A stretch of 64,000 nt of DNA from NCBI RefSeq assembly GCF_002902965.1, contig NZ_CP026107.1, positions 930,001 to 994,000 of the forward strand. The letters run 5' to 3'. The notes under the pieces were generated by a model, which had not been told where the DNA came from, ran no database searches, and was given only the letters and a program-made list of their open reading frames with translations. Shown here piece by piece: positions 1 to 64,000 of the stretch (within the stretch, counting starts at the first letter, position 1; each line of letters starts with the position of its first letter). The DNA is from Paraburkholderia hospita. Lineage in GTDB: Bacteria; Pseudomonadota; Gammaproteobacteria; Burkholderiales; Burkholderiaceae. Both the position numbers and the translations under genes were made by a program.

Positions 1-290
1 GCCTCGATTGCAGCGTTGCGTTCCTCGCTCGCCTCAACGGGTTCCATTGACTCGTCGAGAGAAGCGATCGCCCGTTCTGTGACAGACCTGGTTTCAGTGA
101 AAGCTGCGCCAGATGCGCCGTCTTCGTCGACGGGAGGTGCCAGCATGTCGTGGAGCATCGCGTGCAGCTCGGGCGTGTTCCAGGGCGCGCTGCGTTGTTT
201 TCTCCTTTTTATGTAATGTCGCACTTCCGCGTCCTGTTCGGCGGTCAGTGGCAGGCCGCGGAACGTATTTTGAGGCGTGGCTTCGAACAT
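1..290 (-). CDS. Conserved hypothetical protein, N-terminal part only (runs off the window)
   Basis: An open frame runs from an ATG at 290 leftwards through the window edge with no stop, so only about the first 96 residues are visible. It begins MFEATPQNTFRGLPLTAEQD and continues with a basic stretch (KRRKQR) and then an acidic, Glu-rich part. The start is supported by a strong GGAGG five bases upstream (291-300). The protein is hydrophilic with no signal peptide or membrane segment. I do not recognise a domain and assign no function. The opposite-strand frames here are shadows. Confidence 0.75.
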   Translation of the reverse strand, partial: MFEATPQNTFRGLPLTAEQDAEVRHYIKRRKQRSAPWNTPELHAMLHDMLAPPVDEDGASGAAFTETRSVTERAIASLDESMEPVEASEERNAAIE

Positions 291-574
291 GAGAGCCTCC
301 TTCGTTCACTATAGTTCGAGTGTAATCCTATTGTTCAATAAGCGCGAACTGTTGGTGACCGTGCGGCGTAATTCGTTCATCTGCAGATTCGAACGCGCCA
401 GTCATATTCCCGCAATCTATACCGATTTCTCCACAAAGCGCGCGATTTACCGATGCCTTACGTGCTGCCGTATTGCCCAGGACGCAACCTGGAAAATTGA
501 GGAGTTTTGACTTTGTAAAGCAGTGTATGCTGAACAGCACGTCTTTCGGTGATGGACGGATAGGGAAGAAAGAC

Positions 575-1450
575 ATGAGTGGACCGCGATGCCTCACGGT
601 GCGGCACAAAAGCGTTTATCGCTATTCCGAGCCGGTGAGCTTCGGCGAACATAGGATGATGTTCCGCCCGAGGTCCAGCCATGATTTGCGTCTGGTTAGC
701 TCGGAATTGCGTATTGTGCCGACGCCTTCGCGCCTGCACTGGATGCACGATGTCTTCGACAATTCAGTCGCAGTCGCGACGTTCGCCGAAGAGGCGTCCC
801 AACTCGTATTCGATAGTAGCGTGACGCTCGAGCATTACGAAGCGCCCGCGCCCGAGTATGCGATCGAGCCGTATGCCGCAACCTGGCCATTCGCGTACAC
901 CAACGATGAAGCAACAGAACTGGTCAACGCACGAAGCCGGCGGCATCCCGATGCGGATGTCGACAAATGGGCCCAGTCTTTCATTGCGCAAGGCCGCGAC
1001 ACCTCGACGATGGCGTTGCTCAGAGACATGACGGCTGAGATCAAAGAGCAGTTTCTTTACGCCCGGCGCACGGAGAAAGGCGTCTACCGTCCGGCTGATA
1101 CGCTGAGTTTTCGTAGTGGGAGTTGCCGGGATTTCGCGGTTCTGATGATCGATGCCGTTCGTTCTCTCGGACTCGCTGCACGGTTCGTCAGTGGCTATGT
1201 TTTTGTTCCGGATCATGACGCCACGTCAGGAGGTGGTTCCACTCACGCGTGGCTGCAGATATTTCTGCCCGGCGCAGGATGGGTGGATTTCGATCCGACC
1301 AACAGCATTATCGGAAATCAGCATCTGATCCGGGTTGCCGTGGCTTGGGACCAGCACCAGGCGTTGCCTTTGTGGGGAACGTGGACGGGCGCACCCGCGT
1401 CGTTCAGGGGTCTGGATGTCGACGTCAGTGTCACCGAGGACGGCTGTTGA
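575..1450 (+). CDS. Transglutaminase-like cysteine peptidase family protein
   Basis: The 291-residue protein has the bacterial transglutaminase-like N-terminal beta domain (LTVRHKSVYRYSEPV, residues 7-21) followed by a papain-fold core. The triad is visible: Cys184 in SGSCRDFA, His224 in STHAWLQIF and Asp240 in WVDFDPTN. Such proteins are predicted amidases or peptidases, and their substrates are mostly unknown. I chose the ATG at 575, preceded by AGGGAAGAAAGAC, because family members begin just before this beta domain; an open frame extends 34 codons further upstream without good support. A second transglutaminase-like gene follows after 24 bases, so the two are probably co-transcribed. No signal peptide is seen, which suggests a cytoplasmic protein. 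Confidence 0.88.
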   Translation: MSGPRCLTVRHKSVYRYSEPVSFGEHRMMFRPRSSHDLRLVSSELRIVPTPSRLHWMHDVFDNSVAVATFAEEASQLVFDSSVTLEHYEAPAPEYAIEPYAATWPFAYTNDEATELVNARSRRHPDADVDKWAQSFIAQGRDTSTMALLRDMTAEIKEQFLYARRTEKGVYRPADTLSFRSGSCRDFAVLMIDAVRSLGLAARFVSGYVFVPDHDATSGGGSTHAWLQIFLPGAGWVDFDPTNSIIGNQHLIRVAVAWDQHQALPLWGTWTGAPASFRGLDVDVSVTEDGC

Positions 1451-1474
1451 ATTTTTCTTCGAGGGGCCGCTGTA

Positions 1475-2284
1475 ATGATGCTTCGCGTAGGCTATAGACT
1501 GATTTACGAGTGCGAGCAGCATACGCCAATGATGCTGATGCTCAACACGCACTTCTCGTGTGTGCAGAATGTGCGGTCGGCCGACCTTCTTGTCGTTAAT
1601 CCACCCGTCGGCATTGCTCAGTATCGGGATGGTTTCGGTAATCTCTGCAGCCGGCTCGTTGCGCCGCCGGGCCGGTTCGAGATGTCGACGACCGCGTTGC
1701 TCGATGTCTCCGATCGGCCCGAGGAAACGGCATTTTGGGGTCACCAGCATCCCGTCGAGGAATTACCTGACGAATGCATGGTGTTTCTGCTGGGCAGCCG
1801 CTACTGCGAGACCGATTTGTTGTCCGAGGTCGCCTGGGAACTGTTCGGTAAGGTGCAGCCCGGCCGTGATCGCGTGCAGGCGATCTGTGATTTCGTACAT
1901 CGGCATATCGACTTCGGCTATGAGTTTGCCCGATCGACGAAGACAGCATGTCATGTCTATCGCGAACGACGCGGGGTGTGCAGAGACTTTGCACATCTGG
2001 CGGTCACATTCTGCCGGGCGATGAATATTCCCGCGCGGTACTGTACGGGGTATATCAGTGACGTCGGGGTGCCGCCGCCTCATAGTGCGATGGATTTCGC
2101 GGCCTGGTTCGAAGCTTATGTGGGCGGGAGCTGGCAAACATTTGATCCGCGCAACAACGTGCCACGCATTGGACGGGTACTGATGGCCCGAGGACGGGAT
2201 GCCGCCGACGTCGCAATCAGCAATACGTTCGGTCCGGCCAAGCTCGTTGAGTTCACCGTGCATTGCGCTCCTGAAGAGGGCTAG
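1475..2284 (+). CDS. Transglutaminase-like protein, catalytic His not at the expected position
   Basis: The 269-residue protein has the transglutaminase-like arrangement: N-terminal beta domain, helical middle, Cys169 in RRGVCRDFAHL and Asp224 in WQTFDPRNN. Where active members have His before Ala-Trp, this one reads MDFAAWFEAY (Ala209). The nearest His is in PPPHSAMDF, six residues earlier. Some relatives I remember carry Ser in this position, so this may be a subfamily trait and the protein may be non-peptidase or use another base. It lies 24 bases downstream of the first transglutaminase gene, and the two could form a functional pair. The double ATG at 1475/1478 leaves a one-codon ambiguity in the start. 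Confidence 0.85.
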   Translation: MMLRVGYRLIYECEQHTPMMLMLNTHFSCVQNVRSADLLVVNPPVGIAQYRDGFGNLCSRLVAPPGRFEMSTTALLDVSDRPEETAFWGHQHPVEELPDECMVFLLGSRYCETDLLSEVAWELFGKVQPGRDRVQAICDFVHRHIDFGYEFARSTKTACHVYRERRGVCRDFAHLAVTFCRAMNIPARYCTGYISDVGVPPPHSAMDFAAWFEAYVGGSWQTFDPRNNVPRIGRVLMARGRDAADVAISNTFGPAKLVEFTVHCAPEEG

Positions 2285-2330
2285 GCAGACGGACAATGGG
2301 ACGTGAGGCGCTGTCCTGGCGCAAGTAGGG

Positions 2331-2780
2331 TCATCCGTCTGTAAAGCGCCGCAGCGAACCGGGTGTAGTCGCCGGCTGCACGCCATAACGGCTGCGAAGC
2401 TCGTGCATCGCGGCAAGCGTGATATACGCGGAGCGGGTCATGTGACGCTCCTTTGCATCGCCATCGATTTGCCGCAGCACATCTTCGAGCAGACTGATCT
2501 GTACGCCTACTGCTTTCGATGTCACCCGCGCAAGATTGATGTCGATAAACATCCAGAGTCCTTCCCCGTCATCCATATCGAGCTCGTGCAATTCCGATGT
2601 GCTGTTGGTCGGCGCAGGTATGAGTTGCTCGCTTTGGTCATACATCAACTCGACGACCTTCTGCGCATTGCGCTTCAATTCGCCAAACGATTTTCCCTGT
2701 GCTTCGGCGCGGGGAAAATCAGGGAAACTGGCGCGAAAGCCAGCGTCGCCATCGCGGCATACATAAACGGGATATTGCAT
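2331..2780 (-). CDS. HicB-family protein (type II antitoxin-like), no HicA partner visible
   Basis: The N-terminal 50 residues match the HicB fold: MQYPVYVCRDGDAGFRASFP, followed by DFPRAEAQGKSFGELKRNAQ. In HicAB modules this partial RNase-H-like fold neutralises the HicA mRNA interferase, and a C-terminal helical DNA-binding part autoregulates the operon. Here the C-terminal half (DVLRQIDGDAKERHMTRSAYITLA) resembles a ribbon-helix-helix type segment. No HicA-like small basic ORF is present on either side, so it may be an orphan antitoxin or a stand-alone regulator. It is convergent with the transglutaminase genes, 46 bases away. The start ATG at 2780 is preceded by GAGGAGCACTT. Confidence 0.75.
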   Translation of the reverse strand: MQYPVYVCRDGDAGFRASFPDFPRAEAQGKSFGELKRNAQKVVELMYDQSEQLIPAPTNSTSELHELDMDDGEGLWMFIDINLARVTSKAVGVQISLLEDVLRQIDGDAKERHMTRSAYITLAAMHELRSRYGVQPATTPGSLRRFTDG

Positions 2781-3002
2781 AAGTGCTCCTCAAATGATCC
2801 TCGCCGTGTGCAGCCGCGCGGATCCGGAACGGGAAATGGTGGGAAGGCGAAGGGACTGAATTGACGATGCGCGTAAAGCGGAGGAAACGCAAACTAAATC
2901 GTGATGAAGCGGGGAAGGAGCCGCACTGGGCGGGAATGTCCATTGCGCTACTGTTTTCTCTATCCCACTACGAGGAATTCCCGGACATCGGGAGGCGTAT
3001 TC

Positions 3003-3179
3003 ATGAAAAATCCATGGCTGAAAAAGAACCCGTTCTTGAGCATGTGGCTGAGTGGCGCGAATGCCGTGGCTGGATCCGCGCGCGGACGCGTGGCGGCCGC
3101 CGCGAAGCGTGAGACTGTCAATTTCTGGACCGCGGCGCTGACGCCGCCAAAGCCCAGGAAGCGTCGGGCGCGTCGCTGA
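3003..3179 (+). CDS. Small conserved basic protein (58 aa)
   Basis: The short protein begins MKNPWLKKNPFLSMWLSGAN, continues with an Ala/Arg-rich helix and ends in a Lys/Arg tail (PKPRKRRARR). I remember similar small proteins in Burkholderiaceae; no function is known to me. GGGAGG eight bases upstream supports this ATG over the longer frame starting at 2901. An amphipathic N-terminus and strongly basic tail suggest association with membrane, nucleic acid or polymer granules, but this is speculation. Confidence 0.65.
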   Translation: MKNPWLKKNPFLSMWLSGANAVAGSARGRVAAAAKRETVNFWTAALTPPKPRKRRARR

Positions 3180-3350
3180 TTGGACGAAAGCGGATCGCAG
3201 CCGGCAGGGGAGAGCGCTGTTCACGGCGGCGAGACGCCCGGAGAAAATAGCTGGCACAAGAAAATAGATCGCGACAGCCGCTATAAATGCGCACAGAATG
3301 ACGGGATAACGTAGCCGCACCCGCGGCTGGGCGAAAATGGGAGAATCATC

Positions 3351-3494
3351 ATGGCAAAGGGTCAACTGCGCGGTAATCGCGAGGCAAAGAAGCCTAAACA
3401 GCCGAAAAAGCCGTCTCCTGCGGCGAACCTTTCCACCTGGAAGACTACGCCGAAGGCAACAGCACGAGACGAAGAAGGCGCAAACAAGAAATAA
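3351..3494 (+). CDS. Very small Lys-rich conserved protein (47 aa)
   Basis: The frame encodes MAKGQLRGNREAKKPKQPKK followed by a Pro/Ala/Thr-rich stretch and ends with NKK. I recall near-identical tiny proteins (MAKGQLR.NREAKKPK) in many Burkholderia genomes. The start follows GGGAGAATCATC. The composition is typical of an intrinsically disordered, nucleic-acid-associated protein. The function is unknown. It is below the length limit of usual ORF scans. Confidence 0.65.
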   Translation: MAKGQLRGNREAKKPKQPKKPSPAANLSTWKTTPKATARDEEGANKK

Positions 3495-3786
3495 TCTGTG
3501 GCTCCTGGCGTTGAGAACGTGGGCGTTCTCATGCATTCGCCGGGAGCGGATCAGACAGGTAGTTTGCGAAGCGAATTAACGAAGGGGATTAAGTCAGAGA
3601 TCGGATTATCACTGTGCGTTCGGGTGAGTCGGGGAAGGCCTTATATTCTCGCGAGCGCTCCCGGCTGCCCGCACCCTATTCATATCATGATTCAACTTTT
3701 TCCCCCTCACTTCGCGATGCAGTTTCGCGCTTTCGAAAAGGCGCGAATGCCAATCGACATTTGATTGCCTTGAAGAGGGAGTCACC

Positions 3787-4044
3787 ATGAGTAGCCAGTC
3801 CTGTGAAGCATATCGCGGCTACAGCATCGATGTTGAAGTCACGGCCAACAACGTCGTCTCGCTCAGCGGAAGAGAGCTACGTTACTCTGTGTCGTGGTCG
3901 ATAATCTCACTCCACGTGCTATCCACACCCATTGCCAGTCTTCCCGAGCGACTGGAGTTTTTATCGCCGGATGACGCCTTCTCATACGGCGAACGGCGGG
4001 CGCGCACGTTTATCGACGGCTCGTTGTTGTCGGATGTTCAATGA
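3787..4044 (+). CDS. Small conserved hypothetical protein (85 aa)
   Basis: The protein begins MSSQSCEAYRGYSIDVEVTA and contains SLSGRELRYSVSWSI, then ends in an acidic/aromatic segment (SPDDAFSYGERRARTFIDG). The pattern of short beta strands ending in a helix resembles other short Burkholderia orphan proteins of this length. An AAGAGGGAG Shine-Dalgarno lies seven bases before the ATG. There is no signal peptide. It is convergent with the carbonic-anhydrase-like gene, 23 bases away. No function is assigned. Confidence 0.65.
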   Translation: MSSQSCEAYRGYSIDVEVTANNVVSLSGRELRYSVSWSIISLHVLSTPIASLPERLEFLSPDDAFSYGERRARTFIDGSLLSDVQ

Positions 4045-4067
4045 ACTAATGTGAGGCGGCAGCCCGT

Positions 4068-4634
4068 TCAACCTGGACGAGCCTGGCGCTGATCCTGCTC
4101 GGGCCGCAGCGGCGCGGGAGGAACGACTGTCTCGACATGACCGGTCTCTACGTCATAGACGAGACCTGTCACCGTGAATCCGCCCGGAAGATTCGGGTTG
4201 GCTTTCAGCGATGCTACGTCGAGCGCGACCGCCTTGTACGGATCGGTAATTGCGAGATCGTCCAGCTTGTCGTCTGCAACACCCATATACTTCGACAGCA
4301 ACCTCGGCGCGTGATGGTAGCAACCATTGATTCCGCAATCGGTATGCTGAAGCACGATCAGCTTCCAGCCGTCGCCGACTGCTTCTCCTGCCGCGCGCGA
4401 CACCGTGCCGAGGATCGCCATCGTTTCGAGCAGCGCCGGGTTCACGCGTCCGCCGACGTTACGGATGATGGCCGCTTCGCCCGGCGCCAGCTTGAGCACG
4501 TCCATTGGATCGACGCGCGGATCGACACAACCGATGATCATCGTGCGTTGCGACGGCAGCATCTTCAGAGCGGCGTTAAAGCCGGTTTCCGCGAATTCAG
4601 CGTTGCGGTGAGAGAGCGTTTCGAAAAAGTCCAT
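4068..4634 (-). CDS. Beta-carbonic-anhydrase-like protein
   Basis: The 188-residue protein carries the beta-class signature: Cys36 with Asp and Arg in GCVDPRVDP, and the second zinc pair in LQHTDCGI (His-x2-Cys). Beta carbonic anhydrases interconvert CO2 and bicarbonate in the cytoplasm. NVGGRVNP matches the conserved glycine-rich turn of the family. The ATG at 4634 follows GAGGTAG. Its first 38 bases overlap the 3' end of the upstream SDR gene on the same strand, which suggests translational coupling. The pairing of a carbonic anhydrase with redox enzymes is common in accessory operons and does not define a pathway. Confidence 0.85.
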   Translation of the reverse strand: MDFFETLSHRNAEFAETGFNAALKMLPSQRTMIIGCVDPRVDPMDVLKLAPGEAAIIRNVGGRVNPALLETMAILGTVSRAAGEAVGDGWKLIVLQHTDCGINGCYHHAPRLLSKYMGVADDKLDDLAITDPYKAVALDVASLKANPNLPGGFTVTGLVYDVETGHVETVVPPAPLRPEQDQRQARPG

Positions 4635-5424
4635 GACTACCTCTATCGTTTATCGTGAGAAATCGGGTTAGGCGGGGGTTACGCGCGTGTGGCAGCCGCA
4701 TGGACATCTTTGCCTGCAATCCCTTCGGATCGGCTGTGAAGGCTGCGTGAATGCCGCGAGATTGATCGCCGGCGACGATCTCGTCATTGGTGCCGGCCTG
4801 GATCGCATCGAGCGCATCCGTGACGACTTCCTGCGGCGTCATGCGCGGCTCGGGCAGCTTCGCGCCCATTTCCGTATCCGTCTGAACGGCGAGGACGCCG
4901 ACCACCTGCGTACCCTGTGCGCTCAATTCAGCGCGCACGCTGCGGGTCAGCGACAGGCTCGCCGCTTTGGAGGCCGAGTAGGTCGCCGCCACGGGCAGGC
5001 TGATCAGCGAGAGCATCGACAGCATGTTGAGCAGTGCGCCACCACCGTTCCTGGCCAATACGGGAGCGAACGCGCGGGTTAGCGCCAACGTGCCGAAATA
5101 ATTGACTTCCATCTCATGGCGGGCGTGGTCGATGTCGGGCGCGGAGATGGCGCCTTCGAACGCGGCGTAGCCGGCGTTGTTGATCAACAGCGTCACGTCC
5201 GATGCAATGACGGCGGCAGCGGCCACCTGATCGGGGTCGGTGATGTCGAGCGGAAGAGGCACGAGCCGTCGATCGCCATCTTTGAGAAGCGCTTTGAGCG
5301 ATGTGGTGTCACGCGCGGCGACATAGATCTTCGACGCGCCTCGCTTGAGCAGTTCGGCGACAAATACGCGCCCAATGCCACGATTTGCGCCAGTGACAAG
5401 CACGACAGAGTTAGAGAGTTGCAT
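4597..5424 (-). CDS. Short-chain dehydrogenase/reductase (SDR family)
   Basis: This 275-residue Rossmann enzyme shows the classical SDR motifs: cofactor-binding TGANRGIG near residue 12, LLINNAGYA in the middle and catalytic Tyr/Lys in YSASKAASL. It should reduce or oxidise a carbonyl/alcohol with NAD(P)H; Arg after the glycine motif (AARDTTS) favours NADP(H). I chose the ATG at 5424 over an extended frame to 5505 because the Rossmann strand starts there (MQLSNSVVLVTGAN). It lies 77 bases downstream of an NmrA-like gene and overlaps the carbonic anhydrase gene, so the minus-strand set 7538-4068 is probably one or two transcripts. Confidence 0.88.
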   Translation of the reverse strand: MQLSNSVVLVTGANRGIGRVFVAELLKRGASKIYVAARDTTSLKALLKDGDRRLVPLPLDITDPDQVAAAAVIASDVTLLINNAGYAAFEGAISAPDIDHARHEMEVNYFGTLALTRAFAPVLARNGGGALLNMLSMLSLISLPVAATYSASKAASLSLTRSVRAELSAQGTQVVGVLAVQTDTEMGAKLPEPRMTPQEVVTDALDAIQAGTNDEIVAGDQSRGIHAAFTADPKGLQAKMSMRLPHARNPRLTRFLTINDRGSHGLFRNALSPQR

Positions 5425-5501
5425 GATGATGACCTTTCGAATTCGATTGGAAATAGCGGTGGGTTCCCGTTTTCGAAGAAGCGAGCGGGAACCCGCGGAT
5501 G

Positions 5502-6380
5502 TCATTTGCCGTTGAGCTTGTCGGCGTGAAGGCGGGCGAATTCGCCAACGGTCATTGACCTGCGGCCCGTCAGCTTTTCGACGTTGTCATCCGTGCCGGA
5601 CATCCGGCCATTGTGGTAGTCGGCCATTGCGCCGCGCAGATGCTGGACGATATAAGGCGGTACGCCCATCGCCTCGATCGAGCTGCAGTATTCGTCGATC
5701 GGCAGATCCTGAAAGACGATCTTGCGACCGAGCGCCTCGGACAATTCCGTTGCCATCTGCTCGTGATCCATTTCGACGGGACCGGAAAGCGGGATCGTGG
5801 TGCCGATATGGCCTTCCGGATTTTTCAGCAGCGCGGCAATGGCGCGGCCTTGATCGTCGGCTGCGATGGGCGAGTGACGGCCCTTGCCGACGGGCATACG
5901 CAGAATGCCTTGTTGCAGATACGGAAGTTGCCAGGGATAGAGCAGCCACTCGAGGAAGTAAGTGGGACGAAGATGAATGACGGGCAGACCCGACCAGTTG
6001 AGAATTTCTTCCGCGATATACGTGTCGCGGCACGAATCGCTGGTGGACTCGCGGTTGGCTGAGCGCTGCGAGAGATTGATGACGGTCTTGACGCCTGTTT
6101 CCCTGGCGGCTTGGGCGAAGTTCACGGTCGCGTTGATCAGTCCGGGCTGCACGGGCCAAACCAGATAAGCCGCGTCCACCCCTTTCATGGCGTCGCGAAC
6201 GGTATTGATCTCCAGAAGATCGCCGACGACCACTTCAGCGCCGAACGCTTCGAGCGCCGCCGACCGGTCGTCTTTACGATGCACCATCGCACGTACGCTG
6301 AGACCGAGCGCGATCGACTGGCGAACCGCGGCGCGACCCGTATCGCCCGTGGCGCCTGTAATCAAGACTTTCTTTGACAT
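5502..6380 (-). CDS. NmrA-like NAD(P)-binding protein
   Basis: The 292-residue protein is an atypical SDR of the NmrA/HSCARG kind: MSKKVLITGATGDTGRAAVR carries the GxxGxxG-type glycine motif, and there is no Tyr-x3-Lys pair in the usual place. Such proteins act as NAD(P)H-dependent reductases of quinones and similar compounds, or as redox sensors. It is a paralogue of the next gene upstream (6642-7538): both contain a NWSGxPxxHLRxTxFxEWLLY stretch and a C-terminal Asp-rich loop. The intergenic region to 6642 (261 bases) includes an imperfect hairpin. Confidence 0.82.
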   Translation of the reverse strand: MSKKVLITGATGDTGRAAVRQSIALGLSVRAMVHRKDDRSAALEAFGAEVVVGDLLEINTVRDAMKGVDAAYLVWPVQPGLINATVNFAQAARETGVKTVINLSQRSANRESTSDSCRDTYIAEEILNWSGLPVIHLRPTYFLEWLLYPWQLPYLQQGILRMPVGKGRHSPIAADDQGRAIAALLKNPEGHIGTTIPLSGPVEMDHEQMATELSEALGRKIVFQDLPIDEYCSSIEAMGVPPYIVQHLRGAMADYHNGRMSGTDDNVEKLTGRRSMTVGEFARLHADKLNGK

Positions 6381-6641
6381 GGTTAATATTCCTTAGTAAC
6401 TAGAGTTGAATGATTTCGAAGCCGTACCGTCGTGACCCACGCGAATGGCATGCATCACACAGACCAACTCGGTGAATCGCTTTCTTCTAATCGGCGATTC
6501 GTTTCCTTGGATCTAAATATCGCGTATTGCGGCGCAATGCGGTAGCCGTCGTTTGAAGCTATGACCTATCCTGGAACAGCATGAATCGGTTCGAGCGGAG
6601 TCCGGAGCGTCTGAACGCGCTTCCGGACGGCCCACACCTGA

Positions 6642-7538
6642 TCAGTGCGCGGGCGCTTGCAGCGGGTACTCGATGACGAACTTCGACAGGTTCGCGTTGA
6701 TGAACTGCTCAACCGTCGTCAGCGGCTGGCCGATGATTTCCGTACCGGTGCTGTCGGTGCCTGCCAGCAGTCCTTCTTGCTGATCGATCGTGACGGCTTC
6801 GAAATGGCGCCGCATCGCATCGGCATGCTGGAGGCCGAACAGTTCAAGAAACGTCGATACGGTGACATGCTCGTAGGGAAGCTCTTTACCGAGCACGCGG
6901 CTCACTTCGGCGGCGAGTTCCTCATGGCTGTATTCGACGGGCCCGTGAAGCGCCAGTGCCTTTCCGACGTAAGGGGCCGAATTGTCGATAACGCCCGCAA
7001 TGATGCGCGCAATGTCGCTGCCGGCGATGGGTGCGAAGCGGCTGTCCTTGTTGTACGGCATCACATAGCGGCCATAGCGGATCTGTGGCGCGATATAGAG
7101 CAGCCACTCGGCAAAGAACGTGACTCGCAGGTGCACCGAAGGCACCCCGGACCAGTTGAATATCTGCTCGGAGAGCCAGTGGTTTTGCGTCGCCTTGCTG
7201 CGCGCGGCGGGACGGGACTGTTTATGCGACATGTTCACGATCAGTTCCAGATCCTGCTCTTTTGCGGCCTGTGCGAAGATCACTGCCGCTTCGACCAGCC
7301 CTTCGGCGAGCGGAAAGCAGAAATAGGCGCGCTGGACGCCGGCCATGGCGAGGCGAATATCGCGCAGGCTCATCATGTCGCCGAATACGACCTCGGCGCC
7401 CAGATTGCGCAGTTGCTGTGCGCGATGGTCATCCTTGCGCACTAGCGCGCGGACATGAAAACCCTTCTCGAGCAGGCGCTCGACGGTCGGACGGCCGGTG
7501 TCGCCAGAAGCGCCGCTCACGAGAACTGTGGTCATCAT
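6642..7538 (-). CDS. NmrA-like NAD(P)-binding protein, paralogue of the downstream gene
   Basis: The 298-residue protein starts MMTTVLVSGASGDTGRPTVE, a glycine-rich NAD(P) site, and shares motif order with the adjacent paralogue, including NWSGVPSVHLRVTFFAEWLL. The two have clearly diverged, so the duplication is not recent. The start at 7538 (ATGATG) follows GGAG at six bases; an upstream TTG at 7541 is in frame but less likely. The gene is divergent from a LysR regulator (7797), and the 258-base gap between them should hold both promoters. It probably reduces quinone-like substrates, or senses NADPH. Confidence 0.82.
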   Translation of the reverse strand: MMTTVLVSGASGDTGRPTVERLLEKGFHVRALVRKDDHRAQQLRNLGAEVVFGDMMSLRDIRLAMAGVQRAYFCFPLAEGLVEAAVIFAQAAKEQDLELIVNMSHKQSRPAARSKATQNHWLSEQIFNWSGVPSVHLRVTFFAEWLLYIAPQIRYGRYVMPYNKDSRFAPIAGSDIARIIAGVIDNSAPYVGKALALHGPVEYSHEELAAEVSRVLGKELPYEHVTVSTFLELFGLQHADAMRRHFEAVTIDQQEGLLAGTDSTGTEIIGQPLTTVEQFINANLSKFVIEYPLQAPAH

Positions 7539-7796
7539 CAATTACTCCAGATACGAAGCCGCAGCGCGTAAAAATCGCTGCAGACTTCAGTTGCAGGGCG
7601 GTGGGGACATCGGAAGCAGGGCCCTTGCGTGGTTCCGATCAGAGCTCGGCAATCGATGCCGGGCCACGTCGACAATTTGGCGTTTTCGCTTCAATCCCGG
7701 TAGCCACTGGATTCGGCTAACATTTATGCTGGATGTGCATTGATGCGAGCCGGACCGGTTAATCGGCCCTGTTGTCCGCTGGAGAAAGGAGGGAGC

Positions 7797-8741
7797 TTGA
7801 AGGACGTCCTTACGTTCAGGCTTTACACCCGCGTCGCGCGGCTCGGCAGCTTTTCGGCGGCGGCGCGGGAATGCGGACTGGCGCAATCGCAAGTGTCGAG
7901 AATGATCGCCGAACTCGAAGCGGGCCTCGGCGCTCGCTTGCTGACGCGAACAACGCGCGCAGTGGTGCCGACGGAAGCAGGTCTGGAGTTTCTAGCCCGC
8001 ATGGAGCCGATATTGGCGGCCATCGATGACGCGGAGAACAGTGTTCGCGAGACGGGCGAATTGCGCGGCGTGCTGCGCGTTGCGATGCCTTCGACGATGG
8101 CCATCTGCGTGGTGCTGCCGCGCCTTTCCGCCTTCACAGAACGTCACCCGTCGCTCAGAGTCGAGGTCATGCTCGACGACCGGTGGCAGGACATGATTCG
8201 CGAAGCAGTCGACGTCGGCATCCGCGTGGGCAGTCTGCCGGACTCGGCGGGCACGGCCAGGTTGATCGGCACGATGCATCGGGTTGTCGCGGCTTCGCCT
8301 GCCTATCTCGAGCGGCACGGCACGCCGGCGTTGCCGGAGGACATCGCCACGCATCGCATCGTAGGCGGCCCGGCCGGGGCGCACGTGTCCTCATGGCAAT
8401 TCGAGCGCGATGGCGAGACCGCATCGGTTGACGTGCAGCCGCATGTTTCGACCAACGACACGGCGGGCGCGCTTGCAGCGGCGGTTTCCGGCCTTGGAAT
8501 CGTGTCGACGACATCATGGGCGTGTCGATCGCAAGTCGAAGATGGCACGCTCGTGCACCTGCTGCCCGATTGGAAAATGGCGGAACTGCCCGTGCATGCC
8601 TATTTTCCGATGGGGCGTGCCAGCCGTCTCGCAGCGCGTGCGTTTGTCGAGTTCATCGCGACCGAACTAAAAAATGAACCGCTCGACTTTATTGGACCGT
8701 GCCTTGTTGTCGGGGCTACCGCAGAATCTGGAAGAAGATGA
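7797..8741 (+). CDS. LysR-family transcriptional regulator (TTG start)
   Basis: The 314-residue protein has the N-terminal winged helix (LYTRVARLGSFSAAARECGLA, then QSQVSRMIAELEAGLGARLL) and a C-terminal periplasmic-binding-like effector domain. It belongs with regulators that commonly control adjacent divergent oxidoreductase genes, so the SDR/NmrA set at 7538-4597 is the likely target. The start is a TTG at 7797 because a strong AGGAGG lies four bases upstream; the longer ATG frame (7740) would add 19 residues unlike the family. Its stop overlaps the next gene by ATGA. Confidence 0.86.
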   Translation: MKDVLTFRLYTRVARLGSFSAAARECGLAQSQVSRMIAELEAGLGARLLTRTTRAVVPTEAGLEFLARMEPILAAIDDAENSVRETGELRGVLRVAMPSTMAICVVLPRLSAFTERHPSLRVEVMLDDRWQDMIREAVDVGIRVGSLPDSAGTARLIGTMHRVVAASPAYLERHGTPALPEDIATHRIVGGPAGAHVSSWQFERDGETASVDVQPHVSTNDTAGALAAAVSGLGIVSTTSWACRSQVEDGTLVHLLPDWKMAELPVHAYFPMGRASRLAARAFVEFIATELKNEPLDFIGPCLVVGATAESGRR

Positions 8742-9169
8742 AACGACTATTACTCGCTGCGCTCGCAGCCTGCCTTGTCGCGACTTGCGTTCATGCGCAA
8801 AGCAACGCGTCCGGCCCGTTCGTCACGCCCGCGGGCACACTGCAATTCTCGCGTGTAGACCGCGATTACGTGGGGATGCTCGACAAGGTTATTTTCGATC
8901 GCTTCGGCGCGAACACGCTCACGCATTTCGATGACCTCGACGACGCCAGTCAAACTGTCACGCGTGCGCTTGTGCAGACCGATTCCGGCCCGGTGCTGTA
9001 CGACTTTCGCCGTCAACCGCCACTCGTGCAGCGCTCGGGTAAGCGCATGACGGTCAAGCGCGTGTTCTGGCAACCTGACGAAGTCGTGATGCAAAGCTCG
9101 CAAGGCTGGTTCCGGTTCAAAAGCGGCGTGTTGACGAAGCTCCAGTCGTCCAAGACTACTTACCATTGA
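8738..9169 (+). CDS. Small exported hypothetical protein (143 aa)
   Basis: The protein opens with a clear Sec signal peptide, MKRLLLAALAACLVATCVHA, with likely cleavage before QSNASG. The mature part of about 120 residues is soluble, rich in Val, Phe and charged residues, with no Cys. It overlaps the LysR stop codon (ATGA), so it is translationally coupled to the regulator, an unusual pairing for an exported protein. I do not recognise the family. It is probably periplasmic. Confidence 0.75.
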   Translation: MKRLLLAALAACLVATCVHAQSNASGPFVTPAGTLQFSRVDRDYVGMLDKVIFDRFGANTLTHFDDLDDASQTVTRALVQTDSGPVLYDFRRQPPLVQRSGKRMTVKRVFWQPDEVVMQSSQGWFRFKSGVLTKLQSSKTTYH

Positions 9170-9284
9170 TCGCACGCAGCGCAAATACACGCTCGCCAGC
9201 TATGGATTTTTATAAGGCCTTCTCAATGTAAAATGCGATGCCGAGGTATTGGGCAGTCAATAACTAGAATAGACGGGATAGAGC

Positions 9285-9797
9285 ATGCGATCACCAGATG
9301 CGGGGTCATCGTCATTTACCGGCGATACATTATTCGAACTCGGACTGAATATACCGCCGTGGCTAATGATTCCTTTGGCGTTGTTAGCCACCGAGTTGTT
9401 GCCCCTGCCGCTCGACTATGTTGCTGATGTGTTCTTCCCGGACCAGCAGATTGGCGGCCCGGGTCTAGGCTCACGCGGCATCGTCTCTGCCTTGATTCTC
9501 GGTTGCCTGATCGCACCTCTGGCTGAAACCGCATTCAACCAGTGGGGATGCATCACGTTACTTCGCAAGAAATTAGGTGTCAGCCCTTGGACAGCGATCG
9601 TGTTGTCGGCAGCGCTCTTTGCGGCTATGCATACCTATAGCTGGAAATACATGCTGACGACGTTTCCCATTGGTATCGTGCTGGGTTATGTATTCGTAGT
9701 CGAACAAATGCGTCAGGGCCGGGCCTTCTGGATGGTCGCGTTGATTCATTCGTTGCGAAACGCCATTTCTATTGCGCTTGTCCATTACCTGCCGTGA
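9285..9797 (+). CDS. CPBP-family intramembrane metalloprotease-like protein
   Basis: The 170-residue membrane protein has about four hydrophobic segments. Family motifs can be traced: motif 1 as LIAPLAETAFNQWG (one Glu instead of the usual Glu-Glu-x3-Arg), motif 2 as AALFAAMHTY (His) and motif 3 as VALIHSLRN (His). CPBP (CAAX protease and bacteriocin-processing) proteins cleave prenylated or small peptide substrates in the membrane, and some give self-immunity to bacteriocins. The variant motif 1 ending in Gln is seen in a subgroup of the family. It is a stand-alone gene with 115 bases upstream, and it precedes the large five-gene operon on the same strand. Confidence 0.75.
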   Translation: MRSPDAGSSSFTGDTLFELGLNIPPWLMIPLALLATELLPLPLDYVADVFFPDQQIGGPGLGSRGIVSALILGCLIAPLAETAFNQWGCITLLRKKLGVSPWTAIVLSAALFAAMHTYSWKYMLTTFPIGIVLGYVFVVEQMRQGRAFWMVALIHSLRNAISIALVHYLP

Positions 9798-10148
9798 AAA
9801 TAGCGCGGGCGAACGAGTGTCTTTCTTCCGCCCCGTAGCTACGCGAACTCACGTACGAGCCCTCAGGGTATCCCCAGAAATAAAACAATTGACGTGATTG
9901 GTTCGGTTCCCGCGCCTGGCCCGAACGATGTTTGCATTCAGCTTGCAATACTCGAAAAGTTGCCTATCGTCAGTTGTCGGGGCGTTCGTTCCGCGCTTCC
10001 AGGGAACAGTCGCGCGGGCGCATAGAGCGCCGGGCTTGAAATGACAGTCGCGTAGCCAACAAGAGAGAGGTCGTCGTGAAGCCGGTTCCTCCCGCGGTGC
10101 TGTTTTCCGTTTCCGTTGTCGGCGCTGCGGCCGGAGCGTGACGTGTCC
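9798..10148. other. Intergenic region upstream of the five-gene operon
   Basis: No gene is seen. This 351-base stretch should hold the promoter of the large operon. A possible -35-like TTGACG occurs near 9890, and a TTGCAT...TTGCAA pair lies near 9930-9948, but no convincing -10 partner could be fixed by eye. A short GTG frame at 10077 ends at 10141 and is not supported. Base composition switches from moderate to very high GC at about 10070. Confidence 0.4.
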
Positions 10149-12419
10149 ATGCCCGGCGCCGAGATCAACCAGTATGCGGCCGAGCTGGGCACGCAGCTTT
10201 CGGCTGTAGGGACGCAGCCGGCAAACCGGATTGCCTCGCTCCTCCAGGCCGCGACGGAACTTGCGGCGTTGGCCGATCGGTCCGCTGGCTCGATGACCAG
10301 CGCCGAATGGAAGATGGCTGTGTCCCAATGGGAGGCAGCCCGCGACGCCTTCGGCGCCGCGCTGTCAAAGGCACTCCTCGGTCCTCTCGCGGACATCCCG
10401 GGGGTCGCCGCGCTCGCCGACGATCTGGGCAAGCTGTCCACCGAGGGCATCCACGGCAGCGTTGACCTTGGCCCGGTTCATCTCGAAGTCGCCTCGTCGA
10501 TGCTGGTTATCCAGCCCCCCGAGTTTAGCGACCTGGTTGGCACGCCGGACCCGGTCACGATTGGCCCTTACCAGGTCGGGGAGGTTGCGGCCAGCATCGC
10601 GTCGCCATTCGGCGGCGGGGGACCGGGCGGCGGATCGCTGGTCAGACTGCCCGCTGCGGGCGGCTTCGGCGGCACGCTTGAACTGCCGCTTGGCGCCGTG
10701 CAGGTGACTGCATCCGCAGTGCTCGCGACCATCAACGGCCAGCCGTCATTCCTCGCCGTCCTCGGCGTGCAATTCCTGCCGCCTGTCCAGTTGTCCTTTG
10801 GCTTCTCGCTCGACCGCGTCGGTGGGATTGTCGGCGTCAACCGCCGCCTCGATCCTGAGGCATTGCGCGCGGCCGTGCGCACGGGCGGCGCCGGCGATGT
10901 GCTGTTCGCCGTGAAGCCGCCCGCGTCGCCATTGTCGCTCGTGACGGCGATCGACGGGTTCTTCCCCGCCCAGCCCGGCACGCATCTGGTCGGCCCGACG
11001 CTCAAGCTTGCGTGGCTCTCTTTCGGTCCGGCCGGGAGCCTGCTCGGACTGGACCTGGGCGTGATCGTCGAGTTGCCGGCGGGCCGTGTGGCCGTGCTCG
11101 GCGTGGGCCGCATCGCGATTCCTGGGCTCGACGTACTGCTCAATCTGCGGCTCGATGTCCTTGGCCTCGTCGATCCCGTGGAGCAACTGGTCAGCGTGGA
11201 CGCGAGCCTGGTCGACAGCAGCGTGCTTGGCATCTTCGAGGTCTACGGTGACGGCGCGATGCGGCTCAGCTGGGGCAGCTCGGCGTACTTCGTGGTCAGC
11301 GTGGGCGGCTTCTTCCCGGGCTTCAATCCGGAGCCGGCCCGCCTTCCGGCACTGCGGCGTGTCGGCATGACGGTGAACAACCCGGTGCCCATCATCGACA
11401 TCCGCACCGAGGGCTATTTCGCCTTCACGACCAATACCTTGCAATTCGGCGGGCGGATGGAGGTCTCCATCTCGCTTGGCATCGAGGCGCATGGATTCGT
11501 CGAGGTCGATGCACTCGTCCAGTTCCGCCCGTTCCATTTCGAAGCGCATATCGCGGCGGGTTTCGGTGTGTCGGTGGAGGGCTTCAGTTTTGCGTCGGTC
11601 ACGCTGTCGGGCATGATCGGTGGCCCGGGTCCCATCGTGATACGCGGCACGCTCTCGATCAGCGTGTTCCTCTTTTCTCTGGACTGGGACGAAACCTTCA
11701 CGTTGGGCAGCGGGCCCGCCGATGCGCTGCCCGCGCCCGTCTCCCTGCTGAAGCTCATCGCTGAAGAGCTTGGCAAGCCGCAGAGCGTGCAGAGCGCGAG
11801 CATCGCGGACGCGCAGGTGGTGCTGAAGCCGCGTCCCGGCACGCCGGGACTGGCGGCCGTGCCGGCGACGGGCGCGCTGCAGGTCTTGCAGCACCGCGCG
11901 CCGCTGGGCTTGCTGATCGACCGTGCCGATGGACGTCCGCTGGGTGGGCCACAAGGCGTGAAGGTGGACGGCGGAAGCGGCGACGTGACCGAGCGCTTCA
12001 GCCCCGGAAGCTACATTACGCTGACGCAGGCGGAAGCACTGAACCGGCCTCCATTCGATGTGCTGCCCGCCGGCCGCGTGCTCTCGTTGGCCGATCCGCT
12101 GCTCAATGCGAACCGAACGCCCGAGGACCGCGAGGTCGAGCAGATCGTCATTGTCGGCAGCCGGATCGTGAGCGAACACGAGTGGACACTGCTGACGCCG
12201 CTCGGCGAGCTGTCCGCGATGGTGGGAGCGGCAGCGCGCCCGCCCGCCCTCAGCGACGCCGCGCCGGTCATCACCGCGACAGCGGAACAATGGAGCGCGT
12301 CGAACACCGGCGAAGTCTTCGGCAGCGCCACGGCAGCGCATCAGTCTGCTCGCTATCGCGGCGGCATTGCGCTTGCCGCCAGCGATGCGGCGGCACCCGT
12401 CGACCTCGCCACGGTGTAG
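10149..12419 (+). CDS. DUF6603-domain protein (first gene of five-gene operon)
   Basis: The protein of about 756 residues is dominated by alternating hydrophobic beta strands with many Gly-Gly turns. I recognise the DUF6603 pattern: LNLRLDVLGLVDP, then VSVGGFFPGFNP before PARLPALRRVG, and FGGRMEVSISLGIEAHGFVE. DUF6603 proteins are large uncharacterised proteins of actinobacteria, myxobacteria and others; the repeats look like amphipathic beta strands of a barrel or solenoid. There is no signal peptide. The N-terminal 100 residues are helical. The ATG at 10149 is preferred; a TTG at 10116 is possible. The next gene begins six bases after the stop. The gene is much richer in GC than its left flank. 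Confidence 0.78.
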   Translation: MPGAEINQYAAELGTQLSAVGTQPANRIASLLQAATELAALADRSAGSMTSAEWKMAVSQWEAARDAFGAALSKALLGPLADIPGVAALADDLGKLSTEGIHGSVDLGPVHLEVASSMLVIQPPEFSDLVGTPDPVTIGPYQVGEVAASIASPFGGGGPGGGSLVRLPAAGGFGGTLELPLGAVQVTASAVLATINGQPSFLAVLGVQFLPPVQLSFGFSLDRVGGIVGVNRRLDPEALRAAVRTGGAGDVLFAVKPPASPLSLVTAIDGFFPAQPGTHLVGPTLKLAWLSFGPAGSLLGLDLGVIVELPAGRVAVLGVGRIAIPGLDVLLNLRLDVLGLVDPVEQLVSVDASLVDSSVLGIFEVYGDGAMRLSWGSSAYFVVSVGGFFPGFNPEPARLPALRRVGMTVNNPVPIIDIRTEGYFAFTTNTLQFGGRMEVSISLGIEAHGFVEVDALVQFRPFHFEAHIAAGFGVSVEGFSFASVTLSGMIGGPGPIVIRGTLSISVFLFSLDWDETFTLGSGPADALPAPVSLLKLIAEELGKPQSVQSASIADAQVVLKPRPGTPGLAAVPATGALQVLQHRAPLGLLIDRADGRPLGGPQGVKVDGGSGDVTERFSPGSYITLTQAEALNRPPFDVLPAGRVLSLADPLLNANRTPEDREVEQIVIVGSRIVSEHEWTLLTPLGELSAMVGAAARPPALSDAAPVITATAEQWSASNTGEVFGSATAAHQSARYRGGIALAASDAAAPVDLATV

Positions 12420-12425
12420 CGAATC

Positions 12426-14981
12426 ATGGCGAACAACAACTTCTATTCCCACTTCGACAAGGCGCTGCGAGCCGGTGCGACGGCCGCCGGCGGCGGCAGG
12501 CTGCGGGGCCAGGCCGAGGTGAAGCTGGTCGATCTCAACGATGCGACGAACCGGGCCATCGCCAATGCGAGCTACGAGCTGTTCGGCCCGGGCGACGTCG
12601 AGCGGCTGGCAGCGGGCGCGATCACGCGGCGTTTTCCCGCGCCGTTTGCAAGCAATGCCGAAGTCACCAAGCTCGCCCTGGTGGAATTTTCGGCAGTCGA
12701 CCTGCCGTGGCGCTACACGCCGCAGCTCGCCGGCGCGAATGGCTTGCGTCCCTGGCTCGTGCTGGTGGTCGGCCAGCGATCGGCCAACGACATCGTGCTG
12801 CGTCCCGATGGCCGCGTCACGCTGGGGCTCGTCGCGCAGTTCAATCATCGGCTCGGCGAATCGCTGAAGTGGGCGCACGTCCATGAGGTGGCGGGGCACG
12901 CGACGGTCGCGCGGCTGCTGGCGCCGACGCCTGCCGGTGCGGGCAATTATCTTGACGACACGGAATATGTCGCCTGCCTTGTGCCCGCGTTCACTGCATC
13001 GGGCGACGACGCGTGGGACGGCACCCGGCCGGTGACGTGTGCGCTCTATGACTGGTGGTCGTTTCGTACGGGACCAGCAGGGGACTTCCGCGATCTGGCG
13101 CGCAAGCTCCACAAGGCCGCGCTCGTCCCAAAGCCCGGCGGCAAGCCATTCGGCATCGCGCAGGTGAGCTACGCCAGCCGCGCCGCGCTGCAAAAGACGA
13201 CCCAGCTGCAGACGGCGGGCGCACTGCGCCTTCCTCGCGTGCCGGGCGACCCGCCCGATCCCGCCGACGATGCGCCGCCCAACGATGTCGTCCTGGAGAC
13301 GGCGGCGCTTGCGCGCCGGATCGTCACGCCAGACGGTCGGCCCGTCGTGACTTCGCCGCGCTACGACGCGCCCTTCGGCGATGCGAACGGACCTGACGAT
13401 CCCGTGGATAACGGCTGGATTGCGCAGCTCCGTAACGATCCGCGGCTGCGCGGCGCCGCCGGCCTCGGAGCATGGAACGCGGTCGAATGGCAGGACAGGA
13501 TCAGCGCCGCCGCAGCCTTGAAGGCGGGAGACCTCGCGATTGCCGCCGGCCGCATCCGTCATGTGGCGCTGGGTGTCGAGGTGAGCCGTTCGCTGTGGCG
13601 CCGCCGGTTGCCGGCCGATTCGCCCGAGCGTATCGCCGTGCTGATGTCTTCGCTGGGTCGATTGCTGACGACGGCTGGCCGATCCGCACTCGACGAAGTC
13701 GCCGGCCGCACCCCGCAGTTGAGCCGCGCGTTGCTGTCGTCGGCGGCGCGGCGCGCGCTGCGGCCCGGTCCCGCGCGCACTGCGCTGTCCGCCGATGGCC
13801 GTGCGCCGTTCGGGGCCGTCATCGCCGCCGCCAACGAATGCCCGGACGACCGAGCGGACCCCGCCGGCATCCACTCGACCGGGCGCGACCCCGATGCAGC
13901 CGTCAAGCAGGCGATCGTCGAGGCTGCACGCGGCGACATGGGCCTTGCCGACGCCGTCCTGCAGCGCCTCGGTTCGCACCCGGGTCCGGGCGCCGTCGCC
14001 GCGGCGCTCCGCGCGCTTGCCGCGGGGCCCGGCGGCAAGCCTGATCTCGAGGCGGTGAAACGCTTCCTCGCCACGCGAACGTTTCCGGAGCCGGACCCCT
14101 CGGTTCTCGAGTGGGACGGCTGGATGAACGAGCATGCGGCGCACGAGCCCTGTCGCACGCTCGATCTCGACGCGTTCGCCGGCATCGTGTCCAAAGCGAT
14201 CGACCCCACCGTGGCGCGTCCGCCTGCCGTCGAACGCGTGCTGGCGACGCTGCCCGGCATCGAGCACATCGGTCCCGTCGAGATCGAGCCTGAACTCGAT
14301 CTTCCGCTCTGGAGCTTCGTGTCCGAACGGGCGCCCGACTGGATGCTGCCCGGGGCAGGCGACCTGCTCGACGGCGATGTGGTCGCGCTCGGGACCAACC
14401 CCGTGTTCGTCGAATCGTACTTGGTCGGCGCCAATCATCAGGCGAGCGCCGAGCTTCGCTGGCGCAACGTTCCGCTCGTCACACGCTGGTCGCCGCTGCG
14501 CAAGTTCTGGCAGCGCAAGAGCAGCGTGCTGGACATCGTGCCGATCCGCCAATGGAAGGCCGCCGACCCGCTCGGCAGCGCAGCGTTGCTGCCGCCGGAT
14601 CATCCGGGTGACGAGGCCGTCGTCGCTTTCCGCACGACGCTGTTTCGCCGCTACCCGTCGACGGTGGTCTACCTGTACCAGCAGGAGAACGACTGGACCG
14701 CGCCGGCCCCGCACCTTGCGCTCGATCTGAACAAGCGCGTGGACCCGAGCTTCACGGGTACGATCGGCCGCGACCTCACCTTCTTCGGCTTTCCCGTCAA
14801 GCCGCAGGAACTGCTCGACTACTGGGTGGTGCTCGAAGAGCCGCCCGCCGGCTACCGTTTCTATCATGCTCCAGACCCGCTCTTGCCGGGTTCGGAGGTC
14901 CACTCCGCCGACTACGCTCACCGCCGTTTTGCGATACCCGTGCGCGTGATGATCGGGCGGCTTCTACACGATCCGGCGTGA
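12426..14981 (+). CDS. Large hypothetical protein, second gene of five-gene operon (851 aa)
   Basis: The protein starts MANNNFYSHFDKALRAGATA and shows no signal peptide or membrane segment. The first third is mixed alpha/beta with PWLVLVVGQRSANDIVLR. A central Ala/Arg-rich helical part follows (420-560). The C-terminal third is aromatic-rich, for example WRNVPLVTRWSPLRKFW and GYRFYHAPDPLLPGSE. No cysteine protease, ATPase or nuclease motif was found. It starts six bases after the DUF6603 gene and ends seven bases before the next gene, so it should be made together with them. The family is not recognised. A structural or scaffold role is only an inference from size and lack of catalytic motifs. 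Confidence 0.8.
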   Translation: MANNNFYSHFDKALRAGATAAGGGRLRGQAEVKLVDLNDATNRAIANASYELFGPGDVERLAAGAITRRFPAPFASNAEVTKLALVEFSAVDLPWRYTPQLAGANGLRPWLVLVVGQRSANDIVLRPDGRVTLGLVAQFNHRLGESLKWAHVHEVAGHATVARLLAPTPAGAGNYLDDTEYVACLVPAFTASGDDAWDGTRPVTCALYDWWSFRTGPAGDFRDLARKLHKAALVPKPGGKPFGIAQVSYASRAALQKTTQLQTAGALRLPRVPGDPPDPADDAPPNDVVLETAALARRIVTPDGRPVVTSPRYDAPFGDANGPDDPVDNGWIAQLRNDPRLRGAAGLGAWNAVEWQDRISAAAALKAGDLAIAAGRIRHVALGVEVSRSLWRRRLPADSPERIAVLMSSLGRLLTTAGRSALDEVAGRTPQLSRALLSSAARRALRPGPARTALSADGRAPFGAVIAAANECPDDRADPAGIHSTGRDPDAAVKQAIVEAARGDMGLADAVLQRLGSHPGPGAVAAALRALAAGPGGKPDLEAVKRFLATRTFPEPDPSVLEWDGWMNEHAAHEPCRTLDLDAFAGIVSKAIDPTVARPPAVERVLATLPGIEHIGPVEIEPELDLPLWSFVSERAPDWMLPGAGDLLDGDVVALGTNPVFVESYLVGANHQASAELRWRNVPLVTRWSPLRKFWQRKSSVLDIVPIRQWKAADPLGSAALLPPDHPGDEAVVAFRTTLFRRYPSTVVYLYQQENDWTAPAPHLALDLNKRVDPSFTGTIGRDLTFFGFPVKPQELLDYWVVLEEPPAGYRFYHAPDPLLPGSEVHSADYAHRRFAIPVRVMIGRLLHDPA

Positions 14982-14988
14982 GGCGCGC

Positions 14989-17900
14989 ATGAGTACGGTC
15001 GAAGTGCTTGCCCCGCTCCGGCTCGAGACGCGCTTCGTGCCGCCCGAGCAACGTACTGATGGCGTCGCGCAGTGGATGCTGCGGCTGCGCGTCTACCCGG
15101 ACGATTTCTCGGTGCCCCGCATCGTTGCGCCGCCCGCCACGGACGAACTCGACAGGCTCGCGGAGGCGATCGGCCGCATGGCGGGGCCGGCGCCATTGTC
15201 CGAAGCCGATGCGTTTGGCCTGTTCGCGGGCTTCGTCGGCGCTGGCCGCGCGCTCGCGCTGTGGCGTCAGCACGTGATCACGGACAGCGAAGGGCAGCTC
15301 GCACTCGATCGCACGGGCGAAACCGGCCACACGTCGTTCCGGGTGTACGGCGCCGTGGGGCTGCCCGAAGAGATCGACGTCTGGTTCGTCCACGCGGACG
15401 GCACGCGGCAACTGGCTGCAACGCTCACGCCGGACCGCGCCGCCATCGCCGAGGACATGGATCTCGCACAGTTCACGGCGGGTGGCCTTGCGAGCGGCAC
15501 GCTGCCGGATACCTGGTGGCTCTCGTATCCGCGAGCCGTCAAGGTCGGTCTCGGGATCGACATCGATGTGGGCGCGGTGCCGCCCGTGCTGGACGCGCTG
15601 GTCGTGCTCGGCATCGGAGAGACCGATGCCGCTGAACTCGTCGATGCGCACAACGCGTCGGCCAGAATGGCGGTGCTCGCGCCAGGCACGCCGACCAACA
15701 CCGTCGCCGGCGAGCCGACCACGGACTTTGGTGAGCATGCCGAAACGGTTTATCCGCTGTTGCATGCGAAAGCCGCCGACCAGATGTCGACGGAGTCCGT
15801 GCTGAGCGGCCTGACGGGCCGTGTTGCACCCGCTGCGTTGCCGATGCTCGGCGGCGAGCTCGATTACTACGGTCCGGGGTCGCTGGCGGTGCAGGGGTTC
15901 TGGCCCGCGCTGTGGGGACGGTATCTGCGGGATGTGACGGGCGCGGGCGAGACGGAAATCGAACTCGCGCGCTGGGCGATCCGCTACCTCGCCGTCGAAG
16001 GTCCTCGTCCGGCATTCAGGGTGGGGGAGCAGCCCTATGGTCTGCTGCCGACCTCCGCTTTCGCGAACTGGATCGATGAGCCGGGCGACGCGCTCGCCGC
16101 GATCGAAAGCCGTGTCCGCAGTTGGGCGCTGCCGTGGCGGAGCGCGACGGCCAGCGCGAATCGCGCGGCGCGCGTGCAGGTGAACGGTCAGGATTCACGC
16201 GGCCTCTTGAGCGTGCTCGGTCTGCATGCGCCGAGCCGCTACTGGGGCGTGCGCGCGACCGCCGATCTCTACCAGTTGCAAGCGCTGCGCCTTTCCCACG
16301 GCATGCCGCCGCTCGATCATCAATGGGATGACGCGGCCGCCGACGCGCTGCGCGGTGTGCCCTCGCCGCTTCATCCCGTCGGACGCGCGCCCGGACGCGG
16401 CGCCATTCCCGGCCCGCCGCGCGACGAACAGGAGAAGATCGAACTCCTGAAGCGCCTGCCGACGATGGACCCGGAGCTGCTTCTCGGCTTGCGTGCCGAA
16501 CTGGGTCTGGTCGGGCACCTGATGCGCGAGACGCTGATCGCCGGTCGCGCGATCGTCGGTGATGCCTTCCGCCGGCTCCAGCAGGGCATCCCCATTAGTC
16601 TCGGGCAGCCGCTCGCCTGGGACGACCAGGCGGCATATCGCGACGCGCTTTTTGCGGGCAGCGACGGTGCCGTCCAAACGCTTCGGACCGCGAACGATCC
16701 TGCGGGCCGGGTGCTGGCGCAGCGCTTTGCCGATGTGCAAGAGGCCCTGGGGGTGATAGCCGATCTGTGGGACAGGATGGCGCGCCCGCTGTTTCGCGCC
16801 GCGCTGGCCGCGCTGGATACCGCGGCCTTTCGCGTCGATCCGTGGCTCACGGGTCTGGCGGAACGTCGGCTGCAGCGGCTGATCTCGGCGCGTGCGCCAT
16901 TCCGCCTCGGCGTGTACGGCTGGGTCGATGCGCCCGCACCGTTCGACGCTGCGCCAGACGGCCCGCTGGCACCCGGACCGACCGTGGCAGGACTGCTGCA
17001 CGCGCCGTCCCCGGCGCAGGCCATGACGGCCGCGTTGCTGCGCGACGCGGCCGTCCGGCATCCAGGGATCGACCGGTGGCGTCTCAATCTCGACAGTGCG
17101 AAGGTGCGCGCGGCTGCCGCACTGGCCGAGCGCGTCCGGCTGGGCGTGCATCCGTATGAGGCGCTGGGACTCGAGGTCGAAAGGATTGCGGGCGACTGGG
17201 ACGTAGTCCGTACGTTGCGGGAAACCTATCCGCTGGCCGCCGACCAGCAGCAGCGCCGCGTGTGCGATGGTCAGAAGGTATTGGCCGCGGCGCGCGACGG
17301 CACGCTGGCCGCGGGGCTGCCCGCCGATCTCGCCGCGCGTCTCGCGCCGCTGGACGAGGTGCTCGACACTTACGCTGACCTGCTCGTGGCGGATGGCGTC
17401 CACGCGCTCGTCACCGGCCATGCCGATCTTGCCAACGCTGCAATGGAAGCGGCCGCCGGCCTTGGCGCGCCGCCGGAGTTGCGTGCGATCCGCACGCCGC
17501 GCGAGGCGACCACCGTCAGGGTCAGCGCATGGGTGCTTCTGCCTGCCGCCGCCACGCCCGTCGGCCCCGATGCGGACCCGGCCGCCGTCGCCGATCCGAC
17601 GTGGGATGCTGCGCTTGCTCCGATACTCGGAGGAACGGACGACGGGGCTTCGAGCGCCTCGCTCACGGGCGGCGCCTACGAAGGTCTGCCCAACACGGCC
17701 GATACCGACCTGCGCGCGGCCATTGCCGCCGATCTCGGCGCGCGGCTCGTCCAGCTCGTTGCGCTCGTGCAGTCCGCGCACGACGCCCTCGCGGCGCTCG
17801 ATCGCGCCGCCGCCGGGGCGAGCCAGGCCGTGACGGACGCGGCGGCGCGCTGGAACATCGATCTGGGCGCCACGCTGCCGACCAGTTCCGCCGATGCCGG

Positions 17901-18585
17901 GCCCGGCACGGCCGAGCGGCGCGATGCGATCGTCGCGGCGTTGGCCGACCGGCTTCAGACGGCAGCGTCGCAGCCGCCCGCCGACGTGCGGCGCGCGCTG
18001 CGCACGCTGGCCGGCCGTCCGGAACTGCCGGTGATTCCGATCGTGCCGCGCGCCGTATTGCCCGTGCTGCGCTTGCGCCCAGGCCTCGATCGGGAGTGGC
18101 TCGAAATCGTTGCCGCCGTGCGGCCGCGGCTGGCTGCGCTGGAGGCGCGTCAGCTCGACGTGGCACAGCCTGCATGGCCCAGCGCCATCGCCGCTCCCGG
18201 TGGATCTACCGACCCGTGGCATGCGACGGGCCCCGTCGTGCTCGCGTATGGTCCGGGGCTGTCGAGTTTTGGAAGCAAGGTGGCGCTTGCCGCAATCGAC
18301 GGCTGGAGCGAATCGGTCCCGAGCCGCCGTCATACGACCACGGCGGCGTTCGGCTTCAATGCGCCGAAATCGCGGGCGCCGCAAGCGGTGCTGGTCGCGG
18401 TGCCGCCCGATCTGACACAGCGGCTCGACAACGCTGGCCTGCTCGACGTGGTGCTCGAAACACGCGAAATGGCCCACGCGCGCACGCCTGCGCAGAACGT
18501 CGCGGCATCGTTGCCGCACGCGATGTCGACGGCGCTCGTGAGCGCGCGGTCGCCGTTGTCGTTTCTCGCCAACTGGCCTGCGTGA
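14989..18585 (+). CDS. Very large hypothetical protein, third gene of five-gene operon (1198 aa)
   Basis: The protein starts MSTVEVLAPLRLETRFVPPE. Recognisable features are compositional: LDYYGPGSLAVQGFWPALWG near 290, FRVGEQPYGLLPTSAFANWI near 345, a long Ala/Leu/Arg-rich helical region (450-900) and a C-terminal part with RRHTTTAAFGFNAPKSRAPQ and then AVLVAVPPDLTQRL. No membrane segments, signal peptide or nucleotide-binding motif are seen. The ATG at 14989 lies seven bases after the upstream stop. The downstream gene starts 13 bases after its stop, with GAAGGAG as Shine-Dalgarno. I cannot name a family. Confidence 0.8.
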   Translation: MSTVEVLAPLRLETRFVPPEQRTDGVAQWMLRLRVYPDDFSVPRIVAPPATDELDRLAEAIGRMAGPAPLSEADAFGLFAGFVGAGRALALWRQHVITDSEGQLALDRTGETGHTSFRVYGAVGLPEEIDVWFVHADGTRQLAATLTPDRAAIAEDMDLAQFTAGGLASGTLPDTWWLSYPRAVKVGLGIDIDVGAVPPVLDALVVLGIGETDAAELVDAHNASARMAVLAPGTPTNTVAGEPTTDFGEHAETVYPLLHAKAADQMSTESVLSGLTGRVAPAALPMLGGELDYYGPGSLAVQGFWPALWGRYLRDVTGAGETEIELARWAIRYLAVEGPRPAFRVGEQPYGLLPTSAFANWIDEPGDALAAIESRVRSWALPWRSATASANRAARVQVNGQDSRGLLSVLGLHAPSRYWGVRATADLYQLQALRLSHGMPPLDHQWDDAAADALRGVPSPLHPVGRAPGRGAIPGPPRDEQEKIELLKRLPTMDPELLLGLRAELGLVGHLMRETLIAGRAIVGDAFRRLQQGIPISLGQPLAWDDQAAYRDALFAGSDGAVQTLRTANDPAGRVLAQRFADVQEALGVIADLWDRMARPLFRAALAALDTAAFRVDPWLTGLAERRLQRLISARAPFRLGVYGWVDAPAPFDAAPDGPLAPGPTVAGLLHAPSPAQAMTAALLRDAAVRHPGIDRWRLNLDSAKVRAAAALAERVRLGVHPYEALGLEVERIAGDWDVVRTLRETYPLAADQQQRRVCDGQKVLAAARDGTLAAGLPADLAARLAPLDEVLDTYADLLVADGVHALVTGHADLANAAMEAAAGLGAPPELRAIRTPREATTVRVSAWVLLPAAATPVGPDADPAAVADPTWDAALAPILGGTDDGASSASLTGGAYEGLPNTADTDLRAAIAADLGARLVQLVALVQSAHDALAALDRAAAGASQAVTDAAARWNIDLGATLPTSSADAGPGTAERRDAIVAALADRLQTAASQPPADVRRALRTLAGRPELPVIPIVPRAVLPVLRLRPGLDREWLEIVAAVRPRLAALEARQLDVAQPAWPSAIAAPGGSTDPWHATGPVVLAYGPGLSSFGSKVALAAIDGWSESVPSRRHTTTAAFGFNAPKSRAPQAVLVAVPPDLTQRLDNAGLLDVVLETREMAHARTPAQNVAASLPHAMSTALVSARSPLSFLANWPA

Positions 18586-18598
18586 AGGAGCGTGCACG

Positions 18599-20191
18599 AT
18601 GAGCGATCCGTTCTACCTTGCGCTCGAGCCGCGTCGCGCGGACAGCGACGAGGGGCTGCGTGCGCGCGTCGCCGATCCTGTGTGGTTTCTGTCGCGCCAG
18701 TGGCAACTGGGCGAGCAGCAGGGTGAGGATGCATCGTCGCCCGTGGCCGTGCGCTGCGCGCCGCTGCACATTCCCATCAGCTACGACCGCGCGCGTCCGG
18801 ACCTCGACCCCACGGTGATTCCAGCCGAGGCATTGCTGGAGGCAGAGCCGGGCGACTGGTGGACGATTGGCCGCCGCGTGCGGCTCGGGCGTGCCGCAGC
18901 GCCGCTGCTCGACGCGACGGTGATCGGGCGCCTGAAGATGGGCCGGCTGCCGGCCCCGTACGAAGCGCTGGCTAAGGAAGTGGACGGGCGCGCTGTGTTC
19001 CTCGCCGGTCATCTGGCCGGTCACACGATGTGGGCGGAGGTGCCGTCGCCCGCGGCCGACCGCTGGTCATCATCTCAATTGCACTTTGACGCGCGCTTCG
19101 AGGCGGGCGGCACGGCGTTGCAAGTGCGTGAGCATCTGGGAGGCGATGTCGAGTGGTTCACCGTGGACGGCGCGCTGGGAACACTGACCGTGACGCGAGC
19201 CGTCGCACCCGCCGATCCGCATGAAGTGATTCCCGGCCGGCTCGATTACCCCGGCGCGCCGCAGCCGCGGTGGTGGCAACTCGAAGACCACGCCGTCGAT
19301 ATCGGCGGTTTCGCGCCTGACCGCTCGCATTTCCCGACCATGCTGCTGATCGATGCGGTGCTCGCGCATGCGGACGACTGGTTCACCTTCCCGGTCCGTC
19401 CACCCGCCGATCCCAGTCAGAATCCGTCGAGCGGGGTGTTGGTGACGCTCGAAGGCGTGACGGTGCGCGACAGCTTCGGCGAGACCTGGAATCTGTCGGC
19501 ACCCAGCGCAAGCGGCCCCGACGCGTGGTCGCTGTTCCACACAGCCGGGCTGGCCGAGTCGTCTCTCGTCGTCTGGCCGGTCGCTGTCGCGCCGCTGACG
19601 GGCCCTGCGCTCGACGAACTGCTGATCGGCGTCGATGAGGACGCCAACCTCGCGTGGGCCGTCGAGTTGCGCGCGGATGGACTGCAAGTGCTCGCGAGCG
19701 CCGATACAGCGACCGCGCTCGCGCAGGGCACGCGAACGGGCACGCGCGAATTTCGCTATTTGCCGTCCACCACCTTGCCGGATGGCTGGCATCCGTATCA
19801 GCGGATTCGTATCGGCGATCCGACGCCAGGCGGCGCGGTCGTCAGTACGGCGAATGATCCGGGCGCGGGAGATGGGCGCTCGGGTGGCTGGCGCCAGGGC
19901 GTGCTGGCCGACCTCACCGGGATGTATCCGCGGCCCCGGCCCGGCCCCGTATCACGCCTGATCGGCGGGCCGTCGGGCGCGGGCCTTGGACGCGGGCACA
20001 TGCTCGCCTCGCGCGCGATACCCAGCAATGGCGTCATGCTGCGACGGCGCGCGATGCTCGCGCGCGACACCTCCGGCCGACCGGTCCTGTGGGTCGAGCG
20101 CAGCGCGGCGCCCGTAGCCGGGCCGCCGACATCGCACCTGCGGTTCGACGTTTTCGCCGAGAACTCGGTATCGAAGCGGGGAGGCGGGTGA
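18599..20191 (+). CDS. Hypothetical protein, fourth gene of five-gene operon (530 aa)
   Basis: The protein opens MSDPFYLALEPRRADSDEGL and then has a striking aromatic motif, DPVWFLSRQWQLGEQQGED (residues 27-45), that I believe recurs in homologues from other phyla. The middle is beta-rich with many Trp (GDWWTIGRR, PRWWQLEDHAVDIGGF). The C-terminus is Gly/Pro/Arg-rich (PRPRPGPVSRLIGGPSGAG). No enzymatic motif or signal peptide is seen. Its TGA overlaps the ATG of the next gene (TGATG at 20189-20193), so it is translationally coupled to the multidomain protease, for which it may be a substrate, chaperone or inhibitor (inference). Confidence 0.8.
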   Translation: MSDPFYLALEPRRADSDEGLRARVADPVWFLSRQWQLGEQQGEDASSPVAVRCAPLHIPISYDRARPDLDPTVIPAEALLEAEPGDWWTIGRRVRLGRAAAPLLDATVIGRLKMGRLPAPYEALAKEVDGRAVFLAGHLAGHTMWAEVPSPAADRWSSSQLHFDARFEAGGTALQVREHLGGDVEWFTVDGALGTLTVTRAVAPADPHEVIPGRLDYPGAPQPRWWQLEDHAVDIGGFAPDRSHFPTMLLIDAVLAHADDWFTFPVRPPADPSQNPSSGVLVTLEGVTVRDSFGETWNLSAPSASGPDAWSLFHTAGLAESSLVVWPVAVAPLTGPALDELLIGVDEDANLAWAVELRADGLQVLASADTATALAQGTRTGTREFRYLPSTTLPDGWHPYQRIRIGDPTPGGAVVSTANDPGAGDGRSGGWRQGVLADLTGMYPRPRPGPVSRLIGGPSGAGLGRGHMLASRAIPSNGVMLRRRAMLARDTSGRPVLWVERSAAPVAGPPTSHLRFDVFAENSVSKRGGG

Positions 20192-23100
20192 TGGCCTTCG
20201 TTGACGTGCAACTGATCGATGGACTCGGGTTGCCGTATATCGCGGGCGCCGAGGCGGGGCTCGCCGATCCTCAGCTCGATCCTCTTTTCGACGCTGCATG
20301 GCAGGGCCTGCTCGCGGCTTTTCCCGGCCTGAGCCTGCAGCCCTTGTTCGATAGCCTGCCCGTTGAGCAACTGGCTGACCTCGTGGATGCCGTGCGCCTT
20401 GCCGGCAACGAACCGCCCGACCCGTTCGTATGGTTCACGTTGCCGTGCGAGGACGCCGCAGCACAGGCGCTCGCCACAGCCGCGAGCGCGCTGCCGATGG
20501 TGCGATTTGCCGGCGTGCGCGACAAGACGTATCTGCCTGTTTCCTATGGCACGAACCCCGATGCGCAGCGCACGCTGCAGATCCAGCCGTCGCCGAACGG
20601 CGTCGATGCCGTCTATGCGTGGGACGTCGCCGGCGGGTCCGGCGACGGCGCACGTGTCGCCGACATCGAAAGCGGCTGGCTTCTGACGCACGAGGAACTG
20701 ATCGGCGCGCGGGTGCGCAAGCTGTCGGTGTTCGGATCGGCTCTTGTCGATCACGGTACGGGCGTCGTTGGCATCGTGGCCGGCTCGGACAACGGAGTCG
20801 GGACAATCGGCATCGCGCCCGGTGCGGCCGTAGACCTTGTAACGGAGGATCGCGGCGGGGTAGCGAACCGCGCCGCAGCCATCGCCGTGGCAACCGCAAA
20901 CCTCTCCAGCGGCGATATCCTGCTGATCGAGGGCGCGCTGCCCTTCACGCCGACACCCGAGCCGGCCATCCTGGTGGAGTTCGATCCCGCCGTGCAGGCG
21001 GCCATCGGCATCGCAGTGGGCCGTGGCATCACGGTGATCGAGCCGGCGGGCAACGGCGGCGTCGACCTGGACCAGTTCCCCTTCCTGGCCCACACGCGGC
21101 CTGATTCGCTCACCTTCAGCGGTGCGATCGTCGTTGGCGCGGGTGAGTTTTCGGGCCCGCCGTCCGATCAATGGGCGCGCACGTTTTCGTCGTTCGGCAG
21201 CCGGGTCGACTGCTTTGCGGCGGGCGCCGCGATTCGCGCGCCGGCGGCGAGCGCACCCAACGCTTACCAGAGCTTCAGCGGCACGTCGGGGGCATCGGCG
21301 ATTATTGCTGCGAGTGCAGCGCTGCTGCAGTCGATGACGCGCGCCGCTACGGGAGGGACGCTTCTGCCCGCCGACGTGCGCCGGCTGTTCCGGAGCGCGT
21401 CGCTGGGCGTGCTGCCGGACGATCCGCTCGGCGCGCGCATCGGCGCGATGCCGGACCTGCGCAAGATCATCCGTGCGCAAGGACTCGCGCGTGTGCTGCC
21501 TGTGGCGGGCGCCACGTCCGGCGGGGACGCGCTGTTCATCGTCCATCTCGACGCCGACAACCGGATGGTGCGGCGGCATTGGACATTCTTCACAGGCTGG
21601 GGTCGGCCGCTCACCGCAGACCCGCCGAACGACCGCTTCGAACTGGTCGCCGCACAACCCGCTGCGATCTCGACGGAGGAAACGCAGCCGCTCGCACGGC
21701 TGCGGCACGACGCGTTCTTCGGCGGCGCGGGCGGCATCCAGCATATGTTCTGGGATTCGCTGGGCCAACAGGGCGATGTTTCGAAGCCGGTGGTCGCAAC
21801 CGGGCTGGTCGCGGAAGGGCGCGCGGTCGCGGTGGCGCTGCCGACACCGGACCGGCTGCTGCTGGCGGCGACCAATCCGCAAGGGCGACTCGTCGTGTTC
21901 GTCGGCGACCTGCAAACGCTGCTGGCGGGCATGAGCGCGCCGCTGGTCCTCGATTCCGTAGCGAGCTATCGCCGTGTCGCGGGGCCCGTACTGGCCTCGC
22001 GCGGCGCAGGCAGTGCCGACGTGGTCGCGATCGAAGACGGCGGCAGCTTCAAGTGGTACACGGGCAACGTCCTCGCGACGGTCGGGACGGGCTGGAGCGG
22101 AGCCGTTACCGACCCGAGCGGCGTGGCGTTCGAGCCCGGCGCGCGGCCGGCGCTGCTGGCGCTCGACGGCAGGTTGATTGCCGCGGCGGTTGGCTCGGAG
22201 GGCTGGTTGCGGGCAATCGACATCGATCCCGCCTCGCAGACGATCGCCGAGCCGGTCGTCGTCGACGTGCAGGCGACCATCGACACGCTCGGGCCGCTCG
22301 CCCTCGCGCTGGCTGGCAACCGCGTCGTGGTTATCGCCGTCGACACCGAACGTGTGCTGCGTGCCGCGACACGCGCCATCGCTGGCGGCGACTGGACGCC
22401 GCTGCTGCCGATCGTCTCGGATACCGCGATCAGCCCGCTCGGCGGCGTCACGGCGGTGTCGATCGATCTGGGCGTGATGGCGATCGCGGTCGACGTCGGC
22501 GGGACGATCCGGTCGGCGCTGTCGGCCAATGGGCTCGAATGGACCGCGCTCGCTCCGCTGTCCCCGTTGGCGGAACCAGCGGACTTCACCGAGACGTCGC
22601 CGCTGCGCTCCGCGCGCCTGACGGGCGATCCCGTGCTGCGGTCGTGCCTCGCTGGCGAGCACCGCATGATGGCGGGCGAAGATGGCCTGCCGGTCATGCG
22701 GCTTCAGCAGGCCCTGATCGATCTTGGACAGCCTGTGGGTCCGGCGGGTGCCGATGGTGCGTTCGGCCCGGACACGGGCGCCGCCGTGGCGGCCTACAAG
22801 GCGGACAAAGGGTTGGTTCCTGATGATCCCGTCGTCGGACCGGGAACGACGCGGGCTCTCGACGCCGACCTGCTGTTCGAGCCGCCGGGACTTGATCCGA
22901 CCTTCGCCGAATTCAGCCCGTTTGTCGTCGAACATCGGCTCGAACAGTTCGTCGCGCTCGAGCTTGCGTCGCTCCTGCATGCGCCGCTCGATTCCTGGCG
23001 ACACATGCTCGGCCGCTCGGCGCTGGCGCTTCTGAGTTCGGGAGCGCTTCTCGGGATCGTCGCGCGCAGCCGCCTGGACGATCTGAAAGAGCGCTTCACG

Positions 23101-23850
23101 CGGACCGCCGACTCGATGCAGCGCGGAATGAGCGCCGATACGCTCTTCAGCCAGGCGGCCGATTCGAACAATCCGGCAGTCACGATGATGTTCTCAAGCG
23201 GTGGCACGATCAAATCGTTCATTGTCGTGAACGACACGACGATTCTCGGACGTGAAACGATCGTGCGCCGTGTCGATGGCACGCTTGCGCCCGTGACCTT
23301 GCAGGGCGTTCTCGTGCACGAACTGACGCACGCGCGCAATGCATCTGCTCTCGAAGCACTGCGGGCAACGGCCGATACGGATGCGCTGGTGTACGCCGAC
23401 ACCGCTCTGGCGCAGGCTCGTTCCGCCACGGGTAGCCCGAGTGCGAATGTGTTCCGGTCATTCGTTTCCGAGCTGACCGCGCGACATGTGCACTGGGTCG
23501 TGCTGAGGGAACTTGCGGGCACGCCAGGGAGTCTTGCCGTGCTGTCACTGCCGGCGGATCAACTGGCCGAGGCGGCGTTGATCTACTTCGTCGAGATTTC
23601 GCATCTGTTCGACTCGAATGGCTACATTGCTGGCATCAATGCGCAACACGACGCAAAGCGGTTCAGCCAGTTGGCGTTGTGGCTGAAGCATTGCGCCGAT
23701 CAATCGTTCAGTGATGTCGAGGATCAGGACAGGCAGTCGACGCTAGTGTTTCAGGCGGCCGCGCGGGTGTGTGCCGAATGGGCTGTGGACGGGCCTCTGG
23801 ATGTGCCCGACGAGAGCGGTCTTTATCCTTTGCCTGACGATTTTGTATAG
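20191..23850 (+). CDS. Multidomain protein: subtilisin-like (S8) protease, peptidoglycan-binding-type domain and HELTH zincin
   Basis: Domains of this 1219-residue protein, counting from the ATG at 20191: an N-terminal region (1-150) that could serve as a prodomain; an S8 fold with Asp158 in RVADIESGW, His188 in VDHGTGVVG, oxyanion Asn288 in EPAGNGG and Ser366 in SGTSGASA; a beta-rich, propeller-like region (about 440-800); a peptidoglycan-binding-like helical bundle (828-892, LPVMRLQQALIDLGQ then GAFGPDTGAAVAAYK); and a C-terminal part with a zinc-protease motif VHELTHARN (His1043, Glu1044, His1047). The third zinc ligand is not certain. No signal peptide is seen. Two peptidase sites in one chain are unusual. 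The start overlaps the previous stop and follows GGGGAGG; an open frame continuing to 20089 only shadows the previous gene. Confidence 0.85.
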   Translation: MAFVDVQLIDGLGLPYIAGAEAGLADPQLDPLFDAAWQGLLAAFPGLSLQPLFDSLPVEQLADLVDAVRLAGNEPPDPFVWFTLPCEDAAAQALATAASALPMVRFAGVRDKTYLPVSYGTNPDAQRTLQIQPSPNGVDAVYAWDVAGGSGDGARVADIESGWLLTHEELIGARVRKLSVFGSALVDHGTGVVGIVAGSDNGVGTIGIAPGAAVDLVTEDRGGVANRAAAIAVATANLSSGDILLIEGALPFTPTPEPAILVEFDPAVQAAIGIAVGRGITVIEPAGNGGVDLDQFPFLAHTRPDSLTFSGAIVVGAGEFSGPPSDQWARTFSSFGSRVDCFAAGAAIRAPAASAPNAYQSFSGTSGASAIIAASAALLQSMTRAATGGTLLPADVRRLFRSASLGVLPDDPLGARIGAMPDLRKIIRAQGLARVLPVAGATSGGDALFIVHLDADNRMVRRHWTFFTGWGRPLTADPPNDRFELVAAQPAAISTEETQPLARLRHDAFFGGAGGIQHMFWDSLGQQGDVSKPVVATGLVAEGRAVAVALPTPDRLLLAATNPQGRLVVFVGDLQTLLAGMSAPLVLDSVASYRRVAGPVLASRGAGSADVVAIEDGGSFKWYTGNVLATVGTGWSGAVTDPSGVAFEPGARPALLALDGRLIAAAVGSEGWLRAIDIDPASQTIAEPVVVDVQATIDTLGPLALALAGNRVVVIAVDTERVLRAATRAIAGGDWTPLLPIVSDTAISPLGGVTAVSIDLGVMAIAVDVGGTIRSALSANGLEWTALAPLSPLAEPADFTETSPLRSARLTGDPVLRSCLAGEHRMMAGEDGLPVMRLQQALIDLGQPVGPAGADGAFGPDTGAAVAAYKADKGLVPDDPVVGPGTTRALDADLLFEPPGLDPTFAEFSPFVVEHRLEQFVALELASLLHAPLDSWRHMLGRSALALLSSGALLGIVARSRLDDLKERFTRTADSMQRGMSADTLFSQAADSNNPAVTMMFSSGGTIKSFIVVNDTTILGRETIVRRVDGTLAPVTLQGVLVHELTHARNASALEALRATADTDALVYADTALAQARSATGSPSANVFRSFVSELTARHVHWVVLRELAGTPGSLAVLSLPADQLAEAALIYFVEISHLFDSNGYIAGINAQHDAKRFSQLALWLKHCADQSFSDVEDQDRQSTLVFQAAARVCAEWAVDGPLDVPDESGLYPLPDDFV

Positions 23851-24621
23851 CGCTATGTGTTGGTTTGACGAAGGAGAGGGTGGGGAGGATGGTTTGCCGG
23901 ACGCCGTGTGCGCGTCTGAGTGTGCTCAGGAACGTGACGGGCGGGATCGTTTCGGTCGAGTTATCAAGTCAAAAATGGAAGTCGTCGGCCAGATATCAAT
24001 TGTCCCTCGAGGGCGATAGAAACAGACCTTGCAAGATGGCGATTCTTGCGCAGCGCCATCGTAACGGGTTTGTTGTATTCGCTCGTGCGTTCGCGGACCG
24101 CGATTGTTGATGGTGAGCCGACACGTCGCGTCTCAGAGCAGCCATGCGCGTTCATTCGCTCATTCGATTCCTTGGCGATTCAAGCGGCGACTCCGCCTCG
24201 ATAAGCGGTCGTTGCATCTGCAACAGGGAAAATGACGAAATGTCGGCCTTAGCCGACATTCAGCTATCGGCAACGGTGTGACGGCTTTACGTTGCTTTCC
24301 GCCCATTCGCAGCTCGGCAGATTCTGTCCACCGGCCGCGCTCTCGTGGGCGGCGCCTCCCGCGAAGGGAATCACAGATCCGCCATTACCGGAATTTCTAA
24401 AGATTCGCCGGAAAGACTTTTGCCTCACTGAATACGCTTAGCGCTCAGTGGCGGCATGCGCGTCTGGCGGCCGGGAAAGATAACGATCATGTAATGATCG
24501 GGTCAGCATCGGGACAGGCACCACTGCCGAGAATGAAGGAACTACTCATCGACGCCGATGGGGAGGCTCAAGGTCGCGTTCATGGTGAATGTGGCCGCTA
24601 CGCTCCCAAAGGGGAACCATC
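23851..24621. other. Long intergenic region after the five-gene operon
   Basis: About 770 bases without a convincing gene; the frames at 23865-24110 and 24558-24980 lack ribosome sites and family character. GC falls sharply compared with the operon. A perfect hairpin, AATGTCGGC-loop-GCCGACATT, is present at about 24238-24259 and belongs to a short intergenic motif seen elsewhere in the window. No T-run follows it. This region probably marks the right edge of the operon-bearing segment. Confidence 0.5.
24238..24259. repeat. Palindromic intergenic hairpin (ATGTCGGC/GCCGACAT)
   Basis: The sequence reads AATGTCGGC, four-base loop, GCCGACATT, a nine-base perfect stem. Related short strings (TGTCGGCAATGGCCGA and variants) occur at about 27178-27202, 31929-31962 and 37158-37176, all in gene-free stretches. 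It is most likely a degenerate copy of a dispersed intergenic repeat rather than a terminator, as no T-tract follows. Confidence 0.45.
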
Positions 24622-24936
24622 ATGAAAGCACTGGTCAAGGCCGTACTGATTGCCTGCGCGCTGAGCGCATCTACATTCGCGTTTGCCGAAACCTCAACCG
24701 CGCCGGTGACTCGCGCCGAGGTACAAGCCGATCTCGTCCGGGTCGAACAAGCCGGTTATCGTCCAGCAGCGAAGGATCCGTACTATCCCTCCGACATCCA
24801 GGCGGCCGAGGCGAAGGTCGCGGCGCAACGCCAAACGCCCGAGGCGGCGTCGGTCGGCGGCGTGCCGACGGGCGCCTCACAGGCCGGCGCGCCTCTTGCG
24901 CTGAACGACGCGCAGCCGGTCTACGATCACCATTGA
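24622..24936 (+). CDS. DUF4148-family small exported protein
   Basis: The 104-residue protein has a Sec signal peptide, MKALVKAVLIACALSASTFA then FAET, followed by the DUF4148 core VTRAEVQADLVRVEQAGYRP then AAKDPYYPSDIQAAEAKVA. DUF4148 proteins are abundant small periplasmic proteins of Burkholderiaceae with unknown function. The ATG follows AAAGGGGAACCATC. The C-terminus is low complexity (GVPTGASQAGAPLALNDAQ). It is monocistronic. Confidence 0.85.
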   Translation: MKALVKAVLIACALSASTFAFAETSTAPVTRAEVQADLVRVEQAGYRPAAKDPYYPSDIQAAEAKVAAQRQTPEAASVGGVPTGASQAGAPLALNDAQPVYDHH

Positions 24937-25222
24937 AGCACGTCATGTTGCCGGCCGCTGCCGGACCCGGTCCGGCGTAAGAGGGACGCGTCTTAGCCTG
25001 AACTCTTGAAGCGCGCGGCACGCTGTTCCACGCCGCGTCCTTTCTTTGATGGTAACGCACCAACATTTTCTCCGTGCTCGGCACTCGTACGACCGGCAGC
25101 AACGGCGGTACCGTCAATTTTATTGCCCCGCTCGACACCATCGCATATCGGAGCGCGACGTTGTGGTCTCGCTTACATTCCGCCGCTGCTATGCCTGCTC
25201 GTGACGCCCATTAAGACAACAC

Positions 25223-25567
25223 TTGGATTCCAGAACGATTCAATCGATCAGGGCACACCTGATGGTCGCCTCGCTAGCCGCGATCGCAATTGACGCAAGC
25301 GTTCTTGCGGTGATGGGACTATTCAATGTGCCGGAGTCGGCCTTCGAAACGACGATCTTTCGGATCGCGGTGATTTTTGGCGTATCTCTCGCGATATTCT
25401 GGGCACGAAGTCTGGCGCTCATATCCTATCGATCGGCTCTGCGACAGGGTCACATTTTGATGGCCACTGAAATCGAAGACATACATCTGTCTGAAGCGTG
25501 TCCCTTCCGACCACTCGTGATACTGCACTTTCGACTGTCGGGTGTTTCGCGAAATCTGATTCGATAG
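25223..25567 (+). CDS. Possible two-helix membrane protein (doubtful)
   Basis: The open frame encodes 114 residues with two hydrophobic segments, LMVASLAAIAIDASVLAVMG and TIFRIAVIFGVSLAIFWARS, then a polar tail. The first codon would be TTG at 25223, or ATG at 25262, neither with a good ribosome site. The hydrophobic pattern argues for coding, while the poor start and lack of recognised family argue against it. A real gene may be only partly preserved here. Confidence 0.35.
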   Translation: MDSRTIQSIRAHLMVASLAAIAIDASVLAVMGLFNVPESAFETTIFRIAVIFGVSLAIFWARSLALISYRSALRQGHILMATEIEDIHLSEACPFRPLVILHFRLSGVSRNLIR

Positions 25568-25945
25568 CGATTCGATTCGCTCAACTTTCACATAGGATGG
25601 ATGGTTCCAAATGCGTGGGAATAAGCGCTATGGACCCTGCCCGCCACCCTTGGGTCCGTCCGCCATGGCGTGAGCCCAGCAAGGATTCGTCATTGATACG
25701 CTATGCAAAACAAACTTATCGCAATCGCGTCCACTGGGTCACTGGTTGCTGTTGCCGACTCTTTTTTTTCGGTTGCCGAGATTGGCGTGAAGCGCCTTGA
25801 TGTCGACCTCCTCGTGGAATGGGCGGCATTGGTGAACTCGTGACCCGATCACGGCGTGTCGGCAACCGGTTCACTTTTGCATCGGCAGCAACAACCCTTT
25901 CGGCCTGCTAGACTGAAAGTTCCCCTGCAAGCTATGGAGGGAGAC
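25568..25945. other. Intergenic region, no supported gene
   Basis: Nothing is firmly supported. A 46-codon frame starting MQNKLIAIASTGSLVAVADS (25703-25843) has a protein-like composition but no Shine-Dalgarno, and a 20-codon frame at about 25611 is Pro-rich. Either could be a small gene; I do not call them. Confidence 0.3.
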
Positions 25946-26134
25946 ATGACGACCGTCTACGTCGTGAAGACTGGCGAGAAGTTCCTCTGCACCGCAGAGG
26001 ACGGCGATATCGGCATGGCGCCGGAGATTAAGGAAGCCACGGCCTTTCTCTCGTATGAGGAAGCGAACAAAATCGCGAACGAGCACGCCGACCCCGGATA
26101 CGAAATCGTGGCCGTCGACCGTACGAGACCCTGA
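25946..26134 (+). CDS. Small conserved hypothetical protein (62 aa)
   Basis: The protein begins MTTVYVVKTGEKFLCTAEDG and ends in an EANKIANEHADPGYEIVAVD pattern. It is a compact alpha/beta sequence with one Cys. GGAGGGAGAC directly before the ATG is a strong ribosome site. I recall similar proteins in Burkholderia but no function. The stop codon lies immediately before a tRNA-like remnant (26137), so the gene 3' end may be a fusion produced by insertion at that site. Confidence 0.65.
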   Translation: MTTVYVVKTGEKFLCTAEDGDIGMAPEIKEATAFLSYEEANKIANEHADPGYEIVAVDRTRP

Positions 26135-26136
26135 TG

Positions 26137-26206
26137 AGGAGTTCAGCGGCAGTTCGTCGGACTCATAACTCGAAGGTCGTAGGTTCAAATCCTACCCCCG
26201 CAACTA
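26137..26206 (+). tRNA. Initiator-tRNA-fMet-like remnant (5' acceptor strand lost, mismatched anticodon stem)
   Basis: The sequence follows the bacterial tRNA-fMet pattern: a D-arm-like GTTCAGCGGCAGTTCG, an anticodon loop CTCATAA (anticodon CAT), the variable segment AAGGTCG, a perfect T arm GTAGGTTCAAATCCTAC and a 3' strand CCCCGCA followed by ACTA instead of ACCA. The 5' side has no partner for CCCCGCA, and the anticodon stem has an A-C mismatch, so it should not be functional. Such a 3'-biased fragment is what integration into a tRNA gene leaves behind; it is a candidate attachment-site scar. Confidence 0.6.
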
Positions 26207-26319
26207 GGTGCAGTAAGGCGTTGCGCGATTCAGGCCATTTTCGCCACCGGGTTTGTCGTCGAATTTGGGCGCTATGTGGGCGCTGGCCGCGAAAATCCGG
26301 CAAAAACCGTCACACCATC

Positions 26320-26345
26320 AAACCCGCCTGCGAGCGGGTTTTTTG
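26320..26345 (+). terminator. Rho-independent terminator
   Basis: AACCCGC, six-base loop, GCGGGTT followed by TTTT forms a classical stem plus T-run. Its plus-strand orientation fits termination of transcription coming from the 25946 gene and the tRNA-like region. It is 38 bases from the 3' end of the convergent gene at 26384. Confidence 0.8.
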
Positions 26346-26383
26346 TTTTCGGCGCGAGCTTGCGCCGGTCCTCTCCGCTCCCG

Positions 26384-26890
26384 TCAGGCAGCAGCGAGTT
26401 CTTCCTTGATTTCGTGGTACTTCTCCCACGCCTGCTCGGAAACGCGAACTTCATCGTGCCATGCTGCTTCGGCTGCTTCCCGCGCCGCCTTGGCCGCGAG
26501 CACGACATCCTCAGTGACGTCGCCTTTCTTGTGCGCTACGACCATCGCCTTGTAATGCGCCACCGCGACGGACTTGTGGTGTTCCTTCGCCAGTTTTTCT
26601 TCCTTGGCAATATGCACGAGTTTCAGCACGTACTTGAGCAGTTCCTCTTTGCTTCTGAACTTCGGCTTCACCCTCGGATACTCGGCAAAGTACGTATCCC
26701 AGGCCGCTACACTTTCCGCGCAGTGCGCGATGTATTCACTGTAAGCCGCTTTCTTTTCCTCGCCGGGCGGAAGGGCTTCGAATCTGTGCCTTGCCGCGTT
26801 TTTCACCGTTGACACTTCGATCGCCTTGACGAGCACGGGCGGTTTCAGCAGCCGTACCCTATAGAGCAGTTTCTTGAGCAGTTCCATCAT
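26384..26890 (-). CDS. Hypothetical helical protein (168 aa)
   Basis: The protein begins MMELLKKLLYRVRLLKPPVL and is almost entirely helical, rich in Lys, Glu and Ala (AAKAAREAAEAAWHDEVRVS). GGAGAGAGAA before the ATG at 26890 supports this start rather than a GTG eight codons earlier. There is no signal peptide and no known motif. The terminator at 26320 is on the other strand. I do not recognise a family. Confidence 0.6.
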   Translation of the reverse strand: MMELLKKLLYRVRLLKPPVLVKAIEVSTVKNAARHRFEALPPGEEKKAAYSEYIAHCAESVAAWDTYFAEYPRVKPKFRSKEELLKYVLKLVHIAKEEKLAKEHHKSVAVAHYKAMVVAHKKGDVTEDVVLAAKAAREAAEAAWHDEVRVSEQAWEKYHEIKEELAAA

Positions 26891-27385
26891 TTCTCTCTCC
26901 GACAGTTGGTGCACACCTGCTTGCGGCTCTCCGGGCGCGTGCCGGTGTTCTTACGAGTTAACGATAGGACTGCGCAGATGCCGCAGACCGTGGTGAAACG
27001 CTGATGATCACGCTGATTGCCCGTCGTAAGCCGAAGCCGTTACCAGAACTACAGTAATCCCATGACCGAGAAGGGTCGCGGAGTATGAGTTTGCCGCTAG
27101 AGGAAACTGCCTTCCGGCTGCTCGATCTCGCCACCGTCAGCAAACGGCCGCATTGCTGACGTAGAACCCAGCATGGCCGAATGTCGGCAATGGCCGAGAA
27201 CTCGCTAGGGCATTCGCCCCCGCGAATGGCCACTGTAGTCCGACATCGTTGAGCAACGCGGGCGTTGGATCGGTCGAAAAGGCTTTGTCCCTGCCCAATT
27301 GCTTCCAGACGGGCAAGGAGTGCCCGCGAGGCGGCCAGCGTGTGGCTTACTGTGTTCGATTTGGTTCGACGTGCCACGATACGAG
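26891..27385. other. Intergenic region with palindromic motif
   Basis: There is no convincing gene in this 495-base stretch. It contains the intergenic motif GAATGTCGGCAATGGCCGAG at about 27179-27198, and an inverted string GTCAGCAA/TTGCTGAC around 27137-27160. The frames at 26958-27377 on the minus strand have no ribosome site or recognisable content. Confidence 0.45.
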
Positions 27386-27604
27386 TTAGCCATGGCTATC
27401 AATCCACGCGCGACACCATGAAAGACCTGCCGATTGAGCTTCTTCGTCAGTCTCGAACGCGCCCAGCACTCCAGACACCTCTACGACTTTAGTGTCGCGC
27501 ATGATTGTGCCGCTTCCTGCGAATCGCCCCCGTCGCAGGATGTCTTCTTGCTGCAAGATGGCGTGGCCCCACAGCGTGTATCCGCGATATTTCTCAGTTT
27601 GCAT
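27386..27604 (-). CDS. Small conserved hypothetical protein (72 aa)
   Basis: The protein reads MQTEKYRGYTLWGHAILQQE and ends GLSWCRAWIDSHG. It resembles a widespread Burkholderia family of about 70 residues with the YRGYTLWGHA start and an acidic C-terminal helix; the function is unknown. GAGAGG eight bases before the ATG supports the start. It lies just upstream of other tiny minus-strand genes. Confidence 0.68.
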   Translation of the reverse strand: MQTEKYRGYTLWGHAILQQEDILRRGRFAGSGTIMRDTKVVEVSGVLGAFETDEEAQSAGLSWCRAWIDSHG

Positions 27605-27677
27605 CTGTCGACCTCTCAAGGTCCTCCATGCCGTGCACGATCAATGATTGCCTCAGTTCGGGTGGATCTGCAAGTAT

Positions 27678-27887
27678 CTACTGCCTGAGGCGCCGGGTGT
27701 CAATTCCCGCCGTCTTTAACGCTGCGTCAATCATTTTCAGCTCCTGCCCAAAGTCCAGCGCCCATTCGTCACCGTCACACCGTACGGTCATGCCGTTGTG
27801 CAACGAAATGACGTAGCGCGCCTTGTACAGCGCGTCGACGAGCCTTGACTCTCGCTCAGCCTCTCGAACCCACTCGTCCGCTCTCAT
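27678..27887 (-). CDS. Small conserved hypothetical protein (69 aa)
   Basis: The protein reads MRADEWVREAERESRLVDAL and contains YVISLHNGMTVRCDGDEWAL. An AAAGGAG ribosome site lies eight bases before the ATG. It starts 31 bases downstream of the imuA-like gene on the same strand, so it may be co-transcribed under the same LexA box. The function is unknown. The longer open frame upstream only overlaps the end of imuA. Confidence 0.65.
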   Translation of the reverse strand: MRADEWVREAERESRLVDALYKARYVISLHNGMTVRCDGDEWALDFGQELKMIDAALKTAGIDTRRLRQ

Positions 27888-27918
27888 GATGAAATCTCCT
27901 TTGGACGAATCGCCGCAG

Positions 27919-28626
27919 TCAGGCGAATGCATCGCCGGTTGCTCGAGCTTCGATTTCAAACGGCAAGACCGCTCGGCGCGACCGAGCGCGTGCGCTCATG
28001 AGCGCTGCCCCGGGCCGCACATTTACAGTCAGGTCGCCTTCGAATTTCGGGCCCTTGCGCTTGATGATGTCCGCGTTCACGCCTTCTTCGGCGGGACGCA
28101 CCGCAACTCGCAGCTCGGCCAGAGACGCATCTGATGCCTCGCGGATGGGCCGAAATACGAAGAGTAGTGACGTGCTCGAACGTGCAGCCAACAGCAATCG
28201 CAGGAGCGCATCTGCGCGGGCATGCGTCTGCCACAGCAGGACGGCACCGCATGTACTCGCTTTCAGAATCTGCTCCGCCGACCATAGCTGGTCGTTTGAG
28301 CGCTTTGCACGCAACAGGAGAACCTGTTCGGCCCGAATGACTGAATACGCGAGACCCTGTGCACACGGGGCACACGGTGGCTCAACCAGGGCCACTGGCG
28401 CCTTCAGTGACCCGAGTGCCGGGGCGAGCAGCCGCATCTCTCCTGAACCCAGTGCTTGCGCCAGGACTTCGGTGAGCGCCCCAATAGGCCACCCTCCGCC
28501 AGGCAGCTCGTGCGACAAGACCGGATACCCCGTGTCGACGGTTGACACGCGACCGCGCGCGAGCTGCGATGCGCGCCAGAGCGCTGGGTGAATTGACTCC
28601 GGTAATGGGGTGCGAGCATTGTCCAT
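27919..28626 (-). CDS. imuA: ImuA-like SOS protein (translesion synthesis accessory)
   Basis: The 235-residue protein matches ImuA/SulA-like proteins: HPALWRASQLARGRVSTVDT, then GYPVLSHELPGGGWPIGALT, and a RecA-like strand pattern (GEMRLLAPAL, GAVLLWQTHARADALLRLLL). In the ImuA-ImuB-DnaE2 mutasome, ImuA supports error-prone lesion bypass. Here imuB and dnaE2 are not downstream: only tiny hypothetical genes follow, so the cassette is broken or the partners are elsewhere. The start at 28626 lies 13 bases from a perfect LexA box, so LexA repression is expected. Confidence 0.82.
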   Translation of the reverse strand: MDNARTPLPESIHPALWRASQLARGRVSTVDTGYPVLSHELPGGGWPIGALTEVLAQALGSGEMRLLAPALGSLKAPVALVEPPCAPCAQGLAYSVIRAEQVLLLRAKRSNDQLWSAEQILKASTCGAVLLWQTHARADALLRLLLAARSSTSLLFVFRPIREASDASLAELRVAVRPAEEGVNADIIKRKGPKFEGDLTVNVRPGAALMSARARSRRAVLPFEIEARATGDAFA

Positions 28627-28639
28627 GGTCAGATAAATA

Positions 28640-28655
28640 CTGTATGGATATACAG
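28640..28655. promoter_or_regulatory. LexA (SOS) box
   Basis: CTGTATGGATATACAG is a perfect CTGT-N8-ACAG LexA site of the E. coli type. It sits 14-29 bases upstream of the imuA-like start on the minus strand and about 190 bases upstream of the SRAP gene on the plus strand, so one site may govern both damage-response genes, more surely imuA. Confidence 0.88.
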
Positions 28656-28841
28656 TATAGCCTGGATTTTCTGCCAGTATCATGGTGCTAGCGCCGAAGC
28701 TGAGCTACGCGATAGGAGCGGGAAAAGGACTTAACTATTTGCGCGATCCGTCGCCAAACGGCAGATGCACGTTGCGGGTGTACGCGGAGACTGGCCGTAT
28801 TACCGTCCTGCCGGCTGGATATTTGTCTTTGGGAGAGTTTG

Positions 28842-29804
28842 ATGTGCTACAGCGCGCAAATTCAGGCGAACTACCGTCGATACGTTCGGATGTTCGGTGC
28901 CCATATGAGCATCGAGGACTTCGCGAAACTCTATTTCGATAGGGCAGAGGCTGCTTCCAGGATTAAAGTCCCAAAGGCGCTTGATGTTGCATTCCTGGAG
29001 GCGGACGAGGCCGCAACGGATGCAATCCGGCGCGCCATTGGCTGGTTCAATGAGACCCAGAATTCCGCTCTCGAACAGGAACTGTTCAAGCAGCGTACCC
29101 GGCTTGCAGACGCAGAGCGCACGCTGGAAAAGAAGGTGACCAAGGCGGCATCAGCGGGCAAACGAATTGCGACTGACAAAATCGAAGCCACGCTGAGGCG
29201 CATTGATGACCTCAAGCGCACAGAGCTGAAACCTCAGGACTCACGCATATATCCTGGCTATTACGCACCCGTCCTCGTCGTTGAAGATGGCGAGCGCGTC
29301 ATCAAGCCGATGCGCTATCAATGCCGCATTGCCGGAAAGCCCGCGAACTACGACATCAAATATCCGGGCACCTACAACGCGCGTCGCGACAACCTGGGTG
29401 GATTCTGGAAGCCTCTCTTCGGCTATCGACACGGCATCCTCGTCGTCGATGTGTTCTATGAGAACGTGAGCCGCGCGAAGATGGAAGGGCGTCAGCTTGC
29501 GGATGGTGAGAAGGACGAGAATGTGGTGCTGGAATTCCGACCGAGCGACGGCCAACCGATGTTCGTGGCATGTCTGTGGTCGCATTGGTCCGCTCCTGGT
29601 GAGCCAGACCTGCTGTCTTTTGCTGCAATTACGGACGAGCCGCCCGAGGAAATTGCTGCGGCCGGTCATGACCGATGCATTGTGCCCATCAAAGAAGAGC
29701 ATATCGACGCATGGCTGAACCCAGACCCAAAGGATGTTGCTGCCTTGTACGCGATTCTTGACGACAAGGAACGACCATACTATGAGCACCGACTTGCCGC
29801 GTGA
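28842..29804 (+). CDS. SOS response-associated peptidase family (SRAP, YedK/HMCES type)
   Basis: The 320-residue protein begins MCYSAQIQANYRRYV; after Met removal Cys2 becomes the N-terminal nucleophile that forms a thiazolidine crosslink with abasic sites in single-stranded DNA. The family contains a conserved Asn, Glu and His pocket, for which candidates are NARRDNLGGFWKPLF, VVDVFYENV and AAAGHDRCIVP. It is longer than E. coli YedK because of a coiled-coil-like insertion (residues about 70-125). GGGAGAG upstream supports the ATG at 28842. Its role is protection of replication forks from AP-site damage. The neighbouring LexA box and imuA agree with that. Confidence 0.87.
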   Translation: MCYSAQIQANYRRYVRMFGAHMSIEDFAKLYFDRAEAASRIKVPKALDVAFLEADEAATDAIRRAIGWFNETQNSALEQELFKQRTRLADAERTLEKKVTKAASAGKRIATDKIEATLRRIDDLKRTELKPQDSRIYPGYYAPVLVVEDGERVIKPMRYQCRIAGKPANYDIKYPGTYNARRDNLGGFWKPLFGYRHGILVVDVFYENVSRAKMEGRQLADGEKDENVVLEFRPSDGQPMFVACLWSHWSAPGEPDLLSFAAITDEPPEEIAAAGHDRCIVPIKEEHIDAWLNPDPKDVAALYAILDDKERPYYEHRLAA

Positions 29805-29856
29805 TTCGCGGTTCACACCTTAGTCAATCCCGTTTTTCAATCGCTCGTTCGACACC

Positions 29857-29955
29857 ATGAAGGTATATCTCGACGCTGAGCGTCCGACTTCAGCGGGATG
29901 GGTGCGGGTGTATTGCCCAGATGAAGCTATCCGGCTCCTTATACTATCCAGGTGA
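29857..29955 (+). pseudogene. Truncated receiver-like (cREC) protein fragment
   Basis: The frame reads MKVYLDAERPTSAGWVRVYC and then PDEAIRLL before stopping after 32 codons. I recognise this as the N-terminus of the small cyclic-phosphate-processing receiver domain family, which begins MKVYLDDERPTPEGW and normally has about 100 residues. Here the second Asp of the DDERP motif is Ala, and the sequence is lost after the first strand-helix unit. It is therefore most likely a pseudogene remnant. Confidence 0.55.
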
Positions 29956-30077
29956 CGTTCAGGAAACCGAACGAAGGTTGGAAGCCAGGCGTCAGGCATA
30001 AAAAATGCAGTCGCCGGTACAAAGCAGCCGGGATTGGAGAGCACAGTGCGTTGAGTACAGCGGAGGAGCGGCAGGCA

Positions 30078-31376
30078 TCAATCGCCGTCCTCCTCGTGCT
30101 GATGATGTTTCCAGCCCTTGTGCAAGCCATTGTCGTGCCATTGCCGACGGTCCCTGTACTCGCCCTCATCTCCGTGACCGTAGGCATCGGGCGCTTGCGC
30201 GTACATGACGGGAGGCTCCTGATACACGCCTGGCGGTCCCGCGTATTCGACTACGGGAGCCGCTTCAAACACGACGGTTGGCGGCGCTTCATACACGGGA
30301 ACGGGGCGCGCCGGACGGGGGCGATCCTGCGTCGCGAAATCGCCCGGACGACCAGGCCGCCCCGTAGCAAACTGCGATGCAGCGAAATCCCGGGACGGTG
30401 CAGCGCCGTGATTGAACGGAGGGGAAGGCACGTGGCGGGCGATCTCAGCGCGGGAAACCGCAGTTCCACGAGAAGAAGCCGACGATGGCGGTGCGCTACG
30501 ACCGGGCGAAGACATCTGTCGCTTTGGCGGTGCGGATCGGGGGATCCCGAGCGCCTGCCGCACGCTCGCCATAAAGTGCGACGCCCAATTCCCGCGTTTT
30601 TGGGGCACGCCGCTGCCCGCTTTGCCAGGCCGCCCTGCAACTGGCCGCCGTGCAGCAGAACCCCGGGAAGGTGCCGCGCGGCGCTCGGGCGAAGTGGAAG
30701 GCGTAGGAGTGGTGAGTGCGGTATGGGCGATTGCGCGAGCAGAAGGTGCGGTTGATGACGTGACCGGACCCGACGAGGACACTTGTTGTGTCGGCGATAC
30801 CGGTTCGATTGTCCCGTGCACCTCGGTGCCGGCCTTGAATTCGTCGTAGGCGCTCTGATCATGATAGTTGGGCCAGACATCAAGCGTGATGGCACCCGCG
30901 ACCCCGAAGGCCAATGCGCTCGTCCACGCAACCCAAAGCTCGGGGCGTCCGAACCACGTAGACGGTGCGACCGGCACTGGATCAACAGCAAGATTGGCGC
31001 CGACAGCAAGGCTACCTGCACGCCGATGAAGCAACCCCGGCTGCATGGACATGGCGCCAGCCCCCGACTCATTTCGCGTGATCTTTCGAGAGAACCTCCT
31101 GAAGAGAATGATGACCGAAACGATCACGCACATCAGCGTATTGGCCAGATTCATCCAGAACATTCCGTTTGGAATTCCCCGGCTCATTTCGAGGAGCATG
31201 AGTGCGAACGTGCCATTGCTGATAGCCCAGCTACCCCAACTGAGCAGACTGTGGCTGCGCACGTCTGCTTCCCTCGCGAGGAGTTTGCCGATGGTCGGAA
31301 GGTACGTCAGGATGCGCGCCCCATTCCAGAACAGGAACATCGCGCTAAGTAACTGGATGTAGAGTTCGTGAGACAT
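30078..31376 (-). CDS. Membrane protein with proline-rich C-terminal tail
   Basis: The 432-residue protein begins MSHELYIQLLSAMFLFWNGA. The N-terminal 180 residues contain about four hydrophobic segments (IQLLSAMFLFWNGARI, SWAISNGTFALMLLEM, MFWMNLANTLMCVIVSVIIL, LWVAWTSALAFGVAGAITLD). The remainder is low-complexity, Pro/Ala/Ser/Arg-rich, and ends with Tyr-Pro repeats and a His/Glu-rich tail. GGAAG before the ATG at 31376 supports the start. The family is not recognised. The disordered tail is unusual for an inner membrane protein and could be a periplasmic or cytoplasmic tether. Confidence 0.65.
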   Translation of the reverse strand: MSHELYIQLLSAMFLFWNGARILTYLPTIGKLLAREADVRSHSLLSWGSWAISNGTFALMLLEMSRGIPNGMFWMNLANTLMCVIVSVIILFRRFSRKITRNESGAGAMSMQPGLLHRRAGSLAVGANLAVDPVPVAPSTWFGRPELWVAWTSALAFGVAGAITLDVWPNYHDQSAYDEFKAGTEVHGTIEPVSPTQQVSSSGPVTSSTAPSARAIAHTALTTPTPSTSPERRAAPSRGSAARRPVAGRPGKAGSGVPQKRGNWASHFMASVRQALGIPRSAPPKRQMSSPGRSAPPSSASSRGTAVSRAEIARHVPSPPFNHGAAPSRDFAASQFATGRPGRPGDFATQDRPRPARPVPVYEAPPTVVFEAAPVVEYAGPPGVYQEPPVMYAQAPDAYGHGDEGEYRDRRQWHDNGLHKGWKHHQHEEDGD

Positions 31377-32570
31377 CTCGACTTCCTTGCCAGCCGTGGC
31401 AGGGCGGGCCATGTACTCCGTCGCAGGCACCCGGGGTATTTCATGCGCAGTTCCTGTTCAACGAGGAACTGCTTACGCTTGCCAGCCAGAACCCGAACGG
31501 CCAAGCCGCATGCGCCCAGGCACGCCGATTTTCAAAGGTCCTTATGGCAGACCTTTGCAAACGGTTGGTACTTGACGGGATCGCTTGAGCTTTGCGACCG
31601 CAAGCAGACTCGCGGCGGCCATTGCGATCGTCCGCATCGTCTCGCGCCAACATTGAGGTCTGACTAAAAAAGCATGCCAGCTCCGCGTCCGACCGCTCGT
31701 CCGATGGTCCGATTTGTCGGCCGCGTGGATAGCAACGTTTTCGTAGCCCACTGGCTCATGATAGAAAACTTATCGCAATGTCGCTGCCCCGCCGTCTCTC
31801 GCCTACGGGCACGCTGAACAAGCCGGTGGCTCGATTCAGGAATATTCAAGTACGAAGCGTGGCTGCGTTACGCAGGCGCATTACGGCGGCGCGAACGGCG
31901 GCGAAGCGCCTATCAGCTGCCTCACGGTAGCCGACACTCTAACGTCTGCAATGGCCGAACCGCTGCCCATGATCCCGCAAGCGAAGGCGGCAAGCGCGTG
32001 CTGTTCTATTCAGGCGATGATGCGCAGGCGAAAGCAAAGATCGGCGAGTTCATCGAGCGGCTCGGCTTTTTTGGTATCGATCTTGGCCCTCTCGCGATTA
32101 GCGCGCGGCTCGTGCAGTTTCCGGGTGGTCCGTTGCCGACGTTGAATCTGGTGAAGTTCGGTTAAACGGCTGCATATGGCGCGAGGCGGTTTCTCAGCCT
32201 CGACAATTTCATCAAGCCAGTGACGTCGATGACAGTCATGCCGTTCGACACCGCTGCATCCCACGCGGGGCATCTTCTACCGGCGGCTGGGAACCGCCTA
32301 CATCGTCAACTGCGCCAGACTGCTCTCGATCGTCGAGAGATCGTCATGCCTCAAACAACTGAGTCCGACGGTGAACTGGTTTGGCTCTTCCTGTCGAAGC
32401 AATGAAGATCATCGGGCCGGTTGAAGATCCGTGAAGTTCAAAAGGCTGCTGGCCGAATGTAGTTGCCCATTTCACGCGCCTCGCATCGACCGATGATTTC
32501 GTCCGATCTTAATCGACTTCCTCTTCGCGAACGCCTAGCATTAAAGCTGCCGCCTCGCGAGGAGATAGCC
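31377..32570. other. Gene-poor region with degraded fragments
   Basis: About 1.2 kb with no intact gene. It contains a short hairpin AAAGGTC...GACCTTT near 31534-31556, the intergenic motif TCTGCAATGGCCGA near 31947, a C-terminal fragment of an F420/NADP-type oxidoreductase (31986-32165) and, around 32268-32410, a frame reading IFYRRLGTAYIVNCARLLSI with a coding look but no start. This is consistent with decayed insertions. Confidence 0.5.
31986..32165 (+). pseudogene. C-terminal fragment of a coenzyme F420/NADP-type oxidoreductase
   Basis: The frame reads GGKRVLFYSGDDAQAKAKIG, continues through ERLGFFGIDLGPLA and ends LPTLNLVKFG with a stop at 32163. This corresponds to the last 60 residues of NAD(P)-binding F420-dependent reductase-like proteins. 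No start or Rossmann motif is present upstream in frame, so the rest of the gene has been lost. Confidence 0.5.
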
Positions 32571-33575
32571 ATGTTGTGTGTCGTCTGCGCAAAAGAGGTC
32601 CCCGTCAGCAAGGACCAGAACCCGTGGTGCTCGGAACTGTGTCGCGGCAAGTGGCAACGCCGCCAGCCTTTCCTCTTTGCAGACCTAAAGCCCAAGAATC
32701 GCGACCTGCGCAAAGAGAAGCCCATCCCGCAGCCTGCGAACACAGGGGAAAATCTGCTTGCCGCCGTATTGCAGAGCAACACATTCGACGACGACACACT
32801 CGCCAGGCTGCGCGGCGTAACAACGGCCACGCGGCCCCTTGCGATCGAAAAAGAGGTTGGGTCCGGCTTTCACAAGAATGCTACGCACTACCAGCAGAGA
32901 AGCGGCAAAGTCGAAACAACGCCGATCAGCGCCGACCGCATGCTTGAAATCGCGATCATGGCGTACAACACGGCAATCCTGCTGCATCAGGCGAAAAAGC
33001 CGGTGATCCTGTATCGAATCGCGGGAAAACGCACGCTGAGTGAAGAAGAACAGAAGCAGACGTTGTCGAGTTCCGTGCGCGCGAAAGTCGATGTCGGAGC
33101 CACGGAGCGCAAGGAAGTGTGGCCGATTGAAAAGACCGCGGCGTGGATTCAGGGCGCCATGCGTGCGCGCGTGAGCTTCGTGTTGCTCAATGATCCGCGT
33201 GAGGATCTGGTCGGCGGCGTTGACAAAAAATCCGACGCGATTTACGTACGCGAGATATTCCAGATCATTTCGACGCACTATGTCATCGGTAAGGCAACCG
33301 ATGAGATAACGCCAAAGGCACAGCTTACCTGCGCAAAAGGCAAGATCCTGCCGTTCGTGCTGAACCCGCCGGACAAGACTATCGGCCCGCTGCCGCTGAT
33401 TCCGCGCATGAATCAGAAGATCGACTGGAGCCACACATGGGATGGCTCGAAGTCGTCGCTGACAATTGGCGATCCCGCTGAATTGATCCGTGATCAACTG
33501 ACTGTGACATTCAAGGAAGCGGGAACCTCGCTTGGCATTCCGGAGTATCCGGCGAAGAGTTGGAAAGTGGACTAG
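32571..33575 (+). CDS. Zinc-ribbon hypothetical protein (334 aa)
   Basis: The protein starts MLCVVCAKEVPVSKDQNPWC then SELCRGKWQ: Cys3-x2-Cys6 and Cys20-x3-Cys24 form a treble-clef/zinc-ribbon-like site at the very N-terminus. The rest is soluble alpha/beta with no motif I recognise, including MAYNTAILLHQAKKPVILYR and IYVREIFQIISTHYVIGKAT. GAGGAGATAGCC before the ATG supports this start; the open frame extends 36 codons upstream without support. Flanking DNA is repeat-like, so the gene is probably accessory. A DNA- or RNA-binding role is only suggested by the finger. Confidence 0.65.
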   Translation: MLCVVCAKEVPVSKDQNPWCSELCRGKWQRRQPFLFADLKPKNRDLRKEKPIPQPANTGENLLAAVLQSNTFDDDTLARLRGVTTATRPLAIEKEVGSGFHKNATHYQQRSGKVETTPISADRMLEIAIMAYNTAILLHQAKKPVILYRIAGKRTLSEEEQKQTLSSSVRAKVDVGATERKEVWPIEKTAAWIQGAMRARVSFVLLNDPREDLVGGVDKKSDAIYVREIFQIISTHYVIGKATDEITPKAQLTCAKGKILPFVLNPPDKTIGPLPLIPRMNQKIDWSHTWDGSKSSLTIGDPAELIRDQLTVTFKEAGTSLGIPEYPAKSWKVD

Positions 33576-33694
33576 GTTGGAAAAAGGGTTGAAGGGGGTG
33601 TGGTGGGGGTCATTGACGGTCGAGATTTTTGCCGCCTGGCCTTAAGTTGGCATCAGGCAAGCATCTCCCCGGAAAGGCCCCGCAGCGTTCCTGT

Positions 33695-35116
33695 CTATTC
33701 CTCGACCATCACCTGGATCCGGCCCCCTCTGATTGCGCTGAGGAAGGCCCGATAGTCGCTTCGGTTCTGGGACGCATACTCCGTCGCAAACTCGCCGACC
33801 GCGTCGTCGAAGGTCTGTCCGGAGCCCATGTACCCGGCGATCATCGCAGCATCGCCGGAGCGGGCATGCGCGCGAGCCAAGGCATGCGCGCACATCCGCG
33901 CATATTGCCGCAACAAGCCTGTATCCCAATCCTCGATGACCGCAGACAACTTCATGTCGCGAAGCTGGCGGAGATAGAATTCGCGGCCGTTCACCCCTCG
34001 GGTCCATCCGAGGAACACATCGCTCGCCGACTGCATGAGGCGCTGACCCACGATGACACGCTGGCCATGATTGGGGTGCAGGCTCTTGCCCGCGTACGGC
34101 TCGAGCACCGAGGCCTTCGCCTCCTTCACTTGCAGGAACAGCGGATCGTCGTCCGCCGCCATGAACAGGCCCACGGCGCACATCGTGCCAACGCTTCCCA
34201 CGCCGACGACCTTGAGGGCCAGGTCGACGTAGTGGAAGCGGTCGAACAGTATCCGGACGTGCTCGGGCAAGCTCTCCCGATACGAGGCGATGGCTTCCCT
34301 GTAGCCTGTCTCAAGACCGGGAGCCTGTTCTTCCGTCGGATGGAAGATCAGGGGGGGCTCATCCTTGATCCTGGGCTTGACTCCTTGCTCCGAGACAAGC
34401 TTCGGATACAGATGGTCAGGCACCGACTTACGCCGCTCGACTTCGAGCCGCTCCGCCAACCGCTTGCGCGCCGCTGCCACGACAGCTGGATCGCCCGTTC
34501 GATCTTCATACTTTTGCAGGTCGATCTTGTTGTACCAGACATCAAGGGCCCGCATCCCGGCGAAATTGACCATCCGTTCGCGGTATGCGCGCACGAGATC
34601 GGTGGCCACGCGTCCGGCGTCGCTGTGGGGAAGCTCCAGATGTTGCGCCGCAACGACCACGCTGGCCGCAAGCCGCTTGAGGTCCCATTCGAAAGGGGCC
34701 GGCAGCGTCTCGTCGAGATCGTTGACGTCGAAGATCACGTTGCGTTCGGGCGTCGCGAAGCCGCCGAAGTTCATCAGGTGCGCATCGCCGCACGCCTGCA
34801 CCCGGAGCCCGCTCGTTGGTGTCCCGGCAAGGTCGGCTGCCATGAGTACGGCCGCACCGCGATAAAACGCGAAAGGCGAAGCAGCCATACGCCCGAAGCG
34901 GATCGGGGTCAGGCTCAGGATACGGCCCTCATTGGATTCGATCAGGAGTTCAACCGGATCACGGCGATCCTTGGGCGCGTTCCATCCTGCATGCGATGCA
35001 CGCGGCGCCGTATCGCGCAGTGCCCGCCCTTTGGCGCCGCGCTCATCGGCCGATAAGTAAGGCGTCCCGTTTTGAGGTGCAGCACTCTCGATCTTTCTCT
35101 TATCATTCTTGGACAT
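33695..35116 (-). CDS. DUF2252-domain protein
   Basis: The 473-residue protein carries the DUF2252 pattern: ELLIESNEGRILSLTPIRFG then RMAASPFAFYRGAA, CGDAHLMNFGGFATPERNVI, FDVNDLDETLPAPFEWDLKR and, near the C-terminus, GWTRGVNGREFYLRQLRDMK. DUF2252 proteins resemble a kinase-like fold (the GDAHLxNFG and DFDE-like parts echo aminoglycoside kinases) but their substrate is unknown. The start MSKNDKRKIESAAP follows AAGGGGGAATGTCGC. It is a stand-alone gene, about 120 bases from the end of the zinc-ribbon gene, convergent with it. Confidence 0.85.
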   Translation of the reverse strand: MSKNDKRKIESAAPQNGTPYLSADERGAKGRALRDTAPRASHAGWNAPKDRRDPVELLIESNEGRILSLTPIRFGRMAASPFAFYRGAAVLMAADLAGTPTSGLRVQACGDAHLMNFGGFATPERNVIFDVNDLDETLPAPFEWDLKRLAASVVVAAQHLELPHSDAGRVATDLVRAYRERMVNFAGMRALDVWYNKIDLQKYEDRTGDPAVVAAARKRLAERLEVERRKSVPDHLYPKLVSEQGVKPRIKDEPPLIFHPTEEQAPGLETGYREAIASYRESLPEHVRILFDRFHYVDLALKVVGVGSVGTMCAVGLFMAADDDPLFLQVKEAKASVLEPYAGKSLHPNHGQRVIVGQRLMQSASDVFLGWTRGVNGREFYLRQLRDMKLSAVIEDWDTGLLRQYARMCAHALARAHARSGDAAMIAGYMGSGQTFDDAVGEFATEYASQNRSDYRAFLSAIRGGRIQVMVEE

Positions 35117-35293
35117 GCGACATTCCCCCTTGTCAGGTTGGCGCTACCTGGATCTGGAATCCGCTTGATATCGAGATCTATATGAAAGGATAGGAAACAG
35201 ACGGAGGATCACGTAGATCAAAATCAACGGCATCCTTCGGGGCGGGGCACGGACACGCATGGCGACAGGCTATCCTCGGCGTTAGGTTCGTCT

Positions 35294-35371
35294 ATGGAAT
35301 CCGGGTTTTTTTCCAGCTTTCTTGGCCGGAATGGTGCGCCCGTCGCAAAGGCGTTGCGTGTGGCCTGATGA
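35294..35371 (+). CDS. Possible small peptide ORF coupled to the next ORF
   Basis: A 25-codon frame reads MESGFFSSFLGRNGAPVAKA then LRVA and stops at a TGA that overlaps the ATG of the next frame (TGATG at 35366-35370). The overlap suggests coupling. The alternative is that the two frames are one gene split by a frameshift. There is no strong ribosome site. Confidence 0.25.
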
Positions 35372-35550
35372 CTGCTTGCGTGGACGCCATACGAAATCGC
35401 GGGTACGCAATCGCTCGTTCGCCGACGGTGACGTTCACGAAGGAGGCCATCGAACTTTGCGATGCCTTTGGCTGCAAGAGAGGCAACATCTTCCGTTCGG
35501 TGATGCCGATCCTGAGCCCCATCACAATCTTCATGGAACGAGAAAGTTAA
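35368..35550 (+). CDS. Small hypothetical protein (60 aa)
   Basis: The frame encodes MTACVDAIRNRGYAIARSPT and continues TKEAIELCDAFGCKRGNIFR before ending MERES. The composition is protein-like (Cys pair, conserved-looking VMPILSPITIFM end) and contrasts with the shadow frames around it. The start overlaps the stop of the preceding 25-codon frame. No family is recognised. It may be the C-terminal remnant of a longer gene. Confidence 0.4.
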   Translation: MTACVDAIRNRGYAIARSPTVTFTKEAIELCDAFGCKRGNIFRSVMPILSPITIFMERES

Positions 35551-35566
35551 CGGAGCTTTCGACACC

Positions 35567-36916
35567 ATGCATGGAAGGTTGCTCAGTAAGCTCGTTTCGT
35601 CTGGATTCCGAGGACCGGTGATCGGTCGGGACCATCCAGACTACGACCCTGCGCGGCGGGTGTGGAATGGCCTTGTCGACCGCAGGCCCGCCGCAATATT
35701 GCAGGCGGAGAGCGTCGATGATGTTCGAAGGGCCATCGACTCGGCAGCCCAGAGCAATGCCCTCCTGGCAGTGCGAGGAGGCGGCCATAGCATACCGGGC
35801 CTATCCACCTGTGACGATGGTCTCGTGCTTGATCTCTCACGGCTCAATTCGGTCGTCATGGATGAAAACGCCGGGACGGTAGACGTTGGCGGCGGAGCCC
35901 TGTTGGGCAATCTCGATCAGGCGCTCGTTCCCAAAGGTAATGTGGTACCAGCGGGCGTGATCTCCCATACCGGTGTTGCCGGACTGACTCTGGGTGGCGG
36001 CATGGGCCGGCTCAGCCGCGCGTTTGGGCTGACGATTGATCACCTTGCGGGAGTTGAACTCGTAACCGCGGACGGAGCGGTGAACTGGATCGATATCCAT
36101 TCAGACCCAGAGCTATTTTGGGGGTTACGCGGGGGTGGTGGAAATTTCGGTATCGTCACCCGCTTCCGTTTCAAGCTTTGCGCATTGGGACCGGTCATGG
36201 TCGGCCAATGGAACTACCCGATCAGACACGCAAAGGAGGCGCTCGGCACCCTCGACGAGTTGGCTCGATCTCGACCGCGCGAGTTCTCCGTCGCATTCAC
36301 TTTGACGTCATCGAGTTTGAGCGTGACGGCGGTCTGGGTGGGCGATATCGCTCACGCGAAGCAAATGCTCGGTCCGTTTGGACTGCTCGCGCAAGCAGGA
36401 CAGGGAACCATCGCGCACCTGCCGTTCGTCCAGCTACAAAGCTGCAACGATGACCACTTCGCCTGGTGCCGGCGGTACTATGCCAAAGGCGGTTTCTGGC
36501 GGAGTATCACGAGCAATGCGATCGATACGATGCTCCGGGAGGTTGATGCGGCTCCCACTCCCGATTCGGAGTTTTACGTGTTGCAACTCGGAGGCGCGGT
36601 CGCAGACGTGCCAGAGGATGCGACCGCCTATTCCGGGAGACAAGCGGCATACTATTGGATTACCGAGCCCGTGTGGGATGATCCGGCGGACGACGAACGG
36701 TGCATAGCATGGGGGCGGGCTGCCGCCACAAGGATATCGGACCAGTCCATACAGGCCAATTACGTCAACGAACAGGGAGATACCGCCATCGCTCCAGGTG
36801 CATATGGCGCTCTCAAATATGAAAGGCTTGCGCGTCTGAAAGCCCGTTGCGATCCGAGCAACCTCTTTCGCCTCAATCAGAATATCGTGCCCTTCCCGCG
36901 ACCTACCTCTGCGTGA
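35567..36916 (+). CDS. FAD-binding (BBE/PCMH-type) oxidoreductase
   Basis: The 449-residue flavoenzyme shows the PCMH FAD domain (LLAVRGGGHSIPGLST, VAGLTLGGGMGRLSRAFGLT) and ends with the berberine-bridge C-terminal element KYERLARLKARCDPSNLFRL. His in GGGHS is the usual 8-alpha covalent flavin ligand. Bicovalent members have Cys in the GLTCDN loop, but here it reads GLTIDH, so flavin attachment should be single. Family members oxidise sugars, alcohols or alkaloid-like substrates. The ATG is 16 bases after the small ORF before it. The following 350 bases carry hairpins and no gene. Confidence 0.87.
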   Translation: MHGRLLSKLVSSGFRGPVIGRDHPDYDPARRVWNGLVDRRPAAILQAESVDDVRRAIDSAAQSNALLAVRGGGHSIPGLSTCDDGLVLDLSRLNSVVMDENAGTVDVGGGALLGNLDQALVPKGNVVPAGVISHTGVAGLTLGGGMGRLSRAFGLTIDHLAGVELVTADGAVNWIDIHSDPELFWGLRGGGGNFGIVTRFRFKLCALGPVMVGQWNYPIRHAKEALGTLDELARSRPREFSVAFTLTSSSLSVTAVWVGDIAHAKQMLGPFGLLAQAGQGTIAHLPFVQLQSCNDDHFAWCRRYYAKGGFWRSITSNAIDTMLREVDAAPTPDSEFYVLQLGGAVADVPEDATAYSGRQAAYYWITEPVWDDPADDERCIAWGRAAATRISDQSIQANYVNEQGDTAIAPGAYGALKYERLARLKARCDPSNLFRLNQNIVPFPRPTSA

Positions 36917-37269
36917 TTTTTTGGTGCAGCGAATATCATTGCTGCCGAACGACCGTGAGCAGCGAGAAAGACGGAAAGAGCGTCCGTCGGTCTATTTGCG
37001 AGGCGGCCATAAGTGACGTAAAAGAAATCGAGTGGCGGTACGGAATGACCGTTCCACTCAGATACCGGCCCTTGCACCTCCGACTGCACGACCGGCAGCA
37101 ACGGGTCGCGGCTGTCCTCCGGCAGGAGGACAGCTGTCGTTCGACGTAACAGATGGTCCAATGACCGCAATGGCCGATGACTTGTCCACTCCACCGTGAC
37201 GTAGCGCCCACACACTTCCACCGACCGACCACCACACGCCGCTCTAAATCGCGGACGCAAACACAACCA
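36917..37269. other. Intergenic region with hairpins and dispersed motifs
   Basis: There is no gene in this 353-base stretch. It contains a perfect ten-base stem (37111-37134), a GACCGGCAGCAACGG string at about 37090-37104 that recurs at about 25098-25112, and an AATGACCGCAATGGCCGATG string at about 37160. All appear related to the intergenic repeat family seen around 24.2, 27.2 and 31.9 kb. Confidence 0.5.
37111..37134. repeat. Perfect hairpin, ten-base stem
   Basis: GCTGTCCTCC, four-base GGCA loop, GGAGGACAGC. No T-run follows on either strand, so it is not a classical terminator although it lies between convergent genes (FAD oxidase and LysR). Confidence 0.7.
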
Positions 37270-38202
37270 TCACACAGCATTCCCATACAACGGCAGAATC
37301 TTCGCTTCAAGCATCGCAATTGCCTGGATCGCCAGTTGCGACAACGTGTGCTTGCTGCTGGTCGCAATCGCGAGGCGGCTGAAGAGCGTCGGTTCAGTGA
37401 TCCGCATCACTTGAAAGCGGCGCTTGAGCGCATCGCTTGTCGTTGCGTTCAGCGATAGCACTGCGTACCCGATGCCCTCGGTGACAAGGTCGAGAATCGA
37501 CGTGACAGCATCGACCTCCAGTTCGATCCGCAACCGCACGCCTTGCTCCGCTGCTGCCGATTCGACCATCCGCCTGATCGCATGCATACGGCCAGGGATG
37601 ACAAGCGGATAGCGCGCGATTTCCCGCAACGGAACGGCAGTCAAAGGCGCAAGCGGCGCAACCGGCACATCGCCGCCTGCGTCGCCCGTATCCGGGCCGA
37701 TCAGGAACAGCTCTTCGGTAAAGATGGTTCGCTTGTCGATCAACGGCGTATCGAACGTGTCGTACATGACCGCGACGTCGATCCGGCCCATCATCAGCCA
37801 TTCGATCAGATACGTGGAAAGGCCCTGCGCCACGGAAATGGTTGCACCCGGGAACGTCGTCCGAAAGCTCTTGACGAGTTCGTGCGTTGCTACCTTCGCG
37901 AAGCTGGGCGTGATGCCGATGCCGAAATGACCTCCGGGCGCGCCATGCAATCCGTCGAGGTCCTGCGACGCACGCTGCACTTGCTGAAGGATGCCTTTCG
38001 CGTGCGCGAGCATCCGCTGGCCGGCGGGCGTCGGCGTCACGCCGCGTCCATTGCGTTCGAGCAGCGTATGACGCAATTCCACCTCCAGTTGCCGCACGAG
38101 CCGGCTCAGAGCGGGCTGGTTGGTGTCCAGCGTGATTGCGGCGCGCGTAAAGCTTCCAAGTTCAGCGACCTGAACGAATGCCTCAAGCTGCTTCAGTTCC
38201 AT
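37270..38202 (-). CDS. LysR-family regulator (NAC/CynR-like)
   Basis: The 310-residue protein has the LysR DNA-binding helix (MELKQLEAFVQVAELGSFTR, then ALSRLVRQLEVELRHTLLER) and an effector domain with GIGITPSFAKVATHELVKSF. I chose the ATG at 38202; a GTG seven codons upstream is possible. It is divergent from the amidohydrolase gene (38347), so it likely controls the amidohydrolase-transporter-porin set through the 144-base gap. Palindromic GTGAAATTCAC, typical of T-N11-A LysR sites, lies at about 38213-38223. Confidence 0.86.
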   Translation of the reverse strand: MELKQLEAFVQVAELGSFTRAAITLDTNQPALSRLVRQLEVELRHTLLERNGRGVTPTPAGQRMLAHAKGILQQVQRASQDLDGLHGAPGGHFGIGITPSFAKVATHELVKSFRTTFPGATISVAQGLSTYLIEWLMMGRIDVAVMYDTFDTPLIDKRTIFTEELFLIGPDTGDAGGDVPVAPLAPLTAVPLREIARYPLVIPGRMHAIRRMVESAAAEQGVRLRIELEVDAVTSILDLVTEGIGYAVLSLNATTSDALKRRFQVMRITEPTLFSRLAIATSSKHTLSQLAIQAIAMLEAKILPLYGNAV

Positions 38203-38346
38203 TGAAAGGTATGTGAATTTCACATATCAGCTAGTTGGGTATGGCAATTGTAGACAGAACCATGCGCCGTCACAATCCGCTCATCCAATTGCTCATTCAA
38301 TCGAGTCCGTGCCGCACGCGGAACCTGCACAAAGAGACGACGTTCG

Positions 38347-39210
38347 ATGAAATCCTGTTTGCCGCCCGATCCCCATCCCGTTCAACCGGCCCACGCGTTG
38401 CCCGCTGGCGCCTGCGACGCGCATTGCCACGTATTCGGCCCCGCCGACGTCTTTCCGTATGCGCCAGACCGCAGCTACACGCCTCCCGACGCGCCGTTCG
38501 AGCGTCTCGTCGCGTTGCATGATTTTCTTGGCGCGAGCCGCGGCGTGATCGTGCAGGCCAGTTGCCATGGCACCGACAACACAGCGATGCTCGACGCGAT
38601 TACGCGCGGCAATGGGCGCTATCGCGGTGTTGCAATCGTCGACGGCAAGGTGACCGACGAACAGCTTGCTCACCTGGACGCACACGGCGTGCGCGGAGTG
38701 CGCTTCAACTTCGTCGCGCATCTGGGCGGCGCGCCCGATCTCGACGTATTCGACTCGGTGCTGGAACGTATCGAGCGGCTCGGTTGGCACGTGGTGCTGC
38801 ATCTGGACGCACAGGACATCCTGCAATACGCGGAGAGGATTGCACGTATCAAGGTGCCGTTCGTGATCGACCACATGGGGCGTGTGCGTGCCGAAGCCGG
38901 GCTGGATCAGCAGCCGTTCAGGCAACTGCTCGAACTCATGCGAAATCCGCTCGCCTGGGTTAAGGTCTGCGGCGCGGAACGCGTGTCGGCGGGGCGGCGG
39001 CCTTTCGACGACGCGATTCCCTTTGCACGCACGCTGATCGAGGCTGCGCCCGACCGCGTGCTGTGGGGCACCGACTGGCCGCATCCGAATATCAGCAAGG
39101 ACATGCCGAACGACGGCGAACTGGTCGATCTGTTGTTCCGTTTCTGTCCAGACGCTGCGCTGCGCGAGAAACTGCTGGTGACGAACCCCGCGCGCCTTTA
39201 CGGGTTCTGA
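38347..39210 (+). CDS. Amidohydrolase-family hydrolase (PDC lactonase-like)
   Basis: The 287-residue TIM-barrel protein has the cog3618-type signature: GACDAHCHVFGPADVFPYAP near residue 22 (first metal/histidine motif), VIVQASCHGTDN, FVIDHMGR and the C-terminal GTDWPHPN with the catalytic Asp. 2-pyrone-4,6-dicarboxylate lactonase and related lactonases belong here; they hydrolyse lactones of aromatic-acid degradation. The substrate cannot be told from sequence. Downstream DctA and porin fit uptake of a dicarboxylic substrate. Confidence 0.84.
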   Translation: MKSCLPPDPHPVQPAHALPAGACDAHCHVFGPADVFPYAPDRSYTPPDAPFERLVALHDFLGASRGVIVQASCHGTDNTAMLDAITRGNGRYRGVAIVDGKVTDEQLAHLDAHGVRGVRFNFVAHLGGAPDLDVFDSVLERIERLGWHVVLHLDAQDILQYAERIARIKVPFVIDHMGRVRAEAGLDQQPFRQLLELMRNPLAWVKVCGAERVSAGRRPFDDAIPFARTLIEAAPDRVLWGTDWPHPNISKDMPNDGELVDLLFRFCPDAALREKLLVTNPARLYGF

Positions 39211-39316
39211 GAGTCCAATTTAAACACTACGCGTTGAACTGCCACATCCGATGGCAGACAGACGGGAAAGCAGCATGCCCCGTCCTTTCGCTAACAATCC
39301 ATGGTCAGGAGACACG

Positions 39317-39364
39317 ATGATTCAGATGTTTTGGCAAGCCCTCCGTCGAGGAGCGACGTCATGA
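39317..39364 (+). CDS. Candidate 15-aa leader peptide overlapping dctA
   Basis: An ATG at 39317, preceded by AGGAGACACG, starts a 15-codon frame ([15 protein letters not shown]) whose TGA overlaps the transporter ATG (ATGA at 39361-39364). The ribosome site of this frame is better than most in the area. Translation of the leader would deliver ribosomes to the transporter start, a coupling arrangement. Confidence 0.4.
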
Positions 39365-40662
39365 GTAACGGTGCAGTCATGACGTCGCGCACAACGGCGA
39401 CGAAGAAGCCTTTTTATCGCGCGCTGTATTTCCATGTGCTCGTCGCGATTCTGCTCGGCGTGCTGCTCGGCCATTTCATGCCGTCGCTGGCAGTGCAAAT
39501 GAAGCCGCTCGGCGACGCGTTCATCAAGCTGATCAAGATGGTGATCGGCCCGATCATCTTTTGCACCGTCGTCACGGGCATCGCGGGCATGGGTGACATG
39601 AAGAAGGTCGGCCGCGTGGGCGGCAAGGCGCTGCTGTATTTCGAAGTGGTGTCGACGCTGTCGCTGGTGGTCGGTCTGGTTGCAGGGCATCTGTTTCATC
39701 CTGGCAGCGGTTTCAACCTGGACCCGGCGAAGATCGATACGAAAGCACTGACGGGTTACACCACGGCCGCGCATCAGCAGAACACGGTCGAGTTTCTGAT
39801 GCACATCATTCCCGACACGGTTTCGGGTGCGTTCACGTCCGGCAATGTGCTGCAAATCCTTCTGGTCTCGGTGCTGTTCGGTGCTGCGCTCGCGGCCGCA
39901 GGCGAGCGCGGACGACCGCTCGTCACGATGATCGAAGGCTTCGCGCATACGTTCTTCGGCATCGTGCACATCATCATGAAGGTCGCGGCAATCGGTGCGT
40001 TCGGCTCGATTGCCTTCACGATCGGCACGTACGGCATCGGTGCAGTGCTGCCGTTGCTGAAGCTGATCGGTGCGTTCTATCTGACGCTCGTCGTCTTCGT
40101 GCTGGTGGTGCTCGGCGCGATCTCCCGGATGCTTGGTTTCAGCATCCTGCGCTTCATGGGCTATATCCGCGAAGAAATTCTGATCGTGCTTGGTACGAGT
40201 TCGTCCGAGGCCGCGTTGCCGCAGATGCTCGAAAAACTCGAACGTCTCGGCTGTTCGAAATCGGTGGTGGGTCTCGTGATTCCAGCGGGCTATTCGTTCA
40301 ACCTCGACGGCACGAACATCTACCTGACGATGGCGGTGCTCTTCATCGCGCAGGCATTCAACGTCGAACTCAGCCTGACGCAGCAACTGACGCTGGTTGG
40401 CGTGGCGATGCTGACGTCGAAGGGCGCTAGCGGTGTGGCGGGCGCGGCGTTCGTCATGCTGACGTCGACGTTGCTGGTTTTCCCGCTGATTCCTGTATCG
40501 GGAATGGTGCTGATTCTCGGCATTCACCGCTTCATGGGCACCGGGCTCGCGATCGTCAACACGATCGGCAACGGTGTCGCGACGCTGGTCGTGTCCGCAT
40601 GGGAACACGAACTCGACCGTTCCAAACTGAACGCCGAAATGCTGCGCCGTCGCGCGGGATGA
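39361..40662 (+). CDS. dctA: DctA-type C4-dicarboxylate/cation symporter
   Basis: The 433-residue membrane protein is a DAACS-family symporter: [38 protein letters not shown], the serine-rich re-entrant loop [20 protein letters not shown], then [20 protein letters not shown]. It imports succinate, fumarate, malate and similar acids with cations. The start at 39361 follows GGAGCGACGTC; the 20 residues upstream belong to a leader frame. It is the second gene after the LysR-divergent amidohydrolase and is followed by a hairpin and a porin. Confidence 0.9.
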
Positions 40663-40702
40663 CCGGCTAGCCAAACAACAAAACGCCTGAGTGTTTTGTG
40701 GT

Positions 40703-40727
40703 CTGCGTGTGCGTCGAGCACACGCAG
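40703..40727. terminator. Hairpin between dctA and porin genes
   Basis: CTGCGTGTGC, five-base loop, GCACACGCAG forms a perfect ten-base stem 40 bases after the dctA stop. No T-run follows (CGGGACC), so it may attenuate or stabilise mRNA rather than terminate fully. Confidence 0.5.
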
Positions 40728-40772
40728 CGGGACCACTCGCGCCTGAAAAATCCAAACCGTCTGGAGACGCAG

Positions 40773-41870
40773 TTGAAGTCAACTAGAAAAAGCAATCAGC
40801 AAAACGCGTTGGGTTTCAATGTTCGTTGTATTCGTTGTGCCGCAGCAGCGTGGTTCGCGGCAACGGCGGGTGTCGCACATGCCGACGCCTCGCAAGCCGC
40901 AGCGGGCGCGGCGACGATGACATCGCCGGGGGTTCAGATGTACGGCCTGATCGGGATGTATATCGACAGTTCGAAACTCAGCACGACTCGCGCGAGCACG
41001 GTTCAGATGGGCGGCGGCGGGATGACGACCTCGTTCTGGGGCATGCGCGGGCGCGAAGATATCGGCGGCGGCAATGCAGTTGTCTTCTCGCTCGAAGGCT
41101 TCTTTAGACCGAACACGGGGCAAAATGGACGGAACGCGACGGACGGTCTGTTCTCGCGCAATGCCTATGTGGGCCTGACTGGCGCATTCGGCACGGTGAA
41201 ACTCGGCGAGCAGACCAACCCGACCTATATCAACCAGCAGTTCGTCAATCCGTTTGGTTCGTCCGTGGTGTTTTCGCCGTTGATCGTGCAGTCGTACACG
41301 GCGAGCTACAACAATACGCAGATCGGCGACACGGTCTGGCAGAACGCTGTCGAATATGTGTCGCCCAGTTATGGCGGCCTCACGGGTACTGTGATCTATG
41401 GCGTGAGCAGCGCGACTGGACATCAGGGGCGAGACAATCTTGGCCTGCACCTGACCTATGTGAACGGACCAGTGACGGCCGTTTTCTCCGCACAACGCGT
41501 ACGTTCAGTTGCAGTTGCGCCGTCGACGGGACAATACCTGTATCTGGTGGGTGCCGCCTACGACGCCAGCTTCGTCAAGGTCTACGGCGCCGCGCAGATG
41601 ACCAGCAACAACGACGTGGAAACGGGCTCGCATACGTATGAACTGGGCGTGTCGGTTCCGCTGTCGCCGTCGAATGTGATCCTCGCCGAGTGGGCTCGCA
41701 CGAAACACAGCGCGCCACTCGATCGCAGCGATGTACGCAATACGGGCAGCCTCGCGTACGACTATATTCTTTCGAAGCGAACCTATGTTTATGCGGTCTA
41801 CTCCTATGACAAGCTGACGGGCAATCCTTCCGGCAGTACTTATGGAGTCGGCATGCAGCACAGTTTCTAG
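40773..41870 (+). CDS. Gram-negative porin (Burkholderia type, TTG start)
   Basis: The 365-residue precursor has a signal peptide ending in AAAAWFAATAGVAHA|DAS and a 16-strand general porin pattern: VQMYGLIGMYIDSS, FWGMRGREDIGGGNAVVFSL then EGFF, LFSRNAYVGLTGAFGTVKLG and the C-terminal strand GSTYGVGMQHSF with terminal Phe. It forms an outer-membrane trimeric channel. TTG at 40773 follows GGAGACGCAG; an open frame further upstream has no support. It probably lets the dicarboxylate substrate of the adjacent DctA through the outer membrane. Confidence 0.88.
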   Translation: MKSTRKSNQQNALGFNVRCIRCAAAAWFAATAGVAHADASQAAAGAATMTSPGVQMYGLIGMYIDSSKLSTTRASTVQMGGGGMTTSFWGMRGREDIGGGNAVVFSLEGFFRPNTGQNGRNATDGLFSRNAYVGLTGAFGTVKLGEQTNPTYINQQFVNPFGSSVVFSPLIVQSYTASYNNTQIGDTVWQNAVEYVSPSYGGLTGTVIYGVSSATGHQGRDNLGLHLTYVNGPVTAVFSAQRVRSVAVAPSTGQYLYLVGAAYDASFVKVYGAAQMTSNNDVETGSHTYELGVSVPLSPSNVILAEWARTKHSAPLDRSDVRNTGSLAYDYILSKRTYVYAVYSYDKLTGNPSGSTYGVGMQHSF

Positions 41871-41890
41871 GCTGCAGCTATTTCGCAGAA

Positions 41891-41922
41891 GGCGCAGGCT
41901 TTAAAGGCAGAAAGCCTGCGCC
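41891..41922. terminator. Bidirectional hairpin terminator between convergent genes
   Basis: GGCGCAGGCTTT, eight-base loop, AAAGCCTGCGCC is a perfect 12-base stem between the porin (ends 41870) and the minus-strand secreted gene (ends 41955). The A/T tract is inside the stem. It is well placed to end both transcripts. Confidence 0.65.
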
Positions 41923-41954
41923 CGTGGCCAGGCATGAACCCATCCGCGACTCGA

Positions 41955-42539
41955 CTAACGGAAGCCGTAGACGAGAATCTTTTTCCCCTCAAAGTACTCT
42001 TGCACACCTTGCTCGCAATTCGGTGGACACATTGTGTGGTCGAGGCTCTCGCCTGCCACGGTGACCGCCTTGTAGACAACGGATTCGACGAGCGTCCCGT
42101 CGGCAGCAATGACGATGTTCAGATCAGTCTCGACGCCCGCGGGAACGGCTCCGCCGGCGGTATAGACGATTTTCATGGTGCCGGTGCAATCGGGGTTCAC
42201 CGTGTAGGTGCCTTCCTGTTTCGGATTGAATGTCGTCTTTCCCCCTTTCGGCAACCCGCCGATCATGCCGAAGTCGGTGCGTTGAAAAGTGCCCGCGCCG
42301 TCGAACGTCACCAGGGCAACGTCATCGAGGATCGGCTGAGTGGCGTACGGATGCAACACACCATCGGCAGTTTTCAATCCAAGAATCACTCCGTGACCGA
42401 TAAACTCAAACGCTCCCTTTAGCGTTGCGTTCGAGCAGAGGCCGCCGTGGCCGTCGTGGTCGCCGGCCTGCACGGCACCACTGAGCAGGAGAAGTGCAAC
42501 GGCTGTTGCCGATAAAATGCTTGCATGCTTGATCTTCAT
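41955..42539 (-). CDS. Exported hypothetical protein (194 aa)
   Basis: The precursor starts MKIKHASILSATAVALLLLS and is cut after AVQA, before GDHDGHGG. The mature protein is beta-rich with repeated short strands (LVTFDGAGTFQRTDFG, EGTYTVNPDCTGTMKIVY), a His/Gly-rich N-terminus and three to four Cys that may pair in the periplasm. It belongs to a group of small exported beta-barrel-like or lipocalin-like proteins. AAGGAG supports this ATG; a second ATG two codons earlier overlaps the ribosome site. Confidence 0.75.
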   Translation of the reverse strand: MKIKHASILSATAVALLLLSGAVQAGDHDGHGGLCSNATLKGAFEFIGHGVILGLKTADGVLHPYATQPILDDVALVTFDGAGTFQRTDFGMIGGLPKGGKTTFNPKQEGTYTVNPDCTGTMKIVYTAGGAVPAGVETDLNIVIAADGTLVESVVYKAVTVAGESLDHTMCPPNCEQGVQEYFEGKKILVYGFR

Positions 42540-42991
42540 GGTCATCTCCTTGTCATCGAATCAGGCGCTTGAGATCACGGCGCGCAGGGGCCCATTGCCT
42601 GGTTGCAGTAGGCGCCCAATTCAAACAACTGAAATTGAAAATGGCCGCAGTGATACCGCGCTGCCGCCATCTGCGGAGCAAGCTGTGAGAGAGAACGATG
42701 GGCCGTCAGTGCGGCTAGGTGTTCTGGAGTGGGAAGCAAGAAAGACTTAAGCGTGGGCCAAAGTAATGAATGGCGAAACGCTTCACCAAGCGGTCATTTT
42801 TTCACTCGGTGTCGGCAGACACGTGCAGAAGGGGTGCACAAAATTCCGCTCGATGATGACTTCGTGGGTCGGCTACGCCTTTAAGGTCGCATAGCTGAAT
42901 TGAGTGTAATGCACGATATTCGCAGGTGCCAGATGGATTTGGCATAAGCGGCCAGAACCGTCGACGACTCAATCGACAGGCATCGGACCAG
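42540..42991. other. Intergenic region, no gene seen
   Basis: About 450 bases between the exported-protein gene and the GntR gene. The left end should hold the promoter of the exported gene. No hairpin, repeat or coding frame with a ribosome site was found; the AT content is locally higher around 42780-42900. Confidence 0.4.
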
Positions 42992-43741
42992 TCAGATATT
43001 TTCCTTCGCCGAAACCGCTGACCGCTTCAATCGCATCGAAACGGAGAAACGTTCCGCGGGATGCAAACTGACCGACACCTCGAACGCGACGCCCGACGAG
43101 TCCAGATAGCGACGCACGATCTCCAGTGCCGCAGTGCCTGCCTCGACCCGCAACAGCTCAGCCATTTCCCGCGAGACGTTCACGGCGTGAACGTCCTGCT
43201 GTATCTCCGTCACGCATCGGCCGTAGCGCGCTTCGATCAGCGCGCTGATTAGCGTGTCCGGTTCCTCGCGAGCGGCCTCGGCGATGTCGGCATAACCGGG
43301 ATCGATGTACACATCCGTCCATCCGATCGGCGGCCGTCTGCCATCGCCGTCGACACGCAGACTCGATATGCGTAGCCAGCGATCGCCCTCATCGCATTGC
43401 AAGACCTTGGCCAACGGACCCGCCGCCGCGATCTCCGCCGTCGACTGCACCACGCGCTGGTGTTTCGAGCCGAACTGAACCAGATCCTCAACGGACGCCA
43501 GCGAAGGGCGGAAGTCGTTCTTCGGCTGTGTCGACTCGACACGCGTGCCCGCGTTTTTCCGGCGCGACACGAAGCCGAGCTGCTGAAGCTCATGCAAGGC
43601 GGCGCGGATCGTGTGACGGCTGGTCTTGTACTGGTCGCGCAGCTCCAGCTCGGTCGGCAGATACGAGCCGACCGGGAAGCGGCCGCTGGCGATGCCCTGC
43701 GTCAGGTCGCGGGCGATGTCGGCGTAATGGGGTTTGTTCAT
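42992..43741 (-). CDS. GntR/HutC-family regulator with UTRA effector domain
   Basis: The 249-residue protein has a winged helix (YADIARDLTQGIASGRFPVG then SYLPTELELRDQYKTSRHTI) and a UTRA effector domain (about 90-240, ending SGVAFEVSVSLHPAERFSVS). HutC-type proteins bind palindromic operators and release them with a small carboxylic or sugar-phosphate ligand. It is divergent from the lyase gene, and two perfect palindromes lie in the gap. It probably represses both itself and the lyase-transporter operon. Confidence 0.88.
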   Translation of the reverse strand: MNKPHYADIARDLTQGIASGRFPVGSYLPTELELRDQYKTSRHTIRAALHELQQLGFVSRRKNAGTRVESTQPKNDFRPSLASVEDLVQFGSKHQRVVQSTAEIAAAGPLAKVLQCDEGDRWLRISSLRVDGDGRRPPIGWTDVYIDPGYADIAEAAREEPDTLISALIEARYGRCVTEIQQDVHAVNVSREMAELLRVEAGTAALEIVRRYLDSSGVAFEVSVSLHPAERFSVSMRLKRSAVSAKENI

Positions 43742-43789
43742 ATCGGGTGACGGGCAGCGCTGATCCAGGGGTAAATCATAGCTTGAATC

Positions 43790-43805
43790 ATATGTTCGAA
43801 CATAT
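43790..43805. promoter_or_regulatory. Operator palindrome 1 (ATATGTTCGAACATAT)
   Basis: A perfect 16-base palindrome in the GntR-lyase intergenic region, 49 bases upstream of the GntR start. Its half-site ATATGT is shared with operator 2, and the central four bases differ. The centre-to-centre spacing is 24 bases, so the two sites lie on nearly the same face of the helix. Confidence 0.8.
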
Positions 43806-43812
43806 TATCTTG

Positions 43813-43830
43813 AATATGTCCGGACATATT
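43813..43830. promoter_or_regulatory. Operator palindrome 2 (AATATGTCCGGACATATT)
   Basis: A perfect 18-base palindrome 64 bases upstream of the chosen lyase start at 43894. Its position between the divergent genes supports that start, since an alternative ATG at 43816 would put the operator inside the coding frame. Confidence 0.8.
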
Positions 43831-43893
43831 GAGGCGTCAGTCACTCTGTCCCGCAATTCCTTCATACCCGTTTTGATCGAGGCCAAGCCCGCC

Positions 43894-45264
43894 ATGAACA
43901 GCCGCTCCATCCCTTCTTCCAGCACCGTCTTCGATTCGATCCTGTTTCGCGACGCGTTCGGCACCGCCAAAATGCGCGCCGTGTTTTCGGATCACGCGCT
44001 GGTGCAGCGCTATATCGATGTCGAAGTCGCGCTCGCCAAGGCCGAGGCGCGCGTCGGCGTGATCCCCGCCGACGCGGCCGAAGCAATCGCACGCGAATCG
44101 CAGATCGAGCGCATCGACTTCGACCATATGCGCGAGGAAACGGACATCGTCGGCTATCCGATCCTGCCGCTCGTGCATCAGCTCGTCGGCATGTGCGGCG
44201 AGGCGGGCCGCTATGTGCATTGGGGCGCGACGACGCAGGACATCATGGATACGGCCGTGTCGCTGCAGGTACGCGACGCGCTCGATTCGATCGACGGCGA
44301 CATCCGCGAACTGCGCGGCATCCTCGCCGACCTTGCGAAGAAGCATCGCGATACGCCGATGGCGGGCCGTACGCACTTGCAACAGGCGCTGCCCGTCACG
44401 TTCGGCTACAAGGTGGCGATCTGGCTGGCGATGTTCGACCGGCACCAGCAGCGCATCGCGGAGATGCGCAAGCGCGTCGCTGTAGTCGAATTCGCCGGCG
44501 CGGCGGGCACGCTCGCGTCGCTCGGCGACAAGGGTCTCGACGTGCAGAAGGCACTCGCGCAGGAACTGAAGCTCGGCGTGCCGGCCACGACATGGCACGT
44601 CGCGCGCGATGGTTTCGCCGAAGCCGTCAACCTGCTCGCGATCGTCACGGGCTCGCTCGGCAAGATCGCCACCGACATCATGATCATGGCGTCGAACGAA
44701 TTCGGCGAAGTGTATGAGCCGTTCGTGAAGGGACGCGGCGCGAGCAGCACGATGCCGCAAAAGCGCAATCCGATTTCGAGCGAACTGATGCTTGCCGCGG
44801 CAAAAGCGGTGCGGCAACAGGCGGGATTGATGGTGGACGCGATGATCCAGGACTTCGAGCGCGCGACGGGCCCGTGGCACGCGGAGTGGATTGCGATTCC
44901 CGAGAGCTTCATTCTGACCTCGGGCGCGCTGCACCAGGCGAAGTTCGCGCTCGGCGGACTGATCGTCGATACCGAACGCATGAAGCACAACCTCGGCATC
45001 AGCAAGGGGCTGATCGTCGCCGAGGCGGTGATGATGCAGATTGCGCCGATCACGGGCCGCCAGCAGGCGCACGACATCGTCTACGACGCTTGCCGCACGG
45101 TGAACGAGCAGGGCGGCACGCTGGCCGAAGCGCTGGCTGCGCTGCCTGAAGTGACACGCCATTTCGATCGCGACGCGATCGACCGCATGACGGACCCCGC
45201 GAACTATCTTGGTCTTGCACCGCAGATGGTCGACCGCGCGCTCGCGTTGTCCAGCGAGATCTGA
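43894..45264 (+). CDS. Fumarase/aspartase-superfamily lyase (PcaB/adenylosuccinate-lyase-like)
   Basis: The 456-residue enzyme has the superfamily loop GASSTMPQKRNPISSELM (catalytic Ser), VHWGATTQDIMDTAVSLQVR (TTxD motif) and MAGRTHLQQALPVTFGYKVA with the His. These enzymes release fumarate or a similar C4 acid from adducts such as adenylosuccinate, argininosuccinate or 3-carboxymuconate. The exact substrate cannot be stated. It is co-transcribed with a DctA-type transporter (28 bases downstream) and is divergent from a GntR regulator. A role in use of a dicarboxylic-acid-linked compound is likely. The start is MNSRSIPSSST. Confidence 0.85.
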   Translation: MNSRSIPSSSTVFDSILFRDAFGTAKMRAVFSDHALVQRYIDVEVALAKAEARVGVIPADAAEAIARESQIERIDFDHMREETDIVGYPILPLVHQLVGMCGEAGRYVHWGATTQDIMDTAVSLQVRDALDSIDGDIRELRGILADLAKKHRDTPMAGRTHLQQALPVTFGYKVAIWLAMFDRHQQRIAEMRKRVAVVEFAGAAGTLASLGDKGLDVQKALAQELKLGVPATTWHVARDGFAEAVNLLAIVTGSLGKIATDIMIMASNEFGEVYEPFVKGRGASSTMPQKRNPISSELMLAAAKAVRQQAGLMVDAMIQDFERATGPWHAEWIAIPESFILTSGALHQAKFALGGLIVDTERMKHNLGISKGLIVAEAVMMQIAPITGRQQAHDIVYDACRTVNEQGGTLAEALAALPEVTRHFDRDAIDRMTDPANYLGLAPQMVDRALALSSEI

Positions 45265-45291
45265 TCAACGATCTGTGGAGGAGCACACACC

Positions 45292-46704
45292 ATGACGAAC
45301 GACAACGCATCGCGCGACGAATCGATGGCGGCACCCGCCAGGCGGCCCTGGTATCGGAAACTGGGCATGCAGGTTCTGCTTTCGCTCGTGCTCGGCATTG
45401 CTGTCGGATTGATCTTTCCGAAGTTCGGCGCGCAGCTCAAGATTCTCGGCGACGTCTTTCTCGCGCTCATCAAGGCCGGCGTCGCGCCGCTCGTGTTTCT
45501 CACGATCGTGCACGGCATTGCATCGGCGGGCGATGTGAAAAGCGCAGGGCGGGTGGGCTGGCGCTCCATCGTGTACTTCGAAGTCGTGTCGACGATTGCG
45601 CTTGCCATCGGCCTGCTGGCGGGCAACCTGCTGCAGACGGGCAAGGGCATGACGGCCATCACGCCGGGCGCGATGCCTGTCATTGCCGCGAAGGCCGCGC
45701 CACAAGGCTTCACGGAGTTCGTGATGCATCTCGTGCCGGACAACTTCATCGGCGCGTTCGCAAAGGGTGAACTATTACAGGTCGTCGTGCTGGCCGTGAT
45801 GGTGGGCATCGGTATTCTCGCCATTCCCGAGAGCCGGCGCGTACGCATCAACGAAGGGCTCGACCTGATTTCGCAAGTGCTCTTCTCGTTCATCAATCTC
45901 GTGATGAAGCTCGCACCGCTGGGCACGTTCGGCGCGGTGGCGTTCGCGGTCGGTAGCAACGGCACGGCGGTGCTGGTCGCGCTCGCGCAACTCGTGTTGA
46001 GCTTCTATGCGGTGATCGCGCTGTTCATCGTCGTGGTGATGGGCCTCATTGCGAGGCTGGCCGGCTTCAGCATGTGGCGCTTCCTGCGCTACATCAAGGA
46101 CGAGATATTGATCGTGCTCGGCACGGCGTCATCGGAAAGCGCATTGCCGCGGCTGCTGATCAAGCTCGAACGCCTTGGCTGCGCGAAGCAGACGGTTGGA
46201 CTCGTTCTGCCGACAGGGTACGCGTTCAATCTGGATGGCACGTCGATCTTCATGTCGATGGGTGTCATGTTTATCGCGCATGCGTATAACGTTCCCATCA
46301 CGTTCGAACATCAGGTCGGCATCCTGTTGCTGATGCTGCTGACGTCGAAAGGTGCCGCGACGGTGTCGGGCGGATCGTTCGTCGTGTTCGCGGCGACGGT
46401 CACGTCGACGGGCATCTTGCCCGTCGAGGGTCTTGCCGTGATCTTCGGCGTGTACCGGTTCATGTCGATGGCGATTGCCACCTGCAATACGATCGGCAAC
46501 AGCCTTGCGACAGTGGTTGTTGCGCGGTGGTCCGGCACGTTCGACACCCAGCGCGCGCATCGTCATCTTTATCCCGAGCGCTACCCGGATACGGCGCGCG
46601 AAGACGCGGGACTGGATGATGGCGACCTGCTTCCGGATGGTGCGGGCAACGGCGATCAACGGCCTTCAGCCGTTTCGTTCAAGCGGGCCGGTGCTTCGCA
46701 CTAA
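45292..46704 (+). CDS. DctA-type dicarboxylate/cation symporter, second copy
   Basis: The 470-residue DAACS-family protein follows the lyase after 27 bases. It shares the serine-rich loop ILIVLGTASSESALPRLLIK and GYAFNLDGTSIFMSMGVMFI with the copy at 39.4 kb but differs elsewhere, including a longer hydrophilic C-terminal tail (DTAREDAGLDDGDLLPDGAG). It presumably imports the C4 substrate or exports the product of the adjacent lyase. GGAGGAGCACACACC before the ATG is strong. Confidence 0.9.
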   Translation: MTNDNASRDESMAAPARRPWYRKLGMQVLLSLVLGIAVGLIFPKFGAQLKILGDVFLALIKAGVAPLVFLTIVHGIASAGDVKSAGRVGWRSIVYFEVVSTIALAIGLLAGNLLQTGKGMTAITPGAMPVIAAKAAPQGFTEFVMHLVPDNFIGAFAKGELLQVVVLAVMVGIGILAIPESRRVRINEGLDLISQVLFSFINLVMKLAPLGTFGAVAFAVGSNGTAVLVALAQLVLSFYAVIALFIVVVMGLIARLAGFSMWRFLRYIKDEILIVLGTASSESALPRLLIKLERLGCAKQTVGLVLPTGYAFNLDGTSIFMSMGVMFIAHAYNVPITFEHQVGILLLMLLTSKGAATVSGGSFVVFAATVTSTGILPVEGLAVIFGVYRFMSMAIATCNTIGNSLATVVVARWSGTFDTQRAHRHLYPERYPDTAREDAGLDDGDLLPDGAGNGDQRPSAVSFKRAGASH

Positions 46705-46720
46705 GCGGTGTCTTGAGAAT

Positions 46721-46748
46721 GTGGCGCGCGCCAGCAATCGCGCGCCAC
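46721..46748. terminator. Bidirectional hairpin between convergent genes
   Basis: GTGGCGCGCG, eight-base loop, CGCGCGCCAC is a perfect ten-base stem in the 60-base gap between the transporter (ends 46704) and the flavin oxidoreductase (ends 46765). No T-run follows. It is likely a shared transcription end. Confidence 0.6.
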
Positions 46749-46764
46749 ACCTGCCTCAGAAGAT

Positions 46765-48165
46765 CTACTCTGCTGCTCTCGCGGGCACGTTCGACAGCAG
46801 CGGCCCCAAACCTTCAGCGAACGTCAGGTGCGAGATGACGGCGTCGCGGAGCTTCTGATACGGAAGCTCAGCGAGCATCGCGGTCTGCATCGAGGCCATC
46901 ACTTCGCCCGCTTCCGGGCCGATCATCGTGAATCCCACGATACGGTCATCCTTGGCACCGACGAGAACCTTCATAAAGCCTTGTGTTTCATCCGTCGCTT
47001 CGGTTCGAAGAACATGGCTCATCGGCAGTATTGCAACCCGAGCCGCGATACCGTGACGGAGCGCATCGCTTTCATTCAACCCCACGCGTGCAAGCGGCGG
47101 ATCAGTGAATAGCGTGTACGGAACCAACCGGTCGCTTGTCTTGCGATCGCCGCCAGCCATGTTGTCGCGCACGATCCTGAAGTCGTCCACCGAAACGTGC
47201 GTGAACTGCGGGCTGCCCGCGACTTCGCCGATAGCCCACACGCCAGCCGCCGAAGCCTGCAACCGCTCGTTCACACGAATGTATCCGCGATCGTCAAGCT
47301 CGATGCCTGCCTGCTCCAGACCGATGTCGGCCGTGTTCGGAACCCGTCCTGCAGCAATGAGAATGTCGCTGCCGTCGATCGCCTGTTCCCCGGAAGTGGT
47401 GCGCAGCACGATGCGAACGTGCTTGCCGGAGCGGCCTTTCACACTCGTGGTTTCCGCATTCAGCACGACATCGATTCCTTCCGCGCGCAGAATGCCAAGC
47501 ATCTCTTCGCTAACGTCCGCGTCTTCGCGAGCCATCAACCGGGCACCGCGCTCAATGATCGTCACGCGGCTGCCGAAGCGGCGATAAGCCTGCGCCATCT
47601 CGATACCGATGTAACCGCCGCCGAGCACGATCAGATGTGCTGGCGCGTAGTCAAGGTCCAGCGCGCCAATATGAGTCAGCGGCTCGGCGGCTCGCAAGCC
47701 CGGCAGATCGGGAATGGCAGCGTGCGTGCCGACATTGACGACCACCTGCTCGCCGCTGAGCGTGCGCGTGCCGCCGTCGTTGAGTTGCACCTCGATCGTC
47801 TTCAGCCCGACGAACCGGCCAACACCCATGATGAGTTCCGCGCCGCTCGACGCATACGCCTGCACATGAAACGCTGCTTCGCGTTCGATCATGCCGCGCT
47901 TGCGTTCGCGCACCTTCGCCATGTCGACAGTGACTGGACCAGTCGTCGTGCCAAAGTCGGCGGCATGTCGCGCCAGATGCGCAACGCGCGCGCTCCATAT
48001 TTCATTCTTGCTGGGCAGGCAAGCGACGGCGGGGCATGAACCGCCTACCCACTGCCGCTCGACCACGGCGACGCGTTGTCCCGCTCGTCCCAGATGCCAC
48101 GCCAGAAGCTTGCCGCCCTGGCCGCTGCCGAGAATCAATGTATCGAAATGTTCAACTTGAGACAT
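46765..48165 (-). CDS. FAD-dependent pyridine nucleotide-disulfide oxidoreductase (mercuric reductase/LpdA-like)
   Basis: The 466-residue protein shows FAD binding (DTLILGSGQGGKLLAWHLGR), a redox-active pair in GGSCPAVACLPSKN (Cys-x4-Cys), the NAD(P) site LIVLGGGYIGIEMAQAYRRF, the second FAD motif GVWAIGEVAGSPQFTHVS and a C-terminal His/Glu pair in ISHLTFAEG. The disulfide motif sequence CPAVAC differs from the usual CxNxGC. The substrate is unknown; the neighbouring AhpD-like protein suggests thiol-redox or peroxide chemistry. GGAGG five bases before the ATG at 48165. Confidence 0.86.
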   Translation of the reverse strand: MSQVEHFDTLILGSGQGGKLLAWHLGRAGQRVAVVERQWVGGSCPAVACLPSKNEIWSARVAHLARHAADFGTTTGPVTVDMAKVRERKRGMIEREAAFHVQAYASSGAELIMGVGRFVGLKTIEVQLNDGGTRTLSGEQVVVNVGTHAAIPDLPGLRAAEPLTHIGALDLDYAPAHLIVLGGGYIGIEMAQAYRRFGSRVTIIERGARLMAREDADVSEEMLGILRAEGIDVVLNAETTSVKGRSGKHVRIVLRTTSGEQAIDGSDILIAAGRVPNTADIGLEQAGIELDDRGYIRVNERLQASAAGVWAIGEVAGSPQFTHVSVDDFRIVRDNMAGGDRKTSDRLVPYTLFTDPPLARVGLNESDALRHGIAARVAILPMSHVLRTEATDETQGFMKVLVGAKDDRIVGFTMIGPEAGEVMASMQTAMLAELPYQKLRDAVISHLTFAEGLGPLLSNVPARAAE

Positions 48166-48298
48166 GACATCCTCCAATTCACCTGCGAGTTAATGTGGCT
48201 GATGTGGCAGTGATCCGGCTTTCTGCCTGAGATGCATGAGAGCAAAGACGTAGCGAGCGGCACGTCTCGCGTGACGTGTCCGCCCGACTACGCACCTG

Positions 48299-48838
48299 TC
48301 ACTTGACCGGCGGAAAATCGACGTCCGTGTCGTTGATCCGATTGAACGTATTGGTGAAAATGGTCATCGCGATTGCCAGCGAGATTTCGGCTAGCTGCGT
48401 GTCGGTGTAACCGGCGGCGCGAATGGCTGCCAGTTCGCTGTCGCTGATCGTGCCGCGCGTGGTCTGCAGGTTCAGCACGAAGTGGATGAGCGCATCGCGC
48501 CTGGCATCGCCCGTCGCCTTGCCCGCGCGAATCTGGCGGAGTGCTTCGGGCGAGAGGCCCGTCATCTTCCCCAACATCGCGTGCGCGGCCACACAGTAGT
48601 CACAACCTGTCTGCTCGCTGACAAGCAGCTTGATGGTTTCCAGATCCTGCTTGCTGAGACTGCTCGATGCCAGCGCATCTTCGGCGTTCAACGCGCCGTT
48701 CAATGTCGCGGGCGCAAGATGACCCAGCGCCGCGAACAGGTTCGGCACGCTGCCGCCAGCGATTTTCCGGACCCGTGCGTAGACTTCGGCGGTGGCGCCC
48801 GTGGCGTTCGTAACAGCGGGGATAGCGATGCGACTCAT
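48299..48838 (-). CDS. Carboxymuconolactone-decarboxylase/AhpD-family protein
   Basis: The 179-residue helical protein carries the CMD/AhpD motif EQTGCDYCVAAHAMLGK with a CxxC pair and downstream His. AhpD-type members are alkylhydroperoxidases that depend on dihydrolipoyl or similar thiols. The flavin disulfide oxidoreductase downstream is a natural electron donor, since LpdA reduces AhpD in other bacteria. GAGGTCAATC precedes the ATG at 48838. It is divergent from the AraC regulator by 111 bases. Confidence 0.85.
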   Translation of the reverse strand: MSRIAIPAVTNATGATAEVYARVRKIAGGSVPNLFAALGHLAPATLNGALNAEDALASSSLSKQDLETIKLLVSEQTGCDYCVAAHAMLGKMTGLSPEALRQIRAGKATGDARRDALIHFVLNLQTTRGTISDSELAAIRAAGYTDTQLAEISLAIAMTIFTNTFNRINDTDVDFPPVK

Positions 48839-48949
48839 GATTGACCTCATTCAGTGGTGGTTAGGAGCCTCCACTTTATGGTCGTCGTGTGATCTTGTTG
48901 AGTCTTTAAATTCGCAATATCATGCTCAAAAGTATCAACCGAGGTAAGT

Positions 48950-49915
48950 ATGTCACCCCCACTTGATTGGCTCAGCCGTCTGCTCGGCATGATGACGGTG
49001 CGCGGCCAGCTTGAACTTCGATGCGCCTATGGCGCACCGTGGCAGGTCGTCTACGGCGATTCGGATGCTGGGGAAATGCCGTACCACATCGTGCTCGGCG
49101 GATCGGCAATCCTGGAGACGCCGGGCACGGGCAAACCGCAGAATCTGGGCGCTGGCGATATCGTGATGTTGACGCACGGCTCGGCTCATATCCTTCACGA
49201 TGGTGGGGGCGCGAAGCCGAAGCCTGCACGTGAACGCGAGGCGTTGAACCTGATCATCAGCGAAAATAAAGGCACGGGTCAGCGCCTGGATATGCTCTGC
49301 GGACGAATCGTGCTGGCGCCGCCACATGACCGCTTTATTCGTGCGTACCTTCCGCCGCGACTCGTAATCCGGACATCGGCCGCGGAGGGTTCCTCTCACG
49401 GCGAGACGCTGACCCAGCTGCAAGCTCTTATGGCGCTCATGCGAGCGGAATCGGGTGCGGACAACCTGGGCGGCTACGCGATGCTCAATGCGCTATCGAC
49501 GGCTCTCTTCGCGCTGGCGCTACGCATGTCCAGCGAGTCTGACGAAGCGCCGACGGGGCTACTGGCGCTCGCTGGGCATCCGCGTCTGGCGCCTGCGCTT
49601 GCGGTCATATTCAACGAGCCGGCCTATCCGTGGACCCTGGCTGAGTTGTCCGGGCTCTGTAGCATGTCGCGCGCGACCTTGCTTCGCCACTTCCATGAGA
49701 AGGTGGGACGCTCGCCCAATGAGCTGTTGGCGGATGTCCGGATGGCGCTGGCCGCCAACGCGTTGAAAAAGCCAGGCGTTTCCACCGAAGTCGTCGCCGA
49801 GGGCGTCGGCTACCAATCCGTGGCTGCGTTCAGGCGCGCCTTCACGCAACACGTGGGCATGACGCCAGCCGAGTGGCGCCGTTCGGAGCTGGAGAAGCAA
49901 CAGGGCGGTGCATGA
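48950..49915 (+). CDS. AraC-family regulator with cupin_6-type sensor
   Basis: The 321-residue protein has an N-terminal cupin sensor (residues about 10-190, LDWLSRLLGMMTVRGQLELR) and a C-terminal AraC helix-turn-helix pair (WTLAELSGLCSMSRATLLRH then GVGYQSVAAFRRAFTQHVGM). Such regulators usually activate an adjacent oxidoreductase or AhpD gene. Divergence from the AhpD-like gene fits that. The start is MSPPLDW after GAGGTAAGT. Confidence 0.87.
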   Translation: MSPPLDWLSRLLGMMTVRGQLELRCAYGAPWQVVYGDSDAGEMPYHIVLGGSAILETPGTGKPQNLGAGDIVMLTHGSAHILHDGGGAKPKPAREREALNLIISENKGTGQRLDMLCGRIVLAPPHDRFIRAYLPPRLVIRTSAAEGSSHGETLTQLQALMALMRAESGADNLGGYAMLNALSTALFALALRMSSESDEAPTGLLALAGHPRLAPALAVIFNEPAYPWTLAELSGLCSMSRATLLRHFHEKVGRSPNELLADVRMALAANALKKPGVSTEVVAEGVGYQSVAAFRRAFTQHVGMTPAEWRRSELEKQQGGA

Positions 49916-50038
49916 GTTAAAGCAGGTTTAGGATGATCCTGCGTGAAAGTACAAAAGGCATTGGGCCGATTGCACAACCGACGGTGCGCTACACTGGTTA
50001 TTCAGACGCTTGTTGCGCACTTGTACAGTTCCCATTCG

Positions 50039-50386
50039 ATGAATTCGCGATCCAGCGCGATCTTCACCGCGCTTGCCGCGGCAGCGATCTTTGGCGCCGC
50101 GACTCCGCTCGCCAAAGCCCTGCTCGAACTGCCGCACCTGTCCTTCTGGATAGCCGCGGCCTTGATGGCGCTGGGTATCTGGCTGCACGTCCGCGAGCGA
50201 CACGAACATCAACACACGCACGAGTGGCTTGAGCATACGCATCGGCATCGTCATGATGAACATCACCAGCACGAGCACGACTTTGCCTATGTCGGTGATG
50301 AGCCACACACGCATCCTCATGTGCATCTACCCATTACCCATTCACACGCGCATTTTCCGGATGTTCACCATCGACATTCGCACTAG
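50039..50386 (+). pseudogene. DMT/EamA-family transporter with internal deletion, His-rich tail kept
   Basis: The frame begins MNSRSSAIFTALAAAAIFGA then ATPLAKALLE, as EamA-type permeases of this genus do, and then jumps directly to LPHLSFWIAAALMALGIWLH and a His-rich tail (HEHQHTHEWLEHTHRHRHDE). A full protein has ten helices and about 300 residues; here two or three helices remain. The frame is intact, so an in-frame deletion probably removed the middle. A small His-rich membrane protein could still be made and bind metal, but transport activity is unlikely. Confidence 0.6.
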
Positions 50387-50550
50387 TGCGGAGAAGATCG
50401 TGAAATGACGCTGCGCCCAGGTAAATCAGCGCGGAAGCCCAGGACGCTGACGATAACGCACTGATCCAGCTCGCTGGCGTGCTACCCTTGGCCGGAGCCT
50501 GACCGGTTCTCGTGACACTGGGCCGCCCCGGCAACGACTGGCAATGGTGC

Positions 50551-52089
50551 ATGCACAATTTACCGGAAACAGACCCGCCGCTCGCCGGCTGGTCGGAACT
50601 GATCCTCAACGTCGACGACAATGATGCCGCTCGGCTTGCCAAAACGCGCGTGCTGCGTCGTGCGGGCTTCGACGTGCTCGAGGCGTCGACGGGTGAGCAG
50701 GCGCTAGCGTTTGTTACATCGCACAAACCTGCCGTCGTCCTGCTCGACGTGCGGCTGCCGGACAGCGATGGCGTGCACGTGTGCAAGCGGATCAAACAGA
50801 ATCCCTTGACGCGGTCGGTACTGGTCCTTCAGACCTCCGCGGTCCTGTTGAGCGCCTCGGACCGGATTCGCGCCCTGGACAGCGGCGCCGACAGCTACCT
50901 GACAGAGCCGGTCGAAGCACCTGAGCTTGTCGCCAATGTACGAGCGCTGCTACGCCTCTGGCGGGCCGAGCGCGCACTTCACGACGCGGACCGGCGCAAG
51001 TCCCAGTTCCTCGCGACGCTCGCGCACGAATTGCGCAACCCGCTCGCCCCGATCCGCAACGCCCTGGAGCTGATGGACCCGCGATTCCAGACGAGCCCTG
51101 CCGCAGCGCGCGCAGCATGGCAAACGGTAGGGCGACAGGTGGAACATCTGTCGCGCCTCGTCGACGACCTGCTCGATGTTTCGCGTCTGGCGCACGGAAG
51201 GCTCACACTCGATCGCACATCCGTCAATGTGGGTTCGGCCATCGCCGCGGCAGTCGAGGCCAACCGGCCCGATATCGATGCGAGGCGGCAACAGGTTTCT
51301 ATACATCTGGAGAACGAGGCATGCGCCGTTTTTGGTGATGACGCTCGGGTCGTCCAGATGCTCGACAACCTTGTGTCCAATGCGACGAAGTACGCGCCAG
51401 ACGAAAGCGAGATTGAGATTGACGTCGGGCAGTCGCAAGGCATGGTGTCGATCAGGGTGGGTAATCAGGGCGTCGGCGTCCTGCCGGAAGAACAGGAAGC
51501 GATCTTCGAGCCATTCATCCAGTCGCAACGAAGCGTTGCTGCGTCGCAGGGCGGTCTCGGCATAGGCCTGTCTCTGGTCCGTGCGCTTGCCGTGCTACAT
51601 GGCGGAACGGTGACGGTCCGATCGAAGGGAGCGGGGACGGGTGCAGATTTTGTGCTGCGTCTGCCCGAGTTCATAGGATCGACATCGCTCGCTTCGTCAC
51701 AGGCAGAGGGCGCGTTGGGGAACAACAGCCGCTCTCGAAGCATCCTGATAGTGGACGACAAACTCGATAACGCCACGTCGCTTGCCGCGTTGCTCGAATC
51801 GCACGGGCACCGGGTGCATATCGCGGGCTCAGGTAACGCCGCGCTGATCGTCAATGGGCAGATTACGCTCGATGTCGCGATCATTGACATCGGCATTCCC
51901 CCTCCAGACGGTTATCAGATTGCCCGGACTATTCGGGCACACCCCATCAGCGGAAGTGCCGTACTCATTGCCGTTTCAGAATCCGGGCAAGCCCCCGACG
52001 GGCGTGACTGGCGGGCGGCCGGCTTCGACCATCATCTCGTCAAACCGGTTACGCTTTCCGACATATTGCGGCTTGTCGATGGGGCTTGA
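50551..52089 (+). CDS. Hybrid histidine kinase (REC - HisKA - HATPase - REC)
   Basis: The protein of about 512 residues has an N-terminal receiver (LILNVDDNDAARLAKTRVLR, phospho-Asp in VVLLDVRLPDSDG), a HisKA box (LATLAHELRNPLAPIRNALE, His in AHELRN), an ATPase domain (NLVSNATKYAP, GLGIGLSLVRALAVLHGG) and a C-terminal receiver (SILIVDDKLDNATSLAALLE, Asp in VAIIDIGIP). It has no membrane segment, so it is a soluble phosphorelay hub. The ATG at 50551 (MHNLPETDPPL) fits relatives; a GTG at 50512 is in frame. Confidence 0.87.
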   Translation: MHNLPETDPPLAGWSELILNVDDNDAARLAKTRVLRRAGFDVLEASTGEQALAFVTSHKPAVVLLDVRLPDSDGVHVCKRIKQNPLTRSVLVLQTSAVLLSASDRIRALDSGADSYLTEPVEAPELVANVRALLRLWRAERALHDADRRKSQFLATLAHELRNPLAPIRNALELMDPRFQTSPAAARAAWQTVGRQVEHLSRLVDDLLDVSRLAHGRLTLDRTSVNVGSAIAAAVEANRPDIDARRQQVSIHLENEACAVFGDDARVVQMLDNLVSNATKYAPDESEIEIDVGQSQGMVSIRVGNQGVGVLPEEQEAIFEPFIQSQRSVAASQGGLGIGLSLVRALAVLHGGTVTVRSKGAGTGADFVLRLPEFIGSTSLASSQAEGALGNNSRSRSILIVDDKLDNATSLAALLESHGHRVHIAGSGNAALIVNGQITLDVAIIDIGIPPPDGYQIARTIRAHPISGSAVLIAVSESGQAPDGRDWRAAGFDHHLVKPVTLSDILRLVDGA

Positions 52090-52309
52090 GCGGGGCGAAA
52101 CGTCACGCGCATTCTTTCCAGGCGCGACCGCTATCATCCGCACACGATCGACGCTCAACCTCATTTAATGTCCGCACGGACTGATGTGCTCAGTCAAGAG
52201 ATCATGCCCGGCTATTTCTAAACCGGACCAGTCAACTTGGTGGAAACCGGATCAATACCCGGTCCGCACGGTCGCGACAATGGAGCTTCGGACACTACAA
52301 CCGGACTCC

Positions 52310-53449
52310 ATGATGGATATCGCGACTTGCTGGGCAACAATCATTGCCTTCGGCGTCGGAATGTATATCGTACTCGACGGATTTGATCTTGGCATCGGGA
52401 TACTTCTTCCGTTCTTTTCGTCCGAAAGCGAACGTGAGCGTCTATTCAGCAGTCGTTCGCCAGTGTGGCGCGGTAACGAGACGTGGATGGTTTTCGGCGG
52501 CGCGTCGCTTTACGCTGCGTTTCCGACGGTCTGTTCAGTTTTGGTTTCCGCGCTCTACCTGCCGTTAGTCACGATGGCACTTTGCTTGATCTTCCGGGGT
52601 GTGGCTTTTCAGATCCGGGAAAAGGTCGGAAGGTCTCGTCAGTTTTGGAATGGGGTCTTCATTGTCGGATCGGCAGGCGCGACCTTTTTTCAAGGCGTCA
52701 TGCTAGGCGAATGGCTATCGGGGATGCGTGTAGCAAACGGACATTTCGTCGGAAATGAATTCGATTGGCTCACACCTTTTTGCCTGTTCACGGGCCTTGC
52801 ACTATTGATAACGTATGCGCTGCTTGGCTGCTGCTGGCTGATTGCGAAGACCGGAGGAGAACTGCAGCGAAAGCTCTACAGAACTTTTTTGCCATTGACG
52901 GCGCTTCAGCTTCTTACGATTATCGGGCTGCTCACTGGCCTTGTGTCACTGGTGATGTATGGTCTTCTTGGCTGCTGCTGGCTGATCTCAAGGAGCAAAG
53001 GGGAGATGCAGCGCAAGCTCTATCAGGTTGTTCTGCCGTTGGCTGCACTCCAACTGCTTATGATCGTCGGCCTCAGTATGAAAACGGAGATGAATGCTCC
53101 GACGCTTGTGGATCGATGGTTTGACTGGAACGTCCTGCGTTGGCTGCTTCCTGTGCCGCTGCTGCTCGCGGCTGCCTCATGCGGTATGTACCGTGCTGTC
53201 GCAGCGCTTCGCGGTATCGCGCCTTTTGTCGTCGCACTACCGTTTTTGTTACTCGGCTATATTGGCTTGCTGATCGACATATGGCCTTTCTCTATCTTCG
53301 CCGGAGCGAGTAGCTGGCATGCAGCCGCTCCGCGATCGAACGAGGTTTTCAAGCTCGTCGGTGCTGCGATGATTATTCTGATTTTGCTGACCTACACGTT
53401 ACCTGGTTACCGGTTTCCTGGACGCGAGAGAGATCTTTGGGACCTTTAA
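52310..53449 (+). CDS. cydB: Cytochrome bd oxidase subunit II (CydB/CioB-like), no subunit I beside it
   Basis: The protein of about 379 residues starts MMDIATCWATIIAFGVGMYI and then VLDGFDLGIG, the CydB signature, and continues with FRGVAFQIREK and GNETWMVFGG. Subunit II supports the haem-bearing subunit I in a bd-type quinol oxidase. No cydA is present nearby. A 48-residue unit ending in a TM helix is duplicated in tandem (see repeat entries), which should add helices to the middle of the protein. The start is uncertain: ATG 52280 and 52310 are both in frame. Confidence 0.8.
   Translation: MMDIATCWATIIAFGVGMYIVLDGFDLGIGILLPFFSSESERERLFSSRSPVWRGNETWMVFGGASLYAAFPTVCSVLVSALYLPLVTMALCLIFRGVAFQIREKVGRSRQFWNGVFIVGSAGATFFQGVMLGEWLSGMRVANGHFVGNEFDWLTPFCLFTGLALLITYALLGCCWLIAKTGGELQRKLYRTFLPLTALQLLTIIGLLTGLVSLVMYGLLGCCWLISRSKGEMQRKLYQVVLPLAALQLLMIVGLSMKTEMNAPTLVDRWFDWNVLRWLLPVPLLLAAASCGMYRAVAALRGIAPFVVALPFLLLGYIGLLIDIWPFSIFAGASSWHAAAPRSNEVFKLVGAAMIILILLTYTLPGYRFPGRERDLWDL
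52790..52933 (+). repeat. CydB internal tandem repeat, copy 1
   Basis: Encodes TGLALLITYALLGCCWLIAK then TGGELQRKLYRTFLPLTALQ. The 144-base unit aligns without gaps to the next 144 bases. Many third codon positions differ, so the duplication is old enough to have diverged while the reading frame was kept. A single copy of this unit is normal for the CydB family. Confidence 0.8.
52934..53077 (+). repeat. CydB internal tandem repeat, copy 2
   Basis: Encodes TGLVSLVMYGLLGCCWLISR then SKGEMQRKLYQVVLPLAALQ, clearly the same unit as copy 1 (shared LLGCCWLI, QRKLY, LPL-AL-QLL). Confidence 0.8.
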
Positions 53450-53623
53450 GATCGCGACGCCGATCCTGGCGCGCGGGGCTACACGTACTCCGGCAGCACG
53501 ATATCGCCGTCGTTGCTCGACGACATGCCTTGCACGTCACGCTCTTCGGATGTTCGCCGTGCTTGAAACGCCGGTTCGTCAATCACGTGCCTTTAACGGC
53601 TCATCCGCATCATGCCCGACGGT

Positions 53624-54070
53624 CTACGCGAACCCTACCGTATAGGTCGTCGGCCCGCCGCCGAAATGCGCCGTCAGCAATTGCCGGCGATTGGGTGCAC
53701 CGCTCTTCGGCAAACCGAGGTGAACCCAGGTATGTTCGAAGATAAGTTGATCGAACACGAGCGTGGAGGTCTGCAATAGCCGGCAAATGTCGATCGGGGT
53801 GCCGTATTGCGGTGCGATGAAATCCACGGCGAGACCATAGATGTGCGCGCTGTCGACGGCGCCTTTGACGGCCTTGTTCAACTGGGGCGAACGATAGCCC
53901 GACGAAACGATAATCGGTTTTCCGAGAAGCGCACGCACCTTTTCCAATACCTGTGCAGTGTTCTTAAGATTGACGATGATGTCGGGACCAGGAACGTTTG
54001 AGATGTTCTCTCGCGACGCGGTCTGACTCGCCACGAACTCTTCCAATGTGAAATGTGGGCTTAGGTCCAT
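53624..54070 (-). CDS. M15-family peptidase (D-Ala-D-Ala carboxypeptidase/endolysin-like)
   Basis: The 148-residue protein has the M15 signature: PIIVSSGYRSPQLNKAVKGA then VDSAHIYGLAVDF (zinc His-x6-Asp) and HTWVHLGLP with the second zinc His. Such enzymes cut D-Ala peptide crosslinks in peptidoglycan and are common in phage lysis cassettes. The N-terminus (MDLSPHFTLEEFVASQTASR) matches phage-type endopeptidases. No signal peptide is seen, so delivery to the wall would need a holin or another system. It is the first of the minus-strand conflict-type genes reading from the left. Confidence 0.84.
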   Translation of the reverse strand: MDLSPHFTLEEFVASQTASRENISNVPGPDIIVNLKNTAQVLEKVRALLGKPIIVSSGYRSPQLNKAVKGAVDSAHIYGLAVDFIAPQYGTPIDICRLLQTSTLVFDQLIFEHTWVHLGLPKSGAPNRRQLLTAHFGGGPTTYTVGFA

Positions 54071-54238
54071 GATGTCTGCCTCGATAACATCAGAAGTAAA
54101 AGCGTGTCTGACAGCAGGCTGAAAGTCGACGAGTACAAACGAGTTTGGCCCACATCGTCAGAAGATCAAGACACGCACCTGGCCAGGTGTTCACTGTCGC
54201 ACGCATGGTGCAGGCGCCCGTGAAACCGCGGCGTGCAT

Positions 54239-55600
54239 TCAGGCATGGCCGGCACCCGCTATCCTGGCCAGTTCGCCTTCGATAGCGCTCGACCACGCCG
54301 GTGCCTCGCTCCGGCGCCGCTGCGCATCGAGAATCAGCCGTACATTGCGTAACGTCGTCTCCGGTTCCCAGCTCTCACGCACTTCGGCGAGCGCCGACTG
54401 GAGCGCTTCGTCCGCACCGCTCTCGTCTTGCTGCAGCAGTGCAATTTCGAGCAGCGTCGCGTAGTCCCAGTAGTCTGGCTTGCCCGTCGCGATGCGCCGC
54501 TGCACGGCGTACGCGACAACGGGAAGCAGGGCTTTGCGGCGCGGATCGGGAGGGTCCTTCAGTTCCATCAGGGTGACGGCGTTGATGCCCGGATAGGCGT
54601 CTCGCCAATCCGACTCGAAGCCCTTCAAATAGGCGTTGATCGCTTTGACCAGCAAACCGGACGCGAGCATCGGCTCGCCGTCCTTGACGGCTCGTTCCCA
54701 GCGATCCTTGTACACGCGCCCCAGGATTCCGCACGTTTCGCTCGAAGGCCCCCGTTGCGCGATCAACGCCTTCAGCACCGCCTCCGCCTCCGTGTCGCTG
54801 CCTGCGCGATTCAACGCGAGTCCAAGCTGTTCTTGCACCAGCACGGTCGCGGCAAGTGGCGCCGACATTTTTCCCACCATTGCGATCATTTCGTCCCACG
54901 CCTTGACGGCCCGATAAGACAGGAACAGATCGATCACTACGCCTGCTTCGACATCGGCGAGGCTGCCGGTTCCTGCACTCAGTTCCGCCTCGATGGCTCG
55001 CAACTCGTTACAGCCTTTCTGGCGAGCGATTGCGAGGCGATCTTTGAGCCGCTTCGAATAGTCGACGCGCTCGCGGAATACATCCGTCTTCAAGTGCTGG
55101 ATATCCGGAAACCCGTCGACCAGCTGAAACACCGGGCTGTCGGGCGTCTGTTGTCGCGCCGCTTGCAAGCGGCGGGCGAGCGCCGCGCTCGCTTCAGCGG
55201 CGTTGGAAGGCTTGCCGTCCGCTCCCAGCTTGTACGGCATGCCGCGCAGCGGTCCCACATCGAATGGAAGCGGGCCTGCGCCCTCGGCGACGATCAGTTC
55301 CGTACTGGCTGACTTCACCGCATGACGCACGCCAAGCTCGTAAAACACGTTCGCGTTCGCGGTCGTCAGATCGGCGACTGCGAAATCGCACAGGATCAAT
55401 CGTTCGAACATCGGCTTGTGGATGATGCCGCCCGCCAGTTCCTCGTCGGCACGTATCGGCTCGAGGCCGGATTGAATCACGGCGGGTGCGATCAGCTCGG
55501 AGTACACCGCGTCGAAGTCGATGACAGCGCCGCCAAGCGTAGGCTTGCGCCCGAACGGCATGAGGACGAAACAGAGCGGGCGGTCGAGTGGGCGGTTCAT
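54239..55600 (-). CDS. NDT/TIR-like plus TRAFs-binding (DUF4071) domain protein
   Basis: The 453-residue protein begins MNRPLDRPLCFVLMPFGRKP then DFDAVYSELIAPAVIQSGLE and IRADEELAGGIIHKPMFERL, ending the first domain with VADLTTANANVFYELGVRHA: this is the nucleoside 2-deoxyribosyltransferase/TIR-like fold with the NxNVxYELGxRHA catalytic-type motif. The second domain (about 190-420) matches the TRAFs-binding/DUF4071 alpha-helical family, named after MAP3K proteins. Proteins of this kind often guard NAD or nucleotides in conflict systems. GGAG nine bases before the ATG at 55600 supports this start. Confidence 0.78.
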   Translation of the reverse strand: MNRPLDRPLCFVLMPFGRKPTLGGAVIDFDAVYSELIAPAVIQSGLEPIRADEELAGGIIHKPMFERLILCDFAVADLTTANANVFYELGVRHAVKSASTELIVAEGAGPLPFDVGPLRGMPYKLGADGKPSNAAEASAALARRLQAARQQTPDSPVFQLVDGFPDIQHLKTDVFRERVDYSKRLKDRLAIARQKGCNELRAIEAELSAGTGSLADVEAGVVIDLFLSYRAVKAWDEMIAMVGKMSAPLAATVLVQEQLGLALNRAGSDTEAEAVLKALIAQRGPSSETCGILGRVYKDRWERAVKDGEPMLASGLLVKAINAYLKGFESDWRDAYPGINAVTLMELKDPPDPRRKALLPVVAYAVQRRIATGKPDYWDYATLLEIALLQQDESGADEALQSALAEVRESWEPETTLRNVRLILDAQRRRSEAPAWSSAIEGELARIAGAGHA

Positions 55601-55730
55601 TGGGTGCATTCTCCGAAAAGCGCGACGTGCGAAGGGCTACACATCGATCACATGGTTTGCCGGCGGCATCCGCGTAACCATGCTTCACGCTCGACTGGCG
55701 CCCGAGGTCGTGCGCGCCCGGACGTGATTC

Positions 55731-56603
55731 TCAAGGCAGGATATTCCTCGCGGCCACGTCCGCGCAAAAGCGCCCGGCAATCTGCCCGTATCCCGAGGAG
55801 GTCGGGTGAATTTCGTTTAACCAGTCCGGACTGCTGATTTGCGAATCGGCGTCGGCCGGCGTAAGTATTCCGAGCGTTCGGATGACATGGAAATTCTGCA
55901 GGGCCAGTCCGCTCACGAGATCAAAGAGCCGGTCGATGAATTCCTTCGCCAGCGTTTTCCAGTCATCTGGCGGCACTTCGTATGCCCGCAACGCCGGATA
56001 CAGCCACGGCCCGAAATGCAGGCCCGCACCCACATTGCGCGGCATCGGATAGTCATAGGTGTGCGTGATGATGGGCATGTTGCGGTTTGTCTTGCTGGAG
56101 GCGCGCATGGCATCCAGCGCGGCATACTGGGCGCGAAGATGCTGGGCAAAAAGTGTCCACCCGTCCTCGGAAACGTATGTTTTGCCTGGCTGCGCGCGCT
56201 CGGACTTCGTCAGCATGAGTCTATCGCCGGGGCTGTGTGGCGTTCCGTGAGCATCCGTCGGGAGGACACCGAGCGCGTCGATCAGGTCATTGCCGCCAGC
56301 CGATAGCAGCATGGCGTCCCACGGACGCTCGCGCGGCCCACACAGATAGCTCGCGAACCACGGGTCCCGACGCCATTCGACCATATGGGCAAGCGTATCG
56401 CCCGGGTCGGCGCAGTTCACGATGATCGCAGAGTGTCCGAAATCCAGATGTGGCAGCAACGATGACGCCCGAAACAGGTTCAAGCCATTGATCGAGAACC
56501 ACGAGTCACCTTGCGCCAGCATCCGGTATCGGACTGAGGAGAAGTCCGGCGCCATTTCGCTGTCAACCTGCGATGCAGGGACAATCTGCGGTCTGTTCGG
56601 CAT
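55731..56603 (-). CDS. SGNH/GDSL-family hydrolase
   Basis: The 290-residue protein shows the SGNH blocks: AQGDSWFSING (block I, Ser34), LLSAGGNDLID (block III, Asn105) and WLNEIHPTSSGYGQIAGRFC (block V, His266, with Asn rather than Asp three residues before it). Esterase or lipase activity is expected. There is no signal peptide. GGAGGCGTC precedes the ATG. It lies 130 bases upstream of the NDT/TRAFs gene and 53 bases downstream of the small helical protein on the same strand, so these form one transcript with the lipoprotein. Confidence 0.82.
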   Translation of the reverse strand: MPNRPQIVPASQVDSEMAPDFSSVRYRMLAQGDSWFSINGLNLFRASSLLPHLDFGHSAIIVNCADPGDTLAHMVEWRRDPWFASYLCGPRERPWDAMLLSAGGNDLIDALGVLPTDAHGTPHSPGDRLMLTKSERAQPGKTYVSEDGWTLFAQHLRAQYAALDAMRASSKTNRNMPIITHTYDYPMPRNVGAGLHFGPWLYPALRAYEVPPDDWKTLAKEFIDRLFDLVSGLALQNFHVIRTLGILTPADADSQISSPDWLNEIHPTSSGYGQIAGRFCADVAARNILP

Positions 56604-56656
56604 GACGCCTCCAGCTGGGATCGTTCACTCTTGCACGGAAGACGGGATTCGAACGC

Positions 56657-57016
56657 TCATCCGCCCGCGCCTGGTACGGGCATCTTCACGCCTGCCAACG
56701 TCCCGATGGAGTCGTAGATCGCTTTCACTACCGCGTTGTAGATCTTTTCGATTTCAACTTCGACGATCTGGACAAAAGTAGTCACGAAACCCCTTGCCAT
56801 CTGATCGAGTCCATCCAGATAGAACATCTTCTCGGCGGCCGTGAAGGCATTGGCCTCGATCATGCCCGCAACCAGTGCGGACTGCTGCGCGAGGGCTTGC
56901 AACTGCGCCTTTGAAAACCCGGCGATCATCGTGACGTCATTACCTGTGACCGTTTTGACGGTCGAGGAAATGTTCTGCACGAACGTGTCGGCTGCTTGCG
57001 TGAGATCCAGTGCCAT
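56657..57016 (-). CDS. Small helical hypothetical protein (119 aa)
   Basis: The protein begins MALDLTQAADTFVQNISSTV and is all-helical with amphipathic repeats (IEANAFTAAEKMFYLDGLDQ then MARGFVTTFVQIVEVEIEKI) and a Gly/Pro end (GVKMPVPGAGG). It could be membrane-active or form bundles. AAGGAG five bases before the ATG at 57016 supports it over the overlapping GTG. It follows the lipoprotein gene closely (24 bases). No family is recognised. Confidence 0.65.
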   Translation of the reverse strand: MALDLTQAADTFVQNISSTVKTVTGNDVTMIAGFSKAQLQALAQQSALVAGMIEANAFTAAEKMFYLDGLDQMARGFVTTFVQIVEVEIEKIYNAVVKAIYDSIGTLAGVKMPVPGAGG

Positions 57017-57040
57017 GGCCACTCCTTGAACGTGATGATT

Positions 57041-57679
57041 TCAACGTTGCAAGAAGTTCTCGTAAAAGAGAGCTTCTGAAACGAAGTACTGTGTATAGCC
57101 TTTGTTCGCAGCGACTTGTCCATTGTTCAATCCGTGTGCGCAGTCGGTATCCCTCAGCAAGGTCATGGCCCGCGATACCTGCTTGAGCGCCGTTGCGCTG
57201 GCGGGGACGTACTGCCGGGTGTCTGCCTGGGCCATCGGGGCGGGCATCGTGAGGGTGGGCGCGCGCTTGACCTTGCGTGCGTCGGCACATTCGGCGGCTG
57301 CGAGGCTCAACGCTTCGTCGCGCCCTGTGGGTGGCGTAGGGTTCGATGCGACCCATTGCCCGAACGCCTGCTCGACTTTGTCCCGGATCGCGCTATCGGG
57401 GACCGGTCGGCTTTGCGACTCCAGTGCAAGTGCATCGACGGCTCCGATGATCCTGTTGTATTCATCGACGCGCTGCGGGAAGGTCGATTTATCGACCCCC
57501 ATCCCGGTCGACGCGTAGAGTTGCATGATGTCATTGTTGACGGTGCGGATCCCGTTGACCAGTGCCGGGTCATAGGCCGGTGCCAACTGGATCGTGCAAG
57601 CCGTGACGGCCAGGATCGCGGCAAGCGCGATCAAAGTCGTCCAGCGCCATAGCTGAGCCCCACGGAATAAGAAAGACAT
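57041..57679 (-). CDS. Lipoprotein (212 aa)
   Basis: The precursor has a basic n-region and a lipobox: MSFLFRGAQLWRWTTLIALA then AILAVTACTIQLAP; Cys28 should be lipid-modified after cleavage by signal peptidase II. The mature part is helical with WVASNPTPPTGRDEALSLAA and a C-terminal ALFYENFLQR. GAGGGGG before the ATG supports this start. It is the first gene of the transcript that continues through the small helical protein, SGNH hydrolase and NDT/TRAFs-binding genes. Inner- or outer-membrane anchoring cannot be decided. Confidence 0.75.
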   Translation of the reverse strand: MSFLFRGAQLWRWTTLIALAAILAVTACTIQLAPAYDPALVNGIRTVNNDIMQLYASTGMGVDKSTFPQRVDEYNRIIGAVDALALESQSRPVPDSAIRDKVEQAFGQWVASNPTPPTGRDEALSLAAAECADARKVKRAPTLTMPAPMAQADTRQYVPASATALKQVSRAMTLLRDTDCAHGLNNGQVAANKGYTQYFVSEALFYENFLQR

Positions 57680-58159
57680 CGGTTGCCCCCTCGACAAACA
57701 GGTAAGTAGACCGCGTGTTCACATTAAAGGCGGCTTCGTGTTCGGCGCATCTCCACGCGAGAGGACAACATGCTGGCCATTCATTGGAAAGGGCGCTCTC
57801 GCGAAACGTACTTCCAGTGGACCGCCTCGAAGTCCTGTTCGATGGCCTGCGTTTTCAAGCCAGGAGAGTGCAGGCGAAGGCGGTTCGTGTGCGGATAGGC
57901 CTGTTAATAAGAGATGGAGTGCATAATGAACTCTCATCGCTTATCGATGGATGGATGACCTGCAATTTCCTTTACCTTCATTAAAGCGTAGGAAACTTCA
58001 GATTAGAACGTATATGAGGATTTTCCGAGTGACGAGGGACCGTCACCTGCGAAGTTATGTGCGGTAAGGAACATTCATTAAACGACTAAGGATGTGTCAG
58101 AAGATCCTCCCATATCGGAGGCAATCCGGTTGAGCGATGCGTTGCCCCACTACGCGAAG
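57680..58159. other. Intergenic region between two minus-strand gene sets
   Basis: About 480 bases, AT-richer to the right (57900-58140). It should hold the promoter of the lipoprotein-SGNH transcript. It contains the 14-base string GTTATGTGCGGTAA (58054-58067) that is present inverted at 62041-62054. No gene is supported. Confidence 0.45.
58054..58067 (+). repeat. 14-base inverted repeat, left copy
   Basis: GTTATGTGCGGTAA, identical to the reverse complement of 62041-62054. The pair brackets the CHAT-phosphoesterase genes. One 14-base match in 64 kb can occur by chance, so significance is modest. Confidence 0.4.
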
Positions 58160-60199
58160 TCAATAGTCCCAATCCGGTTCGTCACAGGCGGGCAGCACCT
58201 TGAGTAATTGCCTTGCCAGCGCTTCTATGTTGTATGCGCCCGCGACCATCGGCACGAACCAGTAGACATAGCGCTCAATCTGGCGCCTCGTCGAGAAGAC
58301 TTCGAACGACGTCGAGCCGACTAGCGAGACCAGTTTGCGCGCCGCTTCAAGCGCCTTGTTGGTGAGTGGGTCTCCGCAATATGCGGGTGGCAGGCCATCG
58401 ATGTACTTCGCGATCAGATACAGTTCCGTCAGATTCCCGTAGGCCCACGCACGATCGCTTCGCTCGCCATGATCCGCATCGTTGAGCGATTGCACGTGAG
58501 CGCTCAACCAGATCGATGTCATATCCTGCTCGGGCTGATCGAGTGGCATTGGCAGGCGGTCAAGATATTGCAGAAGAAGCGTCAGCGAAAGAAATTGAAC
58601 CAGTTGCGAAGGGCCTTTACGCTGCTTCAGGTAGCTTGACCAATAGTGGTTTCTCGATGTTTCGAGCTTGCTGATCAGTTGCATGCCCTCGTTCGAACTG
58701 GAATCGAGTTTGGCTTGTTGCGTCGAGTGGTAAATCATCTGCGCTTCGCGCTTTTCGGTGCTTGCCAGTAGTTCGAGAATGCGTGCCTCCTGTTCGGGAT
58801 GCTCGTCGATCGCCAGTTTCAGGCGGGCCTTTGCCTCGCTCACCTGCTGTTGTGCTCTGGCCAGCGTGTCGCGCGGTGCGTGGTTCTCGACGCTGGAGGC
58901 AGTTGGCGGAAGTTGCGATTCCGAGGTCAGAAAAGCGCTCATCGCGCGGTCGGCCATGTTCAGCGCAATCGAGATGCAGTCCATCGACTGCTGGATGCGT
59001 GCGTCCACCAGCTGTTCGTCGAAATTGGGTGGCAAGGATGCGTACGCGACGATACTCGCCCAGTCGTGCTTGTCCTTGAAGTACGAATGCAGCCGTCTGC
59101 GCATGCCGACAACCAGCTTGCGCGGGTCTTCTCCCCACAGCAGGCCCTCGTACATGTCCTTCACGAACACCACCGAGCCGCCGAACGACAGCGGATACTG
59201 GCTCGCGATCACGAGCGGGACGCCGGCCTCGTGCAGCGCGTGGGCGATGCTTGCGCCAACACCCGTCACCGAGCCGACGTTGCCGGCGTTACAACTTGCG
59301 AGCGTCACGACGGCAGGGCGTGTGAACCGGCCCGGCTGGCTATGACGCGGTGTGCGCAAGATGGTCGCCAGACGGTCGCCGGAAATCGCTTCCACGCCGT
59401 CAGGATGCCGGTCGGAATGAAACGCGAGACCGAAGCGGCTGTCATAGGGCGTGTTAGTTTGAACCCCGTGCGCGAGAATGTGCACATGCGTATAGTCGTT
59501 TTTCGCGCAGGCATCTTCGAGGCTCTCGGCAGATGCATTCGGCAATACCGAAAGCCGGCCACCGATGATTTTCAGGCGTTTTTCGTCGTCGTAGTCATCG
59601 GAGAGCGCGAGCCATGGCGTCAGCGCCTCGCGCAACGCCAGCAGATGCGCTTCGGCAGGTACCGCTTCCATGTCGGGCGGCGATGCGAAGGCGAACAGAA
59701 TACGTGGCTTGCGCGGCCAGCGAACGTATTCCTGAGCAACCCGCCGTGTTTCGCGCGTAATGCAGATGGGCTGCTGGGTCTGCAGCGAAAGCGCTTGCCC
59801 CTCGCCGGGGAAGCCATTGGGAGCGGTCGCTAGTTCAAAGGGAAGCAGGGCGAGTTCCGACGCGGAAATGATCAGCCGCAAATGCGTGACCTGCTCGGCA
59901 GTGTCGCCGTCGCTTGTGCCCGTTCTTTGCCGGTTGAGATCGGCGGTCAGGCCGGGAATCTCTCCAAGCAGCTGGCCCAGCACCCGTGCGGTATCCCCCA
60001 TCTGGAATTCACGCGCTTCGGGCCCGAGCTGATAGCTCAACGCGCGCAGCCGATAGAGCATCTGGTTGTGTTCGAACGGGACGTGCAACGTGACGGCGCT
60101 ATGGTTTTCGCACAGCGCGATGTATTCGGTAAGGGGCGACAGCAACTGGTTATGAGGCGGCCCGTGACGCAGCAATTCGAGTGTAATTTTGCGCATCAT
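58160..60199 (-). CDS. CHAT-domain (caspase-like) protease
   Basis: The 679-residue protein has a CHAT core: THLRLIISASELALLPFELA then FAFASPPDME, the catalytic His244 in YTHVHILAHGVQTN and Cys303 in VTLASCNAGNVGSVTGVGAS, followed by the family substrate-pocket segment VPLVIASQYPLSFGGSVVFV. The C-terminal 280 residues are helical without clear TPRs. CHAT proteases cleave one partner protein, often as the trigger of cell-death or defence pathways. Its ATG overlaps the end of the phosphoesterase gene (TGATG), so the two are made together. No gasdermin-like pore protein was recognised beside it. Confidence 0.84.
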   Translation of the reverse strand: MMRKITLELLRHGPPHNQLLSPLTEYIALCENHSAVTLHVPFEHNQMLYRLRALSYQLGPEAREFQMGDTARVLGQLLGEIPGLTADLNRQRTGTSDGDTAEQVTHLRLIISASELALLPFELATAPNGFPGEGQALSLQTQQPICITRETRRVAQEYVRWPRKPRILFAFASPPDMEAVPAEAHLLALREALTPWLALSDDYDDEKRLKIIGGRLSVLPNASAESLEDACAKNDYTHVHILAHGVQTNTPYDSRFGLAFHSDRHPDGVEAISGDRLATILRTPRHSQPGRFTRPAVVTLASCNAGNVGSVTGVGASIAHALHEAGVPLVIASQYPLSFGGSVVFVKDMYEGLLWGEDPRKLVVGMRRRLHSYFKDKHDWASIVAYASLPPNFDEQLVDARIQQSMDCISIALNMADRAMSAFLTSESQLPPTASSVENHAPRDTLARAQQQVSEAKARLKLAIDEHPEQEARILELLASTEKREAQMIYHSTQQAKLDSSSNEGMQLISKLETSRNHYWSSYLKQRKGPSQLVQFLSLTLLLQYLDRLPMPLDQPEQDMTSIWLSAHVQSLNDADHGERSDRAWAYGNLTELYLIAKYIDGLPPAYCGDPLTNKALEAARKLVSLVGSTSFEVFSTRRQIERYVYWFVPMVAGAYNIEALARQLLKVLPACDEPDWDY

Positions 60200-61707
60200 C
60201 GAATCTCCATGCAGCTTGCCGGCAGGTCCGCGTCGAGTTCTGTTTTATCGTCGATGGTTTTTACGTGGCGAAGCTCCGCTTTGACACTGTCCGCTGCATC
60301 TCGCCATACAACCACGACCGTGCAGGACTTGATGACCAGATCGTGTGCGTCGTCGAGATCAGCCATGGTGCCGCGCTTGAGCGCCGCGAAGACTTGCGCG
60401 AACTGTTGCGGATCGGCACGGACCTCGGCCTTGATGCGGATCAACCGCGCCCATGTGCCGCTGTTGAAATAACAGCCGCGTCCATTTCTGCGGCGAATCG
60501 CGCGTTCCAGATGGGTATGACCGGCTATGACGACATCGATGTCCGGAGACACCTCGGCATCGAGCTGCACCGCGGTGTCGTCGCGCTCGCCAATGTCGAA
60601 GCTGCGATCACGGTCGAGGGTTTCGAGCGCCTCGCGCAAGACCTCGCTGGTCGATTCCTTTCGAGACCATTTGACCAGCGCGCCGAAGGCGTCGAGCTGG
60701 ATGCCCTCGACGCCGGCAACGAGGTCGGCGGCGGTGACGCCACGGCGCGCGCGATCATCGGCCATAAGCAACAGCTCGTGTGCCTGAAGCGCGGCCTGCT
60801 GCGACCTCACGGCCGCGGCGACGGGCGCGCGTGCGGTGTCGGTCGTTGATGGCGCGGCTCCGTCTTCCGCCTCGGTTGCGCCCAGCATTCCGTCGGGTTT
60901 GCGCACGCCAGCCCATAAGCGTGTCAGTGCGACGGCCGCCAGTTTCTTCGCCCGGTCGAGCTCCCCGACCAGTTGTGGCGCGCATGCCGCGAGCGTCGGC
61001 GCCACAGCCGCCTGTTCCGGTTTCAGCAGATCGACGAAGGGGTACTCGCGCTTCACCGGGTTCATCACGTCGATCACCATCTTGCTGCCAGCATTCGGAA
61101 TCCACGGCTCGACTGCCCGGCCGATCTGCACATCGCGTGCTATTTCGCGAATCTTTTCGAAGTTCGCCGGATTCCAGCGATCGACCTCGTTGCCATGCAA
61201 ACAGAGAACCGAGCGCCCACCGACGCTGCACAGCACACCGGCGCCGTCGAAAACCAGATACAGGCGCGAGTGCGCGCCGGGCGCCGCCGACTGTCCTCCC
61301 GTCAGAATTTGCACGAGGCGCTCGCGCACCCAGGGCAGCGCCAGTTCGAGATCGTGATTGCCGAGATTGACGATCAGCCGCCGCCGTTCCTTGCCGAGAA
61401 AATAGGGAAAGGCCTCGAAGACGGCACGAAACGTGTCGTCCTTGAGGGCGATACGTTCGAGCTTCTGGATGGCGCCGTGTGGGTCGAAATAAGTCGCGTT
61501 TTCTTCGGCGAGAAAATCGACGAAATCTCCATTGATGACGAGCGCCACTTCATCGCCGGGATCCTGATCGGCAAGCAGCCGGATGAGTCCCGCCAGCTCA
61601 TTGCTCGAGCCGAAAATCTGGAATCCTGGCGGCCCCCCAAGGTGGAGATCTGAAATGACGTAGAGCCTGTCGACGTGGTGGATCGGCTGCACGGCAGTCT
61701 TCTCCAT
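60196..61707 (-). CDS. Calcineurin-like metallophosphoesterase
   Basis: The 503-residue protein shows the metal-binding series: VISDLHLGG (Asp20, His22), VINGDFVDF (Asp61), VNLGNHDLEL (Asn117, His118), LCLHGNEVD and the C-terminal VIAGHTHLE. An insertion of about 150 residues (200-350) separates the last motifs. It could act on nucleotides, cyclic nucleotides or phosphoproteins. It is translationally coupled to the CHAT protease, so it may switch that protease on or off. The ATG at 61707 is preferred; an open frame continues 45 codons upstream through a nine-C tract. Confidence 0.82.
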   Translation of the reverse strand: MEKTAVQPIHHVDRLYVISDLHLGGPPGFQIFGSSNELAGLIRLLADQDPGDEVALVINGDFVDFLAEENATYFDPHGAIQKLERIALKDDTFRAVFEAFPYFLGKERRRLIVNLGNHDLELALPWVRERLVQILTGGQSAAPGAHSRLYLVFDGAGVLCSVGGRSVLCLHGNEVDRWNPANFEKIREIARDVQIGRAVEPWIPNAGSKMVIDVMNPVKREYPFVDLLKPEQAAVAPTLAACAPQLVGELDRAKKLAAVALTRLWAGVRKPDGMLGATEAEDGAAPSTTDTARAPVAAAVRSQQAALQAHELLLMADDRARRGVTAADLVAGVEGIQLDAFGALVKWSRKESTSEVLREALETLDRDRSFDIGERDDTAVQLDAEVSPDIDVVIAGHTHLERAIRRRNGRGCYFNSGTWARLIRIKAEVRADPQQFAQVFAALKRGTMADLDDAHDLVIKSCTVVVVWRDAADSVKAELRHVKTIDDKTELDADLPASCMEIR

Positions 61708-62394
61708 GATCAGATCCCGGGTTGCGGGGAAAGCAGATTTCGCACGGCGTGGCCGGGGGGGGGCACTTTCGGCATGCCAGATGTACCGTAGACGATCAGG
61801 AAGGGTCGTATTCGAATGATCGTGCTGACATACAGCGCTCACGTGCTCTCATAACATAGTTGAGGCAAGGTTCTTTTGCCGATCTTTCGCACACGGAAAC
61901 CAGGCATCATGACTACGTTGAAATCAATTCAACTGCTTGATGTACTTATGTTTTTTAAATGAATGATTTCGTGTGCCTGACGTTTGGCGCTTTTAGAAAT
62001 ACGTCAAGCGTCTCGTCTTGCATATAGGCGGTACTGTGCGTTACCGCACATAACGAGGTAAGAAGAATGTCCGACGCTAGCTCACTGACGAACATCGACA
62101 TAGGCATGTTCGCGTTCGCGGCTTCATCGTGAGAAGCTGGTGAGAGGCATGATAAAGAACTCCGCACTGAATAAAAGTGCGTGTCTCAGGGTTCTTTGGC
62201 CGGCATGTGTTGCCACCCTAAAGAAGACGCCTAAAAATAGTACGGAGTCTCGGCTGAACTGGACGAGCCGACCCGTGACGCGCTGAAGGCCGCCACGCCT
62301 TGATTCAGGTCGATAAAAGTTACTCGTAAAAAAGACAGCGTTGCAGGCCGCGCGAATCCACGAAACCCGCAATGCGTTCACAGTCCCGCTGAGC
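61708..62394. other. Gene-free region upstream of the phosphoesterase
   Basis: About 690 bases with lower GC, especially 61860-62100. It carries a nine-G homopolymer (61755-61763; C on the coding strand), an intrastrand hairpin TGTGCG-TTAC-CGCACA around 62034-62049 and the right copy of the 14-base inverted repeat. A 71-codon minus frame (61955-62167) lacks a ribosome site. The promoter of the phosphoesterase-CHAT transcript should be here. Confidence 0.45.
62041..62054 (-). repeat. 14-base inverted repeat, right copy
   Basis: TTACCGCACATAAC, the reverse complement of 58054-58067. It overlaps a small hairpin (TGTGCG/CGCACA). Confidence 0.4.
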
Positions 62395-63276
62395 TTAGTG
62401 GCCGCCGCTCGCGCGTCCAATCGAATCGAGTTCGGCGAGCGCGGCATCGCTGAGGCGCAGCTGCGCGGCCTGCATGTTTTCGCGCAGATGTGCGACCGAT
62501 GAAGTGCCGGGGATCAGCAGAATATTCGGCGACCGATGCAAAAGCCACGCGAGCGCGACCTGCATCGACGTCGCGTTCAACGTACGCGCGAGGTCCGACA
62601 ACGCCGACGATTGAATCGGCGTAAAGCCGCCGAGCGGAAAGAACGGCACATACGCAATACCTTGCGCGGCCAGTTGATCGACGAGCGCATCGTCTTCGCG
62701 CTGCACGAGGTTGTAGTGATTCTGCACGCAGACGATCGGCACGATGCGCTGCGCTTCAGCAATCTGCGTGGCCGTCACGTTGCTCAGGCCGATGTGCTTC
62801 ACGAGCCCTTCACGCTGCAATTCCGCCAGTGCGACGACCTGCTCCTCGATCGATCCTTCCGCCGGGCTGTGGATGTTTCCCATCACGCGAATGTTCACGA
62901 TATCGAGCACGTCGAGGCCGAGGTTGCGAAGATTGTCGTGCACGCCGCGCCGCAGGTCTTCCGGCTCGCGCGCGGAAAGCCATGAACCGTCGTCGCCGCG
63001 AACGGCGCCCAGCTTGGTGACGATAGTCAGGTCATCAGGATAAGGGTGCAGCGCCTCGCGAATGATCTGGTTGGTGATGTGCGGGCCGTAGAAGTCGCTG
63101 GTGTCGATGTGATTGACGCCGGAGGCGACGGCCTCGCGCAAGACAGCGAGACTCGCGTCGTGGTCTTTCGGCGGCCCGAATACACCGGGGCCGGCCAGTT
63201 GCATTGCGCCGTAGCCCATGCGGCGAACGGGACGGCCGGCTAGCGGGAAGGTGTCGGTGGAATTGAAGTTCGGCAT
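62395..63276 (-). CDS. Aldo/keto reductase
   Basis: The 293-residue barrel enzyme has GVNHIDTSDFYGPHITNQII (catalytic Asp and Tyr), LTIVTKLGAV (Lys), the helical region LKHIGLSNV-like VKHIGLSNVTATQIAEAQRI and the cofactor end ILLIPGTSSVAHLRENMQAA. It reduces aldehydes or ketones with NADPH. GGGAG before the ATG at 63276 (MPNFNSTDTFPL) supports this start over the longer frame. It is divergent from a LysR gene 106 bases away, the usual regulator-target arrangement. Confidence 0.88.
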   Translation of the reverse strand: MPNFNSTDTFPLAGRPVRRMGYGAMQLAGPGVFGPPKDHDASLAVLREAVASGVNHIDTSDFYGPHITNQIIREALHPYPDDLTIVTKLGAVRGDDGSWLSAREPEDLRRGVHDNLRNLGLDVLDIVNIRVMGNIHSPAEGSIEEQVVALAELQREGLVKHIGLSNVTATQIAEAQRIVPIVCVQNHYNLVQREDDALVDQLAAQGIAYVPFFPLGGFTPIQSSALSDLARTLNATSMQVALAWLLHRSPNILLIPGTSSVAHLRENMQAAQLRLSDAALAELDSIGRASGGH

Positions 63277-63382
63277 TGCGCGCTCCCTGGTTGTCGATGA
63301 GCCACAGTGTGCTCGGATTGCGCTGTTGAATAAACCCATCTAAAGTGTACGGGCTGTTGAAAATCTTGAACAATGGCCCTTT

Positions 63383-64000
63383 ATGGAACTGAACGACCTT
63401 GCCGCCTTCGTGTCGGTGGCGCGCGCGGGCGGCTTCCGCGACGCGGCGCGCATGAGCGGCGTCTCCGCATCGAGCCTGAGCATCGCCGTGCGCCGACTCG
63501 AAACGAAGCTCGGCCTGCGGCTGCTCAACCGCACCACGCGCAGCGTCGCGCCCACGGAAGCGGGGCAGCGGCTGATCGAAAAGCTCACGCCGCTCTTCAG
63601 CGAAATGGAAGCGGCGCTCGACGTCCTCAACGTGTTCCGCGACAAGCCGAGCGGCACGCTCAAGCTCAACGTGCCGTCTAGCGCCGCGCGCATCGTGCTG
63701 CCGTCCGTCATCGCGCCATTCCTGAAAACGTATCCCGACATTCGCGTCGAGGTCGTAGTCGAAGATGGTTTTACCGATGTGCTGTCGATTGGTTGCGATG
63801 CGGGCATTCGCTACGAAGAGCGGCTCGAGCAGGACATGATCGCGATTCCCATCGGCCCGCGCGTGCAGCGTTTCGCGACGGCGGCGACGCCCGATTACCT
63901 CGATGCATATGGCAGGCCCGAGCATCCGCGCGACCTGCTCGATCATGCGTGCCTGCGCGGGCAGTTCGCCGGCGGCGCGATGCCGACTTGGGATTTCGAG
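63383..64000 (+). CDS. LysR-family regulator, C-terminus cut by window end
   Basis: The frame starts at ATG 63383 (MELNDLAAFVSVARAGGFRD) and is open to the end of the window (about 206 residues). It has the winged helix (SASSLSIAVRRLETKLGLRL then LNRTTRSVAPTEAGQRLIEK) and the start of the effector domain (GTLKLNVPSSAARIVLPSVI). It likely controls the divergent aldo/keto reductase. Confidence 0.85.
   Translation, partial: MELNDLAAFVSVARAGGFRDAARMSGVSASSLSIAVRRLETKLGLRLLNRTTRSVAPTEAGQRLIEKLTPLFSEMEAALDVLNVFRDKPSGTLKLNVPSSAARIVLPSVIAPFLKTYPDIRVEVVVEDGFTDVLSIGCDAGIRYEERLEQDMIAIPIGPRVQRFATAATPDYLDAYGRPEHPRDLLDHACLRGQFAGGAMPTWDFE

Follow-up and report, generated by a model that had tools for sequence, protein, structure and literature searches.

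A Five-gene Block in the Window

The window, the whole 64,000-nucleotide stretch of Paraburkholderia hospita DNA that we analyzed, carries five consecutive genes on its forward strand. Reading of the open reading frames (ORFs) reproduced what an earlier note on this DNA had described, namely five genes with the coordinates and sizes listed below, gaps of 6, 7, and 13 nt within g1-g4, and one overlap, a single base that is common to g4 and g5 (TGATG).

10149..12419, + strand: g1, DUF6603 protein, 756 aa from ATG; PF20248 at residues 101-626
10452..11705, + strand: predicted β run of g1, residues 102-519; long antiparallel amphipathic strands, mostly of 8-18 residues
12426..14981, + strand: g2, 851 aa; no match above cut-off in Pfam or NCBIfam
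14989..18585, + strand: g3, 1198 aa; no family
18599..20191, + strand: g4, 530 aa; no family; one ORF with g3 in five loci
20191..23850, + strand: g5, 1219 aa; variable partner, here a subtilisin-like multidomain protein
20749..21396, + strand: Peptidase_S8 match of g5 (Pfam), residues 187-402
22690..22860, + strand: PG_binding_1 of g5 (Pfam), residues 834-890
23317..23331, + strand: HELTH motif of g5, residue 1043; zincin-like by motif only
9798..37254, no strand: stretch absent from the congener genome G291, holding the block; an island, less likely a deletion in G291

The GC content inside the block is 0.67-0.72, compared with 0.55-0.64 elsewhere in the window, in agreement with the earlier note. 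In 63 loci from other genomes the GC content of the g2-g4 core lies above that of its own downstream flank by a median of 4.7 points (lowest value, -2), and the high GC is therefore partly a property of the genes themselves. Because g2-g4 are GC-rich relative to the flank in other hosts too, the GC content by itself argues only weakly for a foreign origin.

The Core Proteins and the Subtilisin-like Partner

By its sequence, g1 is a clear member of the DUF6603 family (PF20248; E = 5.5e-81, 273.1 bits against a gathering score of 27), as had been proposed, and Pfam assigns this family no function. The AlphaFold2 model (pLDDT 81) predicts a large amphipathic β sheet, and the β moment stands at z = 4.6 against shuffled sequences. 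Its fold matches are porin-like and ApoB-like, with an rmsd of 7-12 Å and Foldseek TM-scores of at most 0.19 by query (50 rows), and the top Foldseek match is 7zgx, from an S-layer complex (E = 7.5e-4, TM 0.16); the matches do not separate a closed barrel from an open belt. The predicted long antiparallel amphipathic sheet is thus what g1 would share with ApoB, other large lipid transfer proteins, and β-barrel porins, although the rmsd to these is ∼10-12 Å, the g1 profile has no sequence match in the PDB at E ≤ 1 (a search that remote kin escape), and hydropathy gives no signal-like stretch at the N terminus. Unlike porins, DUF6603 loci also occur in Actinomycetota, Bacillota, and haloarchaea. 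An outer-membrane porin would be expected to have a Sec signal and a diderm host, and the hydropathy result and the Gram-positive and haloarchaeal loci do not fit this expectation.

The proteins encoded by g2, g3, and g4 gave no Pfam or NCBIfam match above cut-off, which bears out the earlier description of them as lacking any recognizable family. For g3 there is a HAMP match below threshold (E = 0.1) and one weak PHROGs match of unknown function (E = 0.039). The model of g2 is confident, with β-rich N- and C-terminal parts and a helical center, and a convincing fold match for it was not found in the PDB. Among g1-g4 we recognized no NTPase, nucleic-acid, or nucleotide-signal domain (Pfam, NCBIfam) and no catalytic family (Pfam), and of the core proteins inspected by hydropathy none had a clear signal peptide or a clear transmembrane helix. 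The five genes gave no recognizable transport ATPase or channel (Pfam, NCBIfam), and PADLOC profiles gave no matches at E ≤ 0.01 for the five window proteins and three partners.

The fifth protein appears from its sequence to belong to subtilisin family S8, with a Peptidase_S8 match at E = 2.4e-12 (47.2 bits against a cut-off of 21.8, Pfam) and with Asp-158, His-188, and Ser-366 fitting the S8 triad motifs as judged by eye. The subtilisin half of the fused subtilisin/zincin that had been proposed thus stands. The zincin half is putative, marked by the HELTH motif alone; this part of g5 has no Pfam match, and HExxH is absent from five proteins related to or neighboring g5 that were examined. 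Genes related to g5 sit at the corresponding position in Cupriavidus, in Nocardia, and, as a fragment, in an Acidobacteria metagenome-assembled genome (MAG).

The Four Core Genes Stay Together across Phyla

Searches with g4 yielded 14 plasmid records, of which nine were taken as loci. In genome contigs they yielded 254 relatives, and the best 80 were analyzed as contig loci; the window, the nine plasmid loci, and the 80 contig loci make a linkage set of 90 loci. HMMs for g1-g4 were built from these loci and then run on all 90, leaving out of the counts the weak matches of the g3 profile to g4 ORFs, which arise because that profile was trained partly on fused g3+g4 proteins. In 69 of the 90 loci the four core genes are all present, on a single strand and arranged as 1-2-3-4, and these loci span 11 bacterial phyla (Pseudomonadota, Actinomycetota, Bacteroidota, Acidobacteriota, Nitrospirota, Chloroflexota, Planctomycetota, Myxococcota, Cyanobacteriota, Gemmatimonadota, and Bacillota), with g1 often truncated by the end of the fetched stretch. 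Nineteen of the 21 loci without the full set are cut, 17 of them by rule (locus or contig ends). The core of L049 is completed by a DUF6603 gene just beyond the stretch, and L033 has merely 404 nt present upstream; in L079 g3 is incomplete and g1 and g2 are absent, and in L076 g4 is broken and g1-g3 are absent within 9.9 kb. A Streptomyces anthocyanicus plasmid carries g4 and a g3 remnant without g1 or g2 in the stretch read. In the haloarchaeal plasmid loci DUF6603 is annotated or matched just before g2.

The median intergenic gaps in the core are 2, 5, and 4 nt (69, 75, and 81 gene pairs), with gene starts and spacing taken from a simple purpose-made gene finder. Judged by coordinates, DUF6603 was found within about 13 kb upstream of g4, with g2 beside it, in all 42 genomes tested (of the 80 loci). 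Five of these genomes have a further DUF6603 match, which belongs to a second type A (g1-g4) block in G262; in the other four the extra matches are more distant genes in three (two with a g2-like neighbor) and a fragment in one. Conversely, g4 is present in all 13 plasmid records matched by DUF6603. The core g1-g4 therefore stays together, in order, across phyla, and this linkage, together with the fusion of g3 and g4 into a single ORF in five loci (four Streptomyces and one Mesorhizobium), supports the view that the four genes are one unit.

The Block Is Mobile

In the congener genome G291, only about 36 nt separate the counterparts of window positions 9797 and 37255, and the flanks are ∼92% identical, so that 27.5 kb including the block are absent. 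Another relative, G332, carries window positions 8739-23876 at 96% and rejoins at 37263. A search of 79 relatives found g2 in 2 of 47 same-genus genomes, and because the block is so rare in the genus, gain is favored over loss in G291. The earlier note's view that the genes were acquired as a block agrees with this junction and this count to the extent that the genes came or went together. The window's nearest row on the g4 tree is the Acidobacteria MAG, with Cupriavidus next, and phyla are interspersed across the tree, with 33 changes against a minimum of 9, a count that bins and paralogues can inflate. The block was found on plasmids, including haloarchaeal ones, and on an island, and we conclude that it is mobile and moves horizontally.

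The Core Is Accompanied by Exchangeable Partners

Our partner survey covered the DNA upstream of type A DUF6603 genes in 41 stretches (L110-L149 and L150) and took as the partner a same-strand gene within 300 nt upstream of DUF6603. The most frequent class is a PhoD-like phosphatase, found in 13 stretches (eight calls above the Pfam cut-off, four below, and one by 90% identity to one of these), and all 13 proteins contain the motifs GDQ[IV]YAD and DDH[ED]. Trypsin-like (Nal1-type) partners follow in five stretches, all called below the Pfam cut-off or by BLAST, S8 partners in three, and M64 partners in two, one of which is below cut-off and spread over two genes. A PLD, a DyP-like protein (below cut-off), and a ferritin-like protein occur once each. 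Three stretches have as partner a WD40 propeller, which is not an enzyme, one has a tyrosinase four genes upstream, and two, both from Cupriavidus, have an S8 gene downstream instead of upstream. A recognized partner is absent in nine. The 45 same-strand genes downstream of g4, 16 of which were covered by a Pfam scan, contain the S8 set as the sole family that recurs across genera in an all-against-all BLAST.

An enzyme thus lies directly upstream in 26 of 41 stretches, with 10 proteases and 16 non-proteases. This has consequences for the suggestion that the five genes encode one assembly or an export/processing system, taken here to mean that the giant proteins would be matured by the fused protease. 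The tight operon with an S8 partner in the window, in Cupriavidus, in Nocardia, and in the Acidobacteria MAG speaks for processing, and the genes do form a unit, but the protease is not a fixed part of it. In 29 of 41 stretches the partner is not a protease or none is recognized, and processing is disfavored for this reason; the full core also stands beside PhoD (e.g. in L083 and with L059-type lengths), and a transport ATPase or channel was not recognized in the five genes. We regard this explanation as highly improbable. Adjacency in distant phyla, which the earlier note had put forward for checking, accordingly holds for the four core genes and not for the exchangeable fifth, and it is the protease whose homologues are scattered, whereas the three genes without a known family stay linked to DUF6603.

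Mapped onto the g4 tree, partner class switches 15 times or more against a minimum of 8 (39 loci, nine classes, several of the labels coming from weak calls), and we therefore conclude that partners have been exchanged. In a pattern search, neither of the two S8 partners of L049 showed the His and Ser motifs usual for the family; a partner therefore need not be catalytic. What these loci have in common is a fixed four-gene core and a changing neighbor gene.

The nature of the partners bears on two further explanations. The core could be an intracellular defense or stress complex that senses an invader or damage and switches on a bound enzyme (protease, phosphodiesterase, or PLD), killing or protecting the producer. 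The patchy, mobile, plasmid- and island-borne distribution, the exchangeable hydrolases, and the lack of signal peptides by hydropathy would all suit such a complex, but the PADLOC search was empty, none of the domain types sought above was recognized in g1-g4, and DyP-, tyrosinase-, and ferritin-like proteins, which are unusual as defense effectors, would be odd in that role; on balance we consider it rather doubtful. Alternatively, DUF6603 could be an ApoB- or bridge-like belt or groove within a lipid or envelope machine, the core moving or storing lipid or hydrophobic compounds and the partners modifying them. The predicted fold and amphipathic strands of g1, the length of DUF6603 relatives, which reach 1.5-3.4 thousand aa, and the presence of PhoD and PLD among the partners point this way, but proteases are poorly suited as lipid modifiers and the g1 model superposes on its fold matches at high rmsd and with low TM-scores; we estimate a lipid machine to be unlikely.

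A Module Common to Several Partners

A module that spans ∼130 residues and bears the motif WHRxxGP recurs in several partners. It is carried by the trypsin-like partners, the Frankia S8 partner, both upstream genes of Paraburkholderia caribensis, and a Gemmatirosa fragment; one of the P. caribensis genes encodes a double-trypsin protein in which the module sits between the two trypsin stretches. The module was not found in the PhoD, M64, or WD40 partners or in g5. Across 42 whole genomes, with up to 102 candidates scored in each, there were eight matches in six genomes, each directly beside DUF6603. A docking domain would be expected to look like this, and we infer such a role for the module.

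These observations also weigh on the idea that the core is a structural or storage assembly, such as a large particle or a surface coat, and that the enzyme is a mere frequent passenger of the same mobile islands. The large size of the proteins, the lack of a recognized catalytic family in g1-g4, and the S-layer complex protein as best Foldseek match of g1 would fit this, but the partner genes are recurrent, same-strand, and tightly spaced, and the shared module was seen at the locus only in the genomes and candidates just described. We hold such an assembly to be quite improbable.

A Possible Carrier or Scaffold for Exchangeable Enzymes

Given that g1-g4 stay together beside a changing enzyme gene, they may form a shared carrier or scaffold. 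We tentatively propose, while granting it somewhat less than an even chance, that the block is a widespread mobile unit in which a four-protein carrier or scaffold core serves an exchangeable partner, usually an enzyme. The g1-g4 proteins would come together in the cytoplasm as a single particle or scaffold, on which the partner would dock, via the module where it is present. The DUF6603 sheet could be the lipid- or membrane-facing part, as an ApoB-like belt round lipid or as an inserted barrel, and the particle might bring the enzyme to a membrane or, once released, onto or into another cell; packaging and delivery would both be tasks of the core. A more specific form of the proposal is that DUF6603-g2-g3-g4 represents a new class of prokaryotic delivery particle, in which an ApoB-like or barrel sheet and three new-family proteins package interchangeable enzymes, partly docked by the module; having left the producer, such particles would bring their enzyme to the surface or the interior of other cells. 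We think this rather unlikely as it stands. No lysis, receptor-binding, motor, or immunity genes were found among the part of the neighbors scanned.

In Tc (ABC) toxins and extracellular contractile injection systems, fixed large carrier proteins are combined with an exchangeable enzyme, and the likeness of the carrier proposed here to both is one of working principle only. The Tc toxin components TcA/TcB/TcC have Rhs, SpvB, VRP1, and kindred domains, and no Tc toxin Pfam domain was found in g1-g5 at E ≤ 1. An extracellular contractile injection system consists of tube, sheath, baseplate, and AAA+ ATPase genes, none of which appeared among g1-g5 (Pfam) or g1-g4 (PHROGs). Encapsulins and other cargo compartments hold DyP- and ferritin-like cargo and in this resemble the present loci, where both partner types occur; a Pfam scan of g1-g5 gave no shell family match.

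Some partners are of extracellular type and have no visible signal peptide, a combination that delivery by a particle would fit.

Neither DUF6603 nor PF20248 is mentioned in any paper of the literature that we searched by name, accession, and topic, and we did not find the four-gene unit, comprising three families without a Pfam match and one DUF, described there. In Pfam DUF6603 is a family with no assigned function, whereas the present loci link it to three additional families and to a variable enzyme. A fixed core, swappable partners, and a module seen at the locus alone in the genomes scanned lead to testable predictions, namely co-purification, lipid binding, and module-dependent docking. 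Should the carrier proposal be true, nature's machines for enzyme delivery would include one of a new kind; otherwise, DUF6603 still gains a context for function tests.

A Sister Arrangement of DUF6603

Among 249 sampled Pseudomonadota genomes, DUF6603 occurs in seven, the P. hospita genome and six others, and g4 in this genome only (up to 5 candidates scored a genome). The six others have a different arrangement, which we name type B. Their DUF6603 proteins are 1513-3390 aa long, over 3.2 thousand aa in four of the six, and hhalign found no resemblance to g3 or g4 in the large proteins that come later in these operons (about 620-1770 aa). What type B has in common with type A is DUF6603 followed by a g2-like protein, present in four of the six operons; three of these proteins were recognized by HMM (E = 1.4e-8, 8.9e-6, and 6.2e-5) and the fourth by BLAST to the other three together with an hhalign probability of 94%.

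Forms of the Block in Other Genomes

In the type B operons (L098-L109), a sister arrangement, the DUF6603 protein reaches a length of 3390 aa, and a protein resembling g2 (851 aa in the block) is present in four of the six; in one type B operon, a protein encoded upstream gave a metallo-beta-lactamase match below the cut-off. Rhizobium lusitanum (L006) and Halobellus (L176) have g2 and g3 divided over several adjacent genes. A partial DUF6603 gene with g2, g3, and g4 lies at one end of MT835531.1 (L175), an unverified faecal scaffold labelled phage in its record, which is probably a bacterial contig wrongly so labelled. What looks like a decayed block, with IS5 transposases near the lone g4, was found on a Streptomyces anthocyanicus plasmid (L177):

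17047-18852, lone g4 and g3 remnant

The S8 partners at L140, upstream of L049 in Streptomyces hyaluromycini, form a tandem pair and are possibly inactive or divergent: a pattern search found in neither of them the HGT motif or the catalytic GTS motif that such proteins usually have.

Antisense ORFs and a tRNA-like Element in the Island

Two long minus-strand ORFs opposite the block were not counted as genes; such ORFs are expected in high-GC genes:

10746-14921, minus strand, antisense ORF of 1391 aa
19798-23004, minus strand, antisense ORF of 1068 aa

The island also contains an Rfam match:

26132-26203, tRNA match (30.5 bits versus a gathering threshold of 29)

ARAGORN called no tRNA in this interval, and many relatives share the 3' part of the match. 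The element is probably a tRNA fragment within the island, perhaps the remnant of an attachment site.
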